Both the position numbers and the translations under genes were made by a program. A stretch of DNA of 64,000 nt, taken from Straminergon stramineum. Its lineage: Eukaryota; Streptophyta; Bryopsida; Hypnales; Calliergonaceae. The notes beneath the pieces are model-generated. The model saw only the letters and a list, made by a program, of their open reading frames with translations. It searched no databases and had not been told where the DNA came from. Location of the stretch: positions 15,753,001-15,817,000 of the forward strand of contig OY987272.1 in the NCBI GenBank assembly GCA_963920665.1. The letters are read 5' to 3'. Positions within the stretch are counted from its first letter, which is position 1. Each line of letters opens with the position of its first letter. Below are positions 1 through 64,000 of this stretch, piece by piece.

Positions 1-180
1 GGAGTCGCACTGCACGTCGAGGATGACGTTGAGTTGGTCCTGGATCGAGATGGAGCCCATTTTCTTCTCGATGGGGCCCTCGGGGGGCGGGCGCGCCTCA
101 ACATGGACTGCAAGGAGGGAGGACAGCGCCAAGGCCAGCACCAGCACGTAGAAAGCGCGATCTTGAAGAGACGCGGCCAT
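1..180 (-). CDS. S-protein homologue (plant self-incompatibility S1-like), 5' part only
   Basis: Sixty codons run from an ATG at 180 to the window edge, so the gene is cut by the window. The product starts MAASLQDRAF, followed by a hydrophobic stretch (VLVLALALSSLLAV) and a likely signal-peptide cleavage after VEA, as expected for a small secreted protein. It then reads ISIQDQLNVILDVQCDS, matching the first conserved strand and first cysteine of the S1 family. It is a close copy, with only a few differences over 180 bases, of the plus-strand gene at 39,529, of which it is the inverted-duplication partner. S1-family proteins are small secreted plant proteins; the founders act in poppy pollen rejection, most others have no known role. 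Whether this copy shares the premature stop of its partner cannot be seen here. Confidence 0.75.
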   Translation of the reverse strand, partial: MAASLQDRAFYVLVLALALSSLLAVHVEARPPPEGPIEKKMGSISIQDQLNVILDVQCDS

Positions 181-231
181 GGTGAGAGCGAGATGGGGTC
201 CCGCTGACTGTGAAGGCTCGACCAGCTGCAC

Positions 232-917
232 CTTGCATCGAAAACACACACACAGCACTTATTTAGAGTATGAAGTTGTTTGAAATTAATTAACTCTAGG
301 TTTCCACAAATAAATTAGGGCTTTGCACTTGTAGCAACATGAAATGGAAACCTAGAACACAAAAAGTAATTAAAGCATCTCTTGCTTCAAGTCTGAAAAG
401 TGAAAAGCTGAAGTAGTATTGATGTTTCGACTTCACAAGAACTATCTAGCTTGCTTGGAAGTCCAAACATCCACAGTGTTCTCCAAATTCATGTACCAAT
501 AAAATTGGACCACTGGACATCCTTCAAATCGAGCATGAAAAGAAATTAAAGAATCTACCTCTTCATGTATGAAAAGTGAAAAGCCAAACTAGTATAGATT
601 GTGTTTTGACTTCACAAGGACTAGCTTGTTTGGAAGTCCAAACATCCACAATTCTCTCCAAATTCATGAAATCGGACTATCAAAAAGCCATGGAATTCTT
701 TACAAGTAATTTAGAACAACAAGCACTACAAAACCTATTGTGCTAGACTTGAAGATCTATTAGTCAAGACATGCTCATAATGTCTTCCTTGACAATAGAT
801 ATATCAATCACGCAAATGAATTGCTCGTTGACAAAACAAAGAACCATGAAGGGTAAAGCCACAACAAGCACAACCTCACAACAAGAGAAAGGACAAGCAA
901 ATTGAAACAATACTCAC
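232..917 (-). other. Predicted 5'-leader intron of the S1 gene at 1-180
   Basis: Read on the minus strand, a donor GTGAGTA begins at 917 and an acceptor ending TGCAAG lies at 232, about 50 bases before the ATG. The same donor and acceptor, in mirror orientation, bracket 38,761-39,476 in the partner gene. The exon between the TATA box and the donor has no useful reading frame, so it would be non-coding leader. This is a prediction from splice-site matches and conservation between copies, not from transcript data. Confidence 0.45.
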
Positions 918-1012
918 AAAGTTGTCGATTAGCAACAAGGATGGATTGAAAGAAGGAAGGAGTCACAAGACAAAGAAGTTGAGAATGAGAGAGACAAATG
1001 AATGGTTGGAAT

Positions 1013-1024
1013 GAGTTTATATAG
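1013..1024 (-). promoter_or_regulatory. TATA box of the S1 gene at 1-180
   Basis: The minus strand reads CTATATAAACTC. The identical 12-mer is found at 38,659-38,670 (+) and 28,913-28,924 (-), and a weaker form at 44,856-44,867 (-), each time at the same place relative to the proposed first exon of an S1-like gene. Confidence 0.55.
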
Positions 1025-4000
1025 GCCATGGATCCTTTTGGTAGAGTGATTGTGAATTGTCCATTTGGACTCAATATAAGCCATCTCGTTGGTCAGTTTG
1101 AAACGGTTGAGCAATCTCGTTAGGTTGTTTCACTTGAATTACATTTGTGTGTATTGTGTATTATTGTTTTTGTTCAATAGCAAATTTTGAGATAAAGATT
1201 GGAACTTGGTATCATTCTATTGCTTAGATTTCATATATTGACAAATATTTTTTTTTAGAAAATTACAATTGCCATTTTCAATCTTTTTGTTACAATCTTG
1301 GCGGTCTATTGCTTTCTTGAATAGTTCCTTGCTTTTGACACACTTTTAGTGTTGAGAAGTTTCTATTGAACTTCCGAATGACTAATTTTGTGTAATGAAG
1401 GTAAGCTTGACGAAAACCTTTCGGTGATTTTTAGACAAAGATACCTCTAAAGAGCATTTTTGCACGATGTGTCATTGTTGATGACAAGCTTCTATGGATG
1501 CAAACCTACCTTGTCCCTCTAGCTTCCGTCCCTTGATTTTTTTATTGAAAGTTGTTGAAAGTTTTTATCCCCTAAAGCACCAAGTTGCATTTTTTTCCAA
1601 TATAGTGAATTGGGGGGCACTCACTACAAATGGATTTTCTTTCTCTTGAAATTTTTACATAACATGGGGATTAGATTTTTCATTAAGGCTTAACAATTGT
1701 CAAAACTTTTGATGACTAGGTTGAAAAATTATTGTATGATATGCATAGTGTTTTTCCTCAATTTGGCAACCTGGGATGATTAGATAAATTAATTTTTTTT
1801 CACAAACCTATATTTGAAATTGATTTTGTAGATTTCTTTATGTACGGGAAGCTCTAAATTATCACAATTGGATTAATAAGTTGGAAGCTATGAGGAGTTT
1901 TAATTTGACGGTGGCTATGGATTCTCTACTCTAAAGTACACTTTAAAGTCCTTTATTTAACTCAATTTTCAATATTTTATGACAAAATTAAAATCATTGG
2001 ATGCTAATTATTTATTACCACATTACAACCATTGAGATTGACATTATTCAATTCCATAACTAAATTCTTAACAATTTAGTAATTTTGAATCATTTTCTAC
2101 TTCTTTCTATTTACTATTTGTTTCCTATATGAACATTGTACAATTCTAAATGATTTGAAAATTTTCAAGCATGAAGCGAACTTGCTTTGAAGAATGAATC
2201 TAAAGAAGCTCTAACATTTTGAACTTTTTTTCAATACAAATGTGAACTCCTAAAGAGCATCTGCTCGGTTTTGTGGAAGGCAATAAAAATGATTTTTGTC
2301 AATTTGAAAGCTAACATCTTGCAATTTACTCAATGGAAATTCTTGAAATTTTTTCCATGTCTTCTCAAACTATTGTGCTAGAAGATCCTATAGTTATTTG
2401 TGTCCCAAATTGTTTTTTTAAATAAAATTTAGTACTTACACTAGAAATGGCACTTTTGGAGTGTTTTTGGTGAAAACATAATCTAAGAACTTTAGGGGTT
2501 AAGACACTTCTAATTGTTCTTTAAAAACCTTTCACCACTTTCTATAAAGTCTTTGAACGGAATTTATAGTGACATGTAGACAAGTCTTAGTGATCACATA
2601 GACCCATGAACTCTATGGATGTTCACAAGCAAAAAAAGAAGACCTAAAAAATTATCTACATTGGTAATATATAGTAGAATGATTAGCTTGCTTGTGTCAA
2701 TGAAGAGGTCACAAGTTGTTGAAAGTATGTTCTAACCAAAAGGCCATATTCATTAAAATGAGAAAATGTGGAATCTCATTTGATTATGATTCTACATTTA
2801 GAATGTAATAAGTGATTATTTAATTGAGATACTTCAATGAATTGAGACTTTAATATATTATTGCTCAAGATAGTTAATAATTTCTCTTGTTGGTATAAAA
2901 ACTAGTAGCAAGAACCTCCAATTTGCACAATTATATATGTTCCATGCCTTTAATTGGGTTTAGAGAGTCCTATTAAGAAGTAACCCCCTATTTTTATAAC
3001 AGACTTTCCAAATTGGGGGATTTTAGGATCAAATAATACCCAAAAACTCTAATTTGTTGGTGAAATGTAGAGGTATGGATATATATAATAGAGTTGTAGC
3101 TACTATTCAAAGGTATTTTTAAAATAACTAATTGTATTTTGTGTAGAAGTTCATGAAATGAGTTTCTTTTTGCTTGCATTGTGAAACCTACAAAATGTTA
3201 TTTTCGTGGGTTTTTTAGTGAATGACCACCTCCATAGACTTGTTACCAATGTCCAATTTTAGTTTTAAGTATTATCTTCTTTTCCTATTTTATACTAATG
3301 AAAACATTGTGGGATCTATTTTCTTGAGATTTGGCACTTTGCAAGTTCTCCTACTTGGAGAATTTTTCTATGATTTTCCTTTGGTGGTTACCTTTACCTT
3401 GAAGGTCCAAACAATGGCCACATTTTTAAAATTAAAATCATTTTTATTCTAATTTTAAATTACTTAGAAAACTTAGCATGAGTTTTGTGAAAACACAACA
3501 AAAATAGTAGATGTTTTTTGTAATCATCCCTAATTGAGCATTGTATTGAGATTTTGGCATTGGAGATTGCCCTAATATACATGAGTATATAATGAAATGA
3601 TTGTGGAATGTTAGGAGAGGTGTTTGGGTGATATAAATGGGGCTATCCCTATCTTGTTTGAATAAATTTGGACAAATTTGGAAGGATTGTAATCAAGAGT
3701 AAATTTTCCCTCACACTCTCCACCATCCAACTCTAAGAGGGGTCCTTTGACTTTGTTAAAATGAAAGAGACTCATAGAGGTGGATGGTCATACCTACAAC
3801 CAACAAAGGGTGCTCCTTTGCATTCACTTTACGCATTGTGCCATTATTAAAGAATTGGCCTTCCACTTGAGTGGTAAACTTAGAAGACAACCAAAATCCA
3901 TCCTACAATCTCTCATGGAAGAGAAATGGTGCATTTAGAGCAATTCTCACACCTTTCTAGTTTTAGTTCCTTGAGTAGTTCACTAACTCATTTCATCCTC

Positions 4001-4541
4001 CAAAACTCTTTGAACAAATCCTCATTAGCCATAGTGTCCTAAAGTATAATAAACCCATCTAAATCCCTACAAACCTCATTAAAAGAATGCATATGTTGCG
4101 GAATCAAAGGAATAAGAGTGCCATTAGATACTTTGTGGTGCCCATCTATAGTCTCCTTCCACAAGTGAATTCCTCTATCCTTGTGTGCCAACTAATTGAT
4201 GTTTGTACAAAATCCTTTGTATTGTATTAAGAGACACCCATTGGAATCCTTGTAGAACTTAAACTACTTTGAGAATGACTTTGGGAGGTATTTGTGAATG
4301 CCTATATACAAATATTCATCTACAAATTATGAAAATTATAATCCCTTACAATAAGATGAGCAATAATATGATAAGTTTTGGAATCTATGAAAGACTTCAT
4401 CATCCTCAAAAGTGAAAATTATGGGATAGCCATCCGTCTTCAACTTGTTGATCTAATGCCAAAAAATAGCATCAAGATCCTTGTGAGTATATCCAACAAT
4501 GAAGAAATTGATATATATCTTCTTTTGAAAAATGACTTTAT

Positions 4542-5276
4542 GGGTGATTGCAAGAAAGATCGGTCCTATTTTGCGTCACATTTAGAGTGACAGAGTTGTT
4601 TATTGCTAGAACTTTTGGAGGTAGAGCACAATGAGCTTGAAATTTTTATTGAAGATGAATAACTTGATTGTTATCATATTCCTTATTTTTTTAGAAATTT
4701 CAAAAAATTCTTTTATATTTAAAAATCAATTTTTCTAATTTGTCACACTTTGGGGTTTAGGGGGGTTTAGTACTATGGAGTATCCAAAATTAATGATCTA
4801 GAGCTGAAATTTTCGTGGTCTATTCCCATAGCAAGAGATCATGTCGTCACCAAAGGGAATCTAAAAATACATTATTTTATGGCCTCCATATTCGTGCAAA
4901 TAGGGCTCCTTTGCGCACACACTTCTAAACATTGAAGATGGTTTTGACTTAATCTTTTTGATGAAATCTGATTGCCATCAAGTCCTCACACATTACCAAT
5001 TTTTAGATTTTTTTGTTCATGATTCTCTATTTATTATTAGTTAATATCTCATTGTATTTATTTTCTGTGAAAAACTGTCTTTTTTTTCAAATAGTACTAT
5101 TTTAGTACTTACTAGTAGTCATAGTGCTCAAAATGGTACTTTAGCTGATGATTTTTTAGATCAATGGCTGAGATTTCTCGGTTTCCTAGTGCTCGTAGTA
5201 CTCCTAGTCCTGGGCTAAAAAATTGTTGTTTTGGCAAAATGAGACATAAATCGTTCGGTCTTTCTTGCAACTACCC
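4542..5276. mobile_element. 735-bp non-autonomous DNA transposon, left arm only
   Basis: It starts GGGTGATTGCAAGAAAGA and ends, reverse complemented, GGGTAGTTGCAAGAAAGA. It is flanked on both sides by TTAT (4,538-4,541 and 5,277-5,280). The right arm near 34,430-34,450 is uninterrupted, giving the empty site. Ends of this type also bound the 1-kb foldback at 27,372-28,424 and occur near 30,210 and 35,450, so it belongs to a local family. No coding region. Confidence 0.75.
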
Positions 5277-6475
5277 TTATATATATCAAGAGAGAAGAAT
5301 ATAAAGACCTTATTGATTTCATGTGCACTTGTTCTTATTGTGTCCAACTCTAGTGTTAATGTAGAAGGTAGTTTGATTAATTCTTCAAGGGTGAATAGGG
5401 AAGGACTTTTTGCAAACCTCTAAATCATTTAACAAGGCATGAGACAATGGATAACCCCTACCCATTAAAAAAAGTTCACAAAATGAGTTATAAGGCTTTT
5501 TTATTGCAATGGAAAAAAGGAACCCTAGAATTGTCCAGTAGGAAGTGTATGTATCCCTTGTTTGAACTAGACACCTTTCAAGCAATGGACTCCTATAAAT
5601 TTGGACAACATCCCATGGCTAAATCCCTCCCCCCCCCCCCCCCACCCCGGTTAAAAAAAATAAAAAATTGTGTATGGGCCTCCAAATTGGATAGAATTTA
5701 TCCCTCAACAAATCCAACACACTTCCACTTCCTAAGCACAACCTAAAATTATATACTCCATAGTCAAACATTTCCCCTACATACATGTCATCACACCATA
5801 CCAAAATCTTCCTCAAATTTTATATTGGAGAGCCCAAAATATGCTAATCTATTTTTATAACCAAATAAAAAATCAAAATGAAGAATACTCTAAAGGTCCA
5901 TATTAACTAGATCAAGACAATGAGAGGTTCCAAGCTCTTGTTTGATGTGAGCCCCCAAGTTGTAACTTTGGTCTTAGGGTTTTTTTTTTTTCTCCTTTGT
6001 TGTTATTTTTTAGATTTTATAGTCAAGAATCCATAAAGATTGTTAAACTCTCATTGGTAAAGTCCCTACTAGAATGATGATGTTTTACCCTTATAAAGGT
6101 CGAAGTACCTAAATCCCACCAACTCCTTGTTTCCAGGGTAAATTAGGTGTCTATGAGGACTATTAGGCCTTTGAGAGATATTAAGGCCTTGGTGTCATAA
6201 GAAATTTAGAATAATCCCATTTTAGATTCATTTGAGGGGATTTGAGGCCTCCGGAGGGCCATTTCAACCTAGTTCCCATCTTTGCTCTCCTTTCTAGAAG
6301 TTTCCACAACTAGATTGTTTGTGGAAAGTTCAAGAGCATGTTGCAAGAATGATGATGATTGTTGTGTTGATGGACCAAGTTTGCCACATTGTTCCTAAAC
6401 CCCTAGTTAATTAAGATTTACCACTTCAAAATATTACTTCATTTCAAAAATCAGCTTAACATTCAAAACAATTAG

Positions 6476-6635
6476 TTAGTGAATTTCATTAAAATGGTAG
6501 TATTATAGTAAAATGGTGCAACATTCCATTAAAATGGCAATGAATATGTTAGAAATTGCATGACATTCCATTAAAATGGCATGGAATATGTGAGAAATGG
6601 TGGAATAATACCACCATTTTAATGAAATTCACCAT
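6476..6635. mobile_element. About 160-bp foldback MITE, left arm only
   Basis: Terminal inverted repeats read GTGAATTTCATTAAAATGG at the left and its complement at the right, and internal copies of CATTAAAATGG make further hairpins. The right arm around 33,230-33,250 lacks it. A TTAG direct repeat flanks it (6,472-6,475 and 6,636-6,639), so the exact ends carry a few bases of uncertainty. Confidence 0.65.
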
Positions 6636-6788
6636 TTAGACCTTTGAGCCATTGTAATGCAAAGTTTCAACCACCTTTCATTGTGAGTGTTTTAGGAGGA
6701 AAAAACAAGTTGTTGATGCAAATGGATTGGTAGTAGGTAAAACAACCCATGTGGGCTATATAAATTAGGATGAATAGAATCTCAATTG

Positions 6789-7365
6789 TTAACCCCTAAA
6801 GGACTGAATGACCATTGAACGTACGTAGTTAATCTCGGGTAGGTGCATATGAAGTCAATTTGTAATGGATGTTTTCCAAATTTTGATACACAGTGTGAAC
6901 ATGTACCCCCTAAGTGAGAATCTCATTTTTTTTTGATCGGGTGCCGAAATCAAAAGTTATGTTGCCCTAAAATTTTCAGGCAACTCGGGCAGCATGTGCA
7001 AAACACCTTCTCTATTTCTGAAATTTGGCAAGGAAGTAACTTACATGAGACGAGATGCAAATGTCAAAAAAAAAGAACTATGCATAGTATAAAAATCTCA
7101 CTTTAGGAGGAGTCAAAGGCAGCTGGCCCTGTCGGGCAAGGTTGAAAATTTGTTTTTCTCCTATCTTCAAACGTTATAATCATTCAATCCATACAATCAA
7201 AGTTTCTGAAATTTTTTCTACACATTCCCATAGTAGTCTAGTACAAATTTATATGGTTGAGTTTTGAAAAAAAACTTCTTTTTTTATTTATTTTTCACTG
7301 CCCTAAAAAGTGGCAGTTTGTGACAATTTCTGCCCCAAAACATGCCTCGGTCCTTTACGGGTTAA
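6789..7365. mobile_element. 577-bp TTAA-flanked element with CCCCTAAAGGAC ends, left arm only
   Basis: Left end TTAACCCCTAAAGGACTGA; right end, reverse complemented, TTAACCCGTAAAGGACCGA. The right arm near 33,075-33,095 has the uninterrupted site (CTAA in place of TTAA). The inside is AT-rich and non-coding. The same terminal motif begins or ends the longer element at 50,858-53,759 and recurs at 46,318, so it is a family within this window. Confidence 0.7.
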
Positions 7366-8026
7366 TAGTTAACTCAAATGCATAAATTTTGTTCAAAGTG
7401 GAATTTCATACCTCATTTAGGCATAGTAGAATTATTTTTTTTCCAAAAATTTGAACTAAGTAAAGCTGGTAAATCAATTGAATTTTCATCTCAAAAAAGT
7501 CATTTGTGATTTCAAGCAGACAATCAAAAGTTATGGCCAAAATTTTTGAAAGAGGTTGGAAAGGGACATTTTTATTTGACATTCTGAAACATCTTCTTTG
7601 AATTTTCTCTAGAACTTGTTTTGGACTTCAACCTTGTTTCTAAATAGTGTGCAAAAAGGGTTATATTGTATGTGATGCTACCCCCATCCATGTCAGTGTT
7701 ACTTACACATTTTTGTAGGTCCAAAAACCCTCCAAAACAGTACGGAAGCGAGAAGCCGGAAGAGCAGAAAGGTACCCAAGGCCATCCATCCCAACTTACC
7801 CCCCTTTTGTCACCCGGAAATTCGCAGCCCCACGAGTGTGAAGCACAATACCTGCTTCATTCTACATCTTCAACTCAATTCAGTCTTGTCAGGTATTCAA
7901 GGAGCTCTATTTCAAACAATCCTGAGCAATGCATTAATTGATCATGGTTTGTTTTCATTGAAGTCAGACTCTCCATTTGCCTTACCTGAAGCTTTCATCC
8001 TTTCCACACTTTGACGTAAATCCGAG

Positions 8027-8305
8027 ATGTGCAGTGAATTATATGGCTTTGATTTTCTAGCAAACGGATGCGCTGCACAGACGACAAGACGCTATCCCCA
8101 TGGTTTGTCGCCACTTTTTAATATTGCCGCCGTAGCTATAGTCTTTCGCTTTGCACCTACCACCCCTGGGCCATCCACGATCGTCGCCATCCAAAACAAC
8201 TTCCCGACCCCCAACCTGACGGTCCAGTGCAACTCCAACATCATTGAGCACCCCGATGTGCACCTGGTGATACCCAAGGACAAGTGCATGTTCTCATTCT
8301 CCTGA
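8027..8305 (+). pseudogene. S1-like gene fragment (N-terminal half)
   Basis: The frame from the ATG at 8,027 includes a moderately hydrophobic stretch (LFNIAAVAIVFRF), then STIVAIQNNFPTPNLTVQC and NSNIIEHPDVHLVIPKDK. This resembles the N-terminal half of the S1 domain and is close in pattern to QNAFPNSKLFVQCSSD of the 11,289 pseudogene. It stops after MFSFS, before the C-terminal cysteines, so at most half a domain remains. A weak C-terminal-like motif lies downstream near 8,600-8,770. The duplicate unit at 41,950-42,800 lacks this N-terminal half. Most likely a dead gene copy. Confidence 0.55.
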
Positions 8306-8643
8306 ACATCGATCAAGAATCTGCGGATGCTCGGAAGAGGTCATGCACTACCACGACATGGGTTGTTTTAGGTCATGACTTTTCAAGTGGCCTTTTCGGA
8401 AGATTTCAGATTGAAGGCAAATATATTGGATTTCCTAAATCTCAGTTCTATAACTCTTTTTAGTATTGTCTAGAATTGTGCTTAAAACACCCCATATTGT
8501 GCTAATGCTAGACAAGCAAGGTCTGTAGCCGAGAGTTCCTCGGCAAGTTCATTATCATCTGCTGAAGCACATGCCCTTCCAACCCACTTCGATGTGGGAG
8601 ACGATATGTGGAAGCTTCTGGCCTTGGTCTGTTACCGGAGATA

Positions 8644-8719
8644 TGGTGAATTTCATAAAAATCGCGGTATTATTACGTCATTTCTAACATATTCCATGCC
8701 ATTTTAATGAAATTCACCA
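8644..8719. mobile_element. 76-bp MITE inserted in the S1 fragment unit
   Basis: Ends TGGTGAATTTCATAAAA and the near complement TTTTAATGAAATTCACCA, flanked by TA on each side. The matching place in the duplicate near 42,665-42,675 is uninterrupted. It shares its terminal sequence with the MITE at 6,476-6,635. Confidence 0.6.
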
Positions 8720-10004
8720 TACATGACTTGTTGTCGATCCGGCACCCGGGAAGTGAGCCTGAACACACATATGACCGATCTGTTCAATTCGCAATAGCTT
8801 GCAAGATCGATAGAAGTGCATTCTCCGCAGGAAGCTTGCAATTGTCAAACTTGACACGATGAGAGAGGTTCTGGTTGGCATTGGTTTCAGTGCGAGTCTC
8901 CATACGTATAATTAAGTAGATTTCTGAAGCATTCGATTTGATCAATCGAGTGGACGGGACTCGGGCTGTCGAGATTGAATCGGTCCACAGTAACTCGCAC
9001 AAGCGGTATTCTAGAACAGAGAGCTTGTAAAAATATTATGTGGTAATTTGTACATGATCGATGGGAGTACTTGGTGGATTGTTTAGGTTTTCAGCAAGTG
9101 AACAACTTCGCAAACCGATACACCATACGAAACCCGAGTCTCTGAATTCTTTCCTTCGATTTACTAATCTCTGTGAATCGATAATGCAGTGTTCATTTGC
9201 ATTATCCCTTCCAGTTTTGTAGGCCCCATTTACGGATCGCATGGAGATTCCGATCAGACGCTTTGAATGAACGGTGCTTGGAACTGGGTCCAAATAGTTT
9301 CTTGGTAGCCATAGATGCAAAGGGCAGCGTGAGAATAATAAACGAAGAACGCTCCAACCTCTTTCTTGTGAGCTTCTCTAGTTCCTTTGCGTGACAGTTT
9401 TGTAGAATCTCATTGGTAAACCATCATTGACTGTTGCATACGTGTCCCGCATTCAGACTATGCCACAATGAAATAGTTGGACCCTAGGTGGTAAGATTAA
9501 AGAGGTTTGAGTGAACTTCGAAACGAGGAAGAAAATGGCGCATTGATTGGACATCGCTGTTTTCTTAAAATTTTCCTCTACAACTGGGTGTCAAGACAAT
9601 CGGGTTTGGATTATAAACAACTTCATTCTCTCAGAAATTGCCAAATTGGTTGAAGTATTTATTTCCTAGATACTCGGCCACATTTCAGTCTTTACCAGGC
9701 TTGAGATGGTTTGAAGAATCTGGAGTGGTGAATATGCCTGCCTCTTACTAATATTAGGAGCTTTCCCTCAACTTAACTTTGGTGGATTCTTGAAAGGGAA
9801 GGTATCTTGGAAATGGATTTTTAAAGTGTTTCTGTTCACATATATTGCCGCATGTGCGTCGGGTCTCAAAAAGGACGGCAGTTTTCTTAGTGAAGGATGT
9901 TATGCACGGCGATCCTGAGTTGCGATGCCTACGAAGCAATGGTGTATTTGTTCCTTGTTCGTGTTGTTTTCTGACTTTCATTTTCTTTCCTTAAATTTGT
10001 GCAG
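8720..10004. other. Intergenic part of the left S1 unit; no gene recognised
   Basis: About 8,720-9,190 aligns with 42,680-43,110 of the duplicate unit. The block around 9,140-9,180 (a CTTCCTTCGATTTACTA-like segment) recurs at about 11,130, 43,070 and 43,430 and looks like the 3' flank of an S1-like gene, so this may be the tail of a further deleted copy. Short ORFs here (for example 9,754-9,981 minus) match no family I know. Confidence 0.4.
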
Positions 10005-10705
10005 TTCCATTGATATTCTACGCCATTCAGCATGATTTATCCTTAGTTGGCTCGATCGTCTTGATTCCTCTCATTCTGGTACCTGCAATGGGTGGCACGT
10101 CTGTGCGTAACTTATCGATTTGCATTTCTTCAGGCACGCCTTTGTGCTTTCTGTGAAACAGTTGGTTGGGGAATTTTTGGGAATGATTTTTGTTGTATCA
10201 ATGGTTGGCAGGAGGACACAGCCAAAGTTGTGTCAAGCATGCTTATGGTATCAGGACTGTCCACTCTTTTGCAGTCCGTACTTCTTTTGGATCAAGGTTG
10301 CCACTGATTCAGGGAGCGTCTTTTGTCGACCTCGCCCCAGCACTTGCCATCATTCGCCTTCTTCCCTGCCTTTGTAAACCATTCAAAAGATGTCAGTGCA
10401 CAGGCATATGTTGCGAGCGGCATTTGAGATTTGCGTTCAATCAATTTGAGATGTGTAATACTTCACTGAGAACGATCCCCCACCCACCCGTTTGCCATTT
10501 GAAGTTATACCATTCCCGCTTTGAAGGTACAATTGGTAAATGTGGGAAAGTGATTCGAGCAGCAACTAAGCGTTGTGGTGCCAACTGTGCCGACAGAGGT
10601 TCAAGATAACAATGAAGGAATTGCAAGGTGCTATAATCATTGGATCCAAGCATTTTGGGGATACAGTGGAGCTATGTCACTTCTTCTGAGGTGCTTCACA
10701 TGTTA
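10005..10705 (+). pseudogene. Nucleobase-ascorbate transporter (NAT) gene fragment
   Basis: Pieces of a xanthine/uracil-permease-type transporter are readable in order. At 10,005-10,092, after an acceptor ending GTGCAG, the frame gives PLIFYAIQHDLSLVGSIVLI and LILVPAMGG. At 10,212-10,274 it gives EDTAKVVSSMLMVSGLSTLL. After a frame change, 10,287-10,355 gives FGSRLPLIQGASFVDLAPAL. At 10,597-10,705, after another acceptor-like AG, it gives RFKITMKELQGAIIIGS, then a frame change and QAFWGYSGAMSLLLR. These are successive conserved segments of plant NAT proteins, most like the NAT11/12 type. Only the first third of the membrane domain is present and at least two frameshifts break it. The block is absent from the duplicate unit near 43,110, so it was gained by one copy or lost from the other. 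A functional product is not possible. Confidence 0.75.
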
Positions 10706-11288
10706 ACAGACAGAATCCAAATTGGCACTGATCAAGTGTCCTTTAGCGAAATTCACATTAAAGCACGATGTTAGGAAGCCTCCAGGCTCAGTTTTCAGTA
10801 AAAGAATTCCTGTCAAAGGATAAACACTGTAAAATTTATATAACGTCATTTGCATTATCTTTCGGTAATTAAATACGAGCTAATGGCCATTTCAAAGGCC
10901 GTAACTGAAGCAATTGCAACAAGAGAGAATGCGTGAACTTGAGAGAATGCTGAGAATGTAACACCTGGAAGCATATGATGGCTTTCATGTCTATTTCAAG
11001 ATCTCTTTGGATTTATCCGCACGGAAACCAACAACAACACTCAGACCGAATCTTGCACAAAGTCTAGAGCTGGAATCTACCAATAGCAAGAACTATGGAA
11101 ACCTGGCAAACACGGACACCACAAGAGTCTCTGAAATCTTCCCTTCGATTTATTATTCCCACTGAATCAGTAACACACTCTGTTCAGCAACAAGGAAATG
11201 CCAACACCATTGACATCACCGTAAAGAGATTTAAAAGCTAAAACGATAGCATGGTAATTGCATATTCGCCTCTTGACAACCTGGCCCT

Positions 11289-11706
11289 CTAATGCCGTCT
11301 CTGCCAAGCATAGAAGACTCGATTTGTGAGTCCACCCTCGGACATCAACGTCAAGCCATTCTCATCGGCTTTCCAAGCGCAGTTCTTGTAACATGCCCGA
11401 AACGTCGGGTCCCTCACGTACAAGTTGAATTTGCCCCACACGGTGGGTGCGGATGTGTAGACGGTGCACAACATGTAGGCGTTGGCGTCCGGGTAGAAGA
11501 TGTCAGTGTGGGTTACAAGAGGCGGAAAGATGGCCACTTTTTGTTGTTGGATATCAGAGGAGCATTGCACAAAGAGCTTGGAATTGGGGAAGGCATTTTG
11601 GACGGACAAGACACCCAGGCGGTTGGGTATCCTGGCCAGAGACGAGGACGATGGAGGTGGCCATGGCAGCCACCATCACGATGAAAGCAAGTCCCATGGT
11701 CACCAT
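11289..11706 (-). pseudogene. S1-like gene, broken by an 8-bp deletion near 11,616
   Basis: The ATG at 11,706 opens a signal peptide (MVTMGLAFIVMVAAMATSIV, cleavage probably after VSG). About 30 codons in, the frame shifts because eight bases present in the duplicate (43,911-43,918) are missing here. After the break, the second frame runs to the TAG at 11,289 and shows a full S1 core: NAFPNSKLFVQCSSD, YMLCTVYTSAPTVWG, YVRDPTFRACYKNCAW and ENGL. The four cysteines and the C-x3-C-x-W...DGL-like C-terminus are hallmarks of the S1 family. As it stands, translation from the ATG would give the signal peptide and a short unrelated tail. The 15.3-kb hAT element lies in its apparent leader intron. Its 3' flank is almost identical to that of the copy at 43,585. 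Confidence 0.8.
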
Positions 11707-11977
11707 GGTGAAAAACTTTTGAAAATTCACTTCTCTGGTCCGATAATGATCTGTACATATAAGAAAATAGCATAACAAACAAAATTTTCTATAAGTTCAA
11801 AGGAAATTAGGAGCTCTTTTTTGTAGCCTATTGAAAAGCATGGAAAATAGGAGATTGAAAAGAGAAGGGACTTCTAGGCTACAAGGAGGGCCTTGCAATT
11901 GTAGCAACATGAAACAGAGAGCTAGAACATGAAAAGAAATGAAAGCATTTACTCCTTCACAATAACTACCTTGCTTG

Positions 11978-11985
11978 GTCCAAGT
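11978..11985. repeat. 8-bp target-site duplication, left (GTCCAAGT)
   Basis: GTCCAAGT lies directly before the element end CAGGGTTGTCATA and again directly after the other end at 27,269-27,276. The paralogous site at 44,280-44,287 has one copy and no insert. Eight bases is the target duplication length of hAT transposons. Confidence 0.95.
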
Positions 11986-12225
11986 CAGGGTTGTCATATC
12001 GGACGGGTCAGGGTCACCGGACGCCCCGGACGGACTAGACCGGACGGCCGGACGGTCTGGACCGATCGGACGGCTTCAATTTTTCAAAGTTGTGGAATTT
12101 TTTTGAATGACACGTCACTTCGGACACCTAGATCCAGGGCTTGGACGTCATGTGAGGGCGTGGACTTCAGCATCAGCGTCAGGGCGCGGACTCCTTCAAG
12201 CAAGGCGTGGACGGGAAATGGTGGA
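11986..12225. repeat. Left end of the hAT element: terminal repeat and subterminal motifs
   Basis: After the terminal CAGGGTTGTCATA come six copies of CGGACG within 11,999-12,075. Four copies of an AGGGCG(C/T)GGAC-like motif follow in forward orientation, between about 12,134 and 12,220. hAT transposases bind short repeats just inside the terminal repeats; these clusters are the obvious candidates, but binding is inferred. Confidence 0.75.
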
Positions 12226-12616
12226 TTTTACTTATGTGTTCTCCAATATATGTATATATATATAAATTTATTTTTTGAACAAATGGGAGACCCCACTGCA
12301 TTAAAAAGAACTAGTAACTACAATATATTTTACATGATTGCACTCACCAATGTTTCCAACATGCCCGTCAAATACAAAAATACAGAAAAGAAATATTAGT
12401 AGGCTGCAATGTTTGTGATAACCAAAATTGTTTATAAAATTCATGCATTGCAAAGTACAATAACAATACAATGAATCTATACTTCCAAAATATGCTCACT
12501 TTCTCATAGGTTATCTAAGACATTCCTTTGGCTTCTCGTCCATCTTTCTTCCAATTGCTACAATTCTCTTCAACTCTTAAAGACTCAAGATCTACCATCG
12601 ATGCAACTCAATAACC
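12226..12616. other. 3' flank of the transposase gene
   Basis: AT-rich sequence between the subterminal repeats and the end of the transposase frame, with a short TATATA run at about 12,248-12,262. It should contain the transposase 3' UTR and polyadenylation site, but I could not fix a signal. No other gene is visible. Confidence 0.4.
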
Positions 12617-15600
12617 TCAATTATTCAAACGACTCGACCTACGAACTTCTTGGGCACTTGGATCCGCTACATTAGCATCTCGAACAACAACATCATCATC
12701 CTCTGGTGCCTCATCATTCGCATCTTCGTTGCTATCATATTCATCTTCTGCTTCACCGCTGTCCGTGGTCCAATGTCCCTCAACTTTCGAGTTTTCATTT
12801 CGAAGTTCTATTGTAGTTTGACCTTGACTACGTTTGCGCTTGAACCTCTTATGTCGTTGTGCGTTGGGGTCTTCTGCATCAGAATTTATAGTGGGTCCAC
12901 CTGGAATTGTTGGAACAACAAATGCCGGGGTTGACCCACTAGGTCCTGGTACGTATGTACTTAGGAACGGTTCTATCACCCTATTTGGATCTCTTGCCCC
13001 AATTCCAAGGAGTAGATGATTAGTAGGCCTTGATGATGATGCTTCTCCAATATGTTGACCTTCTCTTCGTCTATGGCCTCTACTTCCTCCACGGCCTCCA
13101 GCCCTTCCACGGCCTTTCGTTTGTCCACGGCCTTGTTGATATTGACCTAGTTCATGACGAATGGGGGGCCGAGGGGCCATAGGTGGTCTACCACCAATAG
13201 TACCACATGAAACGCTTTGCAGAGTCAAATCAACATTCCCCAGAGAGCCTAACCCTACTGGAGAAGGTCTTCAAATGGCATTGGAATTTGTTACTGAAGA
13301 AAGGTCTATGGAATGTGGTGTTTGTATACCTTGATCAGAAATAGTAGGATGGCCCTCAACTATAGCGGGTACACGGGCAAGGTCTTCTGGTGGTTCTACA
13401 AATGCAAAAACATCATTAGGGTCCACATGCTCTGGATCAAAAGGCCTTCTCACATTACCAGTTGGTTGGTTTCTTGCAATAGGGCGTGCCACTCTTGCAT
13501 TTCTAACGTTTCTATCATGATGTCCTTGAATAGCTCTAATGTTTCGAGTTGATGGCCCCACTCCTATAGGCCTTGTATTGCCATCTCGATTGTGAGAAGA
13601 TCCTCCACGGTTTGGATTTGCATTCTTCCCCTTGTTTACGTCGCCATCTTCATTTCCACCGCCATTTCCTGGAGGGAGGTTGTCATCATCGTCGTTGTTG
13701 TTATGGGAAATACCATCATCGACGTTATCGTCATTTGGATTGTTGGTCTCTAAAGAAGACAACAAAGCGGGGACTTCAATGATCCCTTCATTTTGAGGAA
13801 GTGGAGGTGAAGGACTGCGACGTGGATTGGGTGGAATGGGTGGCCCCCAAGGACCCCAATGACCATTAAGGAATTCCTCCTCTCCATCGTCAGCATCTCC
13901 GTAGTAGTTCCTTGCTTCCTCGAGGTGATCAGCTCCTCGCCTCCAAAGATCTGGGTTTGCCGGATACTCTTGAGGTGCTACGTAGGCTTCTCCATCAACC
14001 TCTTCTTCTTCCTTTGCTTGCATTGCGTCGAATTCCCGATTGCGTTCATTCGTTGGGAGCGGACCAAGGGCATCTGGATCGGAATCCTCCGAGTACATAT
14101 TTGCATCATACCAACGAACTGGATCGGCTCCTGGTCGCTGTCGAAGTACACGGCTATTGGTATAAATATATACCAATGACTTTGCCTTTTCGGGGGCTAA
14201 TCGATTTCGGACCTTATTGTGAACAAAGGAATACATACTCCAATTCCTTTCACAAGAGCTAGCAGAACATGTGAGGGATAAAAGACGCACAGCAATTTTT
14301 GAAAGAGCTCGATCTCCAACCCTGTGCCACCGTTGGTGGGGAAGCATTTGTGTTACACGGATGTTGGGTGTCATAGCTGGACTGTACGGTCCACTACCCT
14401 CCTCAAATTCTGTTAATTCCGCCAATACATCATCGAAATTCACACCCACTGAATCTGCCATCTTGCGGATGACTCTATACAATGCACGTAGGGTAGTTCC
14501 ATCCACCCTGAGCGCCACATTATCCAAGAGATATGGATTCAAAAGGGCCGCAGCGTAGTGTGTATCTTCAAAAACCATGTTCCATCTTTCATTGAAAGAT
14601 GCTTCCAAAATGACTGCTATGTCATCACGTAAGTTGAAAGGTGGTTCTCTTAAAGAATACACGTGCCCTCACAAATTGTGCATTACGAGCCACGCCCGAC
14701 CCATGGCTGGTTCTCGTCCATCAAACACACGCAAAGCCTTCAATACGTCTTCAGTCATGTACACGTAATTCACACATCGTTGCCAGAAAGCCACATCTTG
14801 AATGGTTCTTTTGACATTACGTGAAGCGGTAGCTGCCTGCGATCCATTTTGTTCGTTCCGTAGGGTATCAAAGTAATTTAGAACACGCGGGTGGTTATTT
14901 AACCGCTCCAAGACTCCTCTGAGTTTCACCAGTCGCTGCAACATGAGGAAATTACAAGCAAAGCGGGTTTCACTAGGCACTACGAGTTGCAGATTCGGAC
15001 TCAACTCACGAAAAACCGACATGGTTGCATGATGGTTTCGAATGTATTGGCACAATCTTTTTGCCCTGGCAATTAAATCCGAAAATTCCTGGATTTTGGC
15101 CCAATCTTCCAACATGAGATCCAGTGCATGTGCCATGCAACCTTGCGCAAAAATGTGCGGATATGTTCGAGTGATGTCTTGCAATGCCCCAAGTATGTTT
15201 GTTGCATTATCTATGCACACTTGTGTCACATATTTGGGATCCACCTTCTCAATGTACACTTTCATTTGGTCCGCTATGTAGTGCATTGTTTTCTTTTGCG
15301 AGGTAGTATCAATTGACCCCAAAAATACATCACCTGCAGGGCATGACATCATCGCATTCATGAAGGGCCTCCGATTGACATCATCCCAACCATCGGTGCA
15401 TATCAACACCCCATAGTGCTTGACAGCAAATCCAACCTTCTCTTGAATCTGCTTCTCAATTTGCAACCTCCTCGGTTCAATTAAATTAGTCCTGAACTGA
15501 TGGTAAGAAGGTGGACTATATTCAAACCTTGCCTGTGAGGTTGCCTTTACAGCCTCAATGAAGGCTGGATGCCTTGCCACATTAAATGGCACATTCGCTT

Positions 15601-16123
15601 CATAGAAAAAACTTGCCCACTTCTCATCCAACTCCTTCTTCTTTGCAATGTTGAATGCGTCCGCCATGCGCTGCTGACGTAGTGATCCAGATCTCGTAGA
15701 ATTCGATCCAACAAGACTATATGACGTTTGTAGAATATCATTTCCTTCTGAAACGTTTGCCCTTTCTTCCACTCTCCCACCATTGATCCCACCCGTCACC
15801 TCATTTTCAGTAGCTTCACTTGAACTTGCACGAGCAGTTGCTCTAGATGGCGCACTTTGAATTGGTTCTCCCTCATACATGTCCTCGACATCCATTCGTA
15901 GCGGGACAAAACCTGTACAATTGGCAAATCTATGTCGCACATGATGAGGCATACTTCGACAAATTGACCTCTCCGATTTTGAGCCATATCCGAAATGTGC
16001 AAAAGCACACTCACGTTTGTAATTGAAGGTCCCAACACAGAAAACACAAGTCACCTTAATCCCATTCTCCGTAAAGTTCAGCCATGGTTCCCATTCCTTG
16101 GTCTGCTTCCTTTGACTTGCCAT
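12617..16123 (-). pseudogene. hAT transposase with two in-frame TGA stops
   Basis: One reading frame runs from an ATG at 16,123 (MASQRKQTKEW) to 12,617, about 1,168 codons, interrupted only by TGA at 14,669-14,671 and TGA at 13,271-13,273. In order it has a BED-like zinc finger near residues 12-75 (VTCVFC, later AFAHF and HHVRHRF) and a DUF659/hAT catalytic region. There, CTDGWDD and VCIDNATN supply the two aspartates and CMAHALDLML the conserved C-x2-H. It ends with a hAT dimerisation region (LLSLTCSASSCERNWSMYSF), whose ERNW supplies the glutamate, then an acidic Asn/Gly-rich tail and an RGG-rich, basic C-terminus (RGRAGGRGG, KRFKRKRS). The first TGA falls between the catalytic core and the dimerisation domain. 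Both could come from CGA to TGA changes, common in methylated transposons. It would cut and join the element ends. The ATG at 16,123 was chosen because upstream codons lack a conserved feature. Confidence 0.88.
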
Positions 16124-16382
16124 TGCGTTCAACCGTTCACAAATAATTTCAAATGTCTTCCTCCTCCTTCGTATTGAAGTTAAAAAGATCGTAGATATAC
16201 CGAACAAAGTATCAGTAACAGCAGTTAGCGCTAATCCATTGCTTGAACTGATTTTGACATCACCTCAGCAGCAAACTAGGGCCATCTGCCACCCAAGTAG
16301 ACTCACAAGGAGCTCAAAATGAATTGAAGTCTAAGAGATAGAGGCCAGGTGACAAATGTGGGGAATGCCGGGTCTTCCTTTT

Positions 16383-16392
16383 CTTTATATAC
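16383..16392 (-). promoter_or_regulatory. TATA box of the hAT transposase gene
   Basis: The minus strand reads GTATATAAAG about 260 bases before the ATG, directly next to the GC-rich AGGGCG-type repeat cluster that begins at about 16,400. The RING and kinase genes of the same element have the same TATATAAAG core beside the same kind of repeats. Confidence 0.55.
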
Positions 16393-16399
16393 TTAGGGA

Positions 16400-16765
16400 A
16401 TGCAGGGGCGTGGACTTCACCGATGTGCGTGGCAGCAGGGCGCGGACGTCTTCATTCCCAAAGTGTAGGGCGGGGACGCACACTTCAATCCCTGGCATCA
16501 GGGCGCGAATAGGAAGGTAGGGCGGGGACTTGAAGTTAGGGCGCGGACTCCAGGGCGCGGACTTGAAGTCAGGGCGCGGACTCTAGGGCGCGGACTTGAA
16601 GTCAGGGCGCGGACTCCAGGGCGGACAATTCACAGAGGCGGAAGAACTTGAGAGAGCGCAGCTGAATCACAGACTCCATAGTGTGGATTTGAAGTTAGGG
16701 CACGGACTTGAAGCCAGGGCGTGGACGTGCTCGTCTAGCACAGGAGGCAGGACTTTGAAATGCGC
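16400..16765 (+). repeat. AGGGCGCGGACT repeat cluster upstream of the transposase
   Basis: A run of units close to AGGGCGCGGACTTGAAGTC, often alternating with AGGGCGCGGACTCC, at spacings near 20 bases. GC content is far above the surrounding DNA. The units point toward the right on the plus strand, as in the left subterminal region. Confidence 0.85.
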
Positions 16766-16959
16766 TTGGGCTTTGACATTCTTCAGTCCCTCCTTTTTTT
16801 GGAGCGGGGGAACCATTAATTATAGCCTCAACAACTTGTTTTGGATTCCGACAAGGCAATGAAAGCAAGATGCCAAATAAAGAACTCCATTGACTAAGAT
16901 TTGGAAGAAACTTCATGGAAGAGCATGTCCCCTTCATTGTGATGAAAGATGTTAGCAAA

Positions 16960-18000
16960 GCTCTCCCATCCCAACTCTATGCCATTCATTTGCGTTTGGA
17001 TCATTCTCTCTCACATATTTTTGGCTTCATTCTTGAAACTCTCACATTCCAACTTATACTAATTTTTTTCTTTTGGTTGAATCATTCTTTCTTCTATTTT
17101 GTTCCTAAAACACTCCCATCCCAACTCAAAGCCAAATGTTCATTTTTTGTTCCATCATTCCTTTCCCTATTTTTTTGAATCATTCCTAAAACTCTCCCAT
17201 CCCAATTCATTGTTCTTTTTTTTATTTGTTGAATCATCTCCTTTTCTATTTTGTTTTGCTTCATTATTTAGCAAGACTCTTTTCTAGTTTTCTTCCAACT
17301 CCATGCCGATCTTGATTTGTTGAATCATTCCCTTTCCTATTTCATTTTTGCTTATTTCCTAAAGTTCTCCCACCCCAATTCAAAGCCATTAATTTTTTGT
17401 TCCACCATTCCCTTTCCTATTTTTTTTGGCTTTGGATTCCTAAACACTTCCATGCCATTTTGGGGGGGTGGATTAATTCCCTTTCCTATTTTATTTGTTT
17501 CATTAGGAAAGTTGTTCCATCCCAAGTTATACAAAAACTAAATGGCATTATTATTCCCATCCTAGTTTTTTTGGGCTTGATTAGCAAAATTGCTCCATTT
17601 CAACCCAAGACCCAACTCCCCCGAGGCCATTGAAATGATTTAATTTTTGTATTCCCTAAACCCTTTCTAATTTTTTTTGGTTTCATTTGCAAGATTATTC
17701 TATCCCAACTCAATGCCATTTATTTTTTGGTATATCATTTACTTACTAATTTTTTGTGGGCTTCATTTGCAACATTATCCCATGCCATCCCAATGCCCTT
17801 TATTTTTTGTATATCATTCCCTCCCTAGTTTTTTTTGGCTTGATTAGCAAAATTGTTCCATCCCACCTCAATGCACTTTATTTTTCGTATATCATTCACT
17901 CCCTATTTTTTTTGGCTTGATTAGCAAAACTCTTACATTCCAACTCAAGGCCATTTAGTTTTGTGGTATCCCAACTCAATGATAAATTATTTTTACGATA
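16960..18000. repeat. CT-rich degenerate tandem array, copy A
   Basis: A unit of very roughly 65-75 bases repeats with many small changes: CCCTTTCCTATTTTTTT, then GGCTTCATT-like, then AAACTCTCCCATCCCAACTC, then AATGCCATTT. No protein is credible: the small ORFs inside are repeat-derived. It follows the GC-rich cluster and the block at 16,619-16,940, and the same order recurs in copy B at 19,749-22,020. Confidence 0.7.
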
Positions 18001-19448
18001 TCAAATTGAAGTCTTTCCATTCTCTTTGCATGTCATATACACAAAGTAGGTAAGAAAAAAAATTGAGGATAAAGGCTATCATATGCATTAGAAAAACAAC
18101 ATTGGCAATCAACACCTTGCATTAAATCTCTAGGGTCACTCCATCCCAACTCCATTCCAACTCAATGATAAATTTTATTACAATACATTTCCATTCTCTT
18201 CACATGTCATAAAAAAATAGATAATAAAAAAATATGAAGTTAAAGGCCATCACATGCATTAGAAAATCAAGAATGACAATGGATACTTTGCATTAAATCT
18301 TGAGTAGAAAAATTTAACCCATTTGTTTATGGTACATGGGGCAAAAGACTCTTTCATAAAAAGGAAAATAGTTAAAAAAAAATTCCTATCCATTTAGGTC
18401 CCAACTTTGTATAAAATAGAATTGTAGGGCCTTACATCGGATCCTACCCTTGGATTCCCTGCTTGCCTCAAATTTTCTTCCTTGGATTTCTTTCTCCCCG
18501 TTTTTCTTTGCTAGAATTATATTTTAGCAAAAAATCAAATTCAAGTATTTGTGTTTGGGATTTAGGCCCTTAGGCTCAAACATTGTAACTTGTAACTAAA
18601 GTTTTGAATCATACCGAAATTAAATTTATGAAAGTTTGGATGACCCCATCCCTCGTTATGGGCATTGAATTTCAAAGCACTTACATTTGAAGTCAATGCT
18701 ATTTTGGGGGGTTGGATAACTTGGAAGGGAACCATTTCTAAGAAAATAGCTACAAGGGATGGTTTTTGAATGGAAGCTCAGATCTTCCATTCTTTTGGAT
18801 TCACGTGAAGGGACTAATATTTGAAAATGCTTGGTATAAGGGTTTTTGGAATAATTGATAGAATGAATTTTATTAATGAACCCATAGGTTTTATTTCTTC
18901 AAATCCATCATTCATAATAAAAGATTCAATTTGAGGCATATTAACTAAAAGAAATTTATTTCGGAAACGAGAAATTACAAGTTACATTTTCTTCTAAATA
19001 TAAAGGGATTGTTTGCTTTTGCTCATATCTCTTCATTGTCTAGCCTTTGTGGCTTGTCCTTTTGTGTATTTTTTTTTATGCAATGGTTCTTTCCATTTGT
19101 TAAAAAAACAAAAAAAATGTAAAGGGATTCAAGTTTTTTTTATTACCTGGCAGTTGGTACAAGGGACTATTGCTTAATTGAACGTACAAGTTAAATTGAA
19201 GTAGAATGATTGTGAATGCCAATCCATGATTACGAATCATTGGTACAAGAAATTGATTTTCACATGAACTTACAAGTTATATTGATTTGAATGCATGAGA
19301 AGGGTTCTTTTCTAAAGGTAATTGCTACATCTATTTGTTATTTAATTCAACCCTAAGCCATTAACTCAAAGCATAAACCCTAAACCCTGCACTCTTGAAA
19401 CCCTTGGTCAAAATAATTCAAGAAGTTGGAGGGTGGAACTTCACTGCG
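18001..19448. other. AT-rich interior of the hAT element, no gene seen
   Basis: A pair of related segments (about 18,000-18,120 and 18,170-18,300, both with GCATTAAATCT near their ends) marks a small local duplication. Otherwise I find no long frame, RNA gene or defined repeat. Confidence 0.5.
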
Positions 19449-20035
19449 ATGGCGCTACTCAAGGCGTGGATGTCATCATAAGGCGGGGACTGAAGGGCGA
19501 GGACTCCACAGTGAAACTCCACTACATAAATGTAGGTGCGCACATGGGGATGCACTAGGCATGGGATCCCTCCTTCTTCCTATTTAATGGTCTTGGAAGA
19601 TGGTGTCCCCCCTTTTCATGGAAAGAGGGAAACATTAAATGCTGTCACACCTTTCTTTAGAGTCCTCATATTCATGGAGAGACAAGAATGCTTTCTCTCA
19701 CAAATGTTTTTGCTGAATGGGCTGTGTCAGGGCGCGGACGCAGGGCGCGGACTTCAGGGCGGACAATTCACAGAGGCGGAGGAACTTAAGAGAGCGCAGC
19801 TGAATCACAGACTCCATAGTGTGGATTTGAAGTTAGGGCGCGGACTCCAGGGCGCAGACTTGAAGTCAGGGCGCGGACTTCATGGCGCGGACTTGAAGCC
19901 AGGGTGCGGACTCCAGGGCGCGGACTTGAAGTCAGGGCGCGGACTTCAGGGCGCAGACTTGAATCCAGGGCGCGGACTTGAATCCAGGGCGTAGACTCTA
20001 GGGCGTGGACGTGCTCGTTCAGCATAGGAGGCAGG
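19449..20035 (+). repeat. Second AGGGCGCGGACT repeat cluster
   Basis: Weaker units occur at 19,457-19,510 (AAGGCGTGGA, AAGGCGGGGACT, GGGCGAGGACT). A dense array follows at 19,729-20,030, made of AGGGCGCGGACTTGAAGTC-like and AGGGCGCGGACTCC-like units. From 19,749 to 20,225 the sequence is a close direct copy of 16,619-16,940, expanded by extra units. The apparent ORF across it (19,536-19,994) is a translation of the repeat. Confidence 0.85.
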
Positions 20036-20449
20036 ACTTTGAAATGCGCTTGGGCTTTGACATTCTTCAGTCCCTCCTTTTTTTGGAGTGGGGGAACCAT
20101 TAATTATAGCCTCAACAACTTGTTTTCGATTCCGACAAGGCAATGAAAGCAAGATGCCAAATAAAGAGCTCCATTGACTAAGATTTGGAAGAAACTTCAT
20201 GGAAGAGTATGTCCCCTTCATTGTGGTGGGAAATGTTTTTCCTTACTTCTTGCAACACTTCAAACTACTTTGAACCAACAAATAGTTTAGGGTGTAAAAA
20301 AAAGACTCTAAATTCTAAAGTGTTTAGGACACTTTGAGGAAATATTTAGGAAATGTTTTGGAAATGTAGTGTACTAGATAAAAGGGTAAAACCTCATTTT
20401 GTTTAAAATGAAAGAAATAGTAGGGGGTTAAAAAAAATTCTAGGCCTTC

Positions 20450-22020
20450 AATACGTCACTTGAATTTTTAATTCCATCGTTCCCTTTCCTATCTTGGGGG
20501 GCTTCATTCCTAAAACTCTTCCATCCCACCTCAATGCCATTAATATTTTTGTAAATCATTCAATTTTCTTTTTGGCTTCATGAACTCTTTAAACACTTCT
20601 ATTTCAACTATTTGCCCTCTGTTTTTTGTTCCACCATTTCTTTCTTCATTAATTCCTAAAACTCTTTTATTCCAACTCCATGCCAATATTTATTTGTTGC
20701 GTCATTTCCTTTCCTATTTTTTTTGCTTTCCATTTTTTTCCCTTCATTTATTCCTGAAACTCTTTTATTCCAACTTTAAGCAAGCTTTTTTTTATTCCAT
20801 CATTCCCTTTCCTATTTTTTTTACTCATTAGCAAAATTCTTCCATCCCAACTCAATAATAAATGTTTTTTATGGTACCAAATTGGAGTCTTTCCATTCAC
20901 TTCCCATTTCTCATATGAAGAAATAGGTAATCAATAATAAGATTTGTTTCATATCTCTTTCACATTTGTTTGCTTTTATTAACATTTAAAATGCACTTAC
21001 ATTCCAATGGAATGACATTTATTTCCCTTCCCTAGTTTTCGTCATTGATTGGAAATGAATCCTACTCCAATTCAATGACATTTAATTTCATTCCCTAAAT
21101 GTTTTTATCATTAAATCCTATTCCAATTCAATGACATTACATTTCTTCACCTAATTTTTTTATCATTGAATATTTGAATCCTATTTCAACTCAATGACAT
21201 TTCATTTCCTTACCTAAATTTTATCCCCATTGAATCCTAATCCAATTCAATGACATTTCATTTTTCTCATTAACTTTTTTATTTATTAAATCCTATTCTA
21301 ACTCAAAGACATTTTACTTCCTTCCCTAATTTAAAGTTTTCAATTTTATTTTGTAGTCATTTTTTGGTAACCATTTTATTGGATATGTACCTATTTCCAT
21401 CCCAATTTAATGATTCCCATTTACCTTTCCCAATTTTGGGTGCTTCGGATAACAATACACTTCCATGCCATTTTTTTGGTAGGATTCATTCCCTTTCTGA
21501 TTTTTTTTGCTTGATTAGCAAAATTGTTTCATCCCAAGTCATACAAAAACTAAATGGCGTTATTATTCTCTTCCTAAATTATTTCCAACTCAATGCCATT
21601 TTTTTTTCATTGATCATTCCCTTCCTAATTTTTTTGTGCTTGATTAGCAAATTGCTCCATTTCAACCCAAGTGCATTTAATTTTTGTATTCCCTAAACCC
21701 ATTCTATTTTGGGGGGGCTTGATTTGGAAGATCATTTTATCCCAACTCAATGCCATTTATTTTTTGGTATATCATTCTTTCCCTATTTTTTTGCTTTTCT
21801 CCATCATTCCTTTGCCTATTTCAGTATTTTGCAATTAAATATGTACCTATTACCATCCCATTTTTGGGGGGGTTCCATCATTCCTTATTTCCTTTGCATT
21901 AATGACATTTCAAAAGTGTTTTTTTCCTATTAAATGACATTTGTGGTCCTTCCCTAATTTTATTCATTGATTGGAAATTGGGAATGAATTTTACTCCATT
22001 TCAATGACATTTCATTTCAT
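20450..22020. repeat. CT-rich degenerate tandem array, copy B
   Basis: Same unit type as at 16,960-18,000. The two arrays share specific landmarks, for example ATACAAAAACTAAATGGC at about 17,530 and 21,541, so they derive from one large duplication rather than separate growth. From 20,980 to 21,310 the unit changes to a shorter form, TTCAATGACATTTCATTTC. Confidence 0.7.
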
Positions 22021-22245
22021 GGTATAAATAATTTTAATACGTATGAAGTCGACAAGTCGTTTCAAATGGGTATGTGCAAAAAATAAACGAAGTCAATTTG
22101 GGCAAAACCATTCAAAACAAAATCATATATATTTCATATGCATAGTGTAATATAAAGTAGGAAAGTATATAAGCCTATATAATGCTAGGAAAGTAAGTCT
22201 TCTAAGAAAACCTAAGCTCACTAGCTAGAACACTCTAAACTATAC

Positions 22246-24543
22246 TTAGTCAATGTTCATTGGACTACTTGCACTACCACTTGGTCCAGCCTCATTGTCA
22301 TGTGTCCCGGCGTGGACTGGAAGGTCTTCATCTGAGCCCAAACAAAGTCTATGAACTGCGGATCGAGTTCTCCTTGCTGGTCGGTCTTCCTCTAATATAG
22401 CCCTCAATATTTGTGATTGTTTGAGGCTCTGAAGACATTGGAGAGTTCCCAGGCTATGTTGTTCTAACAAATAGTCCATCCCTTCATTTCGAAAGGTTTC
22501 TCGCCACTCTGACTCCAATAGTTGTGCAAGTTCAACAGGGTCTGGCATGCCAATGTCTTCCCCCATCCGCATCCCATTGTCGTCAGTAATGCGAACTCCA
22601 TCAACGCCCCATAACCATCCACGAGGATGAGGTCCAAATTGGAAGTGTTGTCCAGCTTCGTTCCAATGCCCATTGAAGCATTGGAAGAAGAAATTCCGTC
22701 TTCCTTGGCTGAAGTTGTCCTTTAGTGGAACCAAGTGGTGGCACACCTCCACAATTTGAGCCGGATCTCTTTCCCAACCCCATTCGGTACAAAGGTTTTG
22801 TTTGTCCAACGAATGGATGTTCAATTTCCAGCTCCACACCAAGTCTGTTCCCCACTTTTGAGAATGATCAGGGGCATTTTCAGCATTGAATTCCCAATGC
22901 GGTGGCATGTAGGGAACTAATCCAAACAACTCATACAAGCGCTCATAGAAAGGAGCCTTGCACAATGAATAGCGTCGGCGAATAATCATCAAGCTAATTA
23001 GGCAGAATGGGTGGTACAAATGTTCACACGTGCCTAGGTGCATTCCACCTTCTGGGCCAAATGGATTAAGACAAATGGGACATGTAGTTCCATCATGCAC
23101 GAAGGTTGAAGGATTTGGCCACAGTAGTAATGGATTGCCTTGATGGTCGACGGCAGAGCCAACTGCATTCTTGAAATCCCAAGCATGTTTGGACCAATCG
23201 ATGGATGTTGGTCCACCACCAATGTTGATGGTTGTCATTTCATCCATATTGAAAAGATCATCCACCAAGGCCCACGATGTCAAACCAAAAACCCTCTCTT
23301 GATTGTTCGCGCCGTAATTGTTGTCTATTTTTTTGAATTCTTCCACCATTTGCCTAGTTCTGTCAACACTAAAGATGCATGCCATCTTCCATTGGTAATA
23401 TTGCTCCATCAACGCATGCAATTGATTTTTCAATCTCAAATTGTTTGCAAGCGCGTCCGTTAGTTGGGTGCTTCGGTCAACTGGTATTGCTGCAACTACA
23501 TTCGTGGGTAATTCTCCGAAGGACAATGAATCTTCTTGAGTACCCATTGTTGCACCAACTTCTGTATGTTCCAATGGAATTTGAGAATTATTTGAAGGCC
23601 CTTGCGCTTCCCCTCGTGGATCCTGACCAGCATTGGTTAATGTTGCTACCTCAAGAGCGTGTCGAAGTACCTCCATCTCAAGTTGTTGTTGATTGATGAT
23701 GTTGTCCTTCTCTTTGATTTCTTCCCTCAATTTGTTGACATCATCATATAAAGAATGCAATTCCGTATTCTTGTCATTCACTTCAGTCAACAAACTCTGA
23801 ATTCGGTTTGCAACAGCTGTAACATCAACAATTCCTATTGTTGGTTCGTCAGTAGGTGGCACCTGTTCCTCCACAACATTTTCTGGTAAAACCTCATTAG
23901 TTGCACGCGCAGCCCTCCTCTTTTTAGCACGTTGTTGTTGTGTTCTAGGGTTGACTACAATTGGTACATGAGATCCATTAGAGTCGCTGTCCGTAGATGA
24001 ATCCGAAGTGTCATAGTTTCGTGGTGCGCGAACCTGTGTAGTTTTTTTCGATAGACCACCTTCCGGGTATCTTTTTACCCCCTTTGGAATGAATCCATTC
24101 TCTGGGGGAGGAATTTTGACATTTTCCCCCATTGTCTTCAAAGTTGACCAATCCACTCTCTTGTTCAACTTCACCTCCGCATGGACCCCTCGTGCAATGA
24201 AAAGATGCACTTCATTGCGTGTGACGTTCAGGACATCATACAACACCTGGAACACCTCAATGCATCGGTTCGTGAACTCATTGTCAAGGCAATGTTTCAA
24301 ATTTGCCTTGTGGAAGCGTCTATGAAAGTTATGTCGCTCTTCCGGGAAGACCTTGTCAATGTGGCACCACTCGATGTAATTGGTGCAGTCATCATAAGTC
24401 CATGGATCAGGCACGTCCTCCCACCCCTTGAATGCAAGCTTGGCAGGGTTACGTAGAACATGCAGTTGCTTACGATGTTTGGTTCCTACTCGCAGTCGAG
24501 TCTTGTCTCGTTCCTCCTTGGTCCTTCTTGGTGGTGTAGCCAT
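22246..24543 (-). CDS. Coiled-coil protein with degenerate RING-type zinc finger, hAT cargo
   Basis: An uninterrupted 765-codon frame starts at the ATG at 24,543 (MATPPRRTKEERDKTRLRV, good AAAATGG context). Residues 1-150 are basic and unfamiliar. A basic patch near residues 200-215 (QRAKKRRAARA) could direct it to the nucleus. About 242-305 is a heptad-like coiled coil (LLTEVNDKNTELHSLYDDV onward). At 488-528 there is a RING-H2-like motif: C488-x2-C491-x14-C506-x-H508-x2-H511-x2-C514, with C528 kept but Tyr at 525 where the seventh ligand is expected. The region after the finger (residues 530-690) is rich in Trp and His and unknown to me. RING proteins usually act as ubiquitin ligases; with a lost ligand that is uncertain. 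Its lack of stops contrasts with the broken transposase, hinting at selection or a recent insertion. Confidence 0.82.
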   Translation of the reverse strand: MATPPRRTKEERDKTRLRVGTKHRKQLHVLRNPAKLAFKGWEDVPDPWTYDDCTNYIEWCHIDKVFPEERHNFHRRFHKANLKHCLDNEFTNRCIEVFQVLYDVLNVTRNEVHLFIARGVHAEVKLNKRVDWSTLKTMGENVKIPPPENGFIPKGVKRYPEGGLSKKTTQVRAPRNYDTSDSSTDSDSNGSHVPIVVNPRTQQQRAKKRRAARATNEVLPENVVEEQVPPTDEPTIGIVDVTAVANRIQSLLTEVNDKNTELHSLYDDVNKLREEIKEKDNIINQQQLEMEVLRHALEVATLTNAGQDPRGEAQGPSNNSQIPLEHTEVGATMGTQEDSLSFGELPTNVVAAIPVDRSTQLTDALANNLRLKNQLHALMEQYYQWKMACIFSVDRTRQMVEEFKKIDNNYGANNQERVFGLTSWALVDDLFNMDEMTTINIGGGPTSIDWSKHAWDFKNAVGSAVDHQGNPLLLWPNPSTFVHDGTTCPICLNPFGPEGGMHLGTCEHLYHPFCLISLMIIRRRYSLCKAPFYERLYELFGLVPYMPPHWEFNAENAPDHSQKWGTDLVWSWKLNIHSLDKQNLCTEWGWERDPAQIVEVCHHLVPLKDNFSQGRRNFFFQCFNGHWNEAGQHFQFGPHPRGWLWGVDGVRITDDNGMRMGEDIGMPDPVELAQLLESEWRETFRNEGMDYLLEQHSLGTLQCLQSLKQSQILRAILEEDRPARRTRSAVHRLCLGSDEDLPVHAGTHDNEAGPSGSASSPMNID

Positions 24544-24671
24544 TTTTGCAGGAAAATTCGAAAACCTCCAACGTGGCAATCAAGTAGACCCCGCACAACG
24601 CTCACAACCAGCTCAACAAAGAGGTGGAAGGCTGAGAGTATGCAGGGCGGGCATGAATGGGGCGGAAACGG

Positions 24672-24681
24672 CTTTATATAG
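24672..24681 (-). promoter_or_regulatory. TATA box of the RING-like gene
   Basis: The minus strand reads CTATATAAAG, 129 bases before the ATG at 24,543. It is the mirror partner of the kinase TATA box at 24,808-24,817, with the GC-rich repeats between the two. Confidence 0.6.
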
Positions 24682-24689
24682 TTGGAGGT

Positions 24690-24860
24690 GGGGGACGCCA
24701 GGGCGCGGACGCCATCACAAGGGGCGCGGACTCCATCGCAGGGGGCGTGGACCTCTGGGAGAGGGGCGGGAACACTAAAAGTCAGGGCGTGGACGTGAGC
24801 GGGGGGACTATATAAAGCGAGTCCCCGCCCTCATTTCTTTGCCAAGTCCGCGCCCTATGC
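24690..24860. repeat. AGGGCGCGGAC repeats in the divergent RING/kinase promoter
   Basis: Forward units lie at about 24,699, 24,721, 24,741, 24,763 and 24,782 (for example AGGGCGCGGACGCC). Reverse units lie at about 24,822 and 24,844 (GTCCCCGCCCTC, AAGTCCGCGCCCTA). Orientation flips close to the kinase TATA box. This cluster is shorter than those at 16,400 and 19,729. Confidence 0.8.
24808..24817 (+). promoter_or_regulatory. TATA box of the kinase gene
   Basis: CTATATAAAG lies about 200 bases before the ATG at 25,012, embedded in the GC-rich motif cluster. The same ten bases on the other strand serve the RING-like gene. Confidence 0.6.
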
Positions 24861-25011
24861 CTCACACGCTAGTTCGTCCCCGTGGCCTATGTGAGTGAGT
24901 TTGGTGGGTGGTGGGCTTGGCCCGCATATGTGACCTGGTTTTTTTGAATTTTTTTTAACTTTCGTGCTTTCGGATAGATACGGAGGCCCATCGTACCAAA
25001 TTTTTTTCATT

Positions 25012-26592
25012 ATGACAAGGGAAGGGAGTGGATCTGCGGAAAAACGTCCTATGTTTAAAGATTTGGATGATGTCGGTGAGATGGTAATTCCATCCACGAA
25101 CACATTGATGTCCTCAGGTTCATCAAATCCTTCCTCATCAGGCCAAAAGAAGCGCAAAAAAACCCAAAATCCCCATATGCCTCCATATGAATTCATAGTT
25201 GAAGGGAGAGCAATAGCTGTGGTGTTCTACACTCGTCGAGGTACAACTATGTTGACTAGGGAGTATGTGGTGCACAACGAAGAAGGATACCACAAACTGA
25301 CAAGGGACTTGCAAAGGGAGCTGGAGTCAAAGTTTGAAGCATCTGAGAAATTCAACAATTTCTCTGATTATTGGTTGCACCAAGATTGGCTGGATAAACA
25401 GGTAGTTGCCCTCACAACCAATATAGTGTCAAATTCGTGTTACCACACGGGTAAGAAAGAGGATGGTAGCGATTGGGACATGCAGAACAAAGAGTTGGTT
25501 GCAAAATTGAAAATCATTCAAAATTTTGCTCAACAATTTTCTTCATCGCGTAAGAAAAAGAAAGCACCATGGAAAGCGACAATTGAAGACACAATAAGGG
25601 CTCATTGTGTGAGTGGAACATTCAAGTGGCTTGAAAGTTCAGTAAAAGTCATCCCCATGCCGAAACAGAGTGCGGTTGGTTCATATGGGACCGTGAGGAA
25701 GGTGATGCTTACAAAACTTGAGAGCATTCCTAGTTGGATATTTTTTGCTGGGAAGAGCTTGAAAACCACAAATGAAAAGGAGAAGCGCCAAGGAATCATC
25801 AATGAGGCGGGAGGGTGTCCAGTGATACATCCTGGCATCATTCGAATTGCGTACCTCCACCCTAAAACGATGGAAGGCTATACGATGTGGTGGAATGGAG
25901 GATCTCTAATTTCTTTCTTATCCAAATACAATTCGAAAGTGAGCGAATCAGTGGATGCGGATGACATTGAGCGTGAACAAGGTACGGGGTTGACAAAAGA
26001 GGAGCTTGCATGGGTTGCAACTTACCGAAAGAACCAAGTGAACTTGGCACTCTCCTTGCTTGTCATTGTGGGGAAATGCCACGATGCACAGTACATGCAC
26101 AACGACATAACTCCATCCAATGTTTTGCTCCATTTTGATGATTGGAAAGAACAGAGGGTGTACATAGGGATATGTGATTGGGGACTTTCTAGCCGAGTTG
26201 TAGAGAAGGAGCCATCAAGGTATGGCTTTCCCAGCATGGAGATTCTGGCAAAAGAGAAGAAGAAGCGAAGGTTTGCAGCCCCTGAATTGATTTATGTATA
26301 CGGAGAGCAAGGTTCAGCAAATTCAATTGAGGCCATGCAGAAAACACATTTGTACTCCATAGCTGCTGATGCACATGCGGCGGGATGGATAGCAACTACA
26401 ATTTGGAAAGAGGACTGGAACCCCAAATACTTTACAACGAAGAATCCAGAGCAATATCATAACCTCAGGATCAAATTGGAAAGCCTCGGAAAAGAGGATG
26501 TGAGTGAAAGGGCGTCAGTGCCAGATGTTCTAGACACATTTAGAAACGCACCCCACTGTTGGACTATGCCAGATTGTTGTTATCGTACATAG
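25012..26592 (+). CDS. Atypical protein kinase, hAT cargo
   Basis: A single 526-codon frame from the ATG at 25,012 (MTREGSG) to the TAG at 26,590. The first 210 residues are not a known domain to me; QKKRKK near residue 45 may be a nuclear signal. The kinase fold follows. The glycine loop is G223-S-Y-G226-T-V228. K248 (FAGK) fits the ATP-binding lysine and E265 the helix-C glutamate. Then come IHPGIIR, the catalytic loop H363-N-D365-I-T-P-S-N370-V-L-L, the metal site D389-W-G391 in place of DFG, and A423-P-E425. All residues needed for phosphotransfer appear present, so an active Ser/Thr-type enzyme is plausible; targets are unknown. It is divergent from, and shares a promoter region with, the RING-like gene. 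An internal stop-free frame suggests it is recent or constrained. Confidence 0.85.
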   Translation: MTREGSGSAEKRPMFKDLDDVGEMVIPSTNTLMSSGSSNPSSSGQKKRKKTQNPHMPPYEFIVEGRAIAVVFYTRRGTTMLTREYVVHNEEGYHKLTRDLQRELESKFEASEKFNNFSDYWLHQDWLDKQVVALTTNIVSNSCYHTGKKEDGSDWDMQNKELVAKLKIIQNFAQQFSSSRKKKKAPWKATIEDTIRAHCVSGTFKWLESSVKVIPMPKQSAVGSYGTVRKVMLTKLESIPSWIFFAGKSLKTTNEKEKRQGIINEAGGCPVIHPGIIRIAYLHPKTMEGYTMWWNGGSLISFLSKYNSKVSESVDADDIEREQGTGLTKEELAWVATYRKNQVNLALSLLVIVGKCHDAQYMHNDITPSNVLLHFDDWKEQRVYIGICDWGLSSRVVEKEPSRYGFPSMEILAKEKKKRRFAAPELIYVYGEQGSANSIEAMQKTHLYSIAADAHAAGWIATTIWKEDWNPKYFTTKNPEQYHNLRIKLESLGKEDVSERASVPDVLDTFRNAPHCWTMPDCCYRT

Positions 26593-27075
26593 TATTTAGT
26601 TGTTTCACTTTTTGTAGTTTAGCATATAGTTTAGGCATAGAAGGTAAATCATCCTCATAGAGGACCATGTGTACCTACTTGGAAATTGCCAAACACCTCA
26701 AAATATATATAAAATCGGATGTATTCTATACTCAAAATCTCATAATATATTAATATTTCATTTGATTGTTCTTTCTCATTGCATTTTTATGAGTTCTATG
26801 AATTGATGATAAAACTTAAAATAAAAACAATGAATGCAATAGTTTGGTAGAAAAATACATACACTTTATGTTTTCACTATGCCTATGTTTTAGGAGTTCA
26901 TGAAGCCCCCTAAAAAAAAGAAATGATCCACCAAAAAAAAATGACATTGAAGTAGATTGGAAGAATTTTAGGAATGAAGAAAAAAATATGGAGTGTTGGA
27001 GTGACTTGGAATATGGCATATGAAATATGAAATATGAAATGGAAATATGTAAAAGCATATTAATTTAGCATATGT
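26593..27075. other. 3' flank of the kinase gene, no further gene
   Basis: AT-rich DNA between the kinase stop and the right subterminal repeats, presumably containing the kinase 3' UTR. The minus-strand frame at 26,816-27,058 is low-complexity and looks accidental. Confidence 0.45.
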
Positions 27076-27268
27076 AAATCCAGTCCGCGCCCTGACGATT
27101 CCATCCACGCCTTGCATGTTGCAGAATCCATGTGGCATCCACGTGGCCTATTTTTCTGTTTTCATGAAGTCAACTTTGTGTTGACTGTATCGGACGGGCG
27201 AGACCTCTAACGGACGTCCCGGACAGACAGACGGGCGAACTGGACATCTGTCTACTATGACAACCATG
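27076..27268. repeat. Right end of the hAT element: subterminal motifs and terminal repeat
   Basis: AGTCCGCGCCCT at about 27,081 is the reverse form of the motif found at the left end, followed by TCCACGCCTT. CGGACG copies lie at about 27,190 and 27,210. The element ends TATGACAACCATG at 27,268. Inverted placement of the long motif at the two ends is what a transposase-binding subterminal repeat would show. Confidence 0.75.
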
Positions 27269-27276
27269 GTCCAAGT
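27269..27276. repeat. 8-bp target-site duplication, right (GTCCAAGT)
   Basis: Identical to 11,978-11,985. After it the sequence continues CCAAACATCCACAATTCTC, exactly as the paralogue continues after 44,287. Confidence 0.95.
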
Positions 27277-27371
27277 CCAAACATCCACAATTCTCTCCAA
27301 ATTCTTTTACTAAAATTGACCATCATTTAGGAAGACTTGGAATTGAGCATGGAAAGAAATTAAAGCATCTA

Positions 27372-28424
27372 GGTGATTGCAAGAAACACTTGCTAGTTTC
27401 GTTGCATTTTGATTTTGAAACGCTATAATTTTTGAATTATGAATCTAATTCCAAAACCAAAACATCTGTTTCTAGATATCTTTCTTGTTATTATATCAAT
27501 TATTTTTCAAAAATTTAAAATAATCATTTATATCTAAAAGTCAATTTTGTTAATTTGTCACACTTTGACGTTTAGGGGTTTTTCATACTATTGAGTGGTT
27601 TAAATTAGTGATTTTCAGCTGAAATTTCTATGGTATATTAGTTTAGTAGGCATACATTTGTCTACCAAAGGGAATCTAATAATTCATTATTTTACATCCT
27701 CCACGCTCATTCAAATAGGCCTCTCTTCTGCACCCAATTCTAAACAATAGAGATAGTTTTGAACTCATTTTTTTGCTCAAATCTCATCACTAAGAAGTCC
27801 TCCCAAATGGACAATTTTTAGTTTTGTTGAAATTTGTTTTTCCTATTTTCTACAAATTAAAATGTCAAAGTATGTATTTTCCATGACATATTCTGGGACA
27901 TAGAATTCTAGCAAAGAAAATACATACTTTGACGTTTTAATTTGTAGAAAATAGGAAAAATAAATTTCAACAAAACGAAAATTTTTTCATTTGGGAGGAC
28001 TTCTTAGTGATGAGATTTGAGCAAAAAAATGAGTTCAAAACTATCTCTATTGTTTAGAATTGTGCGTGCAAGAGAGGCCTATTTGTACAACATGGAGGTT
28101 ATAAAATAATGAATTTTTAGATTCCCTTTGGTAGACACCTGTATGCCTACTAAAATAATATACCATAGAAATTTCAGCTAGGAATCACTAATTTAAACCA
28201 CTCAATAGTATAAAAAACCTCTAAACGTCAAAGTGTGACAAATTAACAAAATTGACTTTTAGATATAAATGATTTTTTAAAATTTTTGAAAAATAATTGA
28301 TATAATAACAAGAAAGATATCTAGAAACAAATTTTTTGGTTTTGGAATTGGATTTATAATTCAAAAGTTATAGCATTCCAAAATCAAAACCCAACAAAAC
28401 TGGCAAGTGTTTCTTGCAATCACC
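27372..28424. mobile_element. 1,053-bp foldback element with arms of about 500 bp
   Basis: Ends GGTGATTGCAAGAAACACTT and its complement, flanked by CATCTA on both sides (27,366-27,371 and 28,425-28,430). The right arm at about 39,150-39,160 has the uninterrupted site. The two arms are close complements around a centre near 27,895. No coding region. It shares end sequence with the 735-bp element at 4,542, and the arm interior (TGTCACACTTTGACGTTTAG) resembles that element too. Confidence 0.85.
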
Positions 28425-28912
28425 CATCTACCGCTTTAGGTATGAAAAGTGAAAAGCCAAACTAGTCAATATAGATGTTTCAACTTCACAATAACTAGCT
28501 TGCTTGGAAGTCCAAACGTCCACAATTCTCTCCAATAATCCAACTAAATTAATGTGCATACTAAGATTGGACTATCAAAAAGCCTTGGAATCCAATTCTT
28601 CATAAGGAATTTGGAACAACAAGCACCACAAAAACCTATCGTGCTAGACTTGATTGAAGATCTACTAGTCAAGACATCCTCATAATGTCCTCCTCAACAC
28701 TAAATACATCAATCACGCAAATGAATTGCTCGTTGACAAAACAAAGAACCATGAAGGGAAAAGCTACAACAAGCACAACCTCACAACAAGAGAAAGGAAA
28801 AGCAAATTGAAACAATACTCACAAAGTTGTCGATTAGCAATAAGCATGGATAGGAGGAAGGAAGGACTCACAAGACAAAGAAGTTGAGAATGAGAGAGAC
28901 TATGGTTGGGAT

Positions 28913-28924
28913 GAGTTTATATAG
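28913..28924 (-). promoter_or_regulatory. TATA box of the 11,289 S1 pseudogene
   Basis: CTATATAAACTC on the minus strand, identical to the S1 promoters at 1,013 and 38,659. It is now separated from its coding region by about 17 kb because of the insertions in the leader intron. Confidence 0.45.
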
Positions 28925-30568
28925 GCCCTGGATCATTTTGGTAGAGTGATTGTGAAGTGTCTATCGGGTCTCAATATAAGCCATCTCGTTGGTTAGTTTG
29001 AAATGGTTGAGCAATCTCATTAGGTGGTTTCATTTCAATTAGATTTGTATGTGTGTGTTGTGTATTATTGTTTTTGTTCAATAGCAAATTTCAAAATAAA
29101 GATTGGAACTTGGTATCATTCTAGTGCTTAGATTTTATATATTGACGAAGACTTTTTCTTAGAAAATTGCAATTGCCATTATCAATCTTTCTGTTACAAT
29201 CTTGGCGCTCTATTGCTTTCTTGAATAGTTAGTCCTTACTTTTGACACACTTTTAGTGTTGAAAAGTTTCTAACAAACTTTTGAATGGCTATTTTGTATG
29301 GTGAAGATAAGCTATCATTAGTCAAAGATACCTTTGAAGCACATTTTTGCCCGAAGTGTCATCGTTGACAACAACCTTCCATGTATGCAAAACCTACCTT
29401 GTCCCTCAAGCTTTTGCCCCTTGAATTCTTTTCATGAAATTGCTTGAAATGTTTTAAGATACTTTGAATTTTTCTTTGAAAACCTTTCACCGCGCTTTCT
29501 ATAAAGGCTTTGAATGGAATTTATAGTGACATGTACTAAAGTCTTTGTGATCACAAGTATTTGTTTCAAAATGGCCTCATTATAGTGATTTTAGAAATAG
29601 TATTTTTTCAGGAAAAGAAAATATAGATAATTTCTGAATTATTTAAAATACTATGTGGATGAAAATTAAAGCTAAAAAAAAGATTCTCTAAAAATTATGC
29701 AAGATAAAGAGTGATGGAAAATGCCAAGAAAATAGATTGTTTGATGTTTGATTTTGAAAAAATAGTAAGAAAATTCAATATAATAAACTAAAAGAAACAT
29801 TTTTTATGATTTGAAGATACTTTTTTTAAGCCATTTTCATCTTCAATAAAAAGAAAATTTATTCTCTGCACTGACGCAAAGTTAGTGCACTTTGGATACA
29901 TGTGGAAGGTGGATACTTTATTATTATTAGAATATTTCTTTGTGGACTTGTGTAGCTTTAGTAGAATTCCTTAATTTGCATTTTTGGGTCGAATATAGTA
30001 CTACCCCATCCCCCCAAATGGCCAAATGGTAAAGGTAGATATCAAATTTGGAATTTTTTTTAAATTAGCAAACTAATTCCAAAAAATTCGAAAATAATTG
30101 TTCAATGTCTATAACTACCATGTGTACCTTCGTTTCAAATTTCATGTATAATTGACACATGACACAAAAGTTATAAGCAAAAAAACCTAGAAAAAACCAC
30201 ATGTCTGAGTGTTTCTTGCAATCACCCCCACATAAACATGTAGATTCCATGTACATTCACAAACAAGAAAGGAAGATTTGAAAAACTACCTATCCCCATT
30301 ATCTTGTACAGTTGCTTGCCCATGTCAACTAAGGGCTCAAAAGTTGTTGGAAGAGTGTTCTAACCAAAAGTACATATTCATTATAATGAGAAAATGTGGA
30401 GTTAGTCTCATTTAGTTATGATCTTATATTTAGAATGTAACAAGTGTTCATGAAATTAAGACACTTCAGTAAATTGGAAATTACATATGTCATTGAAATA
30501 GTTCTTGATTTCTCTAAGTATGAAAACTAGGAGCAACAACCTCCAATTTGCACAATATATATTCCACA

Positions 30569-31010
30569 CACTATAAGAAACCCAGGATTTTGGTGACGTG
30601 CCTTGGTTTTTTGGAACGGATTCTTTGGGTTGCCCAATTCAACAAGCCCATGTTTTTATGTCAAGAAAAACATCAACGTGATGTTTTTCTTGACATAAAA
30701 ACATGGGCTTGTTGACTTAGGCATCCCAAAAAATCTATTCTAAAAAATTGAAGCACGTCACCCAAAACATGGGTTTCTTATCACTACAAGAGAAAGGGGT
30801 GTTTTAAGCGAGTTTATAATTATAGTCCTAGACATAAGATTTTAAGTAATGACATTAAAGGAGATTTCTAGTAAAAATTTACTAGAAATGCATGTATTTC
30901 TAGTAAATTTTTACTAGAAATCTCCTTTAATGATATTACTTAAAATCTTATGTCTAGGACTATAATTATAAACTTACTTAAAACACCCCTTTCTCTTGTA
31001 GTGTATAGTG
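30569..31010. mobile_element. CACTA-like hairpin MITE, interrupted by a second one
   Basis: It starts CACTATAAGAAACCC and, after removing the insert at 30,782-31,003, ends with the exact complement. A central perfect hairpin (arms from CCCATGTTTTTATGTCAAGA, about 30,651-30,707) sits in the middle. It is inserted in the S1 upstream copy between TTCCACA and ATGTCTTTAATT; the left arm at about 2,945 shows the plain site. Confidence 0.75.
30782..31003. mobile_element. 222-bp CACTA-like MITE, near-perfect hairpin, nested
   Basis: Ends CACTACAAGAGAAAGG and its complement, with a 3-bp duplication TAT on each side (30,779-30,781 and 31,004-31,006), as for CACTA elements. The two halves, about 108 bases each, are complementary with very few mismatches, so a transcript would fold into one long hairpin. 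Confidence 0.85.
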
Positions 31011-31060
31011 ATGTCTTTAATTGGGTTTAGGGGGTTCTATCATGAGGTACTATAACTTCC

Positions 31061-32834
31061 TTATTGCCTCCCTATGTAGAATGGCATACCACTTTTTAAG
31101 TCAAGGATGCTCAAACAAGTCTAATGGGATTCGAGTTGGGGCCATTCATAGTAAAAAAAGCCCCTACTTAACCTCTATTGGAGATGCTCCTAGATTTAAC
31201 CACTAACTATAGTGTAATAACTAAAAAAAAGGGCAAAGTTATTGCTAGACCACAACTAACTTTTGGAGAAAAGCTCAAAATGACAAACAATTTGCACCAT
31301 TGCTTTTGATAGGCCCAATTAGCCCTTGCAACCCTTTTTTTCCTACTAAGAGGTCATTTGGTTCACAAAAAGCACAGAAATGTGAAGGCAAGGAATGTAA
31401 AAATTATAGATGATGAAATTTGCACTTTACAAATATTTTGATTTGCCCAGAGTGTTTGTGGGGGTTTGGGGATTATGAAAAGACTTCTTTTCAACCTTCA
31501 TTAGGAGTCAGAGGCTCTCGATATGCTAGTCAATGCCTTGCATTTGTTTAAATTCTATTGGACTTCAATGGAGTCACAAGTTTAGGCACTTCTTGGTATC
31601 GGAAATGCCTTTAAATATTTAGGGGTACTTTATTATCAAAAAAAATTCCATTCTAATATTAGGTGGAATTTTATTGCAACCTAGGTAATTTCTACAAATT
31701 TTCCATTATTTATTAAACAATTGATTTTTGAGAAATTCATCTTCTATATTCCAATAAAATTCAAAATTTTCTTAATAAACTTTTAAGAAGTTCCCAAACA
31801 CTGAGTACGAGCTTATATTTCTATTCACCATTTATTCCTAAAAGGTCTAATTTAATGACTCCTTTTAAATATAATGAACATAGACCCTTTTAAGTGGAAG
31901 GGAATTTTGATGAGCTGATCTTGCCATTGAGCTCCTAGCGTGTTTTTATGTCAAAAACACTTCTCTTCAATCTTTGGTAAGTCAGATGGACTTATAGATT
32001 TTTTTCAATCAATAATTGCATTGTTTCTTGTACACTTAAATTTTTACTTGCAAGGCCAATATCTAATTTTCTATGTTTTTCTTGGAATGGATGGTAACTT
32101 TTAAGTTCACTGACTACATGTATATATACAAGCTTGAAAGGAACTCTCTATCAAGAACTACTAAACCCTCATTTAGCCATGGTTTGTCACATGCACTTTA
32201 ATAGATCTCAATAACTGTCTCATTAGAAGGGATTTGAGGGTATTAAAAGCCCATGAGTTCCCAAAATGTTCCCATAATCCTACCTTTGTGGGAGGTTATT
32301 GTGGGAACAAATCCAATAGTTTCAAGACCATGCTACATCAAAGAAAGAAGTATTTGTACATAGATAGCGACCGCAACATAAATTATTTTAAAATAAAGGA
32401 CAATATAGGAAATCCATTGTGTTGGTTCTCTATCTATCATTTGGCCATCTACCTTAAAGACATAAAGGTGTTATTGTATGACCTAATGAAGGAATAATTC
32501 ATTGAGAGGTTGTGAGATTAGATAGTGGAGAAGTTGCTTTTATAGTGAAATGCTTGGCCCATCATCAATCCTCAAAGGATATGGGATAACTTGAAGATGA
32601 GAGCTTGAACTTTCATTGTCAAAACAAGTTTGATAATGAAAGATGAAGACAATGAAAGACAATGAACGGAGTTGTAATTGAAGAGGACTTTTAGACTTCA
32701 TTTAGACACAATAGAATAATTAATTTTTAAAAAATTTAAACAAATGACAATTGAAAAATAAATATCAATTTCATCACTAGAAACCTATTTGTGATATTTA
32801 GCCTCAAAAAACAAGTTATTTAAAAAATTCACAG
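31061..32834. other. AT-rich spacer, no gene recognised
   Basis: Between the S1 upstream copy and the right arm. The small frames at 31,021-31,206 and 32,234-32,497 have no recognisable domain and are not repeated elsewhere in the window. Confidence 0.5.
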
Positions 32835-35679
32835 ATTGAAGATGTTTCAAAATGTCAAAAAAAATGTCCCCTTCTAGCCTCTCTAATAAATTTTGGCCAT
32901 AACTTTTGATTGTCCGCTTGAAATGGATCACAAACAACTTTTGGGGGATGAAAATTAAATTGATTTACCAACTTTACTTAGTCCAAATTTTTTGAAAAAA
33001 AAAATATTCTACTATGCCTAAATGAGGTATGAAATTCCACTTTGAACAAAATTTATGCATTTGAGTTAACTATTAGCAATTGAGATCCTACTAATCCTAA
33101 TTTATATATCCAACATGGTTTGTTTTACCTACTACCAATTCATTTGTATCAACAACCTGTCTTTTCCTCCTAAAACACTCACAATGAAAGGCCCTTGTTC
33201 AAAACTTTGCATTACAATGGTTCAAATGGTCTAATTGTTTTGAATGTTAAGTTGATTTTTGATATTAAGTAATATTTTTAAATGCTAAATCTTAATTAAC
33301 TAGTGGTTTAGGAACAATGTGGCAAACTTGGTCCATCAACCTATCAATCATCATCATTCATGCAACACGCTCTTGAGCTTTCCACAAACAATCTAGTTGT
33401 GGGAACTTCTGGTAAGGAGAGCAAAGATAGGAACTAGGTTGAAATGGCCCTCCGAACACCTCAAATCCCCTCAAATGAATCTAAAATGGGATTATTCTAA
33501 ATTTCTTATGACACCAAGGCCTCAATATCTCTCAAAGGCCTAATTGTCCTCATAGACACCTAATTTACCCTAGAAACAAGGAGTTGGTGGGATTTAGGTA
33601 CTCCAACCTTTACAATGGTAAAACATCATTTTAGTAGGGACTTTACCAATGAAAGTTTAACAATCTTTATGGATTCTTGACTATAAAATGTAATAAATAA
33701 CCACAAAGCCAGAAAAACAACAACAACCTAAGACAAAATTGCAACTTAGGGGCTCACATCAAGCAAGAGCTTCGAACCTCTCATTGTCGTGGTCTAGTTA
33801 ATATGGACCTTTAGAGTATTCTTCATTTTGTTTTTTAATTTGGTTATAAGAATATGTTAGCCTATTTCGGGCACTCCAATAGGTAATTTGAGGACGATTT
33901 TGGTATGGCATGACATGGTATGATGACATGTATGTAGGGGAAATGTTTGACTATGGAGTATATAATTTTAGGTTGTACTTAGGAAGTGGGAATGTGTTGG
34001 ATTTGTTGTTGAGGGCTAAATTCCGTCCAATTTGGAGGCCTATACACAATTTTTTCCCCAAGGGGTGGGGGCAATTTAGGCATGAGATGTTTCCCAAATT
34101 TACATGAATCCATTGCTTGAAAGGCGTCTAGTTTGGATAAGGGACATGTACACTCCCTACTAGCCAGTTCTAGGGGTTTCTTTTGCCATTGCAATGAAAA
34201 AGCTTTATAATTCATTTTGTGAACTTTTTGCAAGGGGTAGGGATTATCCATTGTCTAATTCCTTGTTAAATGGCTTAGTAGTTTGCAAAGAGTCCTTCCC
34301 TACTCGCCCTTGAAGAATTCATCCAATTCAAACCACTAACTTCTACATTGATTCTAGACTTGGACAATGCCTCAAGAGACAATAAGAACTAGTGTATATG
34401 AAATCAATAAGGTCTGGGTATTCTTCTATATCTTGATATATAAAGTCATTTTCTAGAAAAAGATATATATCAATTTCTTCATTATTGAGTATACTCACAA
34501 GGACGTTGATGCTATTTTTTGGCATTAGATCAACAAGTTAAAGATCAATGGCTATTCCACACTTTTCACTTTTGAGGATGAGGAAGTCTTTCATAGATTC
34601 CAAAACTTAGCATGTTATTCCTCATCCTATTGTAGGAGGTTATAATTTGAAGTACTTTGTAGATGGATATTTATAAATAGGCATTTACAAATACCCTCAA
34701 AAGTCATTCTTAGAGAAGTTTAAGTTCTACAAGGATTCCAATGGGTGTCTCTTAATACAATACAAAAGTTTTTGTACAAACATTGATTGATTCCAAATAC
34801 TTGTGAAAAGAGACTACAAATGGGTACCACAAAGTACCTAATGGCACTCTTATTCCTTTGGTTCCGCAACATATGCATTGCTTTAATGAGGCTTGTAGGG
34901 ATTTAGATGGGTTTATTATACTTTGGGACACTATGGCTAATGAGGTCTTGTTTAGAGAGTTTTGGAGGATGAAATGAGTTAGTGAACTACTACTAGAAAG
35001 GTGTGAGAATTCCTCTAAACACACCACTTCTCTTCCATGAGAGATTGTAGGATGGATTTTGAATATCTTCTAAGTTTACCACTGAGGTGGAAGGCCAATT
35101 CTTTAATAGTGGCACAATGCGTAAAGTGATTGCAAAGGATGCACCCTTTGTTGGTTGTAGGTATGACCGTCCACCTCTATGAGTCTTTTTCACTATAACC
35201 AAGGCAAAGAACCTTCCTTAGAGTTGGCCGGTGAGGAGTGTGAGGGACTCTAGTTGCCTTCTAAGCAATTTACTCCTAATTACAATCCTCCCGATTGCCT
35301 AAATTTGTTCATGCAAGATAGAGATAGCCCCATTTATAACACCCAAACACCTTTCCTAACATTTCACAATCATTGAATTATGTAATCAAATAGATTAGGG
35401 CAATCTCCAATGCCAAAATCTCAATACAATGCTCAATTAGGGATGAATGCAAGAAACATCTACTAATTTTGTTGTGTTTTCACAATACTCATGCTAAGTT
35501 TTTTAGAGTACTTTAAAATTAGAATAAAAATGATTTTAATTTTAAAAATATGGCTATTGTTTGCACCTTTATGGTGAAGGTAACCATTGAAGGAAAAAAT
35601 ATAGAAAAATTCTCCAAGTAGGAGAACTTGAAAAGTGCCAAATCTCAAGAAAATAGATCCCACAATGTTTGAATTAGTA

Positions 35680-36362
35680 CTCCCTTCATCCCATAATGAT
35701 CTTGTTAGAGAAAATGTTTTGGATTTAGGCTAAAAATAACATATTTTAAAATCCGTTTTTAGTTGTAAGTAGAGAGTAATGTAGTCCTACTATCCTAAAA
35801 AATTTAGTTTTGAATAAGTTTTCAAAGTGTAGTTGTGATGAACTAAAAAGTAGTTTTTTGGAGCCTTTTTATTAGAGCACCACTAGCCAATCATTTTTGC
35901 ATTTCCTGTGTTGTGTATTCTTCTTCCTATCTTCCCGTGTTGTACTCTTGTTCCCACGTTGTTTGAAAGCTTTAGTTGTAAGTATGATGTGAAGATTCAA
36001 TTGTACACAATAGCAAGCATGGTGTGCACATTGGCATAGTTGCATACAATGGTAGCCATGATACACAAATCCCATAATTTCATGGCCTAATCGAGATTTA
36101 GGCTCCCCATTTTTATTTTTTTATTTTTAGGAATAACCGTTCAAAATAAGAAGCAAGATAAAATTGAAAATTAAATTAGTCCAGTTCAAGCAAATGAGAC
36201 TCCCCCATTTCGTGTAGTCACTATGCATATCACTGTGCATATGCAGCTTCTCTGAACATACAAAGCCTTCATTTGGTGGTTCTTTCCTCCATGTCACTCA
36301 AAGAAGATCATTTTGGGATAAAGAATTCATGCAACATGAAGATCATTTTGAGATGGAGGGAG
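35680..36362. mobile_element. 683-bp Stowaway-like (Tc1/mariner) element, right arm only
   Basis: Starts CTCCCTTCATCCCATAATGA and ends with the near complement TTTTGAGATGGAGGGAG, flanked by TA on both sides. The left arm near 3,290 has a single TA and no insert. The CTCCCT(C/T)C end and TA target are typical of plant Stowaway elements. No transposase. Confidence 0.85.
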
Positions 36363-38658
36363 TATAAAATAGGAAAAAAGATTAATACATACAACAAAAA
36401 TTCGACATTTGTAACAAGTCTACAAAGGTGGTCATTCACCAAAAGACCCACCAAAATAACATTTTGTATATTTCAAAATGCAAGCAAAAAGAAAATCCTT
36501 GTGAACTTCTACATAATACACAATTAAATATTTTAAAAATACCTTTGAATAGTAGCTACAACTCTATTATATGTCCAATCCCTCCACATTTCACCAACAA
36601 ATTAGATACTAAAATCTAATTTGTATAGATGATCCTACAATCCCCCAATTTGGAAAGTATCACATAAAAATACGGGGTTACTTCTTAATAGGACTCTCTA
36701 AACCCAATAAAAGGCATGGAACATATATAATTGTGCAAATTGGAGGTTATTGCTACTAGTTTTCATACTAACAAGAGAAATTATTAACTATCTTGAGCAA
36801 TGACATATTAAAGTCTCAATTTATTGAATTATCTCAATTAAATGATCACTTATTACATTCTAAATGTAGGATCATAATTAAATGAGATTCCACACTTTTT
36901 TTAATTTAATGAATATAGCCTTTTGGTTAGAACATACTTTCAACAACTTGTGACCTCTTCATTGACACAAGCAAGCTAATCATTCTACTATATATTACCA
37001 ATGTAGATAATTTTTCAGGTCTTCTTTTTTTGCTTGTGAACATCCATAGAGTTCATGGGTCTATGTGATCACTAAGACTTGTCTACATGTCACTATAAAT
37101 TCCATTCAAAGACTTTATAGAAAGTAGTGAAAGGTTTTCAAAGAACAATTAGAAGTGTCTTAACCCCTAAAGTTCCTAGACTATGTTTTCACCCAAAACA
37201 CTCTAAAAGTGCTATTTCTAGTGCAAGTACCAAATTTTAGAAAAAAACAATTTGGGACACAAATAACTATAGGATCTTATGGCACACTAGATTGAAAAAA
37301 TGTAAAAAAAAATTCAAGAATTTCTACATAATAGATTGCAAGGTATTAACTTTTGAATTGACAAAAGCTATATTTTTTACCTTTTGAAAAAACGGGTAGG
37401 TGCACTTTAAAAATTCACATTTGTATGAAAAAATGTTCAAAATGGTGGAGGCATGGAGCTTCTTTAGATTCATTCTTTAAAGCAAGTTGGCTACATGCTT
37501 GGAAATTTTCAAATCATTTAGAATTGTACAATGTTCATATAGGAAACAAATAGTAAATAGAAAGAAGTAGAAAATGATTCAAAATTACTAAATTGTTAAG
37601 AATTTAGTTATGGAATTGAAAAATGTCAATTCCAATGGTTATAATAATTTTGTAATAAACAATTAGCATCCAATGTTTTATTTTTTTCAAGAAATATTGA
37701 AAATTGAGTTAAATAAAGGACTTCAAAGTTTATTTTAGAGTAGAGAATCCATAACTACCCGCAAACTAAAACTCCTCATAACTTTCACCTCATTAATCTA
37801 AATGGGATAATTCAAAGCTTCCCCCATATATATAAATCTACAAAACCAATTTCAAATTTAGGTTTGTGAAAAAAAGGGATTTTATCCAATCAACCTACAT
37901 TGTCTAATGGAGGAAAAAAATCTATGCATCATATAATCAATTTTCAACCATGTAGTCAAAAGCTGTGAAAACTGTTGGCCAGTAAGGGAAAAACCCAGTC
38001 CCCATGTGTGAACATTTGAAAGAGAAAAAAAAGAAAAATTCCATTCGTGGTGAGTGCCCAAATTCACTATGTAGCGAAAAAAATGCAACCTAGTGCTTGA
38101 GGGGATAAAAACTTTCAACAATTTTCTGGAAAGCACTCAAGGTACAAAAGCTTGCAGGACGGGGTAGGTTTTGCTTGTGTAGAAGCTTGTCATCAACAAC
38201 AACACATTGTGCAAAAATGCACTTTAGAGGTACCTTTGACTAACGATTAACTGAAAGGTTTTCAACAAGCTCATCTTTCTTACATTAAAAATAGCCATTC
38301 AAAAGTTTGTTAGAAACTTTTCAACACTAAAAGTGTGTCAAAAGTAAGGACTAACTATTCAAGAAAGCAATAGAGCGCCAAGATTGTAACAGAAAGATTG
38401 ATAATGGCAATTGCAATTTTCTAAGAAAAAGTCTTCGTCAATATATAAAATCTAAGCACTAGAATGATACCAAGTTCCAATCTTTATTTTGAAATTTGCT
38501 ATTGAACAAAAACAATAATACACAACACACACATACAAATCTAATTGAAATGAAACCACCTAATGAGATTGCTCAACCATTTCAAACTAACCAACGAGAT
38601 GGCTTATATTGAGACCCGATAGACACTTCACAATCACTCTACCAAAATGATCCAGGGC

Positions 38659-38670
38659 CTATATAAACTC
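38659..38670 (+). promoter_or_regulatory. TATA box of the S1 gene at 39,529
   Basis: CTATATAAACTC, followed about 30 bases on by a CT-rich stretch (TCTCTCTCATTCTC) that suits a transcription start. Conserved in all S1 upstream copies in the window. Confidence 0.6.
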
Positions 38671-38760
38671 ATCCCAACCATAGTCTCTCTCATTCTCAAC
38701 TTCTTTGTCTTGTGAGTCCTTCCTTCCTCCTATCCATGCTTATTGCTAATCGACAACTTT

Positions 38761-39476
38761 GTGAGTATTGTTTCAATTTGCTTTTCCTTTCTCTTGTTGT
38801 GAGGTTGTGCTTGTTGTAGCTTTTCCCTTCATGGTTCTTTGTTTTGTCAACGAGCAATTCATTTGCGTGATTGATGTATTTAGTGTTGAGGAGGACATTA
38901 TGAGGATGTCTTGACTAGTAGATCTTCAATCAAGTCTAGCACGATAGGTTTTTGTGGTGCTTGTTGTTCCAAATTCCTTATGAAGAATTGGATTCCAAGG
39001 CTTTTTGATAGTCCAATCTTAGTATGCACATTAATTTAGTTGGATTATTGGAGAGAATTGTGGACGTTTGGACTTCCAAGCAAGCTAGTTATTGTGAAGT
39101 TGAAACATCTATATTGACTAGTTTGGCTTTTCACTTTTCATACCTAAAGCGGTAGATGCTTTAATTTCTTTTCATACTTGATACCAAGGATGCTTGGTGG
39201 TCCAATTTTATTGGTACATGAATTTGGAGAACACTGTAGATGTTTGAACTTCCAAGCAAGCTAGACAGTTCTTGTGAAGTCGAAACATCAATACTACTTC
39301 AGCTTCTCACTTTTTAGACTTGAGGCAAGAGATGCTTTAATTTCTTTTTGTGTTCTAGGTTTCCATTTCATGTTGCTACAATTGCGAAGCCCTAATTTAC
39401 GTGTGGAAACCTAGAGTTAATTAATTTCAAACAACTTCATACTCTAAATAAATGATGTGTGTGTTTTCAATGCAAG
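38761..39476 (+). other. Predicted 5'-leader intron of the S1 gene at 39,529
   Basis: Donor GTGAGTATTG at 38,761; acceptor GTTTTCAATGCAAG ending at 39,476; 716 bases. Same signals in the inverted partner (917 to 232). Confidence 0.5.
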
Positions 39477-39528
39477 GTGTAGCTGGTCGAGCCTTCACAG
39501 TTAGCGGGACCCCAATCTCACTCTCACC

Positions 39529-39990
39529 ATGGCCGCGTCTCTTCAAGATCGCGCTTTCTACGTGCTAGTGATGGCCTTGGCGCTATCCTCCCTCCTTGCA
39601 GTCCATGTTGAGGCGCGCCCGCCCCCCGAGGACTCCATCGAGAAGAAAATGGGCTCCATCTCAATCCAGGACCAACTCAACGTCATCCTCGACGTGCATT
39701 GCGACTCCGGCTTTCGGCATCAGGACGTGGGCACGATTCTGGTCACAGGCTATGGCGGCTTTGAGTTCCCGATTGTGGATCAAAACTACTGGAAGTGCAC
39801 CCTGTCCGCTCCTACGATTCCTGGCTGGCTAGCCTTGTTGGTGACGTTCACCTTATGGGCCAGGAATCCGTTGATTAGCCCCGATGACTTTGTGTACTAG
39901 CTGGTCAACAGGGATGGCTTGTATATGGTGCCCAACGAAAATAGGGGGATCACGCCCAAGGACGGAAAGCTCGTCTACCACTGGCCATAG
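39529..39990 (+). pseudogene. S-protein homologue (S1-like) with a premature in-frame TAG
   Basis: The ATG at 39,529 starts a secreted protein: signal peptide to about residue 29 (VLVMALALSSLLAV, cleavage after VEA), then ISIQDQLNVILDVHCDS, DVGTILVTGYGGFEFPIVD and YWKCTLSAP, an S1 core. Translation stops at TAG (39,898-39,900) after DDFVY, 123 residues. In the same frame the sequence continues with LVNRDGLYMVPNEN and KLVYHWP to a TAG at 39,988-39,990. That is the expected S1 C-terminus (W-x-V-x-x-DGL-like), so the full family length is about 153 residues. The premature codon stands where the family has tryptophan, so a TGG to TAG change is likely. The gene may be dead, or make a shortened product. 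It has its own promoter and leader intron and a possible polyadenylation signal at 40,263. Confidence 0.8.
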
Positions 39991-40262
39991 TAAAAGTTCT
40001 TTAGGGAATGATGTTGGCTGCATGCGAGTGTACGTGGCTGGCATGGGCTCACGATCTATGTATGAAGAGATCAATGGAGGCAACATGCATGTATAGATGA
40101 TGACTGTAAAATTCTTTGCTTTTAAGCTTTTAGATGACACGAGGGCTGGCTAGGGGCTACCTCAACCGGCCGATGGAGTTAGCTAGCGAGCTTTTGTAAG
40201 CATGTGGTGCTATGAACATTTTGCATGCATGTTCTGAAGTGAAAGAGCTTCGCCTCTTTGTG

Positions 40263-40268
40263 AATAAA
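40263..40268 (+). terminator. Possible polyadenylation signal of the S1 gene at 39,529
   Basis: AATAAA lies about 270 bases after the second stop codon, in otherwise non-coding 3' flank. Plant poly(A) signals are loose, so this is only a candidate. Confidence 0.3.
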
Positions 40269-40289
40269 ATGATTGTTCAAACAGCAAAG

Positions 40290-41949
40290 GTGCAAGTCTT
40301 GATCCACGGTGTCTTTAATTTGATGTTCTGTACATTTCGTTTCTTTCCTATTGTTGGAATGACTACTACTGAGGGGAGTGGATTATGGAATAACAAAGAA
40401 TTTTGAAGGATTCTGGAGATCAACTTGCTCTGGTACATCTCCCGATTTAATTACAGTGAAGCCCACATGAAAATGTTCGTTTCTTGCTGCTTGCTGCTTG
40501 CTTTTCCCTAGTTTCCCCGACCCTTGTGCACAATCGTCTGGGAAACTAGCTTCAGTTGGAAGCTTCCAGATGGGAAACATGGAAAATATATATCCTTCAA
40601 TTCACTCCTTGTAGGTGATTGGACAAATTTTCACAGTTTGACGAATTTCTCAAGAAAATTATCAATCTTCGACCGTTCCATTGCAACAATATTGACATGG
40701 AAGTATTGATCAGGCCATTACCGATCATTCGTTTGCAAGATTTTGTTTCATTCAGGCGACAATCGACATATAATTATTGATAGTACACCCCGTTGGTCAT
40801 ATACAAGGTAGGTTTAAAGAATAAAGAGTTTAGCTGAATTGGGAAATGAAATGTACTTTATACCTTCAATTGAACCAATACCCTCTTCTAAGTCGTAGAG
40901 CTCTCTATTTCACTAGCAGACCATAATGGTGTACTCTAAATACTCTGTTCTGGACTTGTAGCACTTCTGCAGTTATACATATAAATATTCAAATTCGAAA
41001 CTAATATATTATGCTTTCAGAACTTAGTTTGGAATTTCATGATATTGATCCTCTCAGATGAATGTCCCTCGAAGTAGAAATGAAGGATTGGGTAGGTACC
41101 TCAAATCTCATATTTTAGCATGACTTTTTGGGACTTAATTTAACATAGCAAAGCATTGTAACTTTCTAGAATAATTTTCAAATAGGAGAGCATTGTAGAT
41201 TTTCGGAAATATCATTTTTCATTTAATAAATGCCTTGGAGAAAGTCAGTATGCCACCTTAAGTCCTAAAGTAAAAATAGATGGGTCTAGCCATCCATGCA
41301 ACAAAAAATAAAGAAAGAAACTTGAAATAATTTAAATTTATATTTGTTTCTCATAGAGTATGTTAGTTTTGTCCTCAAGGATAGTTCATGCCACTTGGAT
41401 TATTAATGTGAAAGTTATGAAAAATCTTGTTATTTAATTGGACAATCAAAACATTTTTTTCAAATGATAACTTATAGGATACTTCTTTAAACTCTATTTT
41501 TATTATTTTCACAATAAAGGAGGTTGCATGGTTTATATTGCTTGCTAGAGCAATGACTCATTGATAGGATTGATGTCCTTCAATTCAATCTTAGACTTGT
41601 TTATAATTTCCGTTTCCTTTATAACTTGCACCTACTTCTACCACCAAGTATGAACATCAAGTATTTATGGATCCTCGAAAGAGATCATGTACTACCACGC
41701 AACATCTAGATTTGAGGTTGTGGCCATTAAACGTCAAATGAAGAGAGGGTATTTTTTCAACACAACCTTAGAATTGTGCATAGGCTAGAATTTAATTACC
41801 TTCAAGACGATGCAAATGTCGTAATATAAGTTTTACAGTGTACACCCTCCAACAGGGTTTCTTAAATTCAAAACTAAGACTGGACGCTTCACAAACCTTC
41901 CAAAGCAATATGAAGGTCATCACTTCATACAAATTCGAAGCAGACAACT
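40290..41949. other. Intergenic, no gene recognised
   Basis: The part near 41,645-41,720 (GAACATCAAGTATTTATGG onward) is a diverged copy of 42,311-42,370 and of about 8,300-8,360, so the S1-fragment unit has been duplicated here too. The rest is AT-rich, without frames longer than chance. Confidence 0.45.
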
Positions 41950-42800
41950 TCGTTGATTGTACATAACATCTTGACTTCAACCTTGTGTCTCATGATTGGA
42001 AAGGGTCAAATCGTACGTGAATGCTACCCCCATCCATGTCCTTGTTTCTTACCAGTTTTCTTAGATCAGAAACTTTTCCAAAATAGTATGGAAGCAGAGA
42101 AGCAGAAAGGTACCCAGAGCCATCCCATCCCAACCCCCGTTTAATACACGGAAAGTCGCAATGCCACGAGTATGAAGCACAACCCCTGCTTCATTCTTCA
42201 TCTTCAACTCAATTCAGTCTTGTCAGCCATTCAAGGAGCTCTATTTCAAACAATCGTGAGCAATGCATTGATCATGGTTTTTTTACCAATTGAAGTGAGA
42301 CTCTCCATTTAGTATGAACATCGAGTATCTATGAATCCTCGGAAGAGGTCATGTACTACCACACAATATCATGGGTGTTTTAAGTGTAGTCTAGTAGGAA
42401 GATTTTAAGTAAAGGCTTTCAAGTAGCCTTTTAAAAAGATTTAAAGGAAATTTACTGAAAGTAAGTGTGTTGCATTTACTACAGCTCAGTTCTAGAATTC
42501 TTTTTAGAACTATGCTTAAAACACCCCATGATGTGCTAGTGCTAGACAAGCAAGGCCTGCAGCCGCGAGTTCCTCGCCAAGTTCATCATTTGCTGAAGCA
42601 CATGCCCTTCCAATCCACTACAATGTGGGGGCTGATGTGTAGAAGCTTGTGCCCTTGGTTCGATACCGCGGATGGCTTGTCGTCGATCTGGCACTCGGGG
42701 AGTGAGCCTGAACACATATATGACTGAACTATTCAATTCGCAATAGCTAGCAAGATCGATGGAAGTGCATTCTGTGCAGGAGGCTTGCAATTGTCAATCT
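41950..42800 (+). repeat. Direct copy of 7,610-8,830 without the S1 N-terminal half
   Basis: Aligned blocks: 41,976-42,290 with 7,632-7,965; 42,311-42,480 with 8,305-8,445; 42,480-42,800 with 8,435-8,830. The roughly 320 bases holding the S1 N-terminal fragment and the 76-bp MITE at 8,644 are missing. A motif reading CPWFDTADGL at about 42,650-42,680 may be the worn C-terminus of an S1 domain, but it is short. Confidence 0.65.
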
Positions 42801-43584
42801 CGACATGATGAGAGAGGTTCTGGTTGGGAATGGATTCCATGCGAGTTTCCATGCATGTAATTAACAAGATTTCTGAAGCTTGTAGGAATTTGATTTGATC
42901 AATTGAGAGGACGGTACTCTGGCTGTCGAGATTGAATCAATTCCAAGTCATTGGCACAATCAGCATTCTAGAATGGAGAGCTTGTAAAAAATAAGTGGTA
43001 GTTTCAACTTGATTTGATTTGGTTATCACCAAGTCAAGAACTTTGCAAACGGACCCACCAAATGAAGTCTTTAAATTCTTCCCTTCGATTTACTATTCTC
43101 AGTGAATCGGAACTCAGATTAAAACACGATTTCGGCACACCTCACTTGCATTATCTTTCGGTAATTAAATCCCAGAAAATGCCCATTTCAAAGGCTGAAA
43201 TTGAAGCAATTGCAACAAGAGAGAATGCGTGAACTTAAAAGAATGCTGAGAATGTAACACCTGGAAGCATATGATGGCTTTCATGTCTATTTCAAGATCT
43301 CTTTGGATTTATCCGCACGGAAACCAACAACAACACTCAGACCGAATCTTGCACAAAGTCTAGAGCTGGAATCTACCAATAGCAAGAACTATGGAAACCT
43401 GGCAAACACGGACACCACAAGAGTCTCTGAAATCTTCCCTTCGATTTATTATTCCCACTGAATCAGTAACACACTCTGTTCAGCAACAAGGAAATGCCAA
43501 CACCATTGACATCACCGTAAAGAGATTTAAAAGCTAAAACGATAGCATGGTAATTGCATATTCGCCTCTTGACAACCTGGCCCT

Positions 43585-44008
43585 CTAATGCCGTCTCTGC
43601 CAAGCATAGAAGACTCGATTTGTGAGTCCACCCTCGGACATCAACGTCAAGCCATTCTCATCAGCTTTCTAAGCGCAGTTCTTGTAACATGCTCGAAACG
43701 CCGAGTCCCTTACGTACAAGTTGAATTTGCTCCACACGGTGGGTGCGGATGTGTAGACGGTGCACAACATGTAGGCATTGGCGTCCAGGTAGAAGATGTG
43801 TGTGGGTTACAAGTGGCGGAAAGATGGCCACTTTTTGTTGTTGGATATCGGAGGAGCATTGCACAAAGAGCTTGGAATTGGGGAAGGCATTTTGGACGGA
43901 CAAGACACCCACGGGGCCAGGCGGTTGGGTATCCTGGCCAGAGACGAGGACGACGGAGGTGGCTATAGCAACCACCATCACGATGAAAGCAAGTCCCATT
44001 GTCACCAT
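43585..44008 (-). pseudogene. S1-like gene, broken by a 2-bp deletion near 43,799
   Basis: The ATG at 44,008 opens a signal peptide (MVTMGLAFIVMVVAIATSVV) and continues in frame through NAFPNSKLFVQCSSD to FPPLVTHT. There two bases present in the 11,289 copy are missing and the frame is lost. The remaining S1 part (second to fourth cysteine and the W..NGL end) is readable in another frame down to 43,585. So the two paralogues carry different single lesions, and each keeps the segment the other lost. They were inactivated independently after duplication. The TATA-like box and leader intron signals are present but weaker (44,856-44,867, donor 44,764, acceptor 44,053). Confidence 0.8.
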
Positions 44009-44279
44009 GGTGAAAAACTTTTGAAAATTCACTTTTTTGGTCCGATAATGATCTGTACATATAAGAAAACAGCATTACAAACAAAATTCTCTATAAGTTC
44101 AAAGGAAATTAGGAGCTCTTTTTTGTAGCCTATTGAAAAGCATAGAAAATAGGAGATTGAAAAGACAAGGGGCTTTTGGGCTACTAGGAGGGCCTTGCAA
44201 TTGTAGCAACATGAAACAGAGAGCTAGAACAAGAAAAGAAATGAAAGCATTTACTCCTTCACAATAACTATCTTGCTTG

Positions 44280-44287
44280 GTCCAAGT
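44280..44287. other. Empty site for the 15.3-kb hAT element
   Basis: TTGCTTGGTCCAAGTCCAAA is continuous here. In the left unit the same sequence is split after GTCCAAGT (11,985) and resumes with GTCCAAGTCCAAA (27,269). Confidence 0.95.
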
Positions 44288-44855
44288 CCAAACATCCACA
44301 ATTCTCTCCAAATTCTTTTACTAAAATTGACCATCATTTTGGGAGACTTGGAATTGAGCATGAAAAGAAATGAAATTATCTACCGCTTTTGGTATGAAAG
44401 GTGAAAAGCCAAACTAGTCAATATAGATGTTTATACTTCACAATAACTAGCTTGCTTGGAAGTCCAAACAACTACAATTGTCTCCAATTGAATTCATGTA
44501 CAACCTAAAATCAGACTATCGGAAAGCCTTGGAATGCAATTCTTCAGAAGTAATTTGGCACCACAAGCAATGTTTTGGCACCTATCTTACTAGACTTGAA
44601 GATCTACTAGTCGAAACGTCCTCACATAATCTCCTCCTCAACAATAGATACATCAATCACACATGAATTGCTAGTTGACAAAACAAAGATCTATGAAGGG
44701 AAAAGCTAGAACAAGCACAACCTTACAACAAGAGAAAGGAAAAAAAGATTGAAAGAAAACTTACAAAGTTGTTGATTAGCAACAAGGATGGATTAGAAGA
44801 AGGAAGGAGTCACAAGATGAAGAAGTTGAGAATGAGAGAGACTATTGTCAGGATG

Positions 44856-44867
44856 AGTTTTTATAGG
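44856..44867 (-). promoter_or_regulatory. Degenerate TATA box of the 43,585 S1 pseudogene
   Basis: The minus strand reads CTATAAAAACTC where the three related promoters read CTATATAAACTC. Confidence 0.4.
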
Positions 44868-45560
44868 CTGTGGATCATTTTGGTAGAGTGACTATGAAGT
44901 GACTATCCAATCTCAATGTCTATCAAAGAGTGTTTCTCTTGGACCTACCCTCCCCCAATAAAAATATAAGCCCTCTCATTAGTTGGTTTGAAATGGTCCA
45001 ACAATCTTGTTAGGTTGTTTTATTTCAATTATATTTGTGTATATACATGGTATTATTGTTTTTTCTCAACAACAAATTTGGTAATAAAGATTGGAATTTG
45101 GCATTGTACTACTTAGATTTTACATGTTGACAAAGATTTTTTCTTAGAAAATTACAATTTCTATCATCAATCTTTTTGTTGCAATCTTGGCGCTCTATTG
45201 TTTTCTTGAATAGTTCCTTGCTTTTGATACACTTCTAGTGTTGAGAAGTTTCTAACGAACATTCAAATGGCTATTTTTGTATAATGAAGATAAACTTAAC
45301 AAAAACCTTTCAACAATCGTTAGTCAAAGATACCTCTAAAGTGCATTTTTGTCCAAAGTATCATTGTTGATGACAAGCTTACATGTATGCAAAACCTATG
45401 GTGTCCTAAGTTTTTTCTTCTTGAGTTCTTCCCATAAAAATTGTTTGAAATTTTTTAAGATACTTTGAATTTTTCTTTGAAAACCTTTCACCACTTTCTA
45501 TAAAGGCTTTGAATGGAATTTATAGTGACATGTAGTCAAGTCTTTTTTATCATTGTTTCA

Positions 45561-47260
45561 AAATGGCTTTATTATAGTGATGTTTTATATAATATTTTTT
45601 AAATAAAATAAAATATAGATAATTTTTGAATTGTTTAAAATAATATGTATATGAAAATTAAAGCTAAAAAAAAATTCTCTAAAAATCATGCATGATAAAA
45701 GAGTGATGGAAAATGCCAAGAATTAAAATGTCAAAAATTTCAATTTTTTTCAACAAATTTTTTTTTCTTGTAGATTATATTTTGTGTACATAGAAAGTTC
45801 TAATTCATTTTATATGGATAGGTGATGTGAAAGTTATGGACAATCTTTGTTTTCAAGCAATTTAAGCTTGTCCTAGAAAAAATAACTTGAGGGATTCATT
45901 TTTTAATGCAATTTTTTCAATTTTAAAAAAAAAATGTTCTACATGGTTTAGTTTTCTTAATAGAATAATTTCACCATTGAGATTAGTGCATTTTAATTCC
46001 ATCATAGAGATATTAATATTGTAAGTTGGGGTCAGGGTCAACACTTCGGTTTTGAATAATTATCTAAAGTTCCCAAAGTAAGTTTGGCACTTTCTAATTT
46101 AATTTCTAAAAATTCAACATTTCATTAAGTAGAATTCAACACTTCCAGCAACTAGTTTAAGAAGTCATTTTATTAGATGTGTATAATGTTAAGAAGACAA
46201 GTTTTTTATACAAGTGGGGTGGTAGGACGTGAAACAACCCATGTGGAATATGTAAATGAGGATTAGTAAGAGTTCAACCACTCATAGTTAAGCTCTCATC
46301 TTTAAATTATCCCATATCATTTAACCCCTAAAGGACCAAGGTGTGTTTTTGGCAACATAACTTTTTTGGCAAGTATGTGTGACTAGAGATTTCCATATTT
46401 TTGGCCCAAACTCTAATAGAAGGTGAGGACGAGGAATATCTTACATGTGCACTAAATTTCAAGGCATTTGGAAATATGAGTCAAAAGTTATGGCCTAATA
46501 TGTAGTTTGTTTCTCAACTCAGGTAGTCTGGGCAGATCTGAAAAAATTACTTTTTTCAAAAATAAAAATTTGAGATTGGTTTTCTAAATTTATATATACA
46601 TAGAAAGCTTTGAATCATTCCATTTTGATGAATGAGTTAAAATTTATGAGATGTTTTAGTTTGTAGGCAAGTGTAGATTCTCTACTCTAAAGTAAACATT
46701 GAAGTCCTTTTTTTAACTCAATTTTCAATATTTTTTGAAAAAAATAAAAACATTAGATGTAGATTTTTCATTACAAAATTACAACCATTGGGATTGGGAT
46801 TTTTTTATTCCATTAATAAATTGTTAAAAATTTAGTATTTGGAATCATTCTCTACATCTTTCCACTTACTATTTTTTTCCCATATGTTGCACAATTCCAA
46901 ATGATCTGAAAACTTTCAAGCATGTAGCCAACTTGCATTGAAGAATGAATCTAAAGAAGCACGAGAACTTAGGGCATTTTTTCATACAAATGTGACCTTG
47001 TGAAGTGCAACTACCCGTTTTTTCATAGGGCCCCCAAAAGGATTTTTGTCACTTCAAATGCTAAGATCTTGCAATCTACAAGGTGGAATTTTCTGAATTT
47101 TTTTCCACATCTTCTCAATCTATTGTACTACAAGATCCTATGGTTACATGTGTCCAAAAATGATATTTTTCAAAAATTTGGTACTTGTATTAGAAATGGC
47201 AGTTTTTGAGGGTTTTGGGTGATAACATAGTCAAGGAATTTTAGGGGTTAAAGATTCATG
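45561..47260. repeat. Decayed S1 upstream sequence
   Basis: 46,660-47,254 is a diverged copy of left-arm 1,910-2,500 and of right-arm 37,155-37,760 reversed. 46,200-46,340 resembles 6,700-6,800 and contains TTAACCCCTAAAGGAC. Between them the sequence is AT-rich and without a gene. Confidence 0.5.
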
Positions 47261-47836
47261 GAAGACAATGAATTTCATTATAAAATCAACCTCTTCATCC
47301 TCAATTCTCATTACATACTAGGGATATATCCCCCCCTTCACAACATCAAAGAATTCTATGATGGTAGAAGGTAATGGAACTTCACTCTAGCCTTCTTGGC
47401 TAATATTGGACATTTTCTTTATTTACAACAATTCTGTCATTTAATTTTTTTTGAATTTGGCAATTTCTTTCTTTCAATTTATTTTCTTTTTGGCTTTTAG
47501 AAAAATTATTATTTTTGGCCAACCTTGCCCCAAAGGTACTATAATATAGATTTTCCTTGTATCTCATACCTACTTCTATTTAATAAATTTTTTTGTAAAT
47601 GATCTAAACTTTACCCTCAACTTTACCAAATATTAAGGTGTTGTACATTCTTTTAATCAATAAAATAATTAATTTTTAAGATTTTGGAAAGTCCTTCTTA
47701 TATACAAGTCCATTTTGAGCGTCTTTTTTTTTTTCTTTTTTTCTTTTTTAGTAAGTCTTTTGATGATCACATTTTATTGCTATTTTTTATTTTTTGAGAT
47801 GCTTTCACCATTTTTTGATGTTCACATTCTATTTAT

Positions 47837-47974
47837 ATCTCATTTTTCTAGAGATCATTAAGAAAATTCTAAGGTCAAAATAAAGGCTGCAAGTTTTAGA
47901 TTTTTATCTCATTTTTCTAGAGATCATTAGGAAAATTCTGAGGTCAAAATAAAGGCTGCAAGTTTTAGATTTTC
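47837..47974 (+). repeat. Two tandem copies of a 69-bp unit
   Basis: The units begin ATCTCATTTTTCTAGAGATC at 47,837 and 47,906 and differ at only a few positions. Confidence 0.85.
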
Positions 47975-48208
47975 AGCCGCCGCCCCCCCCCCCCCCCCCC
48001 CAGTGCAAATACAAAAAAATTAAAAAATAATTTTTTGGGGAAAAAATATGAAAAAAAACAAAAAACAAAACATAAAATTTGATGTGGCACATGAGATTCC
48101 AAATTTTTTTTAAATAAAAAATAAAAAAATATTCCATAATTGCACCACGGGAGTGCAAAACTTGCAGCCTTGTTGAGACCTCTGAATTTTCCTAATAGCT
48201 TTCATGTT
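47922..48208. repeat. Inverted repeat around a poly-C tract, MITE-like
   Basis: The end CATTAGGAAAATTCTGAGGT through AAGGCTGCAAGTTTT (47,926-47,967) recurs as its complement at 48,151-48,206 (AAAACTTGCAGCCTT ... ACCTCTGAATTTTCCTAAT). A run of about 17 C follows GCCGCCG near 47,985-48,001. Probably a small foldback element whose end was then duplicated in tandem. No coding. Confidence 0.6.
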
Positions 48209-48672
48209 CTACAAAGGAGGTTCTTCATATAATAGACTTTACTTAAAAAAATATAGAATCAAAAAAAGTATTGCACAAAAAAGATAAAAACTTCTAGAAA
48301 AATGAAAATAGACATTAGCTTTTAAAGGTCTTTGGGGAACTATAATCATTATAACACATTTAATTCCACAAACACAAACTATGCCTAAAATATAGCAAGA
48401 TGTAATCCATTAGATTAATAATTCAACTATTAGCATCTTTCAATTGGATGTCATTTTAACATCTAAACCTTATTATATTAAATATAACACTATACATGTA
48501 GAATATGTGTTTATTTCTTGGTTCCTCAAATATGAAGGAGGTACAAATTTTATAATCCAAATTGGGAGTGAAATTTATCTTCAAATCCAATTTAGCAAAA
48601 AATTCAAACTTATGGGTACTATTATATCCTTCAAATTACATTTTTTTCATACACATATTGAAACACCATATT
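48209..48672. other. AT-rich, no gene seen
   Basis: Between the foldback and the solo LTR. Small frames at 48,444-48,765 have no recognisable features. Confidence 0.45.
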
Positions 48673-48677
48673 GCATC

Positions 48678-49774
48678 TGTCGCGCCCCTTAGTAACACTT
48701 ACTACCTTAAGCTCACTTTCCAAACACTTAACACCTTAGTGCCACTAAGGTTCACGCTCTCCTAACACTGCACATGCCACGCACCCACAATGTTAGGTTC
48801 CAACTCAAGTCACAGGGTTCCCCATTCCTCCATGACTCCCAATCCTTTCCTTGCAATACTTACTCCCACAAGACACCGAGCATGTCATGGGGCGGAACTT
48901 CCATTGATGTCCAAGCACTCGGTGAGGCACTACTCCCACCGGTGCTAACCGCCCTTGAATGGGACCCAACTCCCCACTAGGCCCAACCCAACTCATTTCG
49001 AGACTCACTAATCGGGACTCACCAAACGGGACTTACACCATGGCCTAGTGTGAACTGGGACACCACCCAACCGGTATCAAGGAGTGCACAAGCACTCCAT
49101 GGTAACACACAAGTGGTAGTGAAGCTCCAACACTAGCCTCACCACCCGGGGCCACTTAGGCTCACCATGGCACCATCCGGGAGTGAGGAGGGAGACCACC
49201 CCTCCTCATAGTACTCTCTGCAGGATTCGGCAGCCCCCCCCCCCCCCATACTAGAGGTCACCGGGAACCCTCAAGATGCACCCCATCTTGGAAGACCACC
49301 CATTTCTCCCGATTCGCGCTAGTTTGGGACTCCCGAACTTCCACCCGGCATAACTTTGCGGTCCGGGATCCAAATCGCACATGCGACCCCATTTTCGACA
49401 TCTACGCGACGCGTAAATGCCGATGGACTACTCACTTGCTCCATTCGGACAAGTACTCGCAAAGATATCGCCCTCCAAAGATTCGGGACACTCCCGGCGC
49501 GACCGGGACACCCCCAACTTTGAACGCCCATAACTTTTGACTCGCAAGCCCAAATCACGCGTTCTTTGAACGGCTAGAAGCGTCTTCTCAAGACCTTTCC
49601 AAGCATGTATCACACGCCCCCAAATTCATCCGGATCAGAGTGCTACATTGCTCTGATCGCTCGGGACTCCTAGTCCCCCTCACCTCATCTCTTGCAAGGC
49701 TTGGGGAGTCACCCCCAATGTCCCCCTTGCTCACCAAGGTGACACGGGCACGCCTTGTGATGAGGGTCGTGACA
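48678..49774 (+). mobile_element. 1,097-bp solo LTR of a retrotransposon (orientation assumed)
   Basis: The block starts TGTCGCGCCCC and ends GGTCGTGACA, a TG...CA pair with the TGTCRCG-type ends common in plant Gypsy LTRs. A 5-bp duplication GCATC flanks it (48,673-48,677 and 49,775-49,779). It is much richer in GC than its surroundings and ends sharply at both sides. There is no second LTR, primer-binding site or polyprotein nearby, so it is a solo LTR left by recombination. Confidence 0.8.
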
Positions 49775-49779
49775 GCATC

Positions 49780-50857
49780 TATATTTGAGCTTCCTAAATC
49801 TTTGAAGGATTAATCCTAGAAGGGCTTGAAATGAAAGCCCTTGGGGATTGTATAGTATATTATGTATTTGGTGGTATTTGCTCTAGGAAAAATTGACCAA
49901 ATACTTTTTAGTACAAAGTAAATTAATGATCATGATAGTATGTAAATGAAAATGTATCATAATTCATCTACTAAACCACAATTGAAGAATTATAAAGCTA
50001 AATACAGGTCATATAGAGGAACCCCAAGGGCCTTTCAAGGGTTAAAGGGTGTTTTTACTAAGAATGCCCCCCTGTATCCAAATGTCTTCCACTATTGATT
50101 TTTTCACTATAAAACATCTAGAAAATAGTGGATGTTGCTTACAATGGCTCTCATAAGTTTTAATATACTTCAAGAACTACCTTAGCTAATTGAAGAATTA
50201 GATTTTTCAACAAATCTTGGACATATTTGAGGTACAAGTCACACACTTGTATAAAATGGTTATTTAAAATGTTTAAATAAATACATTTTAGATATTTTTA
50301 AAATTTAACTCAAATTTATTGGTAAAACAAAACTTTTTCTTTCTATCCTTTACCTACAATACTTCTACTCAACAAATTTTTAAAGAATGCAAACCAAGTG
50401 TGTCTTTTGTTGAATTTTTTTAGACTCTCAACTACATTATTCAAGATTATTTATTTTCTTAAATTAAAATCTGTAGTATAAAATATTCAATTTAAGAAGT
50501 TTCTTTGCCCCAAAATGTAATCAAGCAAGGAGCAAGAAAAACTTTTTCTTCACTTGAAATACAAATATTTTGCAATCTACACAATCAAAATTATGAAATT
50601 TCCATTCTATACAATTTCATGCTAATTTAGTGAGAGACTCTAAAGTTAGATATACAAAATGAAAGTTTTGAAAGTTTAACACTTTGCAATTGGTAGTTTT
50701 GAGTATTTATTATATAGAAAAAAGACCTTTGTCCTATAGGGGTTCATCAAATTTTCTAATGGCAATACAAATATCTTTTTGTAAAATTGTGGATTATTTT
50801 AGGATTCTTTCTTCATCATCTTATTACACTCTTGGCATGACTCAATTTTTTGAGATG
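49780..50857. other. AT-rich, no gene seen
   Basis: It contains TTTCAAGGGTTAAAGGG and CCTATAGGGG fragments like those of the neighbouring transposon families, but no frame or defined repeat I can support. Confidence 0.4.
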
Positions 50858-53759
50858 TTAACCTCTAAAGGACAAAGTCTATAACTATATGGTTAAATTT
50901 TGTTTTAGGCTATATTTAGCCCATAGTTTTCTTCAAATTTCAATGTATTATAATTGTTCTCTATCAATGTGAAAAATCTCTATAATTGGTTTTTGTTAAA
51001 CTAATTTATAAAAATTAATTGAGGTATATCAAAATAATAATTCAATTTAAAAATATTCTTCAATTGTTAATAGTAAATACAAAGAGAAGGGTGTAAAATT
51101 TTCAAGTACCTTTTTTTACATCCAAAATATCCTCAACAATGACCTTCAAGTCAAATCATCACCATCAAACTAAATTTAACTTTAGGCGAAGATGTATATA
51201 ATTGATTGATAAGATTTTGATAATTCTCATGTATGAATAAAATATTTTTTTACAGAATTTGATTTTTTTGAAACTTCTCTGAAGAAGTCAAATTCTTGTG
51301 ATTTTTTTAGATGTACTATGTATATAAAATTGTATCAAATTTAACAAAATATTAAAAGATCTTGGGATTTGAACCCCCCAAAAGTTAGAACAAAAACCAA
51401 TATTTTTTGGTTTTTTTAATGAAAGAAATAAAAATGGAATATATATATTACAAAATCATTTATATTCTAGAACATAAATTTTTTCAGTCGCAATAACTCA
51501 TTGAATTTTTTGATTTTTTGGGAATTTAAAATGGATTAGGATGATAACTTATTAGGCTTAATCTTCACTAATTTAAATGAAAACCAAAGATGGATTCTTT
51601 GAATATTACAATCAATTTGACCACTAAGCATCAACTTTAGGAATGCAAGGACATTTACTATAGGGTTTAAACGTATTAAGTTTGCAATGATTAAGGTTCA
51701 AATGATTTTCATATATACTAGTAATTTAAATTAGTTTAAAAAGACAATGATATAAAAAAAATTGTTGGACAAGTTCCAGAAAGTAAAAAATAAATAAAAA
51801 TTTAAATAAATACAACTTGGGCCTTGTTTGCAACTTTGCATTGACTAATTTGAAATTTAGATAGGCTCAAGTAGGGGCTCCTACCTTACATTCTCTTTGA
51901 CACCACCTTTTCAATTTGAAATGATCAAATGCGGATAGACTTGAATTTGGCGATAGGATAGAAGCACCTATAACCAACACTTCAAGTAATTCCATATACT
52001 TTAAGGTGGAATCAACACACGAGATTATTTTCTTAACACAATGGCAATTTTAAGTTTTTAAAATGAAGAAATATATTGATAATTTTTTGAACATATATGA
52101 ATATGCTATGATTTTGTGACATTCAAATACATAGTGTATCCCAAAGCATTTTCGCATTCATGTATGCAAGTTGTACATTTGGAACTTCCTATATCTATAC
52201 ATGTTCTAAATTTATTTAGGATAAAGTGTTGGGAATAGGTGCTTCTACCTTAATCCCTAATCGCCTCTAGAGTTAGAAAGTGACTCTTGTATGATTGTAG
52301 ATGCCAAACTTTGGATGAAGGATTGAGTTTTTTTCATCCAATATTTTATTTTAGAAGTCTTTGAATGTGTCTCAAGTGGATGGTTTTTGAAATGATCTTG
52401 TAGGGGTAATATTGACGTCTCTCATAAGAAGATGCTAAAAAATTGGATGTCAAAAGATGCTCTTTTAATGTATTTTGGCATTTTATACATCCTTGCTCTT
52501 GATTTGAATTTTAGACATCAAAACGCCTTTTTTAAAATCTCATACCAACTATTGATATAAAGCATACTAAGTTTCGTTCTTACTTTGATTTGAAATTTTG
52601 TGAAAAATAACTAAAATTAAATGTTTTATTGCAATTTGAACATTGAACCTATAACCATGGTGTAGTAATTATCTTATTATAGAATGGCACGGGATTTCAT
52701 ATAAGCCATGGTGATTTACACTAAAATATATAGCAATGGTGAAGTCCTCAAATTTTTCAAGATTTTTCTATATTTGATAGAAATTTTTTTTAATTATTCT
52801 TCCCGAATTCATAATAATTTCAGATTTTAATCAAATATTTTGAAAATTTTAAGGGCATGTGGCCCGGCATGCAGAAGGCATAGGACTTCATCTCTAGAAA
52901 AAAAATTTTAATACACTCACATCTAGTAAAAATTAGAGCTTATAGAGCAAAAAATAATGCAATTTAGTACATAGTCTTAGGAGACAATGTTTAGTGGTTA
53001 ACCTCGTAACTTCAAAGGAGCCAAAATGTAGCTTTGGGATGACAAATTTATTTTTATTGGAGGAAATAAAACAATGTATTTCATCCAATTTGGGGTGGGT
53101 GGGTAGGAGAGAAGACTTTCCTTGTCATAACTTATACAAAAAAGACCTTATGGTGGTCCAAGAATTTTTTTAAATGAAGAATTGCGTGCCATAGATCACA
53201 AAGAAAAACCTTCCAGTGTATTTTGGCAACTCTTATTTCCTTGCTCTTGATTTGAATTTGAGCCATGTAAATGATCTTTTGGAATTTGAGCCCTACTAAT
53301 GAAAATAATGAAGTTTAATGAGTCTAGTTTCTATGCCAATTTGAAATTTTCAAAAATTCCTATAATTGAACATTTTCATATGTATTGAACATTATATTGA
53401 AAATTGGACCTATTACCATAGTGTATTGATTTTCTATTTATAGTTTGGCACAAAAAAATGTTTATACTATAATATTCTTCACTTTAGTATACACCTATAG
53501 AGAGATTTTCAGATTTATAAAGCTAATCTTGACTTAGATATAAATGACCTTCACTTTTTCTTCAAAAAAATCATTGTAATCTGAAATCATCACTAATAAA
53601 TCTGAAAATTTTATGACTTATAGAAGACATGTGATCTCATCTCTGAAAAGTAAAATAAAACAATTGTCACTCAAACTCAATGGCAAAATAAAGGAAACAA
53701 AGACCAAAAAATTGAGACAAGTTAATACATGGTTATAGGCTTTGTCCTTCTAGGGTTAA
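50858..53759. mobile_element. 2.9-kb non-coding TTAA-flanked DNA element
   Basis: The left end TTAACCTCTAAAGGACAAAG continues TCTATAACTATATGG. The right end, reverse complemented, reads TTAACCCTAGAAGGACAAAG and continues CCTATAACCATG. So about 35 bases are inverted-repeat ends beginning with TTAA. No long frame exists inside, so it would be non-autonomous. Within it, about 52,440-52,990 and 53,200-53,750 are diverged direct copies (shared landmark CTTGCTCTTGATTTGAATTT), including a partial extra end near 52,998. Related ends bound the element at 6,789-7,365. Confidence 0.55.
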
Positions 53760-56189
53760 CCCTAGAATGCTAGACCAGTCATTGTAGAAATTGTCCTTTT
53801 TGGTACGATATGAATGATTTGTGTAAGAAATGAAACCGAGAGCACTCATTAGAGGTCAATCCAATGTGCAAGAGTTCCCCTTTTCACACAAAATTCCAAG
53901 GATATATTGATTCGCACTTCTGTCTTACATAGAAGGATTCTTGGTCATCCATTACACACGTAGTGTCCACAACAACGATAGAGGGTTGAATGGCACTAGA
54001 GCAAACCCAGTTGTTTTTCAGACCACTGTCACTTTTCATTGAAAATGATCTAATGCTAGTCACCAAGTCAACCCACGTTTTGTACTTTGTGACTTTTTTC
54101 CACTCACCCCACATTTTTGTCACTATTTCAGGGAATAAAAAGTGTCTGGGATCGCAGCAGTGCTCGTGCAAACAATCATATTGAAGTACAAGAGAATGCT
54201 TCTGCAGCTAAGGTTTCAGTAAGTTAATATATCCATTGTGAGACTATTAAATCTGACTTGTAGTGTTACTTGATGATTTGACTGTTCCCAAGCCGGCACT
54301 CATGCAACTGCAAATTATCAAACATAAGTCAAGGCAGCACTCATCTGTGAATTGGATACACATCTCAATTAAGGGTGTCGACCCCCAACCACTTAAGCAG
54401 ATACACATACTGCAAGGGAGGTTTCAACAGTGGGGAAATTTTTCCCATGAGCAGAAATAGAGTTCATAAGGTTTCCATAATTTTTCAGATTTTTTTTCCT
54501 CATGAAATAATTACTACGAATTTTTGAGCTAAAGATTCTGTTCTACCCATATTGGCCATACAGACCTTCCTCTTTTCGACCAGGGGCTGGTTGCAAAATC
54601 CTAAAAGGACTGGTTTCAAATTTGAGTCTTGTAACCAATTATAATGCACCACAAACTGCCCGGGAACTGTGCCAGCATTAATTGTTGCTAATCACCTGCT
54701 GATTGAAATTGCTCCACCCTACGTTGCCAGACTGGGTCTGTGATTAGTAAGGGGTCTGCTCCCTTATGAAATACTTTTTGCAGGCCAGGCTGTTTGTGTT
54801 TCAAGGTGTGGTCAAATGCAATTATGTGGTTGTGGAAATCAGGTTTTAGGCTTCCTGGATTTGAATTTGCAGGTTGTTGTTTTCCATGACCCAGACACAT
54901 TGAGTCCCGTTTGCATGCCCATTTTGAGTAGCAAACTTGTGCTGGGCAGCAGAAAAAGTGCAGGGATGTTACACACCCTGCACTGCACGGTACAATAAAT
55001 ATTTAATTGACATTCAATAGTCAATGCGATGGCCTGGCTTGCATATTGAAACTGGTGGGCCTATACATTGTTGATTTAATTCATGTTTCTAGTTTTAAAA
55101 TTTTGATTCATGTCTCCAATTATAAAATTTGATTCCTGGTTCTCGGCATAAATTTGATTTCTGTTTTGTTCATTAACTTCAAATCTCCAAATTCATGTTT
55201 ATACTTAAGATTCAAGTTTACTTCAAAACCTTCAAATCTCCAATTTCTTGTTAATTGTTCAGATTCATGTTTTTTGGTAAAATTTTTGGTACATGTTTAT
55301 TGTTAAAAAAAATGTATTCATGTTTACAATACCAAATTTTAATTGATGTCTACTTAGATGGAAATTATTCATATTTTTTTAAACACCTTCAATTCTCTAA
55401 ATTTATATATATTCTTAATTCCTAAAAGACAATGTAGCATTTTTTGGCAATATAGTATTTTTTTACAATATAGGTCATCCATTTATAATCAAAAATTTTA
55501 ATTTTTTTCTTTGAAAATATTACGCAATATGTGGTAGTAAGAAGAGTAACTTGAATCCCTCAAGGACCAAAAAGACACAATGTATTTTCTTCAAATTCTC
55601 AATGGCAAATTCTTGGTTGGGTGAAACAAATCTCAATACTTTGTAAAGTAGGATCTTGAAGAATAAGAAGTTTACATATATGTTGCATTTTCCAATTTTC
55701 AAAATTTGAATAAAAGAAGAATTTTAAAAGTTATAAAAGAAATGTACTTTCCAATGAAAGGAGTAGTAGAGATGGAAAAAAACATTTTCTTGGACCTTTC
55801 TAGTCTTCATTCCACACAAACAAAGAAGATTATTTAGAATTTTTTTTTCAATTTTTTGTTATTATCAATTTTTAAAATAAAAAACTCAATCTAATACAAT
55901 TAAGAAAAAAAATAATGAGAATGATTCCAAAATTTTAAAGATTTTTTAAGCATTATGGTAATAATATCAATTGTTAAATTTCAAAAATTGATGCTTAAAT
56001 AACATTTGAATTTTTTTGTAGGATCCAATTTGGTTAGTTTGGGCTTTCTACAATCTACTTCTATTTGAAAATCTGTACAAATTTAAGAGAGATTTTTATT
56101 TCTTAAATTTAAAAAAATATTATAGTTGCCTTAGATTCCAAGACAATTTGGGGAGGGGGGCATTGGGACATACTCCTAGATAAAACAAA
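53760..56189. other. Gene-poor; possible worn exon remnants at 53,880-55,030
   Basis: 53,880-55,030 has more balanced base use than its surroundings, and the phrase CTCATCTGTGAATTG near 54,342 recurs near 59,960. This suggests a degraded member of the repeat or gene family seen at 59,840-60,410. The minus frame at 53,884-54,171 shows no known domain. Beyond 55,030 the sequence is AT-rich. Confidence 0.3.
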
Positions 56190-56278
56190 AGGCAAAAAGA
56201 GGGTGAGAGGGAGGAAAAAAAGGAAAAAGGAGGGAGAAGAGAAAAAAAGAAATTTTGAAAAAAAAAAGAAAAAAGAAC
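56190..56278 (+). repeat. Polypurine tract
   Basis: Almost all A and G for about 90 bases (AAAGAGGGTGAGAGGGAGG and similar). Confidence 0.8.
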
Positions 56279-59200
56279 AAGAATTGAGCTCTTAAATCAA
56301 TTAAAAACAAAACTTTAACATCAATACCTTAAAGAAGGGAGTTTGACCCTTGATTCATTCTCAATCAAGAGTGTAGAGGCTTTGCACCCTTTATAATCAC
56401 TTATGTATGCAAGTAAAAGTTGAATAAAAATAAAGTAAAAATACAATGGTAACTTTTGTTCTAGTTTGTTTTGTATGTAATGTTGAGATATCCTTGGCTA
56501 CACGCACACCAGTCATTGTTTTTATACCATTGGAGAGCTTGACTTGTATTAAAGTCATATTGTTGCTTTTGGACATATGATGGATTTGTGAGCAATTTTT
56601 AAGACTTGAAATTGAATTAAATTAAGAAAAAAATTGAATATAGGAGTTTTAATGTTATTCTTGGCATCTCCAAAAAGCTCTCAATAAGTAGAAATACACC
56701 AAAGTTCAGTTTTGCACATTTAGTTTTGAAGTGTAAAAAGTATGGGTTTTCAATTGAATTTTGTTTTTATAAGTTGAATTGAATTATGGATGAATTATTT
56801 TAAAAATTAAAAATTAAAAGAATACATGGGTAAATCACAAGAAACACTTAGACAAGTGCACAAGGCCACACAAGTTGTTTATAAGTAAAACTTTGAAAAA
56901 TTACATTGATCTTCAACAAAGACAAAGAGGAGCACAAAAAATCTTTGTAATTAATAAGAATTTTTTTTTAATTCACTTTATAAATCAGTTTCATATTCTC
57001 AAAATAATTGAATAAATCATTCATAATTTAAAAATACAAAAATGAAATATTCTAAACAATATTTAATGCATTATATATATTCCAATTTAATTGTAAATGT
57101 TCTTATTTTATTACTATTATTATTTATTAGGATACTTGAAAATTAAAATAAAATATGAAATCATTCAACATTATTGAAGACAAACATCATTAATTATAAA
57201 TTGATTATAAATTCTATATAGTGAATGAAACTATTTTAAATGAAATGAAAATAAATTCAGTCATATAGAGAAGTGAAGGAAATATAAAATGATTGCAATA
57301 AAAGTTGTCATTTTATTTGTACAAAAGAAAACCTAGGTTCAAATAGGGACATATATAAATAAAAACCAAGGCTTTGTAAAAAGTATCAACTAAATTCTCT
57401 AATTCATCATAGTTTTACATATATAGATTGAAATACATAAAATTCTTAGACAAGTGCTTAGAATATCCCCTACATTTTTTGTTTTCTTCTTTTGTCTTCA
57501 TCTTTCTTTTTTGTTTCAATTGAAATTGATCTCAAATAAGGAAATTAGAATTTTCAAGGCAATTTTTGATTTAGAAATAATATTCCTATTGTATTGCAAA
57601 ACTTTTTTTAATCAACTATAATACAATTTTTTAGTTTCACATATTTCTTTTCATTTTGATGATTCCATAGATATGAAAACAACTGAGTCTCTTTTTCAAA
57701 ATATGAAGTATCTTTTGCTACAAATGGTACAATTGAGTCAATGTTTTTAAGACTTTAGTTAGAAGTTGACTACAAAGTAGAGGCTCATTTATAGGTTTTG
57801 ATCTTGGTGCTTGTAAAGAATTTGAATCCACCAAGCAAATCTAAAAAAATTTGGATTGATTTCATTTATTTCTAAAAAACATTGTTTTCTAATTCATCAT
57901 TACATTCTCTAGGAAATCCTTGTTGCAATGAAGGCCAATTGGACTTACTTGTGTGTACTATTGATTCCTTGACACTACTTTAAAAATTGCTAAGAGTGCC
58001 TACATGAGAGCAAAATCTCTTAAGTGCTTGCCTAATTAACTCCATGTAGAAAAAAATTAATGCCAATGTCTTCATTGCTTTTAAAAAAATGCCACCAAGC
58101 TTTAAAATCCCACACTCAAGGGCTACCTTCATTGGCAACCCAAAAGCAGAGTAGGAACCATATAATCCATAAGCATTTTCAAGATGAGGTCACCAAGCCA
58201 TTGGTCATAAATGAAAAAAACCCACTAATTGTAACTATTGAAGTTGGCATTTTTTTAATTCTATAATTTAATTCTTAACAATTTAATGTTTGAAATCATT
58301 CTCAACTTCTTTCTACTTACTATATTTTCCAAATGTGAATATGAAATATTTTTATAGAAATTTATAATACGTATTCCCATCTTAATTCTTCAAGATTTTA
58401 TGGAGGGTTGCAAGTTTTCGGATCTACATTTTTTTGGAAAAAGGTTGAAAGATGAATTCTAACCATGTGGAAAGAATTGCAAATACTTCTTTTTGAAATC
58501 CAAGCATCCTGATCTCACACTTGGTAGGGTTTCCAAAATTTTAGGAGGGTGTGATTCAACAAGTTAATCCCTAATTGCCCAAGGCAACAAATTTTAGTGT
58601 CAACAAAACTTTGAAGCTAAATAAAACCTTGCCAAGTTACTGTTTGAATACTAAGTTATTTGTGTTTAAATTTTTTTGGAAAGCTAGTTGTTACATCAGA
58701 AACTGGATTTTGAAAATGAATGATTATGAATTTTCTATTTAAGATTTTGTGCAAGGGGGGCCATTGCAAATCTTCTTTTTCTAGTTTTGAGGGCTCTTGG
58801 AAATGAACCTCGAATGAATTAGATTTTGGAGGAAAACCACATTAGAAATTCATTTAAAAAATCATCGAGTAGATTTTAAGAAGTCATAAATTGATTGGGG
58901 TTACCCGTATGCATGTCATACCTTATAACTTCGGATTTTTTGGGCAACCAATTTCTTAAAACTCACTATAAAAAATCATTGAAAGTTTTCAAATTACTTT
59001 TATAGTTTTGACATCCTCATGATCAAACATTATGATTTTTTAATCTATGCTTGATATTGTTGTATTTTCTTTTCCCATATGATCTCTAACATATCTAGTT
59101 TGAATTTGTGATGTTACAAATCAAAAAATTTGATAAAAATGATAAAACGTTGTCTTTTTGTTCAATTTAGAGCACATTCCAAGAATCTCAAAAAAGCCTT

Positions 59201-59550
59201 GAACATTAAACATTATTTAAAGGATCCTATGGTTGGATTTGTTAAAATATATATATAGACAAAGATTGTTGCCTTGCTTTGAAGACTAGCATTTTGAAGT
59301 AGTTTTGCGCCTTTAAACATAAACGAACTTTAGGGGCCACCATATTCCTATTTCCGATTTAAAATTTTTATTCATGTTTCTTGTTTAAGAATGTGAGTCT
59401 TGTTTTGTTGTTAAAAAATTTATTCATGTTTGTTGTTAAAAAGAAACCTATCCATATTTTCTTCAAAACCTTTAAATTTCCAAATTTGTGGTTACTATTA
59501 AAATTTATGTTTATAGGTAAATTTTTTATTAAAATTAACTATTAAAATTT

Positions 59551-59556
<6 letters not shown>
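56279..59556. other. AT-rich, no gene seen
   Basis: No frame over 70 codons and no clear transposon ends. The short frame at 58,060-58,266 is unremarkable. Confidence 0.45.

Positions 59557-59620
<64 letters not shown>
59557..59620. repeat. (TA)n microsatellite, 64 bp
   Basis: Uninterrupted TA dinucleotides. Likely length-polymorphic. Confidence 0.97.
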
Positions 59621-59621
<1 letters not shown>

Positions 59622-60087
59622 CTTAATTTTATGAAAAGTTGAAAATTGATTTGATTCACCATGTACAAGCATTCTGGCTAGTCAAGCAAATCCAAGCATT
59701 CATCACTGTTGAATTCTATCAAAACAAATACAAGCATTCATTGCTGCAAGGGTTGGGCAGTCCCCCAAAGCTTTGAATCACATGCCAGATCCAGGCCATG
59801 CACAGGCAAATGGTACACCACAGGGCGCCTGCAATCAATGTTTTAGAGGCTAGCAATTTTGTGTCTTATATCTGGGATTTTCAAATATCTAATGGTTGAA
59901 TTGGCCAGGACAGTTTCTCTTGCCCAAAATTGAAGTTGTGCAAAAAGTATTCCATAGCACTCATCTGTGAATTGAATCTGTGTCTCGATCAGTCCCACTT
60001 CAAAAGTCTTGTAACTTGCACTGCGACTTTTCCACAGAAATCCAAATAGACAAGTCACCATGAGTCCAGCTTCGCTCAATTCTCCAG

Positions 60088-60410
60088 ATGGGGAGGACCA
60101 AGGTCCAGGCCAAGTGACAATATTCTTAGGCATATTTCTTTCACTTTGGATTGTTTTCTTACAGACACTTGACTGCCTTTTGACCAACGAGTGAAAATTG
60201 GCCAGCCACAAATGACATCTGAAGCACGACCGTACGGAAGTCACATTGAGTCATTGACCACCTAGTACATCATCAACCCTATCCGATAGAGAGCATGTTA
60301 TGTTTCCTTGGCTACATAAGTCATGGCGGATTTGTGACCACGAGGTGGTGCAAATTCCATCTATTGAAGCATGTCAAACAAAAGAACAATCAAAGTGTTG
60401 AAAAAAAAAG
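60088..60410. repeat. Dispersed 0.3-kb repeat, copy 1 (copy 2 at 63,509-63,800)
   Basis: Both copies share AGGCCAAGTGACAATATT, TATTTCTTTCACTT, GATTGTTTTCTTGCAG-like and TCCTTGGCTACATAAGTC in the same order and strand. On the minus strand the shared part gives KKTI-SERN-P-NIVTWPG in both, so it may be an old coding piece. The reading frames differ on either side (59,843-60,244 minus; 63,118-63,987 minus). I recognise no family. Confidence 0.65.
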
Positions 60411-62580
60411 CACATTGGGATGTGTTTCCATTTTGGACCATAATATTATAATTAGTAACAATGACTTCAAGATTGTTGTGAATGAAACATTTGTCGGAGA
60501 TGGTTTGATTATTCATGCTTTCATAGTATGGGTAAGCGACCGTCGACCAATGTTTATTGTTGTTTTTTGTTGGTAGGACAACTTGCACTTTGGAATGTCT
60601 GTAAAGAAGGAAAAAATGGGTAGAATCATCCACTAACATATATTTATATGTTCATCCACAAAATTATCTATTGTAAAAAGCTTTCATCCAAATGTTAGCA
60701 AATTTTGGAATTTTTTGAGAAGGGTTTGGTAGTTTTATCTATTTCTTTAAACATGTTTCTTTGTGCTAAAGGAACTAGTGCCAAAATCACATAAGATTCT
60801 AGTGGAAATTTGCCCCGAATATTTGGCCAGCAAGGGCTATCCATGGTGTCTCCTTCCCAATGTAGACTTTAATCTTGCTCACACACTACATTTTTGAATT
60901 TGGTATTAGTATTAGAAAGGTCCCTTTGCTATAGCAATCTTCCCCAATATTGAAAACCAACTCATCTCTTGAAATAACTCTCTTTATAGTAGAGGCGAGA
61001 GGTCATAGAGACCAATTTCCAAACCAATGAGAGCTTGAAAAAAAATCAAGGAATGCAATTTTATTCTTGAATTTTCAATCCTAGGGCAAGAATGATAAGG
61101 ATAGCATTTTTCCATTTGTGACAATATAGAGGCATGGAATTTGGAGCACCACTTAGCCAAAGGGCTCAAAGCCAATCATTTCAAAAGAACTCACATCATG
61201 AGTTGTTATAGTCCAAAAAATATATTAAAAAGTTTAGATCAAATACTTTGAGACCCCCTTCAATTTAACATTACCTCCAATTGTGATGACATCCAAAGGT
61301 TTGCATTTTAGAAACAAACCATAACCTTGAGAAGGCTCTCATTCTGGGTGTAAAGGAGGCCTAAGACTTTGATTACATTGAATTAAAGTCTTCCTATCCT
61401 AGCATTGTCAATATATCAATTCAAGAATATCATTTAATTTCTTATTTTAATTTAAAAAGTTAGACCACAATCCATCAATTCAAGAATATCATAGATTGAT
61501 TGAAATAACAATCCGTGTTATTTTATTTCATGGTGAATGGATCAAGAGGCCCCAAGTTTGATCCATTTTCATTTTATTTTCATCCTTTCAAAAAAAATAC
61601 AACATAATAATCATTACAAATTGAACTACATATTGTTCACCTTTCTATGTAATTTGCTTCGTGCAACATGTTTGTTTCCATGAGAGTTATTGGACATGTC
61701 TCCTATCATCAGATTTTATCTATGCCATTTCTTAACATCTGGATTATATAGAATCTTCATTTTCTTCATATCATTTTATATATATATATATATACTTCAA
61801 GAATGCTACAAATTTTATTCCCTATTAAAAGTATATTTTTCACAATATAATCAATCAAAGTGGTCATTTCCAATTGAAACCATGAAATCTCAATCCTTTG
61901 AAAATTCACCTTGTAAACAACTAATGACATCAAAAATAGGGTTTTGAAATTTTGAACAATTGAATCAATAGTATATAACAAAATAGATTTTTTTCCATTT
62001 TTGATTATATGGCAAATTTCTTGACTTATACAACAATAATACATATAAAGAATACCTTCATAAAACTTCTTTGTTTCCTACATGAATACATAATAGATGT
62101 ATAGTCCAAAAATCTTCAAATCACAATCATATCGTGATGCACTTTAGTTCCAATTTTTATTAATTTCAATGTATTTTGTTCTAGACCACTCATAAGTTAC
62201 TAGAGCAAGGCAAAGTTCAAAACCTTGTCTAAGAAATACTAGACAACCAATAATGTATTTTCAATAAGATCCTAATAATGCAAAGAATAATTTTTAGAGA
62301 TAACAATTTTTTTCAAAGGTTTAGTCATGCAAAAGTGGTACTTTTTGTTTTGTGCCACCTATATTTTGACCTTGAATAGTCCCCCTTCATTCACCCAAAG
62401 GACACTATAAGCTCTCAAATATGTTATACTAAGAGCATTGCCACCATGGGGCAGCCAAATCCGCACAGCAAATGGCCTTTGGCGGGCTCACCAAGCCAAG
62501 CCAGCACAATGACTTAGTTAAGTTATACCCCACTGGGACACACCATGTGGAGTTGTGGACCCAGGAAAGTGATTGTAGAC
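60411..62580. other. AT-rich, no gene seen
   Basis: It contains a short TATATA run near 61,776. Small frames on both strands (60,295-60,639) are overlapping and unremarkable. Confidence 0.4.
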
Positions 62581-62656
62581 CATTCTAATTGTAAAAGCAA
62601 CATTCTAATTGTAAAAGCGACATTCTAATTGTAAAAGCGACATTCTAATTTTAAAT
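62581..62656 (+). repeat. 20-bp tandem repeat, nearly four units
   Basis: CATTCTAATTGTAAAAGC(A/G)A is repeated three times, followed by a diverged fourth unit. Confidence 0.95.
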
Positions 62657-63508
62657 ACAGATTCTCAGTGACTGCTCCACTGTCTCACTGTCTTGGCCAT
62701 TGCTGTGTCTGTGTCTTGTTTTCAAGCGAGCTTTTTGTTGCAATTGTTTGGAATTCTCTTGTTCTTGTTTTTGGTATTTTGCATTTTTTTGGATTTCAAT
62801 TTATGGCTCCTCAAATGGGACTCTACAAATTGTTAAATTAAAAACTTTTATGTAATTTTTTTCATAAAACTAATGTATTTAAGATTCTTTTTTAAGAGCC
62901 CTCAACAATAAAAATATCAACATTTACAGTGGACTTCATTGCAAAAATCATGAATAAAAAAATTATAATCATTCATCTTCAAAAAATGAATACTAAAACT
63001 AGAATTTAACAAGAATTTTTCAGAAATATAAACTACTGAGTACTAAAACTAATAACCTGGTATAATTTCTTTTGACTTTAAAGTATTTTCAACAATAGAA
63101 TTTGGTGCTTTAGGGATTCATGGGTTGATTGGGAGTTTGGAAAAAAGAAATAACAGAATGAAAATTCTAAGCTTCCTCCCTCCCCTCCCCTCTTCCTCCC
63201 CCCTTGCAAGGCTACTTCGTCCACCCTGTGCCCTCCCATGGTCGCCCCCTGCCATCAATACGGAATCCCACCCAACAAGAAAACACGAAAGATAATGAAA
63301 AAAATAGTCGCACCTTGGGCTCTCTTCAACTCTCACTGTCCATGGGCCACAGTGGCCATGCTGGCTAACAGGAGTTGAAGAATGTTTTGGGAGCAACCAA
63401 TGGGAATCAAAGCGTTTCTTGCTTCCAGGCTGACCATTTATGAGGATTGATCTACGAGGATCGTAGAGACACAAGTAAATTACATGTGGGCTATGCTTCT
63501 TGAAATCG
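62657..63508. other. Gene-poor, partly GC-richer stretch
   Basis: 63,165-63,480 is less AT-rich. A minus-strand frame (63,118-63,987) covers it, but its apparent first codon is TTG and it runs through the dispersed repeat and the tandem repeats at 63,770-63,920, so it is doubtful as a gene. Confidence 0.35.
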
Positions 63509-63800
63509 GAGGACCAACGTCCAGGCCAAGTGACAATATTTCTAGGTATATTTCTTTCACTTAGGATTGTTTTCTTGCAGGCAATTGGCGAACTTTTTGA
63601 CCAACAACTGAAAATTGGCCGGCCGCGGATGACAACTGAAACACAAGGGAATTCACATTGACCCACTGCTTCATCAGCCTTACATAGAGAGAATATTATG
63701 ATTCCTTGGCTACATAAGTCATGGCGGACATTGGAAACACGAGGCAGTGCAAAATCCCATTGTGGTATTGACATGTTCAAAAAAACAGAAGAAACACGTT
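63509..63800. repeat. Dispersed 0.3-kb repeat, copy 2
   Basis: Direct-orientation partner of 60,088-60,410, with several small indels. Confidence 0.65.
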
Positions 63801-63930
63801 GAAGAAAACAGAACAAACATGTTGAAGAAAACAGAATAAAGATGTTGACAAAAACCAAGAAAACATGTTGACAAAAAGAACAGTGCCAGGAAGTGTTTCT
63901 ATTTCCCACGGAAGTGTTTCTATTTCCCAA
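63770..63930 (+). repeat. Degenerate tandem repeats
   Basis: Units of about 25 bases built on CATGTTGAAGAAAACAGAA, then two copies of GGAAGTGTTTCTATTTCCCA. Confidence 0.8.
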
Positions 63931-64000
63931 ACTAGTAAAATGAATACCATAGCTTTCTAGCAGCTTTGGCAACTTTTTGTCTAACAATTAATTAAAGTAC

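Follow-up and report, generated by a model that had tools for sequence, protein, structure and literature searches.

The window, i.e. the whole 64 kb stretch of Straminergon stramineum DNA analysed here, contains a hAT element of 15,283 bp at positions 11986-27268, which encloses a transposase gene, a gene for a RING-like coiled-coil protein and a divergent protein kinase gene. The element is delimited by 13 bp terminal inverted repeats, located at 11986-11998 on the plus strand (CAGGGTTGTCATA) and at 27256-27268 on the minus strand (reverse complement CATGGTTGTCATA), which are identical at 12 of 13 positions. Their core, GGTTGTCATA, occurs only twice in the 64 kb, at the two element ends, against an expectation of 0.13. 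The 8-bp target-site duplication GTCCAAGT is found at 11978-11985 and 27269-27276, its two copies being identical at all eight positions. When the flanks were joined by a script and compared with positions 43139-44382, the alignment included 1189 matches, 47 mismatches and 10 gap columns. The part at 43880-44382 (plus strand), 93.6% identical over 503 bp, spans the junction and represents a paralogous empty site, with a single GTCCAAGT and no footprint. Ends, duplication and empty site thus confirm the claim, made in an earlier sequence-only reading, that the element boundaries are exact to the base. No Rfam match was found within the window at gathering scores.

The transposase frame is located on the minus strand at 12617-16123, with its ATG at 16123 and in-frame stops at 14669-14671 and 13271-13273. 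Two Pfam domains were detected, DUF659 (115.5 bits against a cut-off of 34.7, E 2e-33), which is common in plant hATs, and Dimer_Tnp_hAT (28.1 bits against 21.4, E 2e-6); only hAT domains reach meaningful scores, and the protein is not of the Mutator type. Visual inspection of the frame revealed the motifs TDGW, CIDNA and SCERNW, which we take to be a candidate catalytic acidic triad, and a CxxC near the start, possibly part of a BED-type zinc finger; a Pfam match to the BED domain was not obtained. When the frame was read with X at the stops, comparison with solved structures gave no match at E 0.1. The 8-bp duplication, the short terminal inverted repeats and the presence of DUF659 and of the hAT dimerisation region place the element within the hAT superfamily. 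Mutator-like elements carry a Mutator-type transposase and a 9-11-bp duplication; with its hAT domains and 8-bp duplication, the window element falls outside the VANDAL/Mutator-like group.

The kinase gene lies on the plus strand at 25012-26592, with its ATG at 25012 and its stop at 26590-26592, and matches the Pfam model Pkinase (36.1 bits against a cut-off of 31.7, E 5.9e-9). The motifs FAGKSL, HNDITPSN and CDWG, identified by eye, may provide the catalytic Lys, the HxD Asp and the DxG Asp. The chance of such a frame being open at its base composition is about 1e-15. The closest kinase of solved structure is found at E 0.014, a distance which indicates that the gene was not recently copied from a common host kinase. 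No close relatives were confirmed in prokaryotic genome contigs or in viral contigs, and structure prediction from the single sequence (mean pLDDT 33.5) did not produce a reliable model.

The RING-like gene is located on the minus strand at 22246-24543, as a frame of 766 codons with its ATG at 24543, and its probability of being open by chance at its base composition is about 1e-20. The best RING model, at E 1.2e-3, falls short of the Pfam cut-off. Seven of eight metal (zinc) ligands are recognisable (C489, C492, C507, H509, H512, C515 and C529); the eighth, expected as the last Cys, is missing, so that the motif departs from a RING finger with its eight zinc ligands. The "signalling or ubiquitin-type" function proposed in the sequence-only reading is a tentative one, read from domains, with a RING-like motif one ligand short. 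No close relative was confirmed in viral contigs, and in the structure predicted from the single sequence (mean pLDDT 38.8) only a stretch of coiled coil exceeds 70. A distant RING-like relative occurs elsewhere in the genome, with no kinase, transposase or motif of the kind described below in the 30 kb read around it; position C11:4991001, considered as a hAT end near this relative, was rejected, as the 30 kb read contain no second end flanked by a corresponding duplication.

The three genes share a promoter module which is specific to the element, consisting of the TATA box TATATAAAG placed beside arrays of the motif GGGCG(C/T/G)GGAC. The TATA box precedes the transposase, the RING-like gene and the kinase alike, in sense orientation and next to the arrays. 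The transposase promoter (16383-16726, minus strand) comprises TATATAAAG at 16383-16391 and an array of 10 motifs at 16406-16726, while the RING-like gene and the kinase are served by a divergent promoter (24672-24855), with TATATAAAG at 24672 (minus strand) and 24809 (plus strand) and six motifs at 24701-24855. Additional motif copies are found near both ends, two at 12156-12191 (plus strand) and one at 27083-27092 (minus strand). Overall, all 27 GGGCG[CTG]GGAC sites of the window fall within the element and none within the gene frames. A further eight motifs form an array at 19730-20010, beside which no gene was recognised; this array belongs to the A+T-rich spacer (16950-22036), which is made up of degenerate repeats, includes a partial block duplication and has no match elsewhere in the window.

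The module was also found in other copies: TATATAAAG between the RING-like gene and the kinase is retained in four of four copies read, and 41 of 50 RING-kinase gaps of 300-600 bp measure, within 1 bp, 388 plus a multiple of 21, a series which appears to reflect turnover of the array between copies. Codon usage of the transposase pieces and of the cargo genes correlates mutually at 0.42-0.58, versus -0.10 to 0.05 against one host gene, whose shortness makes it an unreliable reference.

Further copies were sought in the 326 Mb genome from which the window derives; all counts are lower bounds. At least 79 kinase matches were found besides the window, at least 74 of them at 89-96% identity, and the matches listed include a further kinase branch at 63-66%. 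At least 58 other matches to the RING-like gene, at 90-97% identity, were detected. Of the 75 close kinase matches listed, the window's own among them, 72 are accompanied by a transposase that is oriented as expected and no more than 40 kb away, while random placement gave a mean of 0.49 and a maximum of 4 in 2000 placements. Similarly, for 57 of 59 RING-like matches listed a divergently oriented kinase lies no further than 20 kb away, and in 56 cases the separation is 2 kb or less. The left-end region was read to the terminus at 33 or more other loci; transposase and kinase follow in 34 of 34 left ends so read, and 27 of the 34 also lead to a scored RING-like match among those listed. At the opposite side, all 20 other copies read terminate at the same base, with unrelated flanks. 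Eight other copies could be tested at both ends: seven carry perfect 8-bp duplications, and in one the duplications are unmatched (3 of 8 bases). The transposase was located from distance alone in six of six copies, and the distance from transposase to kinase falls into two main size classes. Among the matches listed, no scored kinase occupies its usual place beside four close transposase matches, one of which has a RING-like match nearby; similarly, ten diverged ones (50-72% identity) have no scored kinase arranged as expected at up to 40 kb.

These results support the proposals, put forward from the window, that the three genes lie inside one transposed unit and that a multi-gene hAT lineage exists: the genomic search suggested at the time shows that, at unrelated loci, kinase and RING-like genes recur with the transposase and are bounded by these ends. 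Since the same genes are found between the same ends at many loci, flanked by 8-bp duplications, the kinase and the RING-like gene are integral parts of the transposon family, and we hold with high confidence that this land plant harbours a three-gene hAT family of autonomous type, of which the window element is a member. A different argument, that stop-free cargo beside a broken transposase indicates preserved cargo, was abandoned. The window element has two stops in all, and the chance of both falling in the transposase frame is 0.23; across copies, 3.8, 3.1 and 3.7 stops per 1000 codons were counted in the cargo and transposase genes. Stop density is about equal in the three genes, and cargo and transposase decay alike after insertion. 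Among the matches listed, the frame is free of stops in 10 of 61 full-length other copies of the kinase and in 5 of 58 of the RING-like gene.

The arrangement suggests how such an element may operate. The genes for the transposase, the RING-like protein and the kinase keep a constant order inside shared ends and have moved jointly many times. The motif arrays would be bound by a protein of the element itself, in the simplest case the transposase or else the RING-like protein; in this way the three genes may be expressed together and the ends brought together for cut-and-paste. This shared binding step, by which one element protein would coordinate expression and ends, is judged somewhat probable. 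For the kinase and the RING-like protein the favoured reading, a tentative one drawn by analogy, is a role in anti-silencing or mobility control: they may be accessory factors which sustain expression or movement of the element in the face of host silencing, much like VANC in VANDAL elements; VANC, to our knowledge, is neither a kinase nor a RING protein. The full picture, of a hAT lineage with its own three-gene operating system under one promoter code, whose kinase and RING-like protein defeat silencing or set the timing of transposition through phosphorylation or ubiquitin-type regulation, is put forward with comparable reserve.

The main alternative is a passenger capture, in which a single event brought two adjacent host genes into a hAT element and the composite was then amplified, the genes being useless to the element. 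Host-type domains in both cargo proteins, the decay of inserted cargo as fast as that of the transposase, the homogeneity of the family (90-97% protein identity among the matches listed), as expected from one burst, and the ten diverged transposase matches listed without a scored kinase in place are in line with it. However, the cargo genes have the TATA box and motif arrays of the transposase, their array has a spacing of its own that turns over between copies, the kinase is too distant from those of solved structure to be a recent host copy, and a kinase branch at 63-66% exists, its linkage to ends aside. On balance a passenger origin is considered rather unlikely.

A much less probable explanation is that the arrays are ordinary promoter sites for host factors and that the cargo serves the plant, for example in defence signalling, being merely spread by the element. 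Arrays directly adjoining TATA boxes, and cargo domains of the kinase and RING-like finger type, would suit this reading, but motif copies also occur close to the two termini, away from any gene start, and the remainder of the window has none; moreover the cargo decays at about the rate of the transposase, unlike genes preserved at host level, and few copies are free of stops. Finally, the nesting or fusion of a normal 4-5 kb hAT with a second mobile unit carrying kinase and RING-like gene, to which the repeat-rich spacer with its duplicated block and the two size classes could be ascribed, is contradicted for the present family by the single pair of ends enclosing three genes, with the end core nowhere else in the window, by the same order at all 34 left ends and by perfect duplications round the whole unit in seven of eight other copies, so that it is extremely improbable and could hold only for the origin of the family.

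A multi-copy hAT with two conserved extra genes under a shared promoter code is unusual for its class, plant hAT elements being usually one-gene transposons which encode the transposase alone. The interpretation of the kinase and the RING-like protein as working parts of the element raises the question of why a cut-and-paste element would keep them, and bears on separate origins of anti-silencing or mobility-control systems in different transposon superfamilies; with dozens of differently aged copies in one genome, the question can be approached from sequence alone. Among the titles and abstract openings listed by searches of open-licence PMC literature, none concerned a hAT element with kinase and RING-like genes. 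The grapevine Hatvine families (PMC2528002) resemble the present one in their hAT transposase domains, their short inverted termini with 8-bp duplications and their many stop-bearing copies. Those of fixed length measure 2-5.5 kb as tabulated there, and in the long Hatvine-6 elements the extra sequence is often unique to one copy and host-like, whereas the present family shares a fixed gene pair across copies (PMC2528002). Pack-TYPE elements (PMC8903248) similarly hold non-transposase coding DNA between DNA-transposon ends, hAT ends included, but are non-autonomous, without a transposase gene, and carry captured fragments; here a transposase, linked to 72 of the 75 close kinase matches listed, is accompanied by two full-length frames in many copies. 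The fungal ToxhAT/ToxTA (PMC12506042), of about 14 kb and with cargo, was first called a hAT; it has a TA duplication and was reclassified by its authors as a likely non-autonomous element of Tc1/Mariner type, so that it offers no hAT precedent. Kaonashi (KI) MULEs (PMC13317346, PMC2528002) are multi-copy plant DNA transposons with a host-type regulatory gene, an Ulp1 protease of the ubiquitin-like pathway; unlike the present family they are Mutator-like, with a different domain and no kinase/RING-like pair described there. Parallels in organisation are also offered by VANDAL and its VANC gene (PMC5735166), where several genes are present per element and dense, same-orientation tandem arrays of short motifs, located in non-coding DNA, are gained and lost between copies. 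VANDAL is Mutator-like and has another transposase, whereas the present element is a hAT to which anti-silencing would be attributed by analogy; if the attribution is correct, the family would represent a hAT counterpart of VANDAL anti-silencing, using a kinase.

The transposase, the RING-like gene and the kinase gene of the 15,283-bp hAT element (window positions 11986-27268) travel as one unit and share a common promoter design. Searches were run over the same genome (326,016,511 bases in 59 contigs, some of which are denoted here C1 to C11), in which the window occupies C10:15753001-15817000. The kinase search, with 79 scored among 766 candidates, returned at least 80 rows: the window itself plus 74 rows at 89-96% and five at 63-66% identity. 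Two of the C6 rows probably belong to a single copy. Besides the window, at least 61 kinase copies are full length at 85% identity or more, and 10 of the 61 contain no stops. At least 59 matches at 90-100%, window included, were obtained for the RING-like gene (59 of 1702 candidates scored), at least 89 rows for the first 484 codons of the transposase (88 of 837), and at least 49 rows for the left end (40 of 137). The left-end set was restricted to the 34 rows that cover the query from the terminus through to its far end, 15 fragment rows from six further loci being excluded.

A divergent kinase was located within 20 kb of 57 of the 59 listed RING-like matches, and within 2 kb for 56 of them. 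Similarly, of the 75 listed kinase rows (window included) with at least 85% identity, 72 have a transposase in the expected orientation no more than 40 kb away (66 at 5-15 kb); 2000 random placements averaged 0.49 and never exceeded 4. The sequence-only reading had raised the possibility that the same genes recur between the same ends elsewhere; this is what was found, as each of the 34 left ends can be traced to a transposase and a kinase match, and at least 27 of them also to a scored RING-like match. In addition, 80-bp probes, placed solely by distance from the RING-like gene, detected the transposase in six of six copies, at 95-99%.

The transposase is encoded by one long minus-strand frame with two in-frame stops; Pfam matches to DUF659 and the hAT dimerisation region fall on its two larger pieces. 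Class tests assign the element to hAT and not to Mutator. One uninterrupted open frame makes up the RING-like gene, whose product includes a coiled coil, with a helix predicted at residues 242-306 in a structural model weak elsewhere. The last cysteine of the RING-like motif is missing, and the best relative of solved structure is RING finger protein 24 (E 2e-4). The kinase, also a single open frame, passes the cut-off of the Pfam kinase model, its best relative among solved structures being VRK1, with an E of only 0.014. The spacer at 16486-22036 contains A+T-rich repeats, degenerate in sequence, and a block that is partially duplicated at offsets of 3.1-4.0 kb.

The window has 27 sites of the motif GGGCG[CTG]GGAC, all within the element and none in the three gene frames, against 0.013 sites expected from a first-order Markov model of the element. 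Two sites lie close to the left end, 10 ahead of the transposase, eight at 19730-20010, six between the RING-like gene and the kinase and one near the right end. Of the four occurrences of the TATA-type box TATATAAAG in the window, one is outside the element, at 34437; the other three, in sense orientation, precede the transposase, RING-like and kinase start codons by 260, 129 and 195 bp, respectively. The box is retained in the four copies read between the cargo genes, and the RING-like start is identical in the three of these reads that extend to it. Sites are spaced by alternating 14 and 19 bp in the transposase array and by 21-bp steps in the cargo intergenic array; because of this difference, the arrays look separately expanded, rather than simple copies of one promoter. 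Five motifs are spaced at exact 21-bp steps in one copy on C2, and 41 of 50 RING-like/kinase gaps of 300-600 bp deviate by no more than 1 bp from 388 + 21n, n being an integer (binomial 1e-26, a value assuming independent copies, which the copies are not).

The ends of the element, its 8-bp duplication and a paralogous empty site (43880-44382), all noticed from the sequence alone, were borne out by sequence checks within the window. When the joined flanks are aligned with 43139-44382, the empty site shows a single GTCCAAGT and is free of any footprint; over the 1236 aligned bases, 47 substitutions (3.8%) separate the two paralogous segments, and the local duplication therefore most likely predates the insertion. 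The surroundings (1-11985 and 27277-47251) are a mosaic of duplicated segments, direct as well as inverted, with 74-96% identity. They include at least one gene of the S1-like, self-incompatibility type (11289-11675) and a similar frame at 43661-44074; the Self-incomp_S1 match in a window gene is barely over the Pfam cut-off (E 3.3e-5) and suggests a land plant as the source. To the right of the element, at a distance of 96 bp, is a 1,053-bp near-palindrome (27372-28424) whose arms are about 91% alike; it is missing from the paralogous segment near 44382, and looks like a separate foldback insertion.

Right ends were sampled in the best 20 of 65 other kinase rows extending to the kinase end, by reading 401 bp around the expected terminus. 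The terminus is present in all 20, mostly about 680 bp beyond the kinase, and likeness to the window ends there. For ten of these copies the left flank was read as well, and in two cases the read landed inside the element; perfect 8-bp duplications were found in seven of the eight copies with usable flanks (C1, C3, C5, C7, C9 and two on C6), while the flanking 8-mers of the C8 copy do not agree (3/8 positions). Lengths of 30 copies, estimated by taking the window's kinase-to-right-end distance as constant, are 12.0-12.2 kb (5), 15.2-15.8 kb (18, with the window) and 16.3-25.0 kb (7); the 12-kb copies may be those without one spacer block. Two of them, C10:1923708 and C10:7565154, score equally for the left end, the transposase pieces and the RING-like gene, and therefore probably derive from segmental duplication, not from two insertions.

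Stops per 1000 codons amount to 3.8 for the kinase (61 other copies), 3.1 for the RING-like gene (58 copies) and 3.7 for the first 484 codons of the transposase (61 copies). Copies decay evenly, and therefore the stop densities of the three genes give no sign of a host function preserving the cargo in place. Eighteen transposase rows without a linked kinase row, drawn from the matches listed and classed by eye, comprise 10 diverged rows (50-72%), four second pieces of split genes and four close copies, one with a RING-like match nearby. The diverged kinase branch at 63-66% (C11:14090181, C7:15480614, C11:11148060, C11:5332642 and C5:1324427; 6-13 stops per copy) is perhaps an older subfamily; four of the five have no transposase among scored matches within 40 kb, and the remaining one has a close-family transposase 32 kb away. 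Among twelve sampled 10-kb stretches, one, on C11, contains a distant RING-like relative (about 4,998,000-5,000,500) of about 32% identity, in two collinear open pieces (L013:7997-8776 and L012:3-491), where the eighth cysteine, a metal ligand, is present; six additional stretches contained no such relative. No kinase match, transposase match or motif was found in the 30 kb read around it and, as far as these 30 kb show, at least one RING-like relative exists outside this element family.

We infer that one common factor would bind the arrays at the promoters and near the ends, VANDAL/VANC serving as a working analogy; more tentatively, the kinase and the RING-like protein might aid the element against host control. 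No hAT with this gene set of transposase, RING-like protein and kinase was found described in the open-licence literature searched, and a term search of the main text of a 2026 review on plant gene capture did not return the whole words hAT or kinase (PMC13317346). Grapevine hAT-related families of fixed length are reported at 2-5.5 kb; the sequence carried by the long Hatvine-6 elements is host-like and often copy-unique (PMC2528002). Pack-TYPE elements are described as non-autonomous (PMC8903248), and ToxhAT, in its authors' later account, is not a hAT (PMC12506042). VANC target arrays are reported as dense, non-coding arrays of motifs of one orientation, gained and lost with tandem repeats, which the array turnover of the element, in 21-bp steps, resembles (PMC5735166).
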